Positions 1 through 64,000 of a DNA stretch of 64,000 nt are shown here, in pieces (positions within the stretch are counted from its first letter, which is position 1; each line of letters begins with the position of its first letter). The stretch is from Asterias amurensis (lineage: Eukaryota; Echinodermata; Asteroidea; Forcipulatida; Asteriidae), in assembly GCF_032118995.1 (NCBI RefSeq), contig NC_092662.1, positions 17,311,701-17,375,700 on the forward strand. The letters run 5' to 3'. The notes beneath the pieces are model-generated. The model made no database searches and had not been told where the DNA came from. It saw only the letters and a list, made by a program, of their open reading frames with translations. The translations under genes were made by a program, and so were the position numbers.

Positions 1-1288
1 TTTTTTGGTATGTGATTTCGGGTAAGGATTAGTGATGTATTATTTTGATTAAATTAGTTGATTTATTGACTAACAATTAACTTGGAGCTGAGCATGCTGA
101 GTAGAGAAACCAATTCAGTAAGTAATGCCATTATTATGATTTTGTCACTCAACATCCTCTTTTTTCGTTGGTTAGGCCTTCCTCGATGGTTATCTGACAC
201 TTTTTTCAGGTTGTTGTTTGATTTCTTATTGTATTAAAATCGGATGAAGAAATCATGCGATGCTGTTGTTTGACGAAAAACAAAAATTGGTTTTAGTTTT
301 TACCTTCTTTTCAGGCAGTGGCAAGGAACAACATAAATATAAATATGTTTTTTCTGTTGGAGCTTTTTAAGAATGTGTACCAACTTTTGCCAACTTGATA
401 TTCAACGTTGCCAAAGTGATACGCAATGTTCTATTAAAATTAGTGCCAATACGCTGCGATTGCTCTGCTTTTATGGCCCTACGCCATGACGCCAGTACCA
501 GCAAGAGTAAAAATGATTTTGTAATAAAAAAAGCACATTTTTGTTGCTGCGCTTATTCCCTAATCAGCTAATTATCGCTTACCATTTGATCAACCGTTTG
601 AGAGCACATCGATTGAAATGAAAAATTGTGCAAGCTAATTTTGATGTAGTGTTTGAAAGCCTCCGAGCTGACAATTCGTAAAATCACTCGGTTAAACATT
701 GTCTGTGCCATGATGTTAAGTGGTGCGCATGATCACAAGCGCTGATTCGATTCGCTGGAAAGAGCAGCACTTGGTATTAATTTCATTTTCAGTTACAGGC
801 ACAAATTTTGTTTTCAGAAATCGGCAATATGGAAAATAGGACACAGGATTTTGATGGAAATATTCCAGCCATAGGCGTAGACAGCAAGATCGTTTGCTCT
901 TCTTTGTAGCAAATTAAATGTAGCCAGATGATACTTGTTGAACTGGTTAGCATTCATAGTGATGTAATACATGACGAGGAATACAATTCTAATTCTGGTA
1001 GTTGTACATATTACATTCGTCAGGCCTGATGCTTCATGCAACATAGGCAACTGCCTTAATGCCCCTGGTTGTTGCTGTGGTATTCCCTGAAATGTTCCAA
1101 TAGAAACATGGGATTTCTTCACAGAGCTGCCCTTTCAAAAATGAAGCATCAAGCCTGCTTTTGTAGTAATGCAATCTGGATTAAAAAAATATGAATTAAA
1201 ATAATTAAAGTTATAGTTTACACTGGTACTGACTGTACATTTAAGACGATGTTGAAACACTTTGTACTAAAAGAAAAAGCTCAAGAAT

Positions 1289-1436
1289 CACACCTCAAAG
1301 GCATGGGCCTCTAGTCCCACTTGGGGCAATAAGAATGGCTCTAAATCACATGAGGTAATAGCAACCTACTAGTCTCTGTGTTAATCCCAACCTATCCTCT
1401 ATATGGTGACGGTTGTTTCATGACGGAGATACACAC
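1289..1436 (+). ncRNA. H/ACA-type snoRNA, family 1, copy a (intronic)
   Basis: 148 nt, inside an intron upstream of the first traced BET exon. The 5' hairpin has a lower stem ACCTC/GAGGT and upper stem GGGCC/GGCTC. The H box is ATAGCA at 1358-1363, 16 nt after the upper stem. The 3' hairpin pairs TAGTCTCTGT with ACGGAGATA (one bulge) and CAACC with GGTTG. The ACA box is at 1431-1433, 15 nt after the upper stem and 3 nt from the proposed end. These spacings match H/ACA guide RNAs. Two other copies (6429, 8274) are nearly identical over exactly this length, with unrelated flanks. Confidence 0.8.
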
Positions 1437-2382
1437 CTATATATTGTCAATACAATGGAGATTAAAATTAATTATCAAAAAGCCAGGAATAGAACATGAA
1501 ACTAATGCTCATCTCTACAAAACATACTATGAATTGTTTTTATTTGTGTACAATCGTTGTTGAGGAGTAAGCGGTCATTGCACTCCTATTGTCTCATGCC
1601 CTTTTACATTCTGTTATTAATGACATGATAAAGAATTGCTTTCCTTTGTATTCCTATGTCCAGATTGCCTTGCTACGTATAAAGTGCCGGAGATTAATAC
1701 CTTAATTTCCCAGGCAAGTTAATTTGTAAAATGTTGCTTTATTTGTGCAGACAGAACGTCATGAGTTATGGCTGCCTGCTATTATGTGTTGTCTGGTTCT
1801 ACGTTACTTTCATTGAATTGCCGCGGCGTTTTTTCATGTGTTGTGTGCGTTTTCTACTTGGCAAATAATGTGCCCCGCTGGTGAATAGCCTACTAGCAAC
1901 GATGCGGACAAACAAATTAAACCTTGGTCTAAAAATGTATTTCTTTCAACTTGCTATTTTTATTCCTGCTTCAGTTTATTATAAATAATTATTAAATTTA
2001 ATTTTTTTACATCCGTAAATTGCTTGTTGTAATATGGGTTTTTTTTTTGTCTTGAGGGATAAAACTACTATTTAGGGGAGATGTTTTACAATTTTAAGAT
2101 TAAACAGGGATGGGTGTTCAGATAAAAGTTCAAAATTCAGGGGTTGAATTTGGGGTAAATTTCACGAGACTGGCCTTTGGACTTTTGTGCAGTATAAATT
2201 GAAGCCCTGACGCTGAATATTTTTCCTTAAATTTTATCAGCGGTTGGTACATATGTACATGTCATAGTATAATTAACCTGGAACATTTCAAACTCCATTT
2301 AGTTTCCTTTCGCCATCATATTTAAAAGTGCCAAAATTGTAAGAAAGTATTTATATTTAATAGCTTGTCTCTTTCCACACAG

Positions 2383-5300
2383 GCCAGCGATTCACCAAAC
2401 GGCAGTGAATGTTTCGGGGGATGCTGAACACCTTGATCTCGACGAAGACGTGACACAGACTACAAATATATTACAACAGCCAACTCTAAATAACAAAGAC
2501 ATTACTGCTATGAAAGCAGACATGGTAGGTAGCAAGGCGGAAAAGGTTAGGTATGTTTTATCAAAGCATGCCATATGGCATTTTTGACTGAATAAACCCA
2601 ACAGTTGAGCTCAGCTTAACTTTGGCGAATAATTCATTGCGATTTTGTGACGCAATATTCCCTTCGCATTTGCAGGAAGTATGAACCAGGCTTGTCCTCA
2701 AGGTGAAGTTGTAGCGACGGCCCCATATACTCAATTAATGAAAAGAATGGGTAACATGACTAAATTTATCTATTTAATTTCTCCAGCCTCAGGCCAACCC
2801 AACTGCAGCAGCTTCGCAACAACTAAAGCGACCATCAGGAAGGATGACCAACCAACTGCAGTACCTACAGAAGGTGGTCATGAAAGCCCTCTGGAAACAC
2901 CAGTTTGCTTGGCCCTTCCATGTGCCTGTTGATCCTTCAAAGCTTAGCTTACCGGTAAGACTTGTCTCCCTTTCCTCTTCGTGGGATATTCCTAAGTAAT
3001 TATTGTTCAGGTTAGTCCATGCCTGATACTTCACAGAGGCAACGAAGGCGATTGCCTCCGTACCCCATGGTCACTTTGGCAGCGAATAATTCACATGAGT
3101 TCAGCACAAGTCAACTGATGCAAATTATTTGTTGCAAATTTGTGACTTCAAAACCATACCATTCGCAGGACATCTCAACTGTTATATTTAAAATGAAATG
3201 CCACCAGAAGTACTTACTGTTGGGATTTTTTTATTAGAGATTCATTACTTGTTCCCAAATTGTTTGGACCTTGTGGGCATGGGTCTTAGTTCCTCCTTGG
3301 AACCAGGATAGAAACCCTTTTCACATGAGGTAAAATGAAGATCTAATCATCCACCTTTATACCACAACCATCTCTTCGTCAGTACTGTTGGTTGATTCAA
3401 AGGGTGGTTACATATTACAAAGTATTATTTTAATAACTAAGTATCTCTCAATCCCTCTGACTACTGTGCCAGTAACAGGGTCGGCATTTTCCATCAGAGC
3501 AACAAGACTTTAGAATCCACTTCCTGAAAACCTCGGACAAATTCCCTTTAAATCACATATTTTCTAATATAAAGCTATTGACTTTTTTGTGGGTTTTGTT
3601 TTGTGCAGGATTACTTTACAATCATCAAAAATCCGATGGATCTGGGCACAATTAAAAAGCGGTTGGAAAGTAACTACTACTTCAGTGCAAAGGACTGCAT
3701 CTCAGACTTCAATCTTATGTTTACTAACTGTTATTTGTACAATAAACCCGGAGAGGTAAGTGAATGCTAATAGGGCTATGTCACACGAGGCAATTTACAA
3801 GCAACCAATGCCAGCAATCTCCACGAAGAGAATCCATTCGCATTTGAATGTTCACATAATTATTATGCTTTGGGATCGATATTGTTCGAAAAATTTCTCC
3901 TGTGCTACCAAAATTGTCTTGTAGCATGCACTGCAGTTAGTTTCTTTCAAGTAGGCTTGGAAAAGTTGCCTCGTGTGACAAGAATCTTATAATCGAAATA
4001 ACTTGATTTTGGACCCAGAGTGCTTGATTTGGGTTTTTATGTTGAAACCCACGCTAATGCTTTTCAATGATGATATTAACCTTACCTACTCTGAAATGAG
4101 CTGATGCACAAATTAACAGAAAATCTGAGAAAAGCAAAAGTCTTGTAAATGTCCTGATACTTTCAAATCCATGAGGAAATCTTTGCTCCCTAGAATCTGT
4201 CTTTGTTAAACTAACCACATTGTTTCACTTCGCCATGACTTAGTATTTTAACTTTGGTTTACTTATAGTTTATTTTCAAGGTTTTTCTTGAGTGCACTGT
4301 TTGGTTTGGGTGTGTACAGACAAATTAACCCAAACCTCAAAGTAGTGTCATATGAATGTGTTCGCCATGTCTCAAAATTGCTTAATTTTTTTAGTGTCTA
4401 AGGATGTTTTCTTTATTGCATGTTTAGGATGTCGTGTTGATGGGTCAAGCCTTGGAAAAACTCTTCCTCACTAAAGTGGCTCAGATGCCTCAAGAGGAGC
4501 TCGAGTTACCACCACCCCCTAAGCAAGGACCTGGAGAAGACCCCTTGGCTGGAGCAAGGAAAGGCAAACGGGGGCGCGGAAGAGGTGCACCTCCAAGTAA
4601 GTCTTTATCCTCTTTAATACAAGGCTCAATTTCATAGAGCTGCTTGAGCATATAAAGTTGCTAAGCACAACAAAATTATGCTTACCAGATTGAGGTTACC
4701 AGGTAAAATACCACTGTACAAAATGTAACTGGCATCCTGCTTAGTTGTGCTTAGCAGAAAAGTGTGAGGCAATATTTTCTGCTTAAGCAGCTCTATGAGG
4801 TTGGACCCTGGATATCTTCTGATTATATATGCCTTGTCTAGAGTTGTTGACTGGCAGTGCAGAGTAATAATGCTCTAAAAAGAAACTAACTAAATATTTT
4901 ATGATTTTGTCTGATACTTTGTTTTTAATATAGTCGTTCCTCTTTTTTTGTAGGAGCAGCTGCTGCTGCCGCTACAGCTGCAGTCGCCCCCTCCGCCCAT
5001 CTTGCCGAGAATAACCACACATCGCCACCCACCACAAGAACTCCACCCCCATCTACAAGGCCGACGCCTCCCACAAGACCCACGCCTCCAAGACCAACGC
5101 CCCCCAACACAAGGCCTTCACCCACCACCAGGGTTCAGGCTTCAACGAGGTTGGTAGCTAATCAGAGGGCACCTGCAGTATCGCGGATCGTTCCTCCTGC
5201 GAGGGTAGCACCCTCGCCAAGGCCTACTCCTCCTGCAGCTCACCCACAGCCAGCAGCTCCCGTAGAGCCCATTTTATCACCTCCCCCTGTTCCTTCTACT

Positions 5301-8300
5301 GGTGGTAAGGGACAGATGTCGTCTCCTCCTCAAGGAGTATCTAAAGTAAGTTAGGATAAATATAAATTAACATGTGTAGCTTCCTGACTTTTAAATAAAA
5401 GGAAGGAAGGCCTCTTTTATTTTGTCCCCCTCTTTTTTTTTCCTTTTTTTCCCCTACTTTTTTCTCAAATAGCTGCCCGACAGATTTTTTAAGACAACCG
5501 GCTGGGCTTATTTTTTTTACCCATTTTTTTATTTCTTTTCTTCAAATTAATATGTTTGTATTGTTTTCGTCTGAGATCCTCAAAAGGATTTGAGCACATC
5601 TCAACTGTTATATTTAAAATGAAATGCCACCAGAAGTATTTACTGTTGGGATTTTTTTTATTAGAGATTCATTACTTGTTCTCAAATCGTTTGGACCTTG
5701 TGGGCATGGGTCTTAGTTCCTCCTTGGAACCAGGATAGAAACCCTTTTCACACGAGGTAAAATGAAGATCTAATCATCCACCTTTATACCACAACCATCT
5801 CTTTGTCAGTACTGTTGGTTGATTCAAAGGGTGGTTACATACTATTGAGAATAATTTTGATTACGGAAAATTTGTCCCTGTTGTGTTCAATATATTTTTA
5901 AATATCTCCCTAATTGTTATGCAAAATCTTACTGATTGCAAGATGCAAATGTTGCCAGCTCTAGAGACAATTAACTTTTACAACTCTCTGTCTTTTTCCA
6001 GGTTAGAAAAGGTGTGAAGCGGAAAGCAGACACGACAACGCCAAGCACCACACCTGCATCAGCAGTTGCCCTCCATAATTCCTTTGCTTTGTTGGATTCT
6101 CCCAAGCCAAATAAAATCACAACGCGGCGAGAGAGCGGTCGTCAAATCAAGCCTCCCAAACGAGAACTCCCTGACGAAGAGGCGCAACATCAAAAGGGCA
6201 AGAAATTAAAACTGTCCGTCCAGCTCAGGCACTGCTTCGCCATCTTGAAAGAAATGCTCTCAAAAAAGCATGCAGTATGTGCACAAGTATATTTCTCTTG
6301 TACTTTTATATTACTATCATCTTATTTTCTATTCAGTTGCTAAATGTTTCATTCACTGAAAATTATCAACTTTTCTTTTGATAATATCAGAATTTTGACT
6401 TTGAAACACTTATCATAGGATTATGAACCACACCTCAAAGGCATGGGCCTCTAGTCCCACTTGGGGCAATAAGAATGACTCTAAATCACATGAGGTAATA
6501 GCAACCTACTAGTCTCTGTGTTAATCCCAACTTATCCTCTATATGGTGACGGTTGTTTCATGACGGAGATACACACCTTTAAAGCCATCGGGCCCAATTT
6601 CATAAAGCTGTTAAGCAGAAAATACTGCTCAGCAAATGTCTGTGCTAAACAAAAAAATAGTAGAGAACCAGTTGCAACAGTGTCGACTTTATGGAGTGTT
6701 GCCTGGTAACCAGTTCCTGTTACGCAAGGTTTTTCTGTGAATTTTGTTTAATGAAATTGGTCCCTTGTGTTTGAATTTTATCAATTGCTTTGAGCTATCG
6801 ATATTGAGGAAAAATATGTACACTTTTACAGTTTTGTTTTTACTAAATAATGGCTTCAAAGTATACTAAAGCTAGGAAGTCTAAGGAAACCTTTCTCCAG
6901 GAAGGGTTGCCACTTGAAGCAAAGTCCATCTTATACTCTTGTACTTGTCTCAGGCCTGATGCTTCATTTTTGAAGGGCAAGGTTACCAAGGCATTTTCTC
7001 TTTGGTAAAGGGCACTGTAAACTTCTATTGGAGCGCTTCAAGGGGCACCAAGGCAATTGCTTAAAAGCAATTGCCTCTGAAGTATCAGGCCTGTTGTCTT
7101 CTTTGCCCAAGACCACTTGCAATGCTACACGACTTGAACACTTGACCATGAAATTCTGTTATTTCTTATTTGATGTAGATGTATGCGTGGCCCTTCTTCA
7201 AACCAGTTGACGCTGACGTACTTGGACTACATGATTACCACGACATCATTAAACATCCAATGGACCTAGGAACAGTAAAGGTAAATAGTGAACTTTGGCT
7301 GTTGTAAATCTGCCTTTATTTTGGACCTTGTGGGCATGGGTCTTAGTTCCTCCTTGGAACCAGGATAGAAACCCTTTTCACATGAGGTAAAATGAAGATC
7401 TAATCATCCACCTTTATACCACAACCATCTCTTCATCAGTACTGTTGGTTGATTCAAAGGGTGGTTACATATTAAAAAGTATAATTTTGATTACCAAGTA
7501 TCTCTCAATCCCTCTTACAATGGCCCTTTGAAACTTCGGCTTTGGATTCGGCTCAGGTTAGCTTGGCTTCACCGGTTGTTTTGACAGTTTGCGCATGCTT
7601 TGCATATACGCCCTCAGTGTTTCAAATGGAGCCTGAAGCGGAATCCAAAGCCGAAGCAATGGTTTCGAAAAGGGCCTATTACTGAACTTGCTGGGCCAGT
7701 GATGGGGACATCCAGCCGTCATCTTTACAGCTAAACCGATGATGACACAATGGAAATGCACATATTTGTGCGTGTGGATTTGCCAATGAACAACCTCCAT
7801 TTGACCTGTAGGTGAGGGCGCTCTACTCAAATGACGTCATGTGCATAAGGACTATAGAAAAATCGTGAGTAGTTCAGCCCCACACTGGAGTATTGTTTGA
7901 GTGGATGACATAAATTCTTCAATTTCTCCTCGTTTAGGACAAACTAGAAAACAGAACATACAAGAATGCCAATGAATTTGCTGCTGACATGAGAATGATG
8001 TTTACAAATTGCTACAAGTATAACCCACCAGACCACGATGTCGTCAACATGGCAAGAAAGCTTCAGGTTAGTCAAGCAAAAAATTTTTTTTGAAATGTTG
8101 TTTTTTTGCTAGTCCTCATTAACTGAAACCTGTCAATTCCTGTAAATTTGTAACCTAGCTTTGTCTAATTTTGAGGGGCCCAATATGGGTGAGAGAGTCA
8201 CTTTGGTGATTCAAATCATTTCTGTCTGTAGAGTGCGAGTGCGGACTTTAATTTTGATTAAAAAGTTTATGTGCACACCTCAAAGGCATGGGCCTCTAGT

Positions 8301-11300
8301 CCCACTTGGGGCAATAAGAATGGCTCTAAATCACATGAGGTAATAGCAACCTACTAGTCTCTGTGTTAATCCCAACCTATCCTCTATATGGTGACGGTTG
8401 TTTCATGACGGAGATACACTTTTTATCGTACTGTTAAAATCTTAAAGTTTTTGAATCTTTATAAACTCGAACAAGTAGTTTTCCGGGACTATCTTTACAA
8501 GCCCAGCAATTTTCCTCTGATAAAGGGCACTTCTATTAGGAAAATGTAAATTTTTAAAGGAACTTTGCAATGGGCACCACAGCAAAATCACCGGGCATCA
8601 CGACAATTGCTGTAGGGGCCGTGGGTTATTTTAATAATAATAATAATCTAAGCATTGAGGTAGCATTCTTACACAGAAAAAGTACCACAACGCTTTACAA
8701 CAATAATTTTGCGGCCAGCTTTCATGAAACTTATCTCTGCTTCTTCTCAGGATGTATTTGAAGTTCGGTTTGCCAAGATGCCAGATGAACCGTTGACGCC
8801 TGAAGACGACGACGATGATGATGATACTAAAGACAGTGATGCCAGCAGTCACCCGACAACACCCTCTGGATCAGAGTCAGACGACAGTGAAGTAGAACGA
8901 GAAGAACAGTTAACCAAGCTGCAGGCTCAGGTTAGTGCTACGATCCAAGGCCCTTTAATGGTTTCATCTATGAACTAGTTGGCATATCACTCAGGTTGGA
9001 TTTGAACCCATCACCTTTGCCATGCTAGAGCAGGTTTTTTACCAATAGAGCACCGTGCAACTATGTGGTAGACCTCATTCCACAATGTAATAAAAGAAAG
9101 AAGTAAAGTCAGTCTAAGCCAGTATGGCTCATCAGGCCAGTGTTTATATCCGGTTTCATTGGCTTAAAAGGACTGAGACTATTTCTAATCCCCCTGGATG
9201 CCATTCCTTGGTGGAGAGAAGCAATCAAGGACACAAGTGTTGTGACTGACCAGCATTCGAACCCACATTCAGTGAATTACTGAACTTGAGTCTACCACCC
9301 TAGACTGCTCAGTCACGGCACCCCACAATGTCAACAAATCTCATTCTTTGTTTCTGGAGACGTTAAGTTTGAAATGATGATATCTTGCGTGTCAACTGAG
9401 TCGGTAACTTCAAACCAGTCTTGCAGAGAGCTATGTAGAATATTATAATTCACACTGCTGAACAAGACTGGGGAGAAACGCTAGCATATGACGTATGCTC
9501 AAATCTGATCTTACTCCAAAACAGGCCGTTTACGCCACAACCAATGCAGCATTTTTAGGTGGTAGTATTTTTGCTTAGCGTTAGTTAAACTAAGTTTAAG
9601 TATGATTAAATCTGATCTTATGTGACTCCAAACGGGTCATTAATTGCTCAACCAGCGCTACATTTTTAGGCGGTAACTTTTTGTTCAGAGTGAGGTTTAC
9701 TAAGTTGTTACCAGTAAAGATTTCTGATTTGCGTGCCATGACTTTAATTATTGGACTCGGTATGTGAATCTCTTGCAGCTGAAATCAGTACACGAACAGC
9801 TGACGGCACTCTCCCAAGCATCCCAAAACCGCTCCAAGAAGAAGAAAGACCACAAGAAGAAGAGGAGAAAGGATAAAGATCCCGAGAACCACACCTCCTC
9901 AGAGAAAGAGAAAGACATGATGGAGGTAGATGAGAAGGTTGAGAAGCCAAAGGTGAAGGATGAGCCTGAACCCAAAGTCAAGGAGGAGGTGAATACGAAG
10001 ACGGTCAAACCCAAGAAGCCCAGGGCTAAGCCCAATAAAGGGAAAGCTGGAGGAGACAAAGCAACCAAGGCAACCAAGACGAAAAAGAGCTCAGGAAGGT
10101 AGGTGTATCAATCTGTCAGAAAAAAATCCAGTCCTGGGCCCAATTTCATAGAGCTGCTTAAAGGGAAGGTACACGTTTGGTAATTGTCAAAGACCAGTCT
10201 TCTCACTTGGTGTATCCCATCATAACCATAAAATATCAAGCCTGTGAAAATGTGGGCTCAATAGGTCATTTCCCACAATGTTTTATACTATCAACCTCAT
10301 CCCCAATGCTTGTTACCAAGTCAGTTTTTAAGTTAATATTTGTATTGAGTAACTACCAAACGTGTACCTTCCCTTTAAGTATTGCCTAGAATTTTCCGCG
10401 AAGAAGAAATGAGCAGAATACCAGTCACAAATTGTACATGTTACATGGTAGTTTGGCTGTTAACCTCATTCTGGTAAGCATGATTTTGTTGTGCTGAGCT
10501 ACTTTTTGTGCTTCAGCACCCCTATGAAAATTCCGGCCATTCTGAAAAAAATGTCCCCATTAGGGTGTAAGTGAACTAATGTAAGATCCAGAGCCGTAAC
10601 TGGTTAAAATTTGTGTTTTTAGTGGTATTTTAAAGTTACTTTTTTTTATCCTGCAGATCGAAGAAGTCTAAAGCCATTGTGCCGACATTTGATAGTGAGG
10701 ACGAGGACATGGCCAAGCCAATGTCATATGATGAGAAGAGGCAGCTTAGCCTGGACATCAATAAATTACCAGGTAAATAAGCTCTTGCCGTCTTCTGCTG
10801 AAGATGATGAAAAGGTTACAGCCACAACTCAGTAGCTGCGAACCGACATAAGAAATAGAACTAGATTTAGGTTTTTGTGACATCACACAAACAAGGTGGT
10901 CGTGAATTATGTTTAAAAATAGTGTTGCCTTTCAGCATGGAATTATGAAGTGTTTTATCTGGAAGACAAAGTGATTTGAGTCGTTTCTGTGAGGTGTTTG
11001 TAAAGGTTTTGAAGACCTTTCCAGTGATGTATACATTTTGAAATTATGTGCTTCATGAATGATGATGTTTTTAAAGTTTTTTTTTTAGAAGTGTGGCATT
11101 TCAGTATTCACATTGAGTAATGAGCTGTGCTAGGTATTATAGAACACATAGGACTCTTGCCCTTTCTTTTTGAGGTTAAACAACTAAAAATGTTTGATAC
11201 TCTAGGTGACAAGCTTGGAAGAGTTGTTCACATCATTCAATCGAGAGAACCTTCCTTGAAGGACTCCAACCCCGACGAGATTGAAATCGACTTTGAGACG

Positions 11301-11476
11301 CTGAAGCCATCGACGCTACGAGAACTGGAAAGATACGTTATGTCATGTCTCAGAAAAAAGCCTCGTAAACCATATGGTGAGTACTCATTGACCCATTTCT
11401 TTGTTTTTGATTTGTATCCTAGTAGAGGAACAAATAGGAGCCATGCAATAGTTTCAAATTGTGGGCATATCTATAT

Positions 11477-11519
<43 letters not shown>

Positions 11520-13184
11520 TTCAGTTTTTTGGGGGGAGGGGATGGTACTAATCTGATTAACAGACAAAGAACACGCTTGGTTCTTACCATAACAGAGATG
11601 CAAACTTTCTTTTATTCTGAAAAAAGTTCCCTGAAAATAAAGTAATCTTTCTTAACATTGAACAGGGTATAATGAACAAAATTAAATGCCACCAGAAACT
11701 GGGGAAGTTGTCTTTATTAAAGATCCATATACTTGTTTTCAAATTGTTTGGACCTTGTGGGCATGGGTCTTAGTTCCTCCTTGGAACCAGGATAGAAACC
11801 CTTTTCACATGAGGTAAAATGAAGATCTAATCATCCACCTTTATACCACAACCATCTCTTCGTCAGTACTTTTGGTTGATTCAAAGGGTGGTTACAAATC
11901 AGTAAGAATAAGTTTTGATAACCATTCGGAATTGTAAAAACGTGTTCTTGAGTGACCTGATAACTTCAAAAAGAGTTAGTAATGCAAAGCAGCCAACTCC
12001 CCCTGATTCCGCAGAAAGTTTCCTTTAAAAAAAAACCAATCTGTTCCCACCTGTGGTATTATTTTTTAAAGATTTTTTGCAGGTTCTTGAGTTACCATTT
12101 CATTTGAAAATAATATTGCCACAATGAAAACTTGACTTGTTTGAGGTAAGATAAGAAAGGTTTTCATAAATGTGTCCAATAAAAAGACCTGGATAAAGAG
12201 TCATTCGGGCTTGAAGTGGCTTAAAAATACTAAGTTTTTATGAGAGTTCTCCAAAGTTGAAATCTCATTGTATTTTTTTTCTTTCTCAGCATCCAAAAAG
12301 ACGCAGGGTAAATCCAAGGAGGAAGCCGTGAAGGAGAAGAAGCAAGAGTTGGAAAAGAGACTACAAGCAGTCAGTGGTCAGCTTGGTGGTCAGTTTACAA
12401 AGAAAGCAGCCAAGAAAGGTATGTTGGTTATTCACATTCATTCTGATTGAATCAAGTTAAAAATAAATTTGTTCAACCCAAATTTATTGGAAGATTACCC
12501 AGTCAGTTTCTATTGCAGTATATTACTTGAAAGTAATCTTAGGCTCTTTATAGTATATTTTGATACTTTTAAGATCAGTTTGAAAACCACCTTGTTTAAT
12601 ATGGCTTACATGTAACTGTTCTATGTCTGATTTTCCCTTACTTTGCGAGAATTCCCTCTCGTTTGCCTTGAGCACCTTAATTTGTTGGATTATTGGCACC
12701 TTACAAATATTCTATATTATTATTGTAAAGTACAAACATTTTCCATGTACATGAACCAAAACAAATTATGTCCAACTCTCAAAAAAAAAAAAAAAAAAAC
12801 TGGGCATTCCCTTTACCACCTGGATTTTCCCAAATCAATTCCTGGGCCTTGGTTTCACAACATACTAAGGTCCATCTTAAGAAGAGTCGTCAGTAAAAAT
12901 AAAATAAAGAGTTTGATCTTTTTGATGTTTGACCTTTGTCGAGGAAAGTGGATGTACAAAAGTACAGCACATGGATCTATCTACCTTGCAGAGTGTCGCA
13001 CCCAAGTTAATTATCTGATTCCCCCTCCCCCATTACAGCCCAGCAAGATGCATTAGACTGTCTTGCTGAAGTTGGTGCTAACCGACTAACGAGTAGTAGC
13101 AGTTCATCTGGTAGTGACAGCAGCAGCAGCAGTAGTTCCAGCTCCAACTCATCCGATAGCAGTGACTCGGAGTCAGGTAGTTAG
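2383..13184 (+). CDS. BRD4: BET protein, predicted short isoform ending after the Ser-rich region
   Basis: Uses the same first 14 exons as the long form. If the donor after 13176 is not used, the frame continues Gly-Ser-stop (TAG at 13182-13184), giving about 818 aa from the ATG at 2510. This form keeps both bromodomains, the ET domain and the Ser-rich stretch, and loses the Pro/Ala-rich exons and the P-TEFb tail. It parallels the vertebrate short BRD4 isoform, which also adds only a few unique residues after the shared part. The next 2.7 kb has no exon and ends in AATAAA at 15871, as a 3'UTR would. The isoform is inferred from sequence and has no transcript support here. Confidence 0.6.
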
Positions 13185-16100
13185 ACTCAAATACTACAAA
13201 TATACACAGTGAAAACTTGCACCAGCACAACTAAAACCACAGTCTTGACCATACCTGAGTGATGGCTTTTAACCTACTACCAATTTCAAAGAGCTGTTTA
13301 TGGGTAAGCAAATTTTCTGCTTGTTTTAGCAGACAAATTTGCTTAAGCACATGTGTATTTCACCAGTTAGCAGAGACGGCCAGCTTGCGCGTTCACTATG
13401 GAGTTGCATAATTTATTTGCATATAGTGAGCAACTTGGAATGTTAGAGCATGTCCTTTCTTGCGCTTAGCAGTATTAAGAAACAGAAATCGCCTAGTAGG
13501 CACAAAATCGGCTGTTAAGCAGCTCTATGAAATTTGGCCCTCGACACGATTTTGTACAGATGGTAAAATATTGCACAACAATGCATCTTACTAGCTTCAA
13601 ATAAGTGGGAGTTGTTCACTAACAATTTATCACAATATTTTTGTGGGTAACCTGTTTCCGATAAGCAAAATTTGTCTGATATGCTTAGCACGATTTAGAC
13701 AATAATCCTGTTTGTCTGGAAACTGTTGGCAAAAAGCTGTGGTTTCACTGGCGTAGGATTCAATGTGGATCTGTAAATTGTGGACAATTTTTTATATATA
13801 TATATCATTAACGCCATTTGGACACAATTTGATAGTAATGTGCAAGTTTTCACTGTGTAGATGTTTTATTAATATTATTAGCAACTACAGAGTATCTTTC
13901 AATGGGTAGTCAATCTTGACAAGGAGCAGTGTGGACTGTTAAAATTTATGGGGGCTATTCTTGAAGAAAACAATTCTTAATCAGTGGCAACAACAGCATG
14001 TTCAAGATGAATTAGAACTTACAGAAGAACTGTGCGATTTAAAGAAAGATTTTTTTGTCACTTGTATTTGAAAACTACTCAATTTATGATGCAACATGCT
14101 GCAACGCCATCCAAGTTGGATAAGCTTTTGCTGCATTTTGATAGTGTATAATCTATTAAAAACAAGTTTGTGTACAAAATACCTACCCTGCCAAAAGGTG
14201 CAGTAGCATGCTTAATTGACAACTAAATATATGTGGATGAATACGTTGCCAAACAAAAGGAGCTTTGCGGATACTTGCAAGAGTGTTTTTAAAAGCCTCA
14301 AATTTCTTAACTGTATGTCATCGCAATGAGTGATGTTCATTGATGGGTAGTTGGCCACTATCGGGGGTTTAGTAGTTTTTGTTTCAAAGTGATGTTGATT
14401 ATTTTGTGTATGTTGTGAGAACTTTTTACAATCAGCTTAGAGTGCCATGTGTCTTAAGGAATGGCATGGAGATCGCTCAGTGCCAGCTTTACCGGCCAGA
14501 CATCTAGGCCCTTAACAGGGGGACTTAACTGACCTAGTCTCGGCCTTACAAGACGCTACCTGCATTTTTGCATTTTTAATTTTTTTTTTCTTCTCGACAT
14601 GACTGTTGTGTTGTTAGTCCACAATGATTGTGTGGTTGCTCGCTTGACAAAGTACTGTCAAGTTGGTAACATGAGAGTGTGAATGAAGGAGGTAATGAGT
14701 GAAACTGTGGTTTGTGGTTGATCAACGTTCCTGTAGGGTGAACGTATTGAATCGGTCAATGCAGCACCATCTCTTCGTAAAAAAATCCCCCCGCCCCCCA
14801 CCCTAACAGTCCCCAAGGGTATGCCAACATTGGGTCCTCGCTCTTGTTTTCACTTGACAGTTTCATCTGGTAAAGACGCCAGCTTTTAATTGTAAACAAA
14901 ATTGTTACTTATGATTTTTGAATCATGAACAAACTGTAGCCTGGCCAAGTTGGCCGATTAGCGGAAGCCGAAGCTGGCCTGAGTTGATAAGTCTGTGCCA
15001 TTCTGAACACATGTACGCACTCTGCTGAAGACTAGCTTTGACACTATTCCTATACTAATGTTGTACTGCATTTTTTGTCGTTCTTTAAAGACAACCAACC
15101 AATCAGATTTACTGCAGCATGTTGATATTGTTACTTAACGTAGTAGTGTCTGCCCATGTTGTTAATTAATACAATCAGTCTGTGAGTTCCAATCTGGACT
15201 TTAAACAATTTATAATGTGATTATTCTGCTTTTTACAGACGGTAGAGAGTCCCTGAAATATGTTTATTTTTGTAGGCTAGTTCCTATGATGTTGAGAAAC
15301 TCTGTTTCTAACTATGTGGCTAGACCACATTTTTTATATTCGTTAAGATCCCTAGTAATAAGTAATCTTCACATGTAAATATAAACAAACTATTCCTTGA
15401 CTTGAAAGACATCTTTAAGAATTGTTGGCCAATTACTAGACGAATGCCCCCAAGTAATCAAAAAATGATCTGCGTTAAGTTTGGTGCTCACAGAAAGATT
15501 TTTTTTTTTTGCTTTTTTTTTATACCAAATCAAAACTTTTTGCAATTGTTGTCATAGTTGATCATTTGTTTCATGTTCCTTTTTTTTTTATGAATGTACT
15601 TTAACAGCACCTTTTAGTTTAAGGGATTATTTTGTACAAAACGAAAGAGCCGATTGTGTTGCAGGTAATGTTAATCGTTGCTGTGTGTGTAATTAAAACT
15701 ACTGTCCTCTTTTAATCAAGTATTTAAAAAAAAAAAGCATTTGTGTTTTGTGCACTCAATGCTGTAGATGAGTCATTTGGTGGGCTAGATTCGTAGCTAC
15801 AGAGTAACGAGTACATGTGCCTGTACATAAATACAATGGTCGGCTCTGTATGCTGATGTATTATCTCTTCAATAAAAATTAAAATAATAATAAAAAAAAA
15901 CAGGTCAAACTTATATTTTCAAATTGTATTTCTTTTTTTGTCAGCGATTTGTCAAGTGAAATCGGTCGAAAACCCAATGTTGGCACCCACTTTTCCTCTT
16001 TGCCCCAAGTCGTTTTATCTTCGAAGCAAATTGTATGTAGATTAGGCGTTTATTAACAAGGTGAAACCATGTTTATTTATATTCTACATATATTTAGTTT

Positions 16101-19100
16101 CAAATTAATCTGCGTTGCACGGCGTGAAACATCTGTATTATTAACAAGGGAGCTTTGGACTGTTTATAGTCTATGCTAAGAACCTTTCTAACAAGTGGGT
16201 ACCAACAATGGGTTTTGTGCCATCGTATTAACTTTATACAAAGTTGAGGTATGCCCCTGTCCATTTCCTTTCTTTTATTGCAAAATTCCTATAAATTCTC
16301 TCACTTTGAAGGGACCATTAGCTTCAATTATTCATATTCCACTTCAAAATTGTGGAATGGCAATTTTTTAAATGTTTGACATAAACGTCAACTCAAAGTG
16401 AGGTTTCAAATATTCTCTCTGGAGCTGGTTAGTTGTTGAAGCAGTCAGTCTTTTAAAAAAGTGATTTACCTGCTTTTGAAGTCAAGTTTGAAACGATGGT
16501 TGTCATTCATTTTTAAAGTTTGGATTACAAGCAAATATCCTGGCTTTGTTTCCTCGGTTCCCATACTCTGATTTCATTTTAATAACACAATTTTCTGTGG
16601 TCGGAGAGAGAATCATTCATGGGAAATATTATTAAACATAAGACATTGTTCCCTGACAATCCTCAGATAAAACAGTTCTTAATTACGCCACCCCTAGTCT
16701 TGATCGCTCCTGTCAAACAATCCCTCTGTAGAAGAGAACGCACACTTTCCTAAAAGCCTTTTTGATTACATCAATTTGAAAAGGAAAGAAACAAGATACT
16801 GCCGTGATGCGACTGTCTTGTTCCCTGTATACAATATCAATGCTCCCTTAGTATATAAGATAGTCGCCAGACAATTTGTCCACCGAGCCTCAGTTTGGTG
16901 ACAGTGTTTTTGAATGGGAAGGATCTGTTGGATGACATGAAACAAGTGAAGGAGAGGAGAGTGATTGGTTTTTACCCTCGATCAGAGAGGGTATTTTAGT
17001 AGTGAATATTGAAACCTTGAATACATTATACTGTAGCTGCGGCAGCATCACCCAGGAAGAGACTGAGACCGAGCACAGTGTCACCTCCACCGAAGAAGAC
17101 ACCGGCCACAAGAAAACCGGTAAGACATATGGTATATCGGCCGCCTTGTAGTGACTTCCATATTGGGTAGATGTCATCTTGCCTTTGCAAGCTGCCGTGG
17201 TAACTGCTTTGATATGTGAAGCAACACACCAGGGGCCTTTTTCAAACCTCTGCCTTCAACCTGTATTTTGGAGCAGCGCGTATTGACTGACATCGGCACC
17301 TTCAGCCCAAGCCAAGGTTTGAGAACGGCCCCAGGGCTCGATTTCATTTTAAGATCAGATGTCGGTGTATTGTGACATCATACTTTACTTAAGATTGATA
17401 CTCAGTTAAGATCAATCTTAACTCAATGTGAAATTGGTCCCAAGGCAAAATTTCACAGAGCAATCATATAATCCTCCTACTGTTTGACTATTCAATATTA
17501 CATCCTAGTTAATGAAAGATAAACTTTATAAATTGAATTCATGTGGGGAATGCGTCTATGTAGCATATGTACACAATTCTGTACACAGTTCTGTGCAGTT
17601 GTGTTCCCATACACAACCTGTTCAAATATATTTGATATGATTGCTGGAATGTGATCAACAGTGGGAGGGTTAACATTCAAAATACTGTACCTGTGTTTGG
17701 GCTATTGGCCAGGGGCCAATTTCATAGAGCTGCTTAAGCAAAAAATTTGCTTAAGCACGAAAATAGCTCGCTTATTTTACACATGTTACTGGCCAAAATT
17801 TCATGCCATATACATTGCTTATGACTAGTATTTAGCTGTTGTTTACTTAGCATAACAATTGAGTGGAGTCTTGGCTGGTAATCTGATTTTACTAAGCAAT
17901 GAATTTTGTGCTTAAGCAAAATTTTGTGCTTAATCAACTCTATGAAATTGGGCCCATGGCACAGGTGATGGCCATTTCTATACATCCATCATAAACAGTT
18001 GCATAGCTAGCTAGATGTATGAGACGGTGCCTCTTCACTGTCTTTTCCTTTGAAAACCTTGGACTAACAACTGCTCACAGACGCCTCCCTCCCCCAAGGT
18101 GTCGCCCACCTATGCCACTGGGCACAACATTAAAATATATTATGGGCTTTGCCAAATTCTATAATTATAGTCCCAAGTTGATCCCTGACCCTTGACCTTC
18201 TTGATACAGCCAACCCCTAGAGGTCCAAGGAAGCTAACTGCTAAGCAACAAGCAGCTGCTTCGATGAATATTAAGTTGACGACAGCGGCAGTCGCCCCAG
18301 CTGGTGAGGATGAGGGAATGGCTGTGCCACAGACATCCAAAACTGGTATGATTCACTAACTGGCTCCGTCCAAAGAAACAAGAGTTTCTCAGTCTTTTAT
18401 ATCAAGTTACGATGTTATGAACCCTTAGAACTTCGTAATTATGTTGATCTATGACTGTACCAGGGACAGGTGATCCAAGCTACTTTGATAAGTTCATGGC
18501 CCTCTCTTTCTTAACGATCAAACAATTTATTGGGTCACTGAGCTGAATTTTTATAACAGTTTTGATTATTCTCCAATCCACCTTTTTTTTTTTCCCAATT
18601 AGCACCATCGGCTGCAATCAAGGTAACGGGGAAATCGACAACAGCCAGCAAGTCGGCAGCAAGTAAAGCTGCAGCCGCTGCAGCTGCTGCGGCCGCAGCA
18701 GCTGCTGCCTCTGCAGCAGCAGACGCAGCAGCTGCCGCAACAGCATCAGTAGCAGCAGCAACAGCACCCATCAAGCCTGAGTCCCAGCCAGAGACGCCCC
18801 TCGATGAGCCCCCGAAGTCATCACTTCCAATCCCCAGTGCTCATACAACCCTCCCAGCTCAGCCGAGTCGGCCAAGTAGTAAAGCTGCACCTCTACCAGC
18901 CAAAGTGAAGCGATTAAGTCTCTCCTCGCCGCCACCATTAGCGAAGCAGGACACCAAACCATCGTTAACAACACCGCCTCCTTTGCAGTCTCCTCCTCCA
19001 CTCCAGCCATTACTACAGACAACTGCAGCGAGTACAGCATCATTACAAACAGCACCTGTGTCTACAAACGCACATAAAGGTGAGTGGCAACTAAAGAGGA

Positions 19101-22100
19101 CGTTTGAGATGTTATCCACCTGCTCTATTCAGAAGCAACACTACTCAATTTACGCATAGTGCTACCGCAAAACTCGCCTAGGACTTATCAAATATTTGAC
19201 ATCTTTGTTTGAAATCAATTGTTGATACAAGTCAAATTATTCATTGAGGTATTAATTGAAATATTTCTTTTCAGATGAGATCCCCAAGGTAGCACCACAG
19301 CCGCAACAACAGAGACGCAAATCTCCAATCCAGCACACCAAGCCACCAAGCCTTCCTACACCCCCATCTCTCACCCCACTCAAACCCCATGCTACTCCAG
19401 CCGCACCTGCAACAAAACCACCACCAAAAGACACCATCAACGATGCACCAGTCTTGCCACCTTCACAGCCAGCTCCACTCTCAGCAATACAACCGACTAG
19501 ACATGACTCCACCACGGACCCCCAGACAGGGATAAACTCACACCCCAACAGGGGACCCGAGACAGACCCTGAAACCGACCCAAATCATCTTCCAGAATCT
19601 ACATCCCAACCCTCCCCTCCGTTGCCTCTTGGGGGAAGGCACGAGTCCCCGGTGTACAGTCCTTCGATGCCGATGTTAGAGAAACCTGATTTGATTCCAA
19701 TGAAGTTCATGATGGGTGATGATGAAGAGGATGATGAAGATATGGAGGGGGAGGAAGAGGAGGAGGAGGGTGAAGAAGGGAGCAATGGGACGTCAACGGA
19801 CATCATCGTTGCATCTCAGCTGCCACCTAACTCACCGACGGTTAGCAAAGAGCCCAACGCTAAACAACGTGAGTAGACAATTAAAACTATAGATTTGTTC
19901 AATTTTTTTGTTTTACTCTTACACAGGCATGTTTTAATAAGCACTGTACTCTCAGTACTTTACGGAGTTCTGTGAAAAAAATCCACAGGCAAATCACTCG
20001 GGTGAGATTCGAACCCAAAACCTTTGCATTGCTAGAGCATTGCTGATATTTCTAGAAAAAAATATAATTTGTTGTTTACCAACCGAAAGGACAGAAAGCT
20101 ATATATGCAAAAAAAAAGGTAATGGTTGATGTTATTTTTATTAAAGCCACTCAAGGTTGCCTGTCTAAAAGTCAATCGACCACTCGGTATTTATCAAAAC
20201 ATTTTTTAACTTTGCAGAACCGCAAGCCAAGCCCAGTGGTCCTCCATCCAATAAGAATGTAGAAAATGCTAAGAAGGTTGACCGAGGAACCCCAGGACCA
20301 ATGAAGAAACCTGCTCAGGATGTGAAGATTCAAAACGTTGGATCGTGGTCTAACCTTGCCACGGCGCTCAATACGGCCAAGGTCAAGCAATCCACACCCA
20401 TAGTGAGTCATTCTACCTTTGAGGTCTTCAAGAAAGCTGCTCAGGAAAAGAAGGAAAGGGTGAGTGAAATTTGACCTCTTTCTCTAGGAACCCCTGAATA
20501 AATTTATGACTTTTGAATCCTGCTTACACTATAAAGTTGCATTTTGTTGGACACGGCCCATTTTATAAAGCTGTAAAGCAGGAAAATGCTGCTAGACAAT
20601 TTTTTTGCAAAGCAAAAATCTAAGGGGCCCCCAATGTAATTTGGGCTGGTAACCTGTTTTGTGTTAAGTAATACTTTTCTATGCTCAGCACGTTGTTGTG
20701 CTTACAAGCTTTGTGAAATTGGGCCCTGTTGGTTTCTTGTCAGATGTGTGGTGCTCTACAAAGCTGGTTGACGACATTGTCATTTACAGGAAAATCAGAC
20801 AAATTAACCCAGATTTTAGCGGGGCAAATAAAGTAACAATTTTTGATACTCTTGCCTGTGATGATATATCATGGAATTTGGCGCATAGTCAGAGTATGTC
20901 ATGAGTGAAGATAGTTGGCTTTAGGGCCAGTGCAGATTGGAATTTTGGGAAAACAAATATTACTAGAATAACAAGAAATTTTCAAAATGGCTTCTATTGC
21001 CGAGAACAAATCTATGCACTAAATTCCATGCTTGTATCATCAAAGGGAAAATCAAATCAAGTACCTGCTGTATTATTTGATTTTTCTCTGTGGTTTCCAT
21101 TCAGGAAAAGGCCAAAAAGCAGCAAGAAGAGATGAGGAAGACGCAACGAGAGCAAGCTGAGAGAGAAAGACTAAGACAGGAAAGGGAAAGATTAAGGTAT
21201 GAAGACGGTTTATGATAAAACATTTCAAAACAGAAATCCATTTAAAATCTTATTGGTAGATACAATAAAACCTGCAACCAGGATATTGTCGCACATCCCA
21301 TGTAATTGGTTTCTTTAAGAAATGTTCTGAATTTTGTTAAAGTTGTGTTCTCTTTTACAATTTGTTTGGTTGTTTGTTTTATAAAAATGATCTTTCCCTC
21401 AAGGGAACTCGGCAAACTCCAACAGCAGGATATAAACACCAAGCTGGCAACAGCCAATCTCTCTCATACAAACATTGGTTTAACGTCTAAGATTACAATT
21501 ACACAAATCAAGAAATTGTGGTTCGAATCACTGTTAAATCAGCTTTTAATTTGGTAGGATTCGAACCAACCACCTTGTGATTGCAAGTCCTGCAGTCTAA
21601 GCACTGGACCATTGATATCAAAGAAGTTAATTGTTTTTTACTTAAAGTCAGTTATTTAGACAGTTTTAGACTTTACTAATATCATTTTGGCAACAAACAA
21701 AACTAATTTTCTTACCCCCCATGCAAAATGATATTAATTTGATATCAGAAACATGGTAATCTTTTTCTAATAAAAAATAGTTATCTGTTGCAAACTCTTT
21801 AACCAACGAAAAGGACCTATGGTATGAATGCAAACAAATAGTTGGCCTGACACTTTGACCCTAGCAGAGACATTCTTGGAGGCTAACTTTGCTTTTCTGC
21901 AATTTTTTTTCCAGAGAGAAGGAAGAAGATGAGGCTCTTGAGAGAGCGAGAATGGCTCAGAAGGAAGATCAAAGTAAACAGAATTCACAGAAGGAGAGAG
22001 AACGATTACGAGAACAAGAACGACGAAAACGAGAGGCGGTAAGTCGAGTCTTAGAAAAATTTGTAAGATTGTCGTTTGTCTAATCTATTTTGAAATTCTT

Positions 22101-22380
22101 TGCTTGAATCTTGGCTAACAGAAAGTTCGCTGGCAGTGTTAAGCCTGGTTCATACTTCCTGTGAATGCGATGTGAATTTTGACGTCACAGCTCTGTTTTC
22201 ACTGCGAATGTTTCACAGGAGTTCAGCACATCTCAACTCTTGCAAAATGTTCATTACCAGATCACTCAACTCCATTTTGACTAAATCTTTTTAATATTGT
22301 TGTCAATGTTGCAGATGGCCGGTGCAATCGACATGAATCAGCAGAGTGACATCATGGCACAGTTTGAAGAAATGCTTTGA
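2383..22380 (+). CDS. BRD4: BET bromodomain protein, BRD4-like, long isoform (22 exons traced)
   Basis: Chromatin reader that binds acetylated histones and recruits P-TEFb. Exons: 2383-2524, 2787-2954, 3609-3755, 4428-4596, 4954-5345, 6002-6274, 7179-7280, 7938-8066, 8751-8930, 9779-10098, 10657-10772, 11206-11376, 12290-12418, 13039-13176, 17037-17119, 18210-18345, 18603-19079, 19275-19868, 20218-20459, 21105-21196, 21915-22038, 22315-22380; all junction phases agree. Bromodomain 1 is in exons 2-4 ([30 protein letters not shown]), bromodomain 2 in exons 6-9 ([28 protein letters not shown]), and the ET domain in exons 11-12 ([20 protein letters not shown]). The basic helical tail ends in [18 protein letters not shown], matching the BRD4 P-TEFb-interacting end. 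The first ATG in frame in the first listed exon is at 2510, giving about 1420 aa. That exon is open upstream, so an earlier start in an exon left of it is possible. Confidence 0.93.
3264..3415 (+). ncRNA. H/ACA-type snoRNA, family 2, copy a (intronic)
   Basis: 152 nt in the BET intron 2955-3608. The 5' hairpin has lower stem ACCT plus TGTG against CACA plus AGGT, and upper stem GGGT/ACCC. H box candidate AAATGA at 3333-3338 lies 15 nt after the upper stem. The 3' hairpin pairs CCACCTTT with AAAGGGTGG and CAACCA with TGGTTG. ACA is at 3410-3412, exactly 15 nt after the upper stem. The 5' hairpin resembles family 1 in sequence (GGCATGGG, CACATGAGGTA). Confidence 0.8.
4623..4808. repeat. GGGCCC-type foldback element
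   Basis: Ends GGCTCAATTTCATAGAGC and GCTCTATGAGGTTGGACCC in the BET intron 4597-4953. The core is rich in GCTTAAGCA-like motifs. Confidence 0.65.
5691..5842 (+). ncRNA. H/ACA-type snoRNA, family 2, copy b (intronic)
   Basis: 152 nt in the BET intron 5346-6001. It differs from copy a by single bases (for example CACACGAGG for CACATGAGG, CTTTGTC for CTTCGTC). ACA is at 5837-5839. The 95 nt upstream also match the upstream flank of copy a, so it arose by copying an intron segment. Confidence 0.8.
6429..6576 (+). ncRNA. H/ACA-type snoRNA, family 1, copy b (intronic)
   Basis: 148 nt in the BET intron 6275-7178. It differs from copy a at only about two positions (G to A in the 5' upper stem region, C to T beside the 3' upper stem). 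Boxes sit at the same offsets: H box ATAGCA, ACA at 6571-6573. Similarity to the other copies stops at the element ends. Confidence 0.8.
6590..6764. repeat. GGGCCC-type foldback element
   Basis: Starts GGGCCCAATTTCATAAAGC 14 nt after snoRNA copy 1b and ends ATGAAATTGGTCCC, in the same BET intron. Confidence 0.6.
6951..7093. repeat. Foldback with CAGGCCTGATGCTTC ends
   Basis: CAGGCCTGATGCTTCA pairs with GAAGTATCAGGCCTG at the other end. Related diverged sequence is at about 1018-1160 and 56305-56460 (GAAGGGCAAGGGCACCAAG-type core). Confidence 0.65.
7321..7472 (+). ncRNA. H/ACA-type snoRNA, family 2, copy c (intronic)
   Basis: 152 nt in the BET intron 7281-7937, only 40 nt from the donor. Body nearly identical to copies a and b; ACA at 7467-7469. 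Its upstream flank does not match theirs, so the conserved unit is the snoRNA itself. Confidence 0.8.
8274..8421 (+). ncRNA. H/ACA-type snoRNA, family 1, copy c (intronic)
   Basis: 148 nt in the BET intron 8067-8750, essentially identical to copy a. The ACA box is at 8416-8418. After it the sequence changes to TTT-rich DNA unlike the other copies, which fixes the 3' end within a few nt of the ACA box, as expected of H/ACA RNAs. Confidence 0.8.
9241..9326 (-). mobile_element. tRNA-like SINE remnant (Leu/Ser-like)
   Basis: On the minus strand GGGGTGCCGTGACTGAGCAG is followed by a long variable region and B box GGTTCGAATGC. A second weak one lies at about 8998-9060. Confidence 0.45.
9501..9706. 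repeat. Two-unit direct repeat, about 105 bp each
   Basis: Both units start AAATCTGATCTTA and share CATTTTTAGG(T/C)GGTA; the second starts near 9608. In the BET intron 8931-9778. Confidence 0.55.
10136..10538. repeat. GGGCCC-type foldback element split by a TTAA element
   Basis: The left end GGGCCCAATTTCATAGAGC breaks at 10158. The element resumes at 10379 with AGCAGAATACC-type interior and ends near CTATGAAAATTCCGGCC. The break is filled by the 213 bp element at 10162-10374. Confidence 0.7.
10162..10374. mobile_element. TTAA-flanked foldback (AGGGAAGGTACACG ends), 213 bp
   Basis: Perfect 14 bp terminal inverted repeats AGGGAAGGTACACG / CGTGTACCTTCCCT, extended by TTTGGTA-like pairing, with TTAA at 10158-10161 and 10375-10378. 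TTAA duplication is the hallmark of piggyBac-type transposition; the element has no coding capacity. Confidence 0.75.
11473..11521. repeat. (ATTT)n microsatellite
   Basis: About twelve ATTT units in the BET intron after the ET-domain exon. Confidence 0.85.
11748..11899 (+). ncRNA. H/ACA-type snoRNA, family 2, copy d (intronic)
   Basis: 152 nt in the BET intron 11377-12289. The change seen is ACTTTTGG for ACTGTTGG in the terminal loop of the 3' hairpin. ACA is at 11894-11896. The upstream flank is a diverged version of the flank of copies a and b, while the body is almost unchanged: body conserved more than flank. Confidence 0.8.
13280..13540. repeat. GGGCCC-type foldback element
   Basis: Left end CCAATTTCAAAGAGCTG, right end GCTCTATGAAATTTGGCCC. 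It lies in the candidate short-isoform 3'UTR. Confidence 0.6.
15871..15876 (+). promoter_or_regulatory. Poly(A) signal AATAAA for the short BET isoform
   Basis: AATAAA is followed by an A/T-rich run and a T-rich tract at 15931-15942. It lies 2.7 kb after the read-through stop and 1.1 kb before the next long-isoform exon. Confidence 0.45.
17712..17955. repeat. GGGCCC-type foldback element
   Basis: Good inverted ends, GGGGCCAATTTCATAGAGC and ACTCTATGAAATTGGGCCC, in the BET intron 17120-18209. Confidence 0.7.
19939..20040 (-). mobile_element. tRNA-like SINE remnant
   Basis: Diverged copy of the 49312 unit: GGTTCGAATCTCACCCGAGT on the minus strand and the same AGTACTGAGAGTACAGTGC tail. In the BET intron 19869-20217. 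Confidence 0.5.
20555..20726. repeat. GGGCCC-type foldback element
   Basis: Ends GGCCCATTTTATAAAGC and GCTTTGTGAAATTGGGCCC in the BET intron 20460-21104. Confidence 0.65.
21552..21620 (-). mobile_element. tRNA-like SINE remnant
   Basis: Minus strand has B-box GGTTCGAATCC and a possible A box (AGTGCTTAGACTGCAGG). In the BET intron 21197-21914. Confidence 0.4.
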
Positions 22381-23849
22381 TGCCCCTCAACAATCATTAT
22401 AGGTGCAGTATTTATAATATGAAGCATAATTTGGAAAAATTAACCCAGGTGTGGAATTTCTTAGGATGTTGTTGAAATCTCCTTGAGCTGTTAGCATTTG
22501 TTGAAAGAGGTGAGCAGTCATCCAAGAAAGAAAGGAATAGTTCACTTTGAGTCGAAACCTTTACTTTGTAGGCAAAGAGTCCGTCTGTAAGTTTCCTGAA
22601 TTGTTAACACCTGCGAGGTTCCTTGGGGAACTAAATAGTTTTGTGTGAACTTGATTTATGGATGGAGGTTCCTAGGGGGAACTACGAGAGTTTTGTCTGA
22701 ACTTGATTTAGGAATGGAATATTTCTGATACAAACAAGATGGGAGTGGTGTGTGTTATGATTTATTATTGTTGTACTTTTGAGAGATATTTTCGAAACAA
22801 CAAAATGAAGAAATCATCTGTAATGAATTTGTTGCTCGTTAATAAGACCTTTTGAATCTTGAAGAGATTTGTAACATTTTGGCATACGGGCCAAGGTTTA
22901 GAGGAAAGGAAACCAGTTGTTTGAGGAGAGCTTGTTTTGATTAATATATCATTTGCTGGGCCCCATTAGTTTCATCCAAGACCATTGGGATGATCTGATG
23001 CATGCTTGGACTGATTGCGCTACTGATCAGCGCAATGGGTACAACCACAATACGTACTTATTTAATATGCTACTGCTGGCCCTCTTCTTTTTAAACCAAA
23101 CTTACAAGAAGAATCAAACTATTTGGGTTCATTTTTAATGTTGTGTTCGAGCTAGCCCCATTTTCAGTCCAAGGCAAAGAATGACAACAAATAGTTTTGA
23201 TGGATTCAAAAGTAAGTTTTAATGGATTTCTACAATAGAGAATAAAAGATGAATCTTTTGCAAGTAGGAAGAGGTGACCGGAGGTTATATATAGGTCTGT
23301 GGGAATGGTCCGTTGGCATGCGAATACGTCGGCCCATCCCAGCGCCTTTAGTTCAGGCATTGGGACCGAGCCAAAACATATCAGGTTTAAATCTAAAAGA
23401 CTGATCTGTGTTGCCCCATTCCAATATTTATTCACCAACCTGTCACTGCCAATGAGCGACTTTCGACACTTGGTGGCAGCAGATACTGGCTAAATGGATC
23501 AGTTTATCAAAAATGTTGAGCGTTGTTTGTAAAATGTGAAAGATGTTTTTGGGGTTTTGTTTTTTTGAGAATCGGGAGCACTACATAAAACTGTACATTT
23601 TGTAAACCAACACTTTATTAATGAATGTTATGTGAGTGTCAAAGGTCGCCTTATTTATGTATAGACTGTCTGTTCCAGCTTTCTCTGAACTATTCAGCTG
23701 TTTGCTTCGTATCCAGCAATCAATTAAAGTGTTTTCATACCATACCCCTCAGTTTATTATAGACCTGCTTGAGACTGTTGGGGCTCACTCCCAGTGGTTA
23801 CACAAACCTCAACTGAAGACACGTGTCTCCTTTGTAGTTCATTTCATCA

Positions 23850-24409
23850 GGGCCCAATTTCATAGAGCTGCTCAAGCAGAAAATTTTGCTCGACAATCTA
23901 CTGCTCGGCAGAAATTAGCAGAATACCATTGTACATGCGACTTGGTATTTTGGCTGGTAACCTTAATCTGTGCTATGCTAAGCTACTTTTTGTGCTTAAA
24001 GGAACACGTTGCCTTGGATCGGACGAGTTGGTCAAAACAAAAGCGTTTGTAACCGTTTTTTATAAAATGCATATGGTTGGAAAGATGTTTTAAAAGTAGA
24101 ATATAATGATCCACACAAGTTTGCCTCGAAACTGCGTGGTTTTCCTTCTACTGTGCGAACTAACATGGTCGGCCATTTATGGGAGTCAAAATGTTGACCC
24201 CCATAAATGGCCGACGTGTTAGTCGACAAGGTAAAAGGAAAACCACGCAATTTCGAGGCATGTTTGTGTGGATCATTGTATTCTACTTTTACAACATCTT
24301 TCTACCCATATGCATTTTATAAAAAACGGTTACAAACGCTTTTGTTTTGACCAACTCGACCGATCCAAGGCAACGTGTTCCTTTAAGCAGCTCTTTGGAA
24401 TTGGGTTCT
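23850..24409. repeat. GGGCCC-type foldback element split by a TTAA element
   Basis: Left part 23850-23999 starts GGGCCCAATTTCATAGAGC. Right part 24383-24409 is TTAAGCAGCTCTTTGGAATT plus GGG. The interruption falls in the TTAA of its GCTTAAGCA motif. Confidence 0.7.
24000..24382. mobile_element. TTAA-flanked foldback (AGGAACACGTTGCC ends), 383 bp
   Basis: Long near-perfect inverted arms of about 185 bp each (AGGAACACGTTGCCTTGG against its complement), meeting at the GGCCATTTATGG motif, with TTAA on both sides (23996-23999, 24383-24386). Open frames inside are palindrome artefacts. Confidence 0.8.
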
Positions 24410-25011
24410 GGTTTTCTTTTGTGTTGCCAATTAATGCATGCAGACATTGCAAGCACAGAAGTCCGACTTCCAAAATGGGGTAAGCTGGGCAGCAGCAGGT
24501 GGCGGCTTAATAATTGAAAATTGTCTTTGTAATGTTTTATAGCGACCTTTGTAGAAACAAAAGTAAAATCTCTTGATATATGTCTTTTATGTGTTACTGA
24601 TTGTACAAGAGATTAATTTTAAGAACCATCTTGTCTCAGTCTTTGTAAAACCTTTCAAGATTTCCGAAACCGCAATCGCACAAAAATGTGCATAAAAAAA
24701 TCTCTCAAAAGTTTTATTTACAAAAATCTTTGGTAGTTTACTGATATTCCTGATTTCTTGCTTATTTTTGTGTCCTGCTAAAATAAAATGGGCCACGATG
24801 CATTTTATCTTTTGATGGCCTTATAATGTTCCAATTTAACACATTAAGGTATAAGAATGTGTGACTTTCTTAAGCATCGGCATACTTTATCCATATTTGT
24901 AAGAATTAGGTATAAACATTAAAGATCTTGTGCTGATGTGTTTACCGATAGTCTTTATCTGTCAGCTTCTAGAATCACCAAGTTTGGTGCGCACAGAAAA
25001 TCTTACTAACC

Positions 25012-25481
25012 GGGATCCAATTTCATACAGCTGCTTAAGCACAAAAGGTAGCACCGCAAAACCAAATACATTTGTAAACCATAATAAGGTTACCACCCTA
25101 ACCACCATGTCACATGTAGAAATTATGACAGGTATCCTGCTCATTTCTGCTAAGCAGACAATTGTGGAGCAATGTTTCTGCTCGGGCAGCTCTATAAACC
25201 AAATACATTTGTAAACCATAATAAGGTTACCACCCTAACCACCATGTCATATGTACAAATTATGACAGGTATCCTGCTCATTTCTGCTAAGCAGACAATT
25301 GTGGAGCAATGTTTCTGCTCGGGCAGCTCTATAAACCAAATACATTTGTAAACCATAATAAGGTTACCACCCTAACCACCATGTCATATGTACAAATTAT
25401 GACAGGTATCCTGCTCATTTCTGCTAAGCAGACAATTGTGGAGCAATGTTTCTACTCGGGCAGCTCTATAAAATTGAGCCC
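25012..25481. repeat. GGGCCC-type foldback with internal tandem triplication
   Basis: Outer ends GGGATCCAATTTCATACAGC and TATAAAATTGAGCCC. The inside consists of three 137 bp units starting at 25064, 25201 and 25338 (AAATACATTTGTAAACC). The units are nearly identical, so the expansion is recent. Confidence 0.8.
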
Positions 25482-26799
25482 AGTAATAGAGTACCGGTCA
25501 AAAATGCCATGAGGTGCAAGTTGTGTGTGACCGGTTCCCTGTTCACTCAGACTTGGCGAATTAATCTCATTTAAAAGCAAAAATTTCCTCTTAAACTCAC
25601 GTTTGATTTATAGAGGGATCAAGACACATACAGTTTTTCTATGCATTTTAACGTGCTGTTACGAGTTTAGACTTCTATGACATAATATCATTAACACTGA
25701 CTTATATCTACTCTGACATTAACTTACAGACAATTAGAAAAATATCTGCTATATTTGTATATAGTGCAGGTTGAGGATAAAGGCATTTGCATAATTTATA
25801 ATAAAATTACGAGTATGATAATGGATGTTTGTAGAATTATGATGTAATGATACAGTTCAAATCAGCCAAGTATTGGGTTTTTAATTTTTATTTTGTTCTT
25901 TTCGTCAGTGTGAAAATGTTGTTTTAGACAGGCAATATGTGTATAAATATAAATAAAAAACTTTGATAAATTACATAATTCAATATCAGATGTAATTGAA
26001 TATTAGACACCCTCTTCTGACATAAACAATGAAACCGTAAATCGTTGCTTAGTATTTCTCTAATAATTGTGCATGTGACCAAAACTGTAGAATGTAGATG
26101 TAGTTTACCCTTTTTTCTTTCTCTTTTTTGTTTGTGGAGGACTGATCTTTGTAAAGTCTTTGCAGAGTAGTTGGGCTGTTGGAGTAGATCGTTTGTCACA
26201 ACAAATGTATCAGAACTGCAAAATGTTTTAATATAACAAGCAGCAAAGTTACTTTGCTAAATGTGAGCAGATGTTTTCGAATAGCGATAGTGTACTTCTT
26301 AGATAAGAATCATAACTTCCTGTCTGCTTTATAAACAAGTAGAAACACAAATAAACTTATTTATAAACAAACAAACAAGAGTGAGAGTGTAGGTGCAAAT
26401 TTAAACTTTTAGTTAATTTTTTTTTTTAATAAGTTTTTTTTCTCTATTTTTTCTATAATCTATTCCATGAACCTCATTGTATTTTGTGTCTCATTATGTT
26501 CAGTTCTGGGGAGCCAGAGAATAGAATAAGCATTTTTTGAGCGTATGGTGAACACAATACTACAACACTGTTTGGGTCAATTTCTTAAAAAAATAATAAT
26601 TTCTCTGTTAACACTCACAGCAAACAGTGCACTTCTATAGTGTCCACCATATCTCAACAAGGCTAATGTTTTTTTTGTGTTAATGCAAATTTAACAGGGA
26701 AAAAGACGTTTGTAAAGAAGTTTCTTTGAAAAAATCATCAAAATGTTAAGGCCTTTTTCTACTTCTGATTGTTTTTTTTGTCATTTTGCAAATTTATAT

Positions 26800-26948
26800 G
26801 CCTCTCTTAATATTTATGCATGACATCATAATTCTTACCCAAAATGAGGCTATGGGCGCACATCCCCCATCACTTGCAGTGGTTGCGCCCATCGCCTCGT
26901 TTTGAATTAGCATTGTGACATACCTCATGCATAAATATTAAGAGAGGC
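26800..26948. repeat. Foldback with GCCTCTCTTAATATTTATG ends
   Basis: Terminal arms of about 24 bp are almost perfect complements. A second inner pairing is GGGCGCA against TGCGCCC. Confidence 0.7.
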
Positions 26949-28160
26949 GGATAATGTTAAACACTCTAGTTTTTCCCACAATTGATGCTTTTGAGGTTTT
27001 ACTGACCTGACATTGTAAAATCTTTGTAAGAAACTTAGGGTCGGGGATTAATCTGGTCCTTTTCATGTATTAGTGCTATTATGTCCACAGTGAACAAGGG
27101 AACTAGACGTAGATGCTGGATATGGGTCAAATATTCTGGCCTGTTGGTCAGCAGTTATTCAAAGCATTATGAATTTATTTTATTATTTTTGGACATGTAT
27201 ACACATTATGATGATGTCCGATACTTTAAAAAGTAGTATTTATATTTTGTTATTAAATAATTTGTTAAGACATGACAATGGTTTTTTTTCTTCTTCAAGA
27301 CATGTTGTCATTGTCATTCTTATGTGATGTTCACTGCATAAGCGAAATGTACATGTAATGCACATTTACTTTTCATGTAGGAAGTTTAAGTATGTATTAC
27401 TTGATCACACACAAGTGTTAATTTCATATCACACTAGATAATTTACAGGCAACCAGCTCCATGCAATCTAGGACCTTGAGCCGATTTTTAGACACATCTC
27501 AGTAAATTTCCTGTCTATCAAAAGCAGGGAAGCTCTCTAGGTTAAGTTTTCACCATTATAACTGTATAATACATGTATAAAGAAAAAAGAAACGACACAG
27601 AAACATTCTCACCCTAATACAAACTTCAGTTTATAAACTTAAAACATGGAGTAATTTTTTTGTCTTATGGTGACTTTCTATCAGTACTGGAACCGGTGAA
27701 TCAAACTTTTTTTTTTGGGGGGGGGGGGGCGGGATTAGGTTGCACTTATCATTATTTCTTTGGCTTCTCTTTTACTTAAAATCTGCAGTGGCATGTTACA
27801 TTTATTGAGCATATGATCTGTAAGTTAAATTACTTTGATAACTTTCTTAAGGATGTTAAGATAAGTCCAGCCTTTCTGAGGAATTTGGAGAAGTATCAAT
27901 GTTGAAAAGAAGAGGTTTGAGCCTTCTAGATATGGTCTGATTTAAGTAGTGGAGGTAGGTTATCGAGGGTGTTAATTTACTTAAAGAAAATTACTGATTC
28001 CAATATTTGTGTTTAGGTGTCTTGACGAGTTCTTTTTAAAAAAATAATCTGTGTATGCAAATTGTTATGTTCTTTTTTTATTTATTTGTCATTTTATGAA
28101 GATTAACCCTAGAGAATGGAGGGCAAGTTGACAATAAAGTATTTTGTACATCAGTTATTG

Positions 28161-29723
28161 TTTCTTGGTGGTTCCTATTTGGTCCTGTCACTCAAAGATC
28201 CCATCTTTTTTAACAATTCACATTGGAGTTCTGTGGATTAATTCTTTAAATGACAACCGTCTAGAGTTCTTCAGAGGGGGTGCAAACTTTAAGGACTGAT
28301 TTTCAAGTTAAAATGTCCAATAATCCCAAAGTAACAAAAAAACGAGTGGACACAATTTATTTTGATCGTCAATATATGGATGAAATGTTGAACTGAGAGA
28401 GTAAACACAAGCATGCTGTATGAAGCTCAAATTGTGTTGGTCTGCCCCACCTCAGAAGAGGATACAGAATTTACCACCATTGTCTTGGGTTCTGCCATGG
28501 GTTGCACAGACACAAAAATAGCAGAACGTCTCTGCTTAGGGTCGAAACGTCAGGCCATTAATTATTGTTTGCATTTATATCATGTCCCTTTGGATGGTAA
28601 GTTGTTTGCAACAACAGCTATTCTATTTTCTCAAAAAAGAAACACCAAAGAAATCGCAACTAGTGGCAAACCTGTGAAAGAGAACTTCCAGTGAGCTATA
28701 TTATTTGTAGGATAATAAAATAATAATAATAATAATAATAAGACTTGTAATGCGCACATATCCACCCTGCTGGGTGTTCAAGGCGCAGTAAAACCAAAAA
28801 CAAAACAAAAACAAAACACAACACAAAGAAAAACAGACACAACAAAATTAGTCATTGAAAACCTGTGACATAAGATAAGTTTTGAGAAGAGACTTGAATT
28901 TTGCAGTACAATATACTTCTTGTCTTGAGAACTCTGTCATTGGATACAGGGTGGCTTGGTCATTGTTTGGCTTTAACGAAATCGATTTTGCATACATAAA
29001 ACTAATCGATTGGTGACTGTATATAACTGCCGAATTTAGGATAGCTGTTGCTCATGTGGTGAAATGCTAAACCAAAATCATTTCTTGTTGAGCACATAAC
29101 TTGAAGATCATAAATCGATTTAATGATCAGTATTTTTAAACATGTTACCATTCCAATGAAATATTGCAGATTTAAAGTGGAACCTCATACATTTCAAACA
29201 CCCTCATTCTCAACAGACATGAAATGAAAACCAAGCTACTCCAGATTCAGTTTCATATTTCTGATATTATATTTCATCTTCTTCAACTGAAAACTTAACT
29301 GGTGATGACATTGGTGTTTCTCACTACAATCTTATGCACACAGACTCTAAATAAAAACTTTGAAGAAATCAAACAAGTTGGTGAAATTTGAATGTAGGAT
29401 GTTTTATCAGTGATCAAAATTACTTGGTCTTTCTGTTCTACACTTTTGTTCACAATGGGAAAAAGAATGTTCAAACCACAGTGTCGAACAGCAGAAATGT
29501 CTATATAGCTACGAACTCGAGTCAATCTTTCTAAATTGAACGAAAAGAAAGCGAAAATTGCAAGCTGTGGTAAAATCAACATGTAATATTTACATATGGC
29601 TTGAATAGCTATTCAGGTTTGTCAACCCGAAAGGCCAATAGTGTAAAATGTGACGCTATAAATAAGAAATCTACGAAGTGTCCAGAGTGTTCTTGAACCG
29701 GCCTCCCGTCCGATGAGCCCGTT
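28161..29723. other. Intergenic: repeat remnants, no gene seen
   Basis: An open frame at 28413-28694 (plus) has no recognisable protein and overlaps a dispersed repeat: the motif CTGCTTAGGGTCGAAACGTC and about 100 nt after it resemble 59985-60100. An AAT microsatellite lies at about 28716-28740, followed by LINE-tail-like DNA. No splice-supported coding exon was found. Confidence 0.5.
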
Positions 29724-30612
29724 TTACGGCATGGGGCGAGCGATGGAAAGTGGCATCTTCTTGGCCGAGGTGAAGCGACGTTTTCTCTGTTGGACATGAG
29801 AAGCGACTCCCTCAGACAGACGGAGCAGCAAAGCTTTATCACTTCCTTGTGGCATCTTCACTCGCTTCTTAAGATGCGGTTTGAGGTTAGCCATCATCTC
29901 AATCATATCTTGCCCTCCTTCTGCCTGATCTTCCCCGTAATGCTCAACATGATTCTTGATCCCGCGATGTTCTTCGGTTGTTTCCTTGCGTTTCTCTGCT
30001 ACGACCGAACTCATCCTAGCGGTCTTGGCAGCCGTCTTGAAAGAAGATTTGAGCTTCTTCAACTGGGTGTTTTTGACTTCTTCGGGTGCATTGGAGCCCT
30101 TGATCATTGCTACATCATGCATCAGGCGCTTCTTCATGATGGCCATGTGGGGGTTGGTTTTGTCATCTTGGACAGCCTGAGTAAAATAAGGGGGGAACAA
30201 AACTGGTTTATCTGGCAAAAAAAAAAGTGATGGCTACTTTTGTGCGCGGTACAAAAACTTTCAATTGCACTTTTACCATTATCTTTCGAGTAATACCTTG
30301 TTGTTGACCGATAATTTCGTTAAAGGTTGGTGCTAATAAAACAATTATTTTCAAAATGTCTTGATAAACTAGTAATTAATGTTTAGTTACTGCTTGAGAA
30401 CTCAGGTTTAATAACACTTGCTGGACTGCTTGACACGAAAGCTATTGTGGGCATCAGCAGTAGCTGCGCTCACTGTCCTTTCCTTTTTGATGTTACAACA
30501 AACTTCGACCTATAAACCTGTATTCAAAACTTACCCTGGCCCGTCTTGAATCTGCGGCACAAGAAATAGCCAGAATGGCCCCAAACAAAACCAAGAAGAG
30601 AGCACAGCGCAT
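29724..30612 (-). CDS. Secreted basic protein of unknown function (2 exons, 176 aa)
   Basis: Exon 1 is 30612-30535 and exon 2 is 30176-29724, joined in phase 0 with GTAAGT and TTTACTCAG splice sites. Exon 1 encodes a clear signal peptide: MRCALFLVLF, a hydrophobic core, then AISCA before ADSRRAR, with cleavage likely near residue 19. The mature part, about 155 aa, has no cysteine, is rich in Lys/Arg/Met/Glu, and carries basic clusters (KKR, KRK, LKKR, QQRKRR). It is probably helical. I recognise no family. The basic clusters could be prohormone cleavage sites, but there is no repeated peptide or clear amidation motif, so a neuropeptide precursor is only one possibility. The splice fit and signal peptide support a real gene. 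Confidence 0.65.
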
Positions 30613-32124
30613 CTTGATTTTTGAAGAATCTCCGAAGAAACTGCAACTCCAGACTATCTCCACTAGACTAACTCACAATACACTCTTGTGCATTATTTTT
30701 AAGATGCGCAATGAGTTGCAAGCTTACACTTATCCGCAGAAGAAAAAGAAATTGATTTTCTTTGGTGGTTCTTGGTGGTTCTTGGTGCTTCTTATTGATT
30801 AAGATCGATGGATCGCGAAGGACGAATTCTCATCGTCATGACTTCATCAAGTTGTTGGGGAGACAGTTACGTAACATTATGAAAAGAATTCAATATATTG
30901 GGAATGCTTTTAACTAAAAGGGTTACATGGTTTTCAGTGTACTAGTTTTGTTTCAGTCACGCTTAAAAGTGGTATAAAATTATAGAACTGAATATTCAGT
31001 TATTAATCAGACCTTATTTGCATACAGGTGTGGTGTGGTGTAAGTTTGACAGGAAACTGCCCCGCCCCTTCTTCCCTCACTGTTTTTGTAAACATTGTGT
31101 ATTAACTAATTATTGTTGTAACAACATGTTATTATACCAATTGGCCGAATCCATTCAAGAATATGCTGAGCTAGTTTGCATTTTTCCTTCTTTTTGAATA
31201 TAAAAAACGAATTTTTGAAAATTGCATGCCTGTGTTTTTACCGAGGAAGTATTTGATTCGAGATCCTGTAAAGATACAGCATTTCAAGATGCTGCCACAG
31301 TGTCTGGCGACCAGACTCAATGTAATTAACATTGTGAATTAAGAGTACGGGTACCAGTCTATAATTAGCACACTTCGGGATATTAGAAAGCTACGGTCGG
31401 TCGTCTGCTCGTTGAAAAAAGTGATCCGAGTTTTTGCGCCAAATCTCTTCTGTTAGAGCTGCCAAACTTGACCACTATGCACTACACGAACCAAAAGTAA
31501 GTACAGCCTTGAAATTATATTTGTAACTTAACAAGATTTCGTAAATTTTCTTACTAGAAGAAAAATTAGGCTGGAGTGGTGCCACACGCAAATGATCAGC
31601 TGGTGTCCCCAGCCCAGCAGTGCCAGTGGGGTACGTTTTGTGCATTCCACCATGCGGTCATGATGTTTTGACGGGCATCCTTCCCCTTACAAGACAAGAT
31701 GAAAGTTTGATTGAAATCACATCATTTTATGCAAAGGGTCACAAATTGTAACGGCAAACGTCGGGTATGTATTTGACTCCAAACACCAAAGTTTATTTCA
31801 TTGTTGTAGTTTTTTGTTATAAACAAGTACAGGATGCCGACGAATAAGATGCTCAGCTGGTTTTTTTTTTATTTAAAAAATAGTCTACAAATCTTGTTAA
31901 ACTATAGTTTCACACAGTAAGATATGTACAACCTCAGTCAAGATATAATAAGACTTAAAGTATATTTGGTTAGGGCACAAATTGGCCATAAAATATTTCA
32001 TAACCTTTAAATTTTTTTTCTACAACAGTAGTGAACAACCTAGACAAATTAATGATGTTGTTGAGTGCAAAGTAAACATTGCAAGGGCTGTGCGAAGTAA
32101 ACCACCTGCAGCTTGCACATAGAG

Positions 32125-32242
32125 CAGGCCTGGAATTACACGGCATTGGCCTTCGTCTTCGACTTTCCAAGATTTTCCAATAAAAGTGCCCTCTGCCGAA
32201 TGAAAATGGCCTTGCCTCTTCAAAGATGAAATTCCAGGCCTG
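32125..32242. repeat. Foldback with CAGGCCTGGAATT ends
   Basis: CAGGCCTGGAATT at the left and AATTCCAGGCCTG at the right are perfect complements. Short, non-coding, intergenic. Confidence 0.65.
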
Positions 32243-32350
32243 GGGCAAGTCTGACATTGTTTAGACTTTGATCCACTTAACAGACTCAATGTCATCTTTT
32301 GTTTATCATTTAATTGAACCTTGAATAACAGAGTAAAGGCCTGGTAACAC

Positions 32351-32491
32351 AGGCCCTGATAACGAAAACGAGAACGATAAAAATGCACGCCCTCAAATGG
32401 TTGAATAAGCGTGGGTGTATTCTGCGAGGAGCAATTCAACCAATCGAGGGCGTGCATTTTTATTGTTCTCGTTTCCAGTGTGACTGGGCCT
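32351..32491. repeat. Foldback with ATAAAAATGCACGCCCTC arms
   Basis: ATAAAAATGCACGCCCTC near the left pairs with GAGGGCGTGCATTTTTAT near the right. Outer ends AGGCCC/GGGCCT also pair. Confidence 0.7.
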
Positions 32492-34140
32492 TAATGGGCC
32501 ACCTTTTGACATGTTTGTAAATCATCTTTACAGAGAGAACACTGAAGACATAAAAACAATTTTTTGTGGCGGGCCAAGGGAAGAAAGGGTTCAAGAAGGG
32601 CCTGAAGACTTTTACATATAATACGATACGAGCCCAAGGTATAATGAACATAATTACGATTGTCATTCACTTATACAAATTGAATACAGTGTGCATTAGC
32701 CAAACACTAACGATACATCTAGTTATTATATAATCCTACAGTTTCATGTGTTACATTTTTGAGTTTAGACTTGTTGAATAACATCAAAGTTTTTGACAAG
32801 TAACTGTGGAGGTTAGTATTAAGTGCATAGTTAAAATACTAGTTAACTAGTGAAACCCTTTACCTATCTGACACTACTGAGGTCATTCTCTACTGACCAC
32901 TTAAGATGTTTGTACATGAGTGAGATTGGCTTTTGCCAGCTTGGTGTTTATATCCCCTTGTAGGAGTTTGCAGAGTTCCCTTTATTGGAAGACTCTTCTA
33001 AACAATATACAAAATCTACCATGATGAAGAATCAAGAAACTTTCTCACACAACATAAAAACCTACCCTAAACTGTGAATTTTTTTTTTACAAAGGTGTAA
33101 CCTTTTCAGAAAATAAAATCTTGCACGAGAGTTTATTAATAACAAGGAACATGGATAACCTAACTTCATATAGGTGTTTTTAAAACATTTATATCATTTT
33201 GAAAACTCACACACATGTTTTACACATAAATGTACATTTATACAATGTCTTAAAAATCATTCTGAAACCACCTCACGTGAATAGTTTCTTTTTAGATTTA
33301 AGGACTTAAGGTTTAAAAAAAAAATATATATATATACTTATTTGTGCGATTTAAGCTTATTTTTTATTAAACACACACGTTTACGAGCAATTTGCAAGTT
33401 ATCTGGATCGAGCTAGGTGTTTCCAGGAGATTTTTAAAGTCTTATTCTTAGTCTGATCAAGCGACTCTGGCTATGGCTTGTGACAATAGAGAAGAATTTG
33501 CCTTTTTAGTTATGAAACCATAGCTACTGCTGAAGCCATCAATTCAGACCCGACCTACATCATGTGTTTGCATTGACGTCATCAAACCTTCTGGGCTGAT
33601 AAATGCATGGAGGGATATATCACCATCAGTTCCTAAAAAATCCAATGTTATTGCATTGGGAAAACTAGGCATTAAACATCAGTTTGCTTTTTCATTGTCT
33701 TTTAAAATATATTTACAAACCGTTAAAATTGCTCATTGTTTTGCACTGATGTCTAATCATTGTTTACTAGTCACCGATTAGTGTGACGTTGCGAAATGTA
33801 TCGATAAAAAAACCTTTTGTTTCCAATGAAACAAACTCCACAGACTGAGAGACTTTTCTCCCTTCAAACATAACCCTTCAAATTCAGCCACTATTTCAAG
33901 TTATGGAAGACTCGACTTTCAAAGGAGTACGAAGAAAAATTAAGTGGAACATAATCGCAACTATTTCATCATGATCAGCAACGAAACACTGGTCTGCATC
34001 CATTTTACATCAGTTTTTACTTTTAAAAAGAAAATGAATCCATTGATATCGTGAAGTGTTAACGGAACAGAAATCTTATGTGACCCAGTTAAGCCAAGAG
34101 TTGAAATATATTTCTCCAGAGAAACACTGGTCCGTCTTGA

Positions 34141-37100
34141 CTACTTGTCTGATATCTTGAAAGCATCTAAGACTTCAGTGAGGGCGTTGACATCATCTGC
34201 AGCATCTTTGAAGGAGAGCTGGAAGGAAATGAAAACAAAGAGTAATGAACAGGCATTTATAAATAGCAGTATTTACTGAGCAAAAACAAGGAGCCCGTCC
34301 TTGAGAATGTGTCACATTTATACAAATATAATTCCTTCACTGAAACAAAAAGTCAATACAAAAAAAAGGTTGCTTATAGTGTAATCTTTCCTCGCCTTTC
34401 ACCTCAGATCCATGGTTCGAATCCCACTGGGGGGCTATGTGGATTGGGTTGTCAGTCCCTACCTGACTGCATGGTTTTTCCTTGAATGAATCTTTGTGGT
34501 TTTCACCATGTCTAAAAATGAAATTTCCTTTCTTGGGGTTCTTGGCTAGTACAGTGATTAAGTTGCTTTTCTGAGAGTCCTTGACTTCCAACCAGGCCTA
34601 ATGACATTAAAATTCATTTCCTTCAAGACGTTATGTTCCTTTCACCTACCTCTTTCTTGACTGCTTTCTTCAATTTTTCAAAATGCTCAATAACAGAGGG
34701 TGCACTAGCCTCATAAGCATCTAACTTGGCATTACTGACATCCAAACTGTCATCAGATCGTCCACTTGTCTCTGCTCTCGATGTGACGTTGGTAATAAGC
34801 TCTTCACGCGTTCCTTCAAGGAATAGAGCGCCCTCAATGTATCCAAACTGTTTGGTCAAAATAGAACAACCTTTTAATACTTGCATACTTTGCACATAAT
34901 AATGACTTTGGCATTTAGCTCTGTAATATTGGGACAGCTTGGTTTGCTCATGTGTTGCTATGGATGTTTTCAAATATTGACAAGCTGCAAAGACTAGCTC
35001 TTCATCATTACACCAACTGGGATTGGTTTCCAAAAGTGCTACACTTGATCTTAAAATGTGCATCAATCTTTAGGTTTATTTGTTTACAGCAATATATTTC
35101 AAAGAAATCTAGGTAAAGTTCTGGAGAACAATGTCTACCTACCTCGCTAACAAACGACTCAGCCTGCTCAACCGTCCTTGGAAACCCGTCGACTACAAAC
35201 CCATCAGCCTCAGAGTTCTTCTGCACCTCGTCTTGCATCACTTTCAATATAACCTCTTGAGGCACCAGACTACCTGCCAGGATGAGCTTGGCAACATCTT
35301 TGCTCTCCTGGGCCTCGAGTTCGGAGAAGGATCTCAAGAGCTCACCAGCTGAGAGGTGTACAAGTTTGTATTGGGCAGCTATCTTCTTTGCTACTTCTTT
35401 CTTTCCAGAGCCAGGGCCACCTGTATGAAAAAAACAATCAATTAATAAATCACCCCATGACCTCAACACTCGCCGCTTCTACACCCTGTCTACAGTCAGA
35501 CGGCAGTCAGTGAATGAAAATTCAAGTTAGTCTGCTTTGGTGATTGATAAACTATGCCAACCTGCAATATTATATCTTGTGGTGAATGCATAGTCAACCT
35601 TCTTACTGTCCGACCTTTCAATATCATCCACTGTGGTTTTGAATGATAGATAAATTATGCCTGCCTGCAAAAAGATACCATGCAGCACATGACACTACAC
35701 AGCCAACCCTCCTACTATCTGTCCATTTAATATAATCCACTGTGGTTTCAAATGATAAGCTATGCCAGCCTGCAATTTGATGTGGTGAATACATCTACAC
35801 AGTCAACCCTCCTACTGTCTGTCCATCTAATATCATCCCGACTACTCACCGACAACAAAAATAAATCGTTGTCGTTTCTCTTCTGTTTCCTTCTCCTTGG
35901 GTTCTGCCTCCTTCTGTGTGGGTTCTGCCTCTTTCCCTGTGGGTTCTGCCTCTTTCTCTATGGTTTTTGCCTCCACACCACGCTCCTGTAAGGCACTCTG
36001 CACTGCTGTGAATATACTGTCTGGATCACCCTCAGCTGAAACCTGCCAATGGTAAATAGTTGAAAAGAACCTCAAGTTGTGTGTGGTTTATTTTTTTCCC
36101 CGCATGATTTAGGTAAGCACACAGTGCTTAACCCACATTGGTGTCAGGATGAAACCATTTTTTTATATTTAATGCATTTATTACATCAATTCAGAGATAC
36201 GTCAACGTTCATCATCAGAGTCCTGTTTTCCAGCACTCCTCATCTATTCTTGCTCTGTATTAATTCCTGGAAATGAATTGAGGGTTACACCTATTCTTCT
36301 TCCTCTGTCTACTTCTTTTGCTCAAAGTCATGACACTTTGGGAGGCTAATCATCCTTGCGTGCAACAGAGCCAAAGTGGGAAGGATGCAGCTTCAATGTG
36401 TTCGAGCCACAGCCATGAAAGGGCACATGGAGCCATGTATGATTCCATTGTAATGCCTTATACGTCCAACCTTCTCCACTATGAAGTTTGAACCAGGCTC
36501 TTATCGTCTATTTGACAAGTCTGAAATTCCATATTTTAAATGATGAGGGCCCTGTCAACTTTTACAGGCAACTTGGAGGCAACCAATTGCAATGCATGCT
36601 ACAGGATCACTTTGGTAGCACACAAGTCATTATTCGTACATTGTCTTAGGTTCCACAAGAAATATAGGTGAAATGTGAATGGCTTTTCTTCTTGGAAGTT
36701 GCCTGGAACTGGTTGCCTGGAACTGGTTGTCTTTAAATTGCCTCTTGTGACATGACAACTAGTTGTCCTTGCCCCTTACCTTAATAATCTTGTTCTTTTC
36801 TTCGTAGTAATCGACAACAGGCTTTGTAGCATTGTGGAAAGTCGTCAATCTCTTCTTGATGGTCTCTTCATTGTCGTCTACTCGACCGCTTGTCTCAGCT
36901 CGTTTCAATAACCTTTGTGTCATTATCTCATCAGACAACTCAAAATACAAGGCACATGTGCACTCAGCAATCTGGAAACAAAATCAAAGTCACTTAAAAT
37001 CTGCACAATTTACAAATTTAACATGTCAACTTGTTGCGAGGTAGTGTGATGTGAGGCAAGAGAAAATAAACTATTATTTCAAAGAAGACAATTTAGCTTT

Positions 37101-40100
37101 CTCCCTTAACAGTTAAGCTGCTAGTTAAAACACTCGAGGACCAGTTAAAGATTTCTTCAAGTGTTCAGTGTTGAACAACTACATCCCTATTTAATATGAA
37201 ATACGGACCATTGCAAAAAGCTGACAGACTTGGCAGTTACACAACAAGCTAGATGTTCCTGCTGGTTAGTCACTGAAAACGTTCAAGAGCAAACTCTGTA
37301 AACACAGCAGGAAAAATTATTTTCAAGACGATTTCCACTTTCGACAAATGGTACCAAAGCTAGACCTCTTTTCTAAAATCGGTATTGATAATTGCTTCGA
37401 AATGACCCACAGTATACCACCACATCTCTAAAGTTCTGGTGAAAAGGAAGATGTTAAAGCTCTTCTACTTGTGTTTTTTAAGGAGGGCATCTTTCTTTAC
37501 CTGTTTTTCAAATTCTACTCCTTGCTGGACCTCCCTAGGGTAGCCATCAATAAGGAACCCAGTTGAAGTCTCTGCTTTGGCTAACATGTTCTCCTTCAGC
37601 AACTCAAGAACAGTCTCCTGAGATGATAAACAAATAAGGATACAAAAAGATGGATCAATAATTATTAGCGTCCAGCATCAAGAGTCGTAGAACTCGTCAG
37701 ACTGGCTGAAACTGAGAAGAGTGGAGCCACATCGTCAAGAATGCAGGGTTGCACCAACGGCCACAGACTATGGGACATGATGATTAAAAACAACCTTATT
37801 TATTAACGTACAGAAACAATCCAGCCCTTAAACTTTGTCTCAGGAAAAGGAAATGTCTTAAAGAATTTGATGTCAAATTTGAATTTGTTTACACAAGGAT
37901 ATCAATATTGAGCTACTTCAAAATTTATTGTTGGGTTACCTGTGGAACGAGGTCCCCATTTTCCATGATGGCTGTTAGCTTCTGACCTCTCTCCGACCCT
38001 GATTTGACCTCTGCTCTCAAAAGGTCACCAGATGACAAATGCGTAAAGCCGTAGGTTGCGACAAGTTTTTCACACTGTGTACCTTTGCCTGAGCCTGGTC
38101 CGCCGACAACAAAAATGATCTTGCACTGTTTGAGCTTGTCAGCTACAAATACAAAATAAACAAAATATTGTCTAGTTGATAATCTCACAGAATCACAATA
38201 TGTTTACAAAAGTTTAAACCTTGTTGACTATAAAAATGAAATCATTCAAAATGAGGTACACCTAGTTAACAAAAAAGCATATTAAAAAAAATCAACTAAT
38301 ATTAAAAATTATAGTTCCTTTTCACCTGCAGTGTTGTTGAGTTGCACATTTTCTGCCGATTCTTTTTCTGGTTCAGCTGCATCTGAAACAAAAATTAACT
38401 TAGAATAGTGTCTTCAAAACAAACAACTTAGGAGCAGAAAATACTGCTTATTGAATTGGGCACCAGTAACTACAATATAATATAAGCTTTATGGATTTTT
38501 GGCTGGTAACCAGTTTATCTTGCTTATCTTAGCAAGTTATGTGTCATCGGCTGGAGTGGAGATTATACATATATTATAGAATATAATTCTTGATTTTAAG
38601 CAAGAATATGGGAATCATTACCTGCTGTTTCATCGGTTACTGGGACTCCCTTGTCACCCAAAACTTCAGATTCATCTTTGGTCACTGCCTCTTCAACAAC
38701 TGCAACAAGAAAGTCAAACACCACTAAACTTTTATCATTCACTACAAAAACTGTAAAATTGCCTTGAACTTTTTACCCTCTAAGCTACGGACAAAGTTTC
38801 ACTCAAACCTAAAAAACAAAAAAGCTTATGGATCTTCCCCCTTCCACAGAAGAGTTTGTGTGGGTAAGGGATGAGTCTTGAGGGTGAAATAAGCTTAAAA
38901 CATTTAATAGGATACAAGAATGATTGTTAACATACCAGCTGGTTGGTCTAGTTCCAAATCTCGTCCTTTATCTCCACATACTTCTGCTTCCTCTTTCATG
39001 ACTGGTTCTTCAACAACTGCAACCAAACGTGACATTTTCCTTTGAATTAAACTAGAAAACTATCAAGACAACTGTCCCCCCCCCCACACCGACCTCTCCT
39101 TCTGGTTTTCTTTTCTTTTCTTCCCAGAGCTTTGCATTATTTGGTCAAAGGCACCCTATAGGCCTAAATGTTGTGTTTATTGTTATTATCATTGAGAAGT
39201 TTTTACTAAATATTTCAATATTCATTTGCATTTCAAGCACTTTACCAAGGTGAAGCAACTTACATCATGTCACTTGTGTGATTAAATGCCCCCTTAACAA
39301 AACCAGGCACACAAGGTAGCTGCACTACCCGTTCATAAGGTGTAATTCTATTCTATACCTTCTGGTTTAACTTCTTCATCCTCCTTTGTGGCTGGTTGAT
39401 CTTGGGAATCTACGTCTTCCTTTGGTGGTTCCTCTGTCTTGGCTTCTGAAACAAAACAATAAAGGAAAGCAATTTTATTTTCATGTTTAATTTTTTGATT
39501 TGTTGAAATTGATTTTTATGAGCTAAATTCAACATTGGTTCTCATGTGAGGTTTGTGGTAGCACCGTGTGTAAATCTTTTTGGAGTAGTGTTTGTTCTGA
39601 AAAGAACCAGTGGTTGGTTTACACTTCAATGTTTTGATCAGTGTGCTCTGATTGTCTTAGGAGAATGCTGCCGTCGATTTCACAAAGAGTTAGAACTCGT
39701 CTTATATCGAGTTAGGACGAGTAACTCATCCTAACTTAGGATTAATCTTAAACCGCATGCTACAGTGCAGGGTTGGGACTCGTCCTAAGTCCTAAGATTA
39801 GTCTTAAGTTAGGAAGAGTTTTGTGAAATCGACGGCTGGAGACTCTGGTGCTGGATGCTGCTTAAGCACTGACTTGGAGATTAACTGGTAGTTGGGCTCG
39901 GCTTAAAATAGATTAACACATGGTGCCACCGCAAACCTTACCTAATTATACTTCGACCATTCATGTTTACAACTATTGATTACAATTACTTATTATCTTT
40001 ACCTTCTTCAGCCTTGTTCTGTTCATCCATCATCGCCAACGCCTCAGCACCAAGCGCTTCTTTCTGTAGATGAGAAGAAAGTTGGGATATGGAGTGAAGG

Positions 40101-43100
40101 TAAGAAGAAACTAGGTTTCTTAAGAGTTGTAGCATTTCTGAGCACTGACAAATATCACTTTGCAGAAACAGGTTACATTGTTGAGCCCCACCTATTTTTT
40201 GCTTAGCCAAGAAATTTGCTAAGCAGTCTTTTCTGCTTAACAGCTTTATAAAAATCATCAGATGCAACAACTACTTCATTATGAACAAACTACTCATCAA
40301 ACTATCTAGGATGTCGTACATAAACATTAACTGTTAGACACTTATAATTTCATTTTAAAGAAGACTTCAGTTGCTTTACCTCTGCTTCTGTCTTATCCAC
40401 AATGCTTGGCTCAGTATTTACGTCTGTCTGGATTGGTGGGAGTGGGCTTACTGATTTACCAATTATTCCAAGTTCAACACCTGGTGGAGAAAAACATTAA
40501 AAAGTTAGACCAAAAGTTAAGACTTAAAAAGCTTGTGTTTGGGAAGGACAATAAAGATAAGAAATTTGCGTTGACACTATGTAAGATCTCTTTAGAGTGA
40601 TCGGTGGTTATGAGAAAAACCGATGAACTCATTGTTTCAGACAGTATACTCGTCCGGAGACTGTTGGCTTCCAACAAGGTCTATGGCTTATAAAGGAGAG
40701 AGTGGGGTATAGGCCATAGGTTCCATCGGTTCTTCTCAAAACCAGCGATCACTCTAAAGAGATCTAACTGGATGGTGTCATCGTAATTTGTTTATCTTTA
40801 TTGTCCTTCCCAAATACAAACCTTTATTTAACAAAGAGTTTGTAGCATGTAGGAAAGTCATAACTGTATTTGGGAAACTTTAGAGGGATTTTTTTTTTTT
40901 ACGGGGTAATCAATAACTTACTGTCTTTTGCAGCTTCAGGGTGTGGTGTGAAGAAACGTGAATCAATTAGTTTAGAGATGTCGTAGAAAACTTCATCAAC
41001 ATCACGATCACAGTTGACCTTGAGAAAAAATAAGACAATGTTTTACCTTACGATGTTATGATGAATTGTTGAAGGGGGGGAACTTACTTTTGTTGATGTG
41101 TTTACATCCAATAAAATTTGATAATAAACAAATCAGAGCATTAAAAACTCTGCAAACAATTTACTCTTTTCAGTGTCAAGGTCTGCTGGCCTAGGTAAAT
41201 CTATTTATTTACTCAAAAGTGTAATAAATATTACATAAATGACCAATAAGATACATGTTATCACCTGAGCTGGGGGCATTATCATTTAAGAAATACTATT
41301 CACTTTGGGATGACTTAGGGCAACACCAATCAGCAAGAAAGAACAATTTTTGTCTGCAGAATTTTTAAAAAAGAAAAAAAAAAAAAAAAAAAAAAAAAAC
41401 AACGCTGGGCATTTTATGTTCAAAACGAAAATTAACAGTGGGCAGTGATTTAGTAAAAAATCAAAATGTTAAGGTCCTACCGTTTCTAAAAGTCCCTTGT
41501 TCTCAAAGTGTTGAGCAACTGACGTTGCACCTTCCTTGAAATTGGACAACCTGTTAGAGATAGCAGCATCTGTGTCGTCAGCTCGGTCACTTTCTTTCAT
41601 CCGTTTCTCAAGACGGTTCTTTAGTCTCATCTCATCACACATCAAGAACAAGGCAACATCTGCCGAACCAAACTATCAACAAAATTTGCAAAATAAAGAA
41701 TATTGAAACAAACATACATGGTTTAAGCTGGGATTTGGTTAAAGGATGTCCAAATTTGCTGATTTTTTTTAAAGCAAATTGTGAGAAAGGGTCTTAGAAA
41801 AAAGTGCACCAAAACAAATCCTCCTGTACCCTGATGTACATGTATGATTGATGTGTAACCAAACCACAGTGGTGCCAAACCATGAATGTTTGACTTGAGA
41901 CGAGGCAAACAACTTAAAGTTTCAATCTGTGGTTGTTGAGTTATCAGATAGGTTCAAGGTTAAATTTGAGTCAGGGCTCAAAATTTGTGGATACAATTCA
42001 GAGGACTGAAAGGGCTGGTGACCCATAGTCTAGAAATGTATTACAAGACTGGAATAAAAAATAAACACTTTAACATTTAATTTTTTTTATTAGAGATACT
42101 ACAAAGTGAGGTATTTCTGTTCAATTGAAAAACCATGAGACCGACATGTACAGTTGTGAGTCTACTTGCTAAACACTAAAATCACTAGCCTCAGGCCAAA
42201 TTTCATAGAGCTGCTAAGCACAAAAAATTGCTTAGCTGCTAAATTTCTTCCATGGTAAAACAGGATTACCAACCAAACTTCCATGTGACTTTCAGGATAA
42301 CCCCTAACAACAGCTGAATACCAGTAACAAGCAATACGCAACAAATGGAAATTTGGTTGGTAATCTTGTTTTTATCAAGGTAGAAATTTCATGCTAAGCA
42401 AACTTTTGTGCTTAGGAGCTCTATGAAATTGAGCCCTGTTGTGCAGTGTTAATTTCTAGCTCTATTGACGATGTAGGGATAAAGTCAGACTTACTTGTTT
42501 CTCAAATGCTTGCACTTGTTCCACACTCCGGGGGAACCCCTCTATGATAAATCCCAGGATGTCTGGATGCTTGGCTGCTTTACTGTCGATCTTTTTCTGC
42601 ACCAAGTCAAGCGCCGTTTCCTAGAATTAAAAAGTAATATTAATAACAAAGACATTTGTAAAGCGCCTAATGCAAAAGCCTCTAAGCGCATAAAGAGACC
42701 AGTCAAATATACAATGAGTGAAAGATACAATAACAAATAAGCAGAATACGAATAAGCAACTTCAAACAAATGAGTTTTTAAAAGAGACTTACAACAGTGT
42801 AAAGAACTATTCTGGCGAATATGCACAGGAAGACTATTCCAAAGAAATAGGGCGTCGAAAGAAAATGATCCGCAATACCTTTGTTCGACTTGATATTCCA
42901 AATAAATTGTCTGCACAAGAAATCAAATTTACGAAAGTATGAATGTCTTACATTGGGAATAAGCTGCCCACTGGACACAACATCAGCCAGCATCTTCCAC
43001 TTATCATCTTGGGGGTACTTCCTAAACTTGCGTCGCAGTAAGTTACCAACAGAAATGTGTAGGTATCCCTTATACCTGTCGGCCAGTCTGTGACAGTGCT

Positions 43101-45277
43101 CCCTCTTACTGCTACCTGGGCCACCTGTCAGGTCAATTACATTCCAAATAATTAGTAGTGACAAATGATATATAGAAAGTTTGTAATAATACTACTACTA
43201 ATAATAGTGGCTTCTTATATACAATGCATTCTGTCACTCAGTAACACTCAAGGCGCTTTATCAACATCATACAGTATTTTCCTGCAAGATAGGGGGACTA
43301 CGTTTATTATGCACTCTTGAGTCTGATTGGTTGAAAACTAGTCACATGGGGTGCATTAACATGTGAAATAAAATCCAGCTCTGTGAACTTTTTATTAAAT
43401 GGCCCCTAAACAAGCATACTGCTTTGTAAAAGTTCTGTATGCACACTTAACATGATGTGCACTGAACTATCAAATAAACTGGGTTTGTTTTGTGCGCAGG
43501 CTTAAATAAACTCATGGCACACACAGAATTTGCCGTGGTGCCCTGTATTTTGCTGTGGTGTCTTTTGCAAGGTTTTAATACAAGTTAAAATTTTCCTAAC
43601 AGAAGTGCCCCTTACCGTGCCAGAGATAAATTGATTCAAGATGTTTTCATGTATTATAAATAAGTAGGTTGCAGAGTTTTTAGTAACCCACAGAGCAAGT
43701 TGACAAGTTGTGCGTACTAACCCATATCAGCGATATTTGTCAGTGCTTAGAATTTGCTCTTTTTTAAAACATTTTAAAACACTTACCAAGAACAAAGATG
43801 AACCTGATGTTAGGGAAAGGGAACTGTTTGACAGTGGTTACCGATGGTGACGTAGCAATTGGAGGCAGTGGACTGGAACGCTTCATTCCTAATGGTACCT
43901 CTGTAATAATAATGACAAGGGTTTAAATGAATTTGGCAGGATAAACCAATCAAAGAAAAAACAAACAATGAAAAATTGTCAAAATTATGTTTGTACTTCC
44001 TAGTAAAAAAAGAAAAAAAAAAAAAAAAAAGGCAAATTATTTGTGTTTGGAAACTCCTTCATTCCCCCTTTTGTTTGACTTAGAGTGAGGACACAACTTA
44101 TTATTAACTTAAATTGGAAATAAGGATGGTTTTTTTGACACCCACTTCTAAAAGTTTTTTCAGAAAAGTTTTTTTTCAGAAAAAAAGTTTGATGATTTAG
44201 ATAAAACATCAACTAGTGTTATCAATGCAATTTGATTTTGCTCCGTTTAGCTGCTGTTTATGCTTAAAAGCACATGATTTTTTTGTTTTTGTTAAATGGT
44301 GATAGTTTCTCGTTTATTAGGAAATCAAAGGCTTAAAGCATACCTGTAGTGAATGTAGGTTCACGTTCCAACGCTGGAGCAGCTGGGGTTGTATTAATGG
44401 GTGGCAAGGGAGCCTGACCTTTGACCTCATCAACAAATGTATTCCAGCGAACTCCATCACCTTGCTGTGTGCCTTTAATCTTGGTCAGGCATTCCAGCAT
44501 ATAATCCACATGGTCGCCTGGCTTATGGTACATCAATCCAGTCATAAGACTCTGAAATTAGAAGCATAATTTTATGGGTCAAAATTAGTGCCAAGTTTTA
44601 GGTTCCTTCCTCCTTGGTTTAGTGACTCCCTGATGAACAGACCTTAGTTTAAAAGAGTTATTAAAGTATGATTTCTTTATGAATCCTTCATGAGTTAATA
44701 ATAACTTTTCAATTGAAAATATGAAAATATTATGTTTTAAACAAAACAAAAATATAATGCAAAATACTAAATAGGTAAAGATTAATAGTATATAACAAGC
44801 GAAGGGACACAAAAACTTAAAGTACATAACATTTATACAACACTGTGCCGTTAATAACTTAAGTGAGAAGAACAAATGGCTATTTTATTTTAAAGTAGGC
44901 TTTATCACGGTTAAGTCAGCACTAAAAATGGGTGGCCTTCAAATGATCAAAAAATGACAATTTTATATTTTCTAAAGGATTTCATTATCAATCATTTAAT
45001 TTAATAATGCCTGATTTTCGGATCGTAATAAAACAAATATAAAGATAAACAAATTAATAAAATTGAAATTAACTCAATTCTAGCACAAATGCGGTTCACT
45101 GTTTATTGGAAGAAAACAAAACTGCATTTAATTAAATAGAAAAAAACCAACAAATATTGTTGTCCGGGAACTGGACACATGAAGTTATCCTTTCCCACCG
45201 TCCGACTGCCTTACCTCAAATAACTGCGGAATTTCCCGTTTTGACAAATACGTCTTGGTATCATCTCTGGATGCCAT
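34141..45277 (-). CDS. AK5: Triple-domain adenylate kinase, AK5-like, flagellar type (20 exons, 898 aa)
   Basis: Interconverts ATP + AMP and 2 ADP. Exons (high to low): 45277-45215, 44551-44344, 43900-43787, 43124-42952, 42620-42495, 41672-41481, 41018-40922, 40480-40380, 40063-40003, 39445-39359, 39016-38936, 38699-38622, 38382-38326, 38142-37940, 37617-37501, 36971-36780, 36042-35850, 35420-35143, 34847-34650, 34218-34141; phases agree throughout. The N-terminus [12 protein letters not shown] matches AK5. Domain 1 (about residues 122-330) has P-loop [10 protein letters not shown] and EGFPR. Domain 2 (480-660) has canonical [19 protein letters not shown] and lid SGRVDDN. Domain 3 (708-898) has [16 protein letters not shown] and SGRSDD. 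Vertebrate AK5 has two kinase domains; sea urchin sperm flagella are known to carry a three-domain form, which this matches. An acidic linker (about 330-479) separates domains 1 and 2. Only domain 2 has an intact P-loop. Confidence 0.93.
35533..35836. repeat. Diverged tandem repeat, about 3 units of 100 bp
   Basis: Three units share TATGCC(A/T)(G/A)CCTGCAA, then GTCAACCCTCCTACTGTC and ATATCATCCACTGTGGTTT. It lies in the intron before the P-loop exon of adenylate kinase domain 3. Confidence 0.6.
39670..39836. repeat. Foldback with GCCGTCGATTTCACAAA ends
   Basis: Left GCCGTCGATTTCACAAAGAG and right TTTTGTGAAATCGACGGC pair, with GAGTTAGGACGAGT-type inner pairing. In an adenylate kinase intron; a diverged relative lies at about 56187-56310. 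Confidence 0.7.
40520..40830. repeat. Long-armed foldback in an adenylate kinase intron
   Basis: Arms of about 100 bp (TTGGGAAGGACAATAAAGAT, then AGATCTCTTTAGAGTGATCG) are repeated in inverse order at 40730-40830. No coding capacity. It lies between exons 7 and 8. Confidence 0.65.
42193..42436. repeat. GGGCCC-type foldback element
   Basis: Ends AGGCCAAATTTCATAGAGC and GCTCTATGAAATTGAGCCC, in an adenylate kinase intron. Confidence 0.65.
42650..42916 (-). mobile_element. Non-LTR retrotransposon (LINE) 3' fragment
   Basis: On the minus strand the frame reads [20 protein letters not shown] then KTHLF, matching the motif at the end of many CR1/L2-type reverse transcriptases (apxlWNxLPxxIR, slxxFKxxLKxxLF). 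It is followed by a tail with AAGCGCCTAATGC-like sequence. Truncated at its 5' end, and stuck in the intron between adenylate kinase exons 4 and 5 in gene orientation. Confidence 0.65.
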
Positions 45278-46339
45278 GTTGAGATTCTTTTCCTCTTCGA
45301 TTTTGCTCTTAGTCGTTTTTTCAGGCCAGAACTCTGGCCCGTGATTTGTGATTTTAAGAGCAGGTGTTTCGGTGACTTTTGATTGTTATTGTGTGCAGTC
45401 GTCATGTACGTAGTTAGGCAAACATCAGTCAAAGCCGACTTATATCGCTGGCTCCCTGTGCCGCTTACACGCGTTCAAGTATCACAAGTGGCACTCAAAC
45501 AACCAGCGAAAAGTCAGACTGCTGAACAATTAGCTACGGTGTCCTGAAAGGTACATGCACCTGATTATTAACTGCACATTGCTTGTGCAGACTTCGTGAA
45601 ATGTGAACATCCACAAGTGAAATAAATGTAAGCCTGCATGGTGTGGACACAGGACACGGAGCCAAAGGCTCGCATGTTATGCAGTTTATTACGGATTTCG
45701 TGCATTGTTTCTTTTATTTTGGGGGTCGGCGGCGACTATCAGAGTCACAGAGACTAAACACTACAATGGCAGTTTAAATACAGCGGATTTATTTCAACTT
45801 TAACAAAAATATAAACACTTTTGACTGTCACTGTCACTATTATTCCTACTTATTTTCGACTAAACATATTGCAATATTTAATAGCCTTACATTAGCAAAG
45901 AAATCATAATCTTCCCGGGAGAAAAGTAAATGGCACTTTTAAACTTTTTAACATTCAAGGAACGTCTCAGTGAATCCAATTGTTAAGCATATTTTTATTG
46001 AGATTGCATGCACCATACAACCTTCCAACTTTTGATATAAGAAAGGGGCACATCTCTCAAAACGTAGTCTATCTGTTCTATTGAGTATAGTAGAAATGCC
46101 ACCGTCAAAATCGTTTAAAATTTACAATTAGGGCAGGGGCCGGTAGCATCTTGTTGCCTGCCAGGAAAAACCCTGGAATGTACAATATTTTTGTACACAA
46201 AGTCTACAAACAAATGTTGAACACTTTGGAATGGCACACAAAAAACAACTTAGGCCTATACGACGCGCGGCGAATTTTGCGCATGAATACTTTCTACATG
46301 TATATAACTAGCGGCCATTTTTGGAGGCAACATTTAATT

Positions 46340-46605
46340 GGAAGGCACTAAAAACTAACCTCTACAGCGGTTCGGAACTTTTCGTGTGCTCTCGGAACAT
46401 TCCGGCACGGTTCGCGACGATCCCCCACGCAGCAGGTTTGAGGAGTTGTTACATAAGAGTGCACTAACCACTAGGACCTGGTTGTTAATATTTTCATGTC
46501 TAAAAGATGCAAGCATATGCAAAATGACGTCATAAGGTCATTCTCGCTCGGGTATTCTCCGATGGGCCGAACCGCTGTGGAGTTTAGTATTTAGTGCCTT
46601 CCAAA
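46340..46605. repeat. Inverted repeat with TGGAAGGCACTAAA ends
   Basis: TGGAAGGCACTAAAAACTAA at the left pairs with its complement at 46568-46605, including AGCGGTTCGG/CCGAACCGCT. Probably another foldback element; the interior is unique-looking. Confidence 0.6.
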
Positions 46606-46713
46606 GGAATTGACTTTCCAAAAATGGCAGAAATGGCTGACGCACATTTTGTGGAGCATGCACTCCGCGTGTACAAGGGGCCAAAGGGTCCATGTACGCG
46701 CACAATAGACGTG

Positions 46714-46783
46714 GAATGAGGTGCATGCTGGTCTAGCTAGCTATCAAATTTGATCACTAGCTAGACCAGCATGCACCTCATTC
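46714..46783. repeat. 70 bp near-perfect palindrome
   Basis: Arms 46714-46740 and 46757-46783 (27 bp, containing GCATGCTGGTCTAGCTAG) are perfect complements. The 16 nt centre is itself partly palindromic (TCAAATTTGA). Confidence 0.8.
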
Positions 46784-47581
46784 GACAGTTTGCGCTTGCG
46801 CAATGATATTTGCGATACGGTCCAATCCAACTATGGACAAGCAAGTTCAAATGCATAGCAAGATCACATAAATATTTCAGACAAAATCAATAGTGATAAA
46901 CGCCCTTTCAAACTTTTTCAACACTGACAAACCATTGTTAAAAGCCAGTGCAATAACTGGTTGGCGGTTTGTGGCTTGAGCGTGAAAGCTATAATGCTTA
47001 TACATTAAAATTTACATTATTCTAAATTTGTGGCTCTGATTATTTGGTTTTATAGAAATATCGTCAAAATATATAGGGGGCTATTAGCTCAATTTTTATC
47101 TCGTTATTTATTTGCAAACCGCTATATATTTATGGCAAAACAATTATTCAAAGGCGTTGGGACTGGGAAGAAAAGGAAAAAATACTGCTACAAATACCCG
47201 TACAAAGTATTGTTACGCAATTCAGAGCACAAATAACCTGATATTTACATGCACCAAAAAAAACACCCACCGCACTAAACCTGAGTGTATCCTATTAACT
47301 CACAAGCAAGCTGCTGAAGCAAAACTCAATGGGGATGCTTTACAAAAATCCATAGGTTATGTAGCTCGGATATAAATGCCAAATAATATAGTCCCAGAGT
47401 TTGGGAGCGGATACAGAAAATAGCCCATCATTGCAGGAACAGTTATAGAAAGTTTGTTTTTAAATCGAAGATTGTAACACTGTACTGTGAGACAAGTTCC
47501 TTGAGATACGGTGGTGCGCAATTCATAGCTTCCCACAAGCAATACACATTTGGTTAAATTAAGATTGAAAAAAAAAAAGGT

Positions 47582-50500
47582 TTAAGAGGCAGTTTCTTCC
47601 TCCCCTTTGCTGTCCACCTGTTCCTCCAATTCACCAGGCCACTCCCGCCCGGGCCCCTCGTGTTCCTCTTCTGCTAAAGCAATCCATTTACGCCCAGGCC
47701 AGAGCATCACAACAAACATAACAAGGGCGCTGAAAGTAGCCACACCCAACGCAAGACCATTGTATGATAGTCTGTAGTAGTCTCTGTCGTATAGCAAGCA
47801 TGCTCCTACACCGTCGCAAGATTCCTGCCATACCACGCAGGATGAGTCTATCAAAGAGCCGAAAATCAACCCTGATGGTACGATTCCTGAAGAAGAAAAA
47901 AAAATACAAAGTTTAAAATCTCATTGTCCTGTGTGATAGAGGATAAAACGGGCGGCAAGCAGCATGTCAACCCTTAAGCGCCATATATTTTTATATCCCG
48001 ACAGGTTTGTGATTTCTTCGAATAAATCTTCACAGTCCTATTCAAGGCCTGTTTTATTTGTATGGAGCAATAAGTTCGGGCGATTCACTATAGCAACAAA
48101 GTACGCCTTGTCAAACCATGGTCAAACCTACCTATTATCTGCGTCAAGTACGCCAAGCACAACGCCACCAGTCGATTGGCTGAAGATGTTGATCTAGAAT
48201 GATTGGAAAAATTTATTTATCAACCATTATTTCTGAGCTGTAGTTGTGTTGATTTATTTGAATCATTCAACAGTTCATTTCCACTTTTAATTTATTCCAC
48301 CTAATGTCATCTGTAAGGGACAACCGAATCCAAACACGGATAGTGTTTAAACATTTATTTATTTATTTATTTATTTGTTTATTATTTTTTTTGGGGGGGT
48401 GCTTGGATATCATTATTTGATTTTTAAAATTTACCGAACAATGATTGTCAGTCGTAGGAGATCACTGAATGTAGCCAACACAAACACACAGATCAGCACA
48501 ATGAGGAATATAACCCCATTCCCACAGGGAGAGAAACAAGCGCCCTCTACAACTGAACTAGACATTTGAAGTTCGTCAGAGTCGTTAAAAGAGGCAGTCT
48601 CACATGCACAGTCAGTGAAACTTTTCTGTAAAGAAAGAAGTTTCCAACAAATTAAAGATTAATGTTATTTTTTTGGAGGGGGGGTTGGGTAAGGAGATGA
48701 ATAGAGATTAAAGAATGTTGGTACTCTTTCTAAACATGCACCTCAGAAGTTTCATCAATTTGTTAACTGGACACTTGTCTTGTAAATCAATCAACAAGAC
48801 TCTAAATTTGACGAATATTTCTGGACCAATTCTTGTACCTTTTGCTTCCACCTGCCTTAAAACATCAACAACTATTTTGAAAATAAAAAGATCCCTTGCA
48901 TTGACCGAAATCCTTGATGCAATAAAACATGCACGCGTGTACAAGCGGCGCACGACTCTCAGCCAATGGTAGCTCTTCAATGAAAGGGGTCAATTTGTTT
49001 CAAAAGCTTACGTTAACACTTGATTGAGCGCATCCAGCGTGGCATGCGGAGAAATAAGTTACTCCGACTTCGTTGCAAACGGGAGCGTAGACAGACAGAG
49101 AACAAGAACAGTTGACATTACATGGTGCTTGTAGGTCGACTGGACTCTGCTTGCTGTGTTAAAAAAAGGGGGGATCAAAGCAATAATGATAGATGTTAAA
49201 TTTGCATCGGGGATAAAGAATATTAATTTTGGTTTTTACCCATACACCGATGTGTGTTAGCACTGTATACTCAGTACTTTCCCGAGTCCTGTGAAAAAAT
49301 ATCACAGGCATGTTACTCGGGTGGGATTCGAACCCACGACCCTTGCAATTCTAGAGCAGTGTCTTACCAACTAGACTACCGAGGTTGCCTGGCAGCTAGA
49401 GGCAGTTCGAATAACCTGCCTGTGATATTTTTTCACAGGACTCGGGAAAGTACTGAGTATACAGTGGTAACACACATCGGTGTATGGGTAAAAACCAAAA
49501 TTAATATTCTTTATCCCCGATGCAAATTTAACATCTATTATATCGTTGCGGTACCCGCTGCCAAAACATAGGATTCGAACTGCCTCTAGCTGCCGGGCAA
49601 CCTCGGTAGTCTAGTTGGTAAGACACTGCTCTAGAATTGCAAGGGTCGTGGGTTCGAATCCCACCCGAGTAACATGCCTGTGATATTTTTTTCGCAGGAC
49701 TCAGGAAAGTACTGAGTATACAGTGCTAACACACATCGGTGTGTGGGTAAAAACCAAAATTAATAAAGCAATAATGGTCAAGACAAATTTAAAACTCAAA
49801 TGATGAAGTGCAAAAACTGTGTTTATACAAGATATGCAAAATTAAAACGTGGCTTTGCGAAGAAAAAAACGTTCAATTAAATGAAGCAAGTTTAGTTGTG
49901 GCAGATGTGCTGCGGAGGCCGGTATATGCACTCTTCTGTTGACGTTATGTTAACTGTTGGACTGCATTCGACCATTTCCATCCCAACTGCATTTTTGTGT
50001 TTGTTTGTTGCCATAATTTTTGAAGAGCTTTTAAATTGTTTCTTACCTTAATCCATCGTAGCTGGAGAAGACACCGGCAACATTGTCATTGTCGCATCCA
50101 ACAAACATGAGCAAGAAAAGACCAAACACACACCCAGTCAGGACGCCGCATGTAAGACGTATTATTGCCCTCAGTTTCAAGTTGAGTTTCTTCACTAGGA
50201 AACCAGCAAGCAGTTCACCCACAGCATAGGCAGGAGCCAGTAAAACACCTCAAGAAAATGTAAAGGTTCGTACATGTTTTATTATTTTGTATTTCTCGTC
50301 GTAAACTCTTTCTTTTTAATTTGAGACTTTTGAACGCCAGGTGGCAGCAGACTTACCAGGTTAACTTCCAGTTCTGAACGTGCGCATATTATCGAGAACA
50401 ATGGACGTCTACATGTTGCCACCTAGCGTCCCAAAAGTCTCACAGAGTGTGGCAAGATGCCTTGGATATTGACTATACTAATAACATGAGCAAGAACAAG

Positions 50501-52279
50501 ATTATTGTTATATCACGACAGGAATTAATTAAGTAAATGCAAGTAGACTTAATGCTTACCTGTCAGTAGATCGGCGTCTTGTCTTCCATAACCAAACTCA
50601 ACCTCGAGGTACTTGGGTATAAAGACACCATATCCAAAGAGAATGAAGTAGAAGCTGCTCTGTGATAAACACGTCACTGAGCAGTACGGATTCTTCAGAG
50701 TGTTCAACAAGGCCCGGAAAAACTCTGTGAAATTTGAGACAAAGGATAGAGTTTCTGAAAGCAAGTTATTATTTGGAGTTGTTAAAAAAATTGATTGAAA
50801 AAACAGTAAACAGTTTGCAACAGATAGTTTTATGTTCTTCTATAAACGACCTACCTTTTGCGGTCAGGTACCCTTCCTCGCTCGACACTTTGATATTCAC
50901 TTCCTTCCCACTCACTATATCATACTCCCCATGACTCGATGATGGCATCTGCCGTGGAAAGAACAGAAACAACGTCGAGAAGATGAAGAAGACTATCCCG
51001 ACCACCAAGTAACCAAGCCACCACGCCCCAATCCATTCCGAGTCCTCCGGGCTGAGAGCGAGTACGGAGCCGTGTTCCATGCCGTAAAAATCCACCCAGA
51101 CACCGATGACAGCAGCAGCAAGCATGACTCCAGCAACGGGCCCGAGGCCCAAGACAGCATTGACAATGCCTGGCAATGAGTAAACATATCAACAAAACTT
51201 TCATTTTCTTTAGGGTGTTGGTTAGGTAGCCTACTAATAGCTCTAATTTGACCTCGCCCTGGGGTTCGTTCTTTATGTAATTGGGGAGTTGGAATGTGAA
51301 GGCGTGGTGTGCATAATAAGCATGGGGATGGCAGCTTTTTGAAACATTCAGTATTTCAGTTTTAAAAACAAATTGCGAAAAATAATTGTCATTTCATCAG
51401 ACGTCAAGAAGCCATGAAAACTCGTAAGACAATTTTCTTTTTTTTCTTTTCTTTTTTCTCAAATCTTCGGCCACAGAAGATTATACGCCTAACACAAAGT
51501 ATCTGTGGTGGTCAATTCCCTTGCTAATTTTTCTCTCTCTTCAAATATACTTTTTATCTGGACCAACTATGAGGCTTCTCGACAACCAGCTTACCGATAT
51601 AAAGCGATGTGGTTCCTGGTGTAGTGCAGTCAGAGATGTAAGCGATCCCTATGGGGTACACGAGCATCACACACATGCCTTGCAATGCGGACCCTAAAAC
51701 AAAGATGTAATAAGCCGCGCTAGTAGATGATATCCCGTGAGATACGCCATCACCACAATCCTGAGAATGTCCTGAACAAGTCAGCACCGCCGAGCTAAGA
51801 GTCCCATCTGTTTGGTTTTCCAACCCGGCATGACTTGGAGGTGTATACGGACCCTGAATAAATTGTGGCAGACTCTGAACTGCCATCGCCACACCGCTAA
51901 TCATCCCACAGATCCCCATCAGTCTAGGGTGGTTGCTGCCAGATCGACTGCCAGCGTACATCGCAAAAAGCAGGCCCACGATTCCGCCAATGCAGTACCC
52001 GGTCTGCATGCTGCCGAGCTCCGTCAGGGTGAACTGGAAGCGGGCTTCGATTGAGGTGATCGAGCCGGTGATGATGCCGACATTTAGGCCGTCACAGGCA
52101 ACGAAGAGGCACATGACCAGGAGGAACACACCTGGCCTTGCGAAGCGTTGGAGGCACGATGGCCTCCACCAGAAGTACCCGCATTTGGTATCTACATCTT
52201 TCTCTATGGTATATACAACCACTGATGGTGAACCAACATCTTTGATACCTCGGTCCTCATTAGAATGTGCAACATCCAT
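47582..52279 (-). CDS. Organic anion transporter, SLCO/OATP family (8 exons, 698 aa)
   Basis: Multi-pass plasma-membrane carrier for organic anions such as steroid conjugates. Exons: 52279-51595, 51169-50855, 50754-50560, 50248-50047, 49153-49012, 48625-48435, 48193-48132, 47886-47582; all phases join. Exon 1 holds the start (MDVAHSNEDRG), TM1 (VFLLVMCLFVACDGLNVGII) and the next membrane segments. Exon 2 has the OATP signature DSEWIGAWWLGYLVVG. Exon 5 encodes the extracellular Kazal-like Cys cluster (CNVNCSCSLSVYAPVCNE, then ACHAGCAQ). Exon 8 has IVPSGLIFGSLIDSSC and the last membrane segment, ending in an acidic cytoplasmic tail. About 12 membrane spans and 698 aa are normal for the family. 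The subfamily cannot be assigned by eye. A 5' UTR exon may lie upstream, since an acceptor-like CTGCAG precedes the ATG. Confidence 0.92.
49189..49538. repeat. Foldback built around a tRNA-like SINE
   Basis: Arms of about 120 bp (ATAGATGTTAAATTTGCATC, then CACCGATGTGTG) face each other at 49189-49311 and 49412-49538, with a tRNA-like unit between them. In the transporter intron 49154-50046. Confidence 0.7.
49312..49388 (-). mobile_element. tRNA-like SINE head, minus copy
   Basis: The minus strand has an A-box-like TAGTCTAGTTGGTAAGACA and a perfect B box GGTTCGAATCCC with a paired T arm. It is embedded in a repeated context that recurs at 49597 and about 19939, so this is a SINE or tRNA pseudogene, not a working tRNA gene. 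Confidence 0.6.
49597..49673 (+). mobile_element. tRNA-like SINE head, plus copy
   Basis: Same 77 nt unit as 49312-49388 in the opposite direction, followed by the CCTGTGATATTTTTT tail and CAGTGCTAACACACATCGG, as in the other copy. Confidence 0.6.
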
Positions 52280-52814
52280 TCTATCTGCAGCGACCTGATA
52301 AAAATATCCAAAGTTATTATTGTTGCGGTAACACCATGTGTGTCTACTTGCCAGGGTAGAGTTTGTTCTTTAGAGAATTGTCTTGCTAACCGCCGAGTAG
52401 ATTTTTCTGATTTTTCAGGAGACTCAAATCCCATCGGGCTTTACATAAAATTAGGTGAATGTCCACGAAAAAGTGCCACACACAGCGACTGAAATGCCAA
52501 TCGCTATAAGATTAAATCAAGGGTCACACGGGTCGGGGTAAAGCAATACTTCATTCAGGTCATGAGCACTCATGCCTAAGAAATAATAGAATCATACCTC
52601 GTGAATAGGTCCAAGGTTCTGATTTTAAACCCTAGACAATCATTGTAAGTTCTGCTTTAAAGTTGAGCACAAATGTAGGACGATAACAATTGCGCGAATA
52701 GTGAAGTGGTATACAATGGCTCACACTTTGTTCGCACTGTATCATACATCATACACACGACTGAACTTGAGATCATGTGGGTCACATTCCGGTTAAATGT
52801 AGTTGGTTGGTTAA

Positions 52815-53184
52815 AGGAATACGTTGCCTTGGATCGGACGAGTTGGTCTATAAAAAGCGTTTGTAACCGTTTTTTTTTTAATAAAATGCATATGGTTGGA
52901 AAGATGTTTTAAAAGTAGAATACAATGATTCACACAAGTTTGCCTCGAAATTGCGTGGTTTTCCTTATACTGTGCGAACTAACACGGTCGGCCATTTATG
53001 GCCCATAAATGGCCGACCGTGTTAGTCGACGAGGTAAGAGGAAAACCGTACAATTTCGAGGCATGTTTGTGTGGATCATTGTATTCTGCTTTTACAACAT
53101 CTTTCTAATCATATGCATTTTATAAAAACCGGTTACACACGCTTTTCAAAGACCAACTCGACCGATCCAAGGCAACGTGTTCCT
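52815..53184. mobile_element. TTAA-flanked foldback, second AGGAACACG family copy, 370 bp
   Basis: Same family as 24000-24382 (left end AGGAATACGTTGCC, right end GGCAACGTGTTCCT), flanked by TTAA at 52811-52814 and 53185-53188. Inserted in unique intergenic DNA. Confidence 0.8.
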
Positions 53185-53211
53185 TTAAAGCATCTCTACC
53201 TCCATGGTTAA

Positions 53212-53900
53212 AGGCACTGGATAGCCTACTATCGGTAATTACTCAAAGTAATTGTTAGCATAAAATCTTACTTGGTAAAGAGCAATGGAGAGCTGTTGAT
53301 AGTATAACACATTGTGAGAAACGGCTCACTCTGAAGTAACGTAGTTTTTTAGAAAGGGGTAATTTCTCACTCAAATAATAAAATGCTTCAGCTGAAGCCT
53401 CTTACTATGCAGCAAAGCACACAATGAAACAAGGGTGTTTTTTTCTTTTCAATTCAATTCAATTCAATGAACATTTATTTTCATGTCGACAATAACAGTT
53501 TAAGCATACGCTAGAAAACAAATATCGATGAATATAATAATGAAGGACGGATGCAATGTTTAGAATTTGAAGATAATAACTACAAAAATTAACGTCATAG
53601 TCAACATGCAGGGAAAAAGTTTAAGCTTAATGCTTTTGTATATTTCCCTGAGACAGACGAGGACTTGGACGACTAGGACAAAAAACACAAGCAAAACAGA
53701 ACAAAGAAAAAAAACAACAACAATGACACAGACCATTCTAATCAATAAAAATAACTATCGACACCACAGTAAAAATAGTTATCGACACCACTTGTATCAT
53801 TCTCTTGCAACTTCGACGACCAATTGAGCCCAAATTTTCACAGGTTTGGTATCAAGTGAGAATACTGGTCTTTGACAATTCTTAAACGTGTCCAGTGCCT
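53212..53900. mobile_element. TTAA-flanked foldback (AGGCACTGGA ends), 689 bp
   Basis: Ends AGGCACTGGA / TCCAGTGCCT with TTAA at 53208-53211 and 53901-53904. The middle (about 53450-53820) is unrelated AT/CA-rich DNA starting with ATTCA repeats and may be a further insertion. Confidence 0.65.
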
Positions 53901-55132
53901 TTAATCTACAGTAATCAACTCAGAATGTTATATTTTGTGTCCCATTTAAGTTTAACATCATGGTATGATGATTGGGAGTTAGTCCACTGCTGTCCGTCCA
54001 AGCATTAAACATCGCATAGGCGCTGATGTTATTAAACAACTCGTTGGAGTTTGAAAGTTGGTGTTGACTACTTGGCATTGTCATTTTAAAGCACTAATAG
54101 CAATGCATGTTCAGAGCAGAAAACCAAGCACTTGAAGATATAGCTAGCTGATATACAAATATTGACTGCTTCGAGTGTAGTGGTTAAAACTACAACTGGT
54201 AGAGGTATGGGTAGTTTTAACCACAGCACGAGTAAAAACAGTCAATAATGTGTTTTCCGACACCCCAAATATAATATACCAGTACGTCTAGGTACAAAGA
54301 AGCTAATGTTGCTATGGGGATAGTACACTGGTTGCTATTGGGATAGTACACTGGTTGCTATGGTTGAAATGGGTAAAGTAGTACATTGTTCATGTGAGTG
54401 TTTATATAGCGCGTCACAAGGCGCCTACAAATAAGACATGTGATGCAGTACTAACCAATCAAAAGGCAGAATCTTGTAAAGGGAAGTTATAAATTAAACT
54501 ATCAACCATGCGTGGTCATCAATCAAATTATTATATCATTCAAGAAAACTCTTTCATAAACAAGTATGCTTGCAATAGAGATTTTTATTGACTTCATTTC
54601 AAACTATCTTACTTCTGTTACAACAAAGTCTTAAAAGCTGAAAATACATTTATAAATACCACAAAAAAGTAAAAACTATGTTAAGATGGAGAAATCTTTT
54701 CCCTTTTTATGTAGGGTAGGCAGTTGATAGTTGGGCCTACAGTCCCCAATCCCCCACTATGTTCCACTTTATGTTCATTCAACACCAAAAATGTTTGGAA
54801 TTGGTTAAGATTGGTATGCCTAGCCCAGTGATAAGTGGCCCGTAAGTCCTCAATCCTCCGCAATGAGACATCTTCCAGAAGAGGATTTGGGAGGGGTCAG
54901 AGGTCACCAAAAGTTTGGTGTTATTCCTACTACAATATTATTTGTCAGGGTATAATTCATGTTTTGTTCTCATTCAGTACAAATTGGTTTCAATTCCTGA
55001 TCAAGCCCCCCACATGATCAGTTCAATTGAAGATTGTTGGGGTCGTTGGGCTCTTGGCATTGTCCACAGTCTCACCCAGAAGTTTTGAAACTGTGGGCGA
55101 TATATACACAGATCAACCCTCGCACTTGGTTG

Positions 55133-58042
55133 TTATAATGGTCCAAAATCATCTCTCTGTAGATTAAAAAAATAAGAAAGGAGATAACTTTTATAATTTC
55201 AAACAGCATTTTCATTTTCAGGAGTTGGCCCAGTATAAACAAATAACTAGTTAATATTTTGCAATAATGCATCAATGTACTTTACATTAGTGTCCTGATC
55301 ATTTGGCCAATAACATTCCGTTAATCTTTCTCAGCACCTTGGGGAGCACACAGCCCTGGGCTACCGTGGCACTCCAGTTGCTTTCTCATACACAATATTA
55401 ACATTCTCTAGACATTTCTTACCATCTCGTTGTACGTTGTAACATGTTGGCGAATCTTGGAAGTGTCTGTCCATGTCACAAAGTCCTCCAAATTCCTGTA
55501 CGGCAGGTTAAAACAAAAAGCAAAACTTAGTTAGAATACTTTCAGCAAAATTATTAAAGATGGTGTCTTTCATAATTCTTTCACCGCTAACAGCTACAGA
55601 TGACAGTATTGATTTACTCACTTGTTAACTAAGAACGCAGGATCTAACACAAGCTCTGGTCCAACTCGTATATCTGAATCAGGCAGTTAAAGACTCTTCA
55701 ACGACACAGATGATTTTCAACTGAAGAGAAGTGAGTGTTACTTTTATACAAATAAAGCAAAAACATTTAATTACAAAAATGTGGCCCTTTGGGTTGATGG
55801 AAATTGAAGTCACATGGGAAAAAGTTTACAGTTTGTGTCTTTCCCATTGTGTTTATTTTTACACCGATTATGTCTTGTGTACCAAGGCTTTTAGTATTTT
55901 TTGTGTGTTTTGCCTTGAAACCTAAAACAAGGAATAATTCTCAAGAAAAATATCAGTGTTGAAGGGAGGGTACACCTCTGGTTATTACTAAAAAATTAAT
56001 GACAATACTCGGTAAGAAGTTTGCAGCCGTTAATAACAGAATATCATAATGAATATGCATTTTGAGAAACAATTCCCGTCCCAGGAAAGTGGTTAAGATA
56101 GGATTTCAAACATATCAATCTGAGTTGTACTCCAATTACAAATTATTCACGCTTTATATTAATTTACCAAATTGTATACGACCCCTGGGGTCGATCTCAC
56201 AAAGAGTCCTAACTTAGGACTAGTCCTAGGAGATATACAAATTGCATGGATAGTCCTAACTCGAGATGAGACTAGTCCTAACTCTTTGTGAAATCCACCC
56301 TGACCTGTATGCTTCGTTTTTGGAAGGGCAAGGGCACCAAGACATTTTCTCCTTGAGGGCACCCTATTGTAAATTTCTATGTAAGCATTTCAAGGGCACC
56401 AAGGCAATGACGAGAGGGCATTGAGGTAATTGCCTTCATTGCCTCTGTGAAGTATCAAAATGCATATGTCACAAGTATGTCACAAGTAAATACGATTTAC
56501 TTAAAGGATACGTCCTTGCTCAATGAATCTAACAGCATTGGCCACAGACTCCGCCATATTGAGTCTCACCATGACAACAGGGAGTCTTCTTCTACAAAAC
56601 GCTGATGCATTTACTTTGGAACAAAGCTCCAGACTTCGTTTTGTAGGGATCAGACCCATCATGTATCTGCAAGTAAAACAAGATCAATAATGAAAGATTG
56701 TATAAGATGCTGTAGTGCTAAAATTAATTTTTAAGCACATGAAAGGAAAATGTCACTTTAAACCATCATCTATAATGAAAGATACAGTAAATTAAAGATC
56801 AACATTCACTATTAGTCCTCACTTTTAAATCTTATTCAGGCTTGAGTAAGCACAAGACTCTTTGTATAAATAAAATATAAAAAATCAGATTCTTTCCTAA
56901 ATCGTTCAATACCTCATTGGTGCGTAAGGATGACTTGGAAAAGAAAAGAGAGAAAAAACCTCCAAAATGAGAAAATATGTTTTATGACAAAATATTTTTC
57001 ATTCTTGAACTTGTTTACTTTGAGTGTTGACTCTGTTTTGCAAAAGTTTTCTGAAGTACGTAAAATAAAAAAAACAAAATGTATGATTTAGCATTAATAT
57101 TATGAACATTACTTACAGTTTTTCGATGAGCTGTGATGTGCATTGTGTTCGGAAAGGGTCCTTAGGGTCCAACTGCTTTATCTTATTTGCCAATGTCCGT
57201 ACATGACGACTGAGTTTATTATACCTAGGTATAGATAAAAAGAAAAACAAAATTTGGGGAAAAGTCTGTCATGTTTCCGTTGGATTTCAATAAAAAACCA
57301 TATCATACATGAGAGTTGAGACAGCATCAATGTCACACTCACACTCACAGAAACATGTGGAGTTTTTATTCATTCATAGATAAAAGATTTTGACAGCTTT
57401 ATTTTGAATTGTTTTGTTGTCATGTTGTTGCCCAGCTGTACTGTTTAAATAATGTTCCTTATCCGCACAAATGTTATTGTAACTTTTTGACTTTGCTTTG
57501 TCTTTTTTTTTTTCATTAATATTCCTCCAGAGTCCATGCCATGGTTCATTCAATTCAAAAAGGGGAAACACTGACTGACACAAGTGACAGTGCTGGTGTG
57601 GTGGGAGACCTCAGTCACTAGTCATCGTTTGCCAACCGGTTACCCTCAAAAATCAAAATAAATAGGTACAGCTATATAGATGAAAACAATAATTAAACAA
57701 ACACCTTAAACTGTAAAATTGAAACTGAAGTTCTTCAATGTGGTCCTACTTCCTTCGTCGTCAAAAATTCAACAAACTTTACTGGGCCCGTATACTACTA
57801 TAGCCTCATTTGTGTGGCCAATGCTATCACAGTATCACTATCAGCTAGCCTTGCAAGTGGGGCAAGGCCCGTACTAAAAAAACATTCGACATCATAATTG
57901 TTGCTTACTTTGTGTAGTCTTCTCTTTTCTGAATATGGTATTTTCTCATCACTTTCACCTCGTGCAAGTTGTTGTCGACTTCCCATGATATAAAGTCGAC
58001 TTTCTTCAACAATTTTTGTTCGTGAAACTTGAGTTTTCTCAT
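55133..58042 (-). CDS. IMP3: IMP3, U3 small nucleolar ribonucleoprotein protein (6 exons, 181 aa)
   Basis: Part of the SSU processome; helps U3 snoRNA pair with pre-rRNA for early 18S cleavage in the nucleolus. Exons: 58042-57909, 57224-57117, 56666-56512, 55673-55622, 55495-55423, 55156-55133; phases agree and total 181 codons plus stop. The start [20 protein letters not shown] and the segments [42 protein letters not shown] and [15 protein letters not shown] match IMP3 along its whole length (human 184 aa). The S4-type RNA-binding fold covers about residues 108-170. The last exon is only 24 nt (RDDFGPL). The donor after exon 3 is a weak C|GTATCC, but it gives the expected FIEQGHIRVGP. Isolated gene with its own introns; a likely poly(A) signal lies near 54584. 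Confidence 0.94.
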
Positions 58043-59534
58043 GTTGATCTTGTTGCAGCATGCATTTCACGTGTAATAGCATTGAAAAAACTGTATCTCA
58101 CCAGTTTTTCTGGTGGAATTGGCTTGAACACGTCTGGGACCCGTACCAAAACGCTCATTTCTATACAGCGCCCTCTCTTGCTGTTAATTATTCAACCCCA
58201 AAACCCTTGTGGTTTATGTTAATATTCAGTACAATTTTAATGCCATTTTTGCCTGCCGTCTCCAGCCCGGGTTGAAAATGCAGATATTATTATTTCGTCC
58301 TCACTCGCTGTCAACCGAGCTACTAAAAAAAAATCCGTATAAATATTGTTTAACATTGAAATGATGTGTAAAAATGTTCCTCCATGTATAGTGGTTGTCA
58401 AGGGCGTGGCGAGTTTGTGAGATCGGATGTTGGCCTACCTTCAAGAAATACTGCAAATCTTAATCATCCAATGTCAAGAATATGCATGAAGTAGACAAGT
58501 GCTAGAACGGCGGTCTGAAAATAGCAAAAAAAAAAAAAAAAAAAAAAAAAAGTTGTGTCGTCGGTGGGCCACATGCGCACATTGACTGCGCGATCTTCAG
58601 TGGGATCGAAATCACCACACCGTAGGCTCGTGTTCATTCAAATCACTCAATCCCAATCAGAAAAGAATTAAGAATGAGTCCTTGAGCAAAAGAAAAGGAA
58701 GTCACTTTTGTTAACGACCTATGAGCAGTAGAAACTTGAGGTTAATGAATCCAGGTTAAGTTTTGTTGCCGCTTTGGGTGATTTCGGCGTTGCTTCGTCA
58801 CTCTGAACACACAACTTTTCGCTTTCTTAAAAGTGTTTTAATCCTGAAAAGCGCTGTAGGTATAACATTGGCATACAATATATGTCACGATTAGGGGCCT
58901 ATTTGATTTGTTTGTAAACTTATAATTGTAAAAAATTGCAGTAAAGATATCGTCAGCATAATTATTTCAGATGGTTATCGCAAAGTGATGCAGTCTCGGT
59001 TTGGTCATTATATCAGAGTTTTTGATCTGCTCTCAAAGGTAGTGCAGTCGTTGAAGGAAAGTTGCCACAAGTTCACTTAGTTATCGATATTGCATTATAG
59101 GGCCTATGCCTATATTATTATAACCCCACTTAGCCGAATAAGTATATGGTTCATTGTGGCGCCACATAGTTCCGGATTAACAGCGTGTTTTTTGTAACCT
59201 TGGGTTAAGCTATGGAGCATTGTGACATACTTTTTTGTATTCCTAGGAAGCTGGAATGTTGGTGGTGGGTAGTGGGATAGTGTGTGTTTAACCCTTCTCT
59301 GGTTTTACTCAGGCTCAAAGAGTCCAGCCAAAATTATGACCGTGTACGTTGTAATGTGTGAGGTTCATTTTTAGAGACCTTCACAAATAAGTTTGACAGA
59401 CAATCGACGTATTGACGTTATTGATAATTAGAACATAGGTATTGTAATTATGTTTTACCTTTACACATAAAAACAAATCTCGGTCAGAATTTGTGACCCG
59501 GATTATTGAGGGTTAGGTTTGGGGTGAGGGCCGA

Positions 59535-59568
59535 CCCCCCCCCCCCCCACCCCCCCCCCCCCCCCCCC
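59535..59568. repeat. Poly(C) run interrupted by one A
   Basis: Over 30 C residues with a single A, directly upstream of the truncated foldback at 59612. Assembly length here is unreliable. Confidence 0.9.
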
Positions 59569-59611
59569 GTGTGAGGCTGACCCAGGAAGTAGTTAAAAGA
59601 AGAAATCTTAA

Positions 59612-59799
59612 AGGAACACGTTGCCTTGGATCGGTCGAGTTGGTCTTTGAAAAGCGTTTGTTATAAAATGTATATAGGTAGAAAGATGCTGTAAAAGTAG
59701 AATACAATGATCCACCAAACATGCCTCGAAATTGTACGGTTTTCCTTTTACCTCGTCGACTAACACGGTCGGCCATTTATGGAAGTCAATTTTTTGACT
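59612..59799. mobile_element. Truncated AGGAACACG foldback, one arm
   Basis: Starts after TTAA (59608) with AGGAACACGTTGCCTTGG and runs to GGCCATTTATGG, then a short AAGTCAATTTTTTGACTT palindrome. The matching outer right arm is missing. Poly(C) DNA lies just upstream. Confidence 0.65.
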
Positions 59800-61216
59800 T
59801 AAAACAAAGCTTAAAACTTTAGCTTAAAACAAACCAAAAAATATAATTTTGTTCATCCGTTAATAGTTTATATCACTAAAATAAACGCCCCCCGTGGCAA
59901 GATTCTCTAGTCACCGTGTCCTTGGTAATCAACTAAAATCATAAGAAAACATTAAACAAAAACGACTTTAGAAATAGCCTTCGATAAACACATTCTGCTT
60001 AGGGTTGAAATTTCAGGCCAATTTCTATTTTTGTTTTCATTTATACCATTATTTGTCTGGTCCTTTTGGTTGATAAGCAGTTTTAAAACAGCTAACTCAA
60101 AATACAAAATATTGTTTTCATTTTAAGAACAAAATAAAAATTTACAACTTTGTGATTAATTTGTACTTGTCAAAAATAATTTCTTCAAGTGTGCGAGTAA
60201 TCAGTAACAATTTATTTTTTATCAACTGAACTTTTGGTTGGTGTAATTCTTCAAAGATTACATAATGTTTATAGAGGTATCATGTATTTAGTTCTCTTCG
60301 TATGGTCAGTGTAAACTTTGCCAAAATCTAAGACATTCTTCTGAGTTCTCCATCCTCATTCTCGTAACCCCTGCAAGGGTCAAACATTAACAGGTTATTC
60401 AAGTCATGGCGAGTGATTTTGTAAGCATTGTCCGGAGTGGGGCGTACTATTCAGTGTAAACGGGCACACAATCACGCCGAAAGAACGGGGACATTCCACG
60501 GGTCCTGGCCCTGGCTTCATCACCCGGTAACAATGGGGTGAAAAGACAGGACCACTCGGCCGGAGGGAAGGCTCAATTCGCGCTTCCAAGTTAGATGTGT
60601 TCGGTGTTTTGTTTCTTTCCCAGAAATTCAAATTACTCAATCGATTTGAAACAATATCAAGGGCTTTTTGTTTTATAATCGGAAGTTAAATGATATTCAT
60701 TTAAATGAACAATTTAATATACTCAATTTTGAAATAACATCAAGTGCTTTTTATTTTTACAACCAGGAGTTGAGAACGTATTTATATTAATGTTTAATTG
60801 TAGGCAGGGAGAAACAATTTTAAAAGCCATCTTTACACTTTAATTTCCTTGAAATAAAAATGCGGTGCCAAAAAATCGTCTTCGTAATTTCCACTATAAT
60901 TGTCGGTCCTTGTATATTTATGGAGAAGTTAAGTTACTTTTCTCGACACTTTTTTTAAGAATAACCTATCGGTAATTTAGCCTCTGTATTCAAGTATTGT
61001 GTGCTGTGTCCATTAATCAGATTGCGATACTTTTTCTACACCAAATGTTTCCTTAAAGATGATAGGTTTGTTTGTAAAACTATATAACTTGATTTAATTA
61101 AATTGACTGATTCAATTTGCCCCTCCGAATCACTTTCTAATCCTAAAACCCCCTCTTCGCAAATGAGAAGAATAAGACGCCAACAAATTTAACTATGAAA
61201 GACTCTAGGGGTGCGC

Positions 61217-61224
61217 TTACGTAA
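61217..61224 (+). promoter_or_regulatory. TTACGTAA palindrome (bZIP-type site) upstream of the secreted-protein gene
   Basis: A perfect TTACGTAA, the consensus of C/EBP and PAR-bZIP factors, lies 17 bp before the TATA element. Its position suits a proximal promoter element; function is inferred. Confidence 0.4.
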
Positions 61225-61239
61225 CTCACTTCAGAAGGG

Positions 61240-61249
61240 GATAAAAAGA
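61240..61249 (+). promoter_or_regulatory. TATA-like box (GATAAAAAGA) of the secreted-protein gene
   Basis: GATAAAAAGA in a G-rich context predicts transcription start near 61270, giving a 5'UTR of about 110 nt before the ATG at 61380. Confidence 0.5.
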
Positions 61250-61379
61250 GTATGAGCCGTTTGGGAGGGGCTTTAGTGAGAGTACCTAGATCTGGATATC
61301 ACTTATCGGCAGAGTGAGTACAGTCTTCAGTTTGGTGCTAAGACGGTTTTTGCTGGTTCATCACCGTCTGTCCGCCGTC

Positions 61380-61466
61380 ATGGAGTCCAGGTTACTCGGC
61401 GTTGCCTCCGTGGCTGTCTGCCTCTTATGTTTAGCAACACCGTACTTCGCCAAACCACTAACTCAG
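61380..61466 (+). CDS. First coding exon of a secreted protein (signal peptide), gene continues right
   Basis: The ATG at 61380 (purine at -3, G at +4) opens MESRLLGVASVAVCLLCLAT, then PYFAKPLTQ, a strong signal peptide with likely cleavage after PYFA. The exon ends in phase 0 at CAG|GTAAAC (61467). A TATA element sits about 140 bp upstream of the ATG. An ATG at 61314 in the same frame lies in a less typical context and would put charged residues before the hydrophobic core, so I chose 61380. The family is unknown. The rest of the protein is either the candidate exon at 63786 or beyond the window. Confidence 0.55.
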
Positions 61467-62138
61467 GTAAACAATCCTTTATATTCAGAGCCAGATTTGA
61501 AAAGTTCTTGATGATTTTCCTTTTTTTTTTTTTTTTTTTTTTTAATGTACAGCATGGATGTCGTTAATAATGGGGCGAGGTGGCGCTCTTAAACTAATTT
61601 GTTGCATAAATGGGACACCCATACATGTTATGTAAAGTCCACAAACTGCATTAGCAAGTTGTTCAATATTTCGAGATGTTTTTGGCCAATTTGCTACAAT
61701 TTGTAAATAAGTTTGTGTTTTAGATCGCTTCATTTGGCGCTACCATGAGAAATTCCCATACGCTGACCACACCGGATTCACCACACCCCGTCCTAGATCG
61801 AAAATTAAATCGATGACGCCTAACCGCACTCTACTGTGATTGGCCAATTGGCTGCACGTGGCAGTTTATGAATGAACAAAAACGCCCTTCCAGATTTCTT
61901 GTTTTAAGAAGTTTGATTTTCAAAACTGACCGCATAATTGTTCTGCATTTTGTCCAATGCAAAATTACTTTGGTCGGCCTGTTTAAAAAAGCAATAACGA
62001 TCATCTTTATTCTTGAGCAAAAACGTGTTATATTTTACAAACATTTTAAAGTTGGGTCTTAACTTTGTAAAAAATGAAACGCCCATTTCCATTTCGGCTA
62101 AAATAATGTTTACTTTTGCTAAAACGCCTGTGCACGTC

Positions 62139-62321
62139 GGATAACTTTCCGTATGGCGCCACCACTTTTTCACTCGATATGAAATAATGATATAGTATTT
62201 AATTTACCTCAATTAAATATCCCTTTTTGTGATATGAAATAATAATCAGTATTTAATTAACCTCAATAAATTATCCCTTTTTGTGAGTGAAAAAGTGGTT
62301 GCGCCATACAGAAAGTTATCC
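62139..62321. mobile_element. Foldback with GGATAACTTTCCGTATGGCG ends, copy 1
   Basis: Left GGATAACTTTCCGTATGGCG and right GCGCCATACAGAAAGTTATCC pair, extended through CCACTTTTTCACT. An internal unit (ATATGAAATAAT) is duplicated. Confidence 0.7.
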
Positions 62322-62575
62322 ATAGGCTTTAATTTCTGTAGTGTAGATTCCAAGTAGGATTTGAAACTTTGAATGTGGTGGTAACAGAGAGAGGTTTCGG
62401 TAACACCATGATAATTATCTCTTCCCAAACGAGATAATCACACATTAGTGTTATTGCAAGCTTCTCTTAGCCCTATAGTTGTAGAGTTCAGGAATAGATT
62501 TTTCAAATTGTTGATTTCTTAGGAAATAATAATATCCGATCTGACTGCCACTATTTCTTTCAAGGCAAAAACAAC

Positions 62576-62708
62576 GGAAAAGTTTGCGTATGGCGCCACC
62601 ACTTTTTCATTCGATATGAAATAATATAGTATCTAATTTACCTCAATGAGATATCCCTTTTTGTAAAAAAAGGTTGGAAAAGTGGTGGCGCCATACGGAA
62701 AGTTATCC
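62576..62708. mobile_element. Foldback of the same family, copy 2
   Basis: GTATGGCGCCACCACTTTTT at the left pairs with AAAAGTGGTGGCGCCATACG at the right, ending GAAAGTTATCC. A more diverged relative lies at about 63600-63722. Confidence 0.7.
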
Positions 62709-63785
62709 AAAACAACTTCTCAAATTGTGTAAACAAGTTGCAATTTTATTTCATATTGAAATCTGTCAACTTCTTATTCCTCTCTGTATACCTTTAAGTG
62801 CTGTAGTACATTGTCAATTTTAAATTTGTAACTTTTCACTCACTTTAATTTTGGGGTCCATTTCAAACTTATATAATCTTTCTGTTTGCTATTTATGAAT
62901 AGCAACGTTAATGTATATACATTGCACATGTATATGCCTTGCATCGCTATGTATGGGCTCGTGAGCACTTTTGGATGAAGCATTGAGGAATGAAATTTCC
63001 TTCTCGGTTGAAGCAAGGGGAAGTTATTTGCTCCAAATGCAATTTTCTATCACTTTGTCATATAAGATGTTGTCATCCAGAAATGTAAACAAATCTAAAC
63101 AGACACAACTTCTCATACACCACCCAAAACATGAAATGAGTCAGAGTATCTAACGTGGGCGTTGGCCGTCTGGCGTACCCTGGTTTCCCCAAAGTCCTCA
63201 GACCACCTTGGGGTCAGGGTGTCGGTTGTGTCCTACCTATCCCCCATATTAGCAAGTCAAAACCCTTCTAGAAATCCATGTTAACAATGCGCCATTTCAA
63301 GCGTTATGTAAGCCGCTCTTTGCAAAGGCATTGTTTGCTTGGTTTGTGCATAAAGCTTCTGAAATCTCGAAGTGAAGGGTGTTTGGACACCACTGGCCGT
63401 ATGGTCAACTTTCCGGTTCTGACTGGTCGGATTCACTAAGAGCAAAGAATTTGATTAATTGAAACCAATTACCAAGAGCCGTCAACAAAATGAAATAGAA
63501 AGTTCATAATAAAGCGGTTTTGTAAATAGTAAAATCATACAACAATGTTAATAATTGAATGTTTCTATGAAATTTTAGAAACATTTTTAGAAACAAATCG
63601 GTAACCTGCCGCCTCTTTTTCATTCGTTATGAATTAAATAAGTGTCTCATTTACTCGAATGAGATATTCCTTCTGCTGATTAAGAATGAGTGCAAAATTG
63701 GTAGCAGGAAATGTTTTCCGGTTATTAAAGGAAGCTAGTTCACAATAAGAATTTGTTTTCTTTTACTTTTCTTTTGTGTCAAAAG

Positions 63786-63941
63786 TATAACTATTCGCGT
63801 CTGTCTGAATTTCCACTAAAACTTCCCAGTCAATGTGATTACAATCAAAATGAATTGTGGCGACAAATCAAATTAATTGGATACAATCTTCCCAGTAGAA
63901 GTCTACTCGAAGACGGAGGAATGAAAAACGTGGAACTTTAA
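63786..63941 (+). CDS. Possible last exon of the secreted-protein gene that begins at 61380
   Basis: A long pyrimidine tract (63751-63779) and AAAAG acceptor precede an open stretch in phase 0, matching the phase of the donor at 61466. It encodes 51 residues beginning YNYSRLSEFPLKLPSQCDYN and ending NVEL before TAA at 63939. The joined product would be about 80 aa. The sequence is not recognised, there is a single Cys, and open stretches this long occur by chance, so this is a weak call. Confidence 0.25.
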   Translation, partial: YNYSRLSEFPLKLPSQCDYNQNELWRQIKLIGYNLPSRSLLEDGGMKNVEL

Positions 63942-64000
63942 AAAAAGTTCATCTTCACACAAAAAATACTCAAGGAAAATCTTCCTTATGGCTTTCTACG

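Follow-up and report, generated by a model that had tools for sequence, protein, structure and literature searches.

The BET Host Gene and Its Seven Intronic Elements

The analysed stretch of Asterias amurensis DNA (64 kb, hereafter the window) carries a gene in which Pfam recognised two Bromodomain stretches and a BET (ET) domain, confirming the BET bromodomain host proposed in the initial annotation; it most likely encodes an echinoderm BET bromodomain protein. Exons 2-15 of the short form lie at 2383-13184 on the + strand, and matches to the long form extend to 22377. The first coding exon, exon 1, is located upstream of the window at about 9505-9563 of L017, where the relative P0001 matches (E 0.008), its donor (CCGT/GTAAGG) and phase being assigned by eye. 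Intron 1 spans about window positions -436 to 2382, and element A1 is therefore intronic, like the other six elements.

As the initial annotation had claimed, two families of fixed length were present, all on the host strand and with one element in each of seven BET introns. Type A (148 nt, n = 3) comprises A1 (1289-1436, +, intron 1), A2 (6429-6576, +, intron 6276-7178) and A3 (8274-8421, +, intron 8067-8750). Type B (152 nt, n = 4) comprises B1 (3264-3415, +, intron 2955-3608), B2 (5691-5842, +, intron about 5346-6001), B3 (7321-7472, +, intron 7281-7937) and B4 (11748-11899, +, intron 11377-12289). These lengths run by convention to 3 nt past the ACA and are not mapped RNA ends. A 5' splice site lies about 40 nt before the start of B3. 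An eighth BET intron (3756-4427) contains a box C/D snoRNA-like candidate (4060-4135, +) that scores below the Rfam gathering threshold and whose D' guide shows a 10 nt pairing to 28S, GTAGGTAAGG, in two of five LSU rRNAs.

The cores are 98.6-100% identical among the type A copies, A3 and A1 being identical across 144 nt, and 98.0-99.3% identical among the type B copies. The near-identical copies in unlike flanks described in the initial annotation were confirmed for type A, whose copies had no common flank past the element ends. The flanks of type B do not differ throughout: B1 and B2 have a common left flank reaching back to 3167 and 5593, respectively, and the right flank of B1 and B3 is common for about 40-60 nt. 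This sharing is a trace of local duplication.

Restriction of the Elements to One Gene

A covariance model built on all seven copies recovered the same seven in the 64 kb window with E below 1e-31, the next match there having an E of only 1.3. Whole-genome DNA searches gave three matches with type A and four with type B, all inside the BET gene, and when the 491.5 Mb genome was scanned with the signature pattern common to A and B, there were seven matches, all of them the BET-intron copies (none in the reversed control). The restriction to BET introns was thus borne out in the window and in the genome, and where a mobile repeat could have left thousands of dispersed copies, exactly seven were found, in a single gene.

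Near-identical type A copies within unrelated flanks would suit a SINE or another mobile repeat inserted seven times in the BET gene. However, the seven copies found genome-wide lie in one gene, in one orientation and one per intron, flank repeats are at most 6 nt long, as at 12% of random places, no poly(A) tail was seen by eye, and the flanks common to B copies are those of local duplication. Since the genome scan returned only the seven BET-intron copies, the elements are not a SINE, an origin that we regard as extremely improbable. A close dispersed repeat was likewise refuted by the whole-genome counts. Retroposition of a snoRNA inside the gene, rather than recombination, concerns the origin of the copies and is compatible with the H/ACA reading discussed below. 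The A copies, having no common flank beyond the element, would fit it, and PMC8178906 gives retrotransposition as the presumed main route by which human H/ACA copies have multiplied. We nevertheless consider this route unlikely, given that neither poly(A) nor a clear target-site duplication accompanies the copies, that all seven share gene and orientation, and that B copies carry common flanks.

Fold and Box Anatomy

The initial annotation had described two hairpins with an H box between them and ACA near the 3' end. We recovered this order in the folds, with an H box and an ACA in all seven copies, both lower stems in every minimum fold and the ACA after the 3' hairpin. In A1, the 5' hairpin (1292-1356) is followed by the H box ATAGCA (1358-1363), the 3' hairpin (1372-1430) and ACA (1431-1433); in B1, the corresponding features are 3268-3331, AAATGA (3333-3338), 3351-3407 and 3410-3412 (all +). 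Read from the sequence, the H box is ATAGCA in all A and AAATGA in all B copies, both fitting the ANANNA consensus of the hinge. Between the upper stem and the box that follows it (H or ACA), H/ACA RNAs usually have about 14-16 nt; counted on the A1 and B1 folds, the spacing was 15-16 nt for each hairpin of either type, in agreement with the value first reported.

The minimum folds also exhibited some departures from this scheme. The upper 5' hairpin of A2 was rearranged owing to a single change that disrupts a pair of the upper stem. In all four B folds, a 4-bp hinge hairpin occupied part of the H box, and the 5' lower stem ran on into the pocket. Fold energies were just mildly low (z -0.6 to -1.8). 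The mark of scaRNAs is a CAB box, UGAG, in the apical loop; no UGAG was seen when the apical loops of A1 and B1 were inspected by eye, and we rejected a scaRNA identity.

Of the checks proposed in the initial annotation, folding showed the H/ACA anatomy, and a comparison with the Rfam families gave no match: none reached the gathering score for the seven elements in the whole window, and no H/ACA family matched positions 1-14000 at E up to 5, or A1 and B1 (two of the seven copies) at E up to 10.

Paired Changes Between the Two Types

A and B are paralogous types whose fold is preserved by paired changes within the 3' lower stem. Of the 35 pairs in the A1 fold, we examined 22, leaving out 13 that are upper 5' pairs shifted in the alignment or missing from B and apical 3' pairs; 97.4% of the cells pair, against 33-51% for slid partners used as a control. 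The covariation score was 0.338, compared with 0.226 after shuffling, and none of 500 shuffles reached the observed value; two of the five measures compared with shuffles put the structure no higher than chance level (181/500 and 406/500). The covariation comes mostly from one A/B split, and a change on both sides was seen for this split and one B2 change only. The latter, in which a T of the 5' lower stem has become C and the pair has gone from GU to GC, is the sole change in a counted B stem.

Predicted rRNA Targets

Target scans used rRNAs of other eukaryotes; two exact probes did not locate the rDNA of Asterias amurensis itself. Nine eukaryotic contigs (L008-L016) were considered, the main target scan covering five LSU and three SSU rRNAs, with L014 entering the stricter-scoring scan only and L015 the motif scan only. 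No motif was found in L008 and L012, and viral contigs gave no match to the rRNA probe.

On these rRNAs, either pocket of type A can pair on both sides of an unpaired U-N: the 5' pocket with 7+4 bp at 28S position 3674 (human numbering), and the 3' pocket with 6+8 bp at 3797 in two of the rRNAs used. The 5' site, GTGATT(U)CTGCC, was top or tied-top in four of the five LSU rRNAs, L011 having it at the top, and so was the 3' site, CATGAA(U)GGAT, which was tied in L011 with the site altered; neither site was present in the L009 LSU rRNA. With stricter scoring, the 3' site ranked top in L010, L013 and L014 and joint second in L016, the 5' site being absent from L014.

For each A pocket, L013 and L016 gave the same best LSU plus SSU site; for neither B pocket did they do so. 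In this concordance test, which used these two contigs alone, 23 of 600 shuffled pockets were concordant, eight of them scoring at least 20.5 and four at least 21.5. Judged solely on score, the 5' pocket of A was ordinary (59, 26 and 26 of 200 shuffles as good, with three LSU and two SSU rRNAs), and the A 3' pocket stood out only with L010 (1/200, against 38 with L013 and 42 with L016). L011, in which both rRNAs are present, was omitted from the shuffle-score and concordance tests.

The numbering relies on a piece of human 28S. Three of five listed-site patterns fit this piece uniquely, all giving 3674 and 3797; a fourth fits the same register among four places, and the fifth, whose sites precede the start of the piece, does not. 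We rejected a register placing the GTGA site at 3616/3618, as the listed sites then fell on other letters. Both positions are modified in human 28S, Psi3674 at 99% and Psim3797 at 100%, according to the values given in PMC6182160. Since its pockets match these two pseudouridylated sites, type A looks like a guide RNA of a known kind.

Type B pockets had no convincing or concordant target in the LSU and SSU rRNAs scanned. The B 5' pocket pairs 5+6 bp with the 3674 site, with two U-U mismatches next to the target U, and the B 3' pocket did not pair with the 3797 site. It is thus possible, although the less probable view, that only some copies work, A guiding rRNA and B being a decayed or orphan duplicate. 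The lack of a target concordant between L013 and L016, and a 5' lower stem entering the pocket in the B minimum fold, would agree with such a decay; on the other hand, the boxes are intact in the B copies, which share 98-99% identity, and the single counted-stem change, in B2, preserves its pair. This possibility overlaps with the reading that we prefer.

Discussion

The paired changes, the anatomy, the spacing, the restriction to seven introns and the two pocket matches of type A together support the initial H/ACA reading. Taken as a whole, the elements are very probably cis-duplicated, intron-encoded box H/ACA snoRNA genes, predicted guides of 28S modification, in a new host. Each element would be released from the spliced BET intron, and the RNA protected by the dyskerin/NHP2/NOP10/GAR1 core and used to guide pseudouridylation. 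In type A, the 5' pocket would place 28S U3674 and the 3' pocket U3797 (human numbering), and type B would be its diverged sister, possibly with a 5' pocket that still contacts the 3674 site. The copies probably arose through local duplication inside the BET gene, and selection, gene conversion or, in the case of A, recent copying may have kept the cores 98-100% alike as the flanks drifted.

We also weighed a function in cis, the elements being structured intronic regulators of BET splicing or expression rather than guides. Such a role would suit elements that are confined genome-wide to a single regulatory gene, at one copy per intron, and intronic snoRNAs with roles in cis are reported in PMC10324135. 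But both A pockets match, in the right register, 28S sites that are pseudouridylated in human, as a cis element need not, and we find this alternative very unlikely compared with the guide RNA reading.

A bolder extension of the guide RNA reading, that the BET gene has become a dedicated high-dosage H/ACA host in this lineage, with type B on a new target and feedback between BET and ribosome modification, seems to us improbable. If true, the guide output for two conserved 28S pseudouridines would depend on how a master regulator of transcription is itself transcribed and spliced, and the new target of B might not be rRNA and might be the BET transcript itself. How a target is retained or lost between sister guide RNAs could also be studied with this array: facing one and the same 28S site, the 5' pockets of A and B differ by paired gains and losses.

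SnoRNAs often reside in genes that encode ribosome or translation proteins, or in non-coding hosts. Among the matches listed from the open-access literature, none named a BET gene as a snoRNA host. The host is the unusual part of the find, the kind of RNA gene being already known, and the seven-copy H/ACA array is also unusual; few hosts would be expected to look like a BET transcription regulator with a C/D candidate next to its seven H/ACA elements.

The predicted site of the A 3' pocket, 28S 3797, has a listed human guide, SNORA48 (ACA48), in PMC6466398. The human host of SNORA48 is SENP3-EIF4A1, in contrast to the BET gene here, and the A and B sequences match neither SNORA48 nor other Rfam H/ACA families. 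Mammalian snoRNA retroposons resemble type A in being near-identical H/ACA copies with dissimilar flanks, but here there are no dispersed copies, no visible tail and no clear target-site duplication. There is also a likeness with snoRNA paralogues spread over the introns of one host, described as intragenic or cis-duplication, for example in chicken (PMC2653536), where copies likewise occupy several introns of a single gene. The present array would extend H/ACA cis-duplication cleanly to a non-vertebrate and, whereas human one-host families are given as mostly of the C/D class (PMC8178906), it consists of H/ACA elements, in seven copies and two types, within a BET host.

An Array of Seven Elements in One BET Gene

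The array of seven H/ACA snoRNA-like elements (type A, A1-A3; type B, B1-B4) is real. Long direct repeats at positions 1-14000 fell into two families, of four and three copies, and a third of two copies, which corresponds to the left flank common to B1 and B2. With element ends defined as ACA plus 3 nt, A1-A3 measured 148 nt and B1-B4 152 nt, all on the + strand; repeat search and alignment thus confirmed the two fixed-length families of the initial annotation. A covariance model built on all seven elements recovered them in the window with the next best match at E = 1.3, in agreement with the claim that the window holds no further copies; in the 10 kb upstream, its best match reached only E = 0.15, on the opposite strand. 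In a DNA search of the whole genome (491.5 Mb, 23 contigs), type A had three matches and type B four, every one in this BET gene, a count that diverged relatives may have escaped because this search ignores common words and was made without the covariance model. The pattern common to both types, GGCATGGGYCT N30-40 TCACAYGAGGTAA, had seven exact matches in the genome and its control had 0.

Exons of the host gene were identified in the sequence and joined manually, and a domain search of the resulting protein recovered a bromodomain in two stretches and the BET ET domain; its nearest named relatives were sea cucumber and sea urchin proteins, which points most likely to an echinoderm source. An upstream exon coding for MDTKSHP... 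(best relative at E 0.008) has its 3' end some 440 nt upstream of the window; its donor, GTAAGG, is by eye in the phase required by exon 2. Since this coding exon with a fitting donor lies upstream of the window, we placed A1 in intron 1. The exon map including this exon confirmed the proposed arrangement of one element in each of seven BET introns, out of the 14 of the short form. As far as its sequence indicates, the gene seems to have two forms, a short one that ends at 13184 and a long one. Positions 18842-22377 match the C-terminal region of the long BET form from sea urchin, and a run of ATTT repeats lies at about 11475-11521, within the intron of B4.

One further snoRNA candidate and two tRNA genes lie in the window. 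The BET intron at 3756-4427 contains a box C/D snoRNA candidate (4060-4135, + strand) with a C box, a D box and a terminal stem, whose Rfam scores were below gathering (snoR53Y, 32.3 of 43 bits; SNORD34, 22.6 of 38 bits). Its D' guide pairs over 10 nt with 28S GTAGGTAAGG in two of five LSU rRNAs (contigs L010 and L016), and its D guide had no match at that threshold in any of eight rRNAs. Two tRNA-Ser (AGA) genes with equal Rfam scores, at 49312-49385 (- strand) and 49600-49673 (+ strand), diverge about 215 nt apart.

Predicted Structure

Types A and B could be aligned end to end with a mean column identity of 79%, and we therefore consider them as sister genes. The predicted fold comprises two hairpins, an H box between them (ATAGCA in A, AAATGA in B) and ACA behind the second hairpin. 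RNA folding, as suggested by the initial annotation, gave H/ACA-like folds, but the minimum folds deviate in two places: the upper 5' hairpin of A2 is rearranged, one pair there being broken by a change, and all four B elements form a 4-bp hinge hairpin that takes up part of the H box. Counted on the folds, the upper stem is separated from its box by 16 and 15 nt in the two hairpins of A1 and by 15 nt in both hairpins of B1, as claimed for both types (15-16 nt).

In the 3' lower stem, three both-side changes between A and B remained paired (U-A/C-G, C-G/A-U, and G-C/C-G) and one of eight pairs was lost in B. The A1 fold has 35 pairs, of which 22 were counted, leaving out apical 3' pairs and those upper 5' pairs shifted by the alignment or absent from B; in this count, 97.4% of cells paired, vs. 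33-51% when the partner was slid by 1-3 columns. Compared with shuffles, the structure did better by three of the five measures used and no better than chance by the other two (181/500 and 406/500); fold energy z-scores were modest (-0.6 to -1.8).

Putative Targets

Because two exact conserved-28S probes found no rDNA match in the assembly, from which rDNA may be absent, we used rRNAs of other eukaryotes, carried by eukaryotic contigs (within L009-L016) lodged in bacterial genome records. The best site of the A 5' pocket, GTGATT(U)CTGCCC, led the ranking in L011, L013, and L016, shared first place in L010 and did not appear in L009. That of the A 3' pocket, CATGAA(U)GGATYAAC, led in L010, L013, and L016, shared first place with an altered sequence in L011 and was likewise not seen in L009. 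With stricter scoring (no mismatch allowed, whole contigs scanned), this 3' site came top in L010, L013, and L014, shared second place in L016 and fell outside the four best sites in L011. We take the two sites to be human 28S 3674 and 3797, numbered on a piece of human 28S that was placed in register with a published modification table. The predicted pairing is 7+4 bp for the 5' pocket at 3674 and, in the rRNAs that read GGATTAAC (L010 and L014), 6+8 bp with one G-U for the 3' pocket at 3797.

For both A pockets, the top site agreed between L013 and L016; shuffled pockets agreed in 23/600 cases, of which 8 and 4 also reached the scores of the two A pockets. Score alone was equalled by 59, 26, and 26 of 200 shuffles for the 5' pocket and by 1, 38, and 42 of 200 for the 3' pocket (L010, L013, and L016, respectively). 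The modification table in PMC6182160 lists 3674 as Psi (99%) and 3797 as Psim (100%), two of its 61 28S pseudouridines by our own count, compared with 884 and 862 U in the LSU sequences of L013 and L016. A passage in PMC6466398 assigns 3797 to SNORA48; we found no guide RNA for human 28S 3674.

At the 3674 site, the B 5' pocket has its GGCA side lengthened to 6 bp; on the other side, the two pairs beside the target U are lost and 5 bp lie beyond two U-U mismatches. Neither B pocket had a concordant top site between L013 and L016 (LSU and SSU), and score alone was equalled by 69, 65, and 131 of 200 shuffles (5' pocket) and by 47, 166, and 176 of 200 (3' pocket) in L010, L013, and L016. Type B may guide more weakly, be an orphan, or act on a target outside LSU and SSU rRNA.

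Origin and Comparison With Known snoRNA Genes

Core identity was 98.6-100% within A and 98.0-99.3% within B. The flanks of A are at about chance identity (at most 0.5 per 20 nt), so that the initial description of nearly identical cores between differing flanks holds for this type, but those of B show signs of common ancestry: B1 and B2 share the left flank, B1 and B3 the right one, and B4 shares about 20 nt on the left with B1 and B2. These shared flanks thus suggest local duplication, followed by drift of the flanks with the cores kept alike. No tail was seen at the ends of the copies, nor any convincing target-site duplication.

Intragenic duplication across the introns of one host is a mode described in PMC2653536, and among the human snoRNA families discussed in PMC8178906, C/D families mostly keep to a single host gene, several hosts being more typical of H/ACA families. 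Judged on sequence, the initial annotation of H/ACA snoRNA-like genes is right in substance; these predicted genes are of an already known kind, and what is unusual is the BET host and the seven-copy array of two types.
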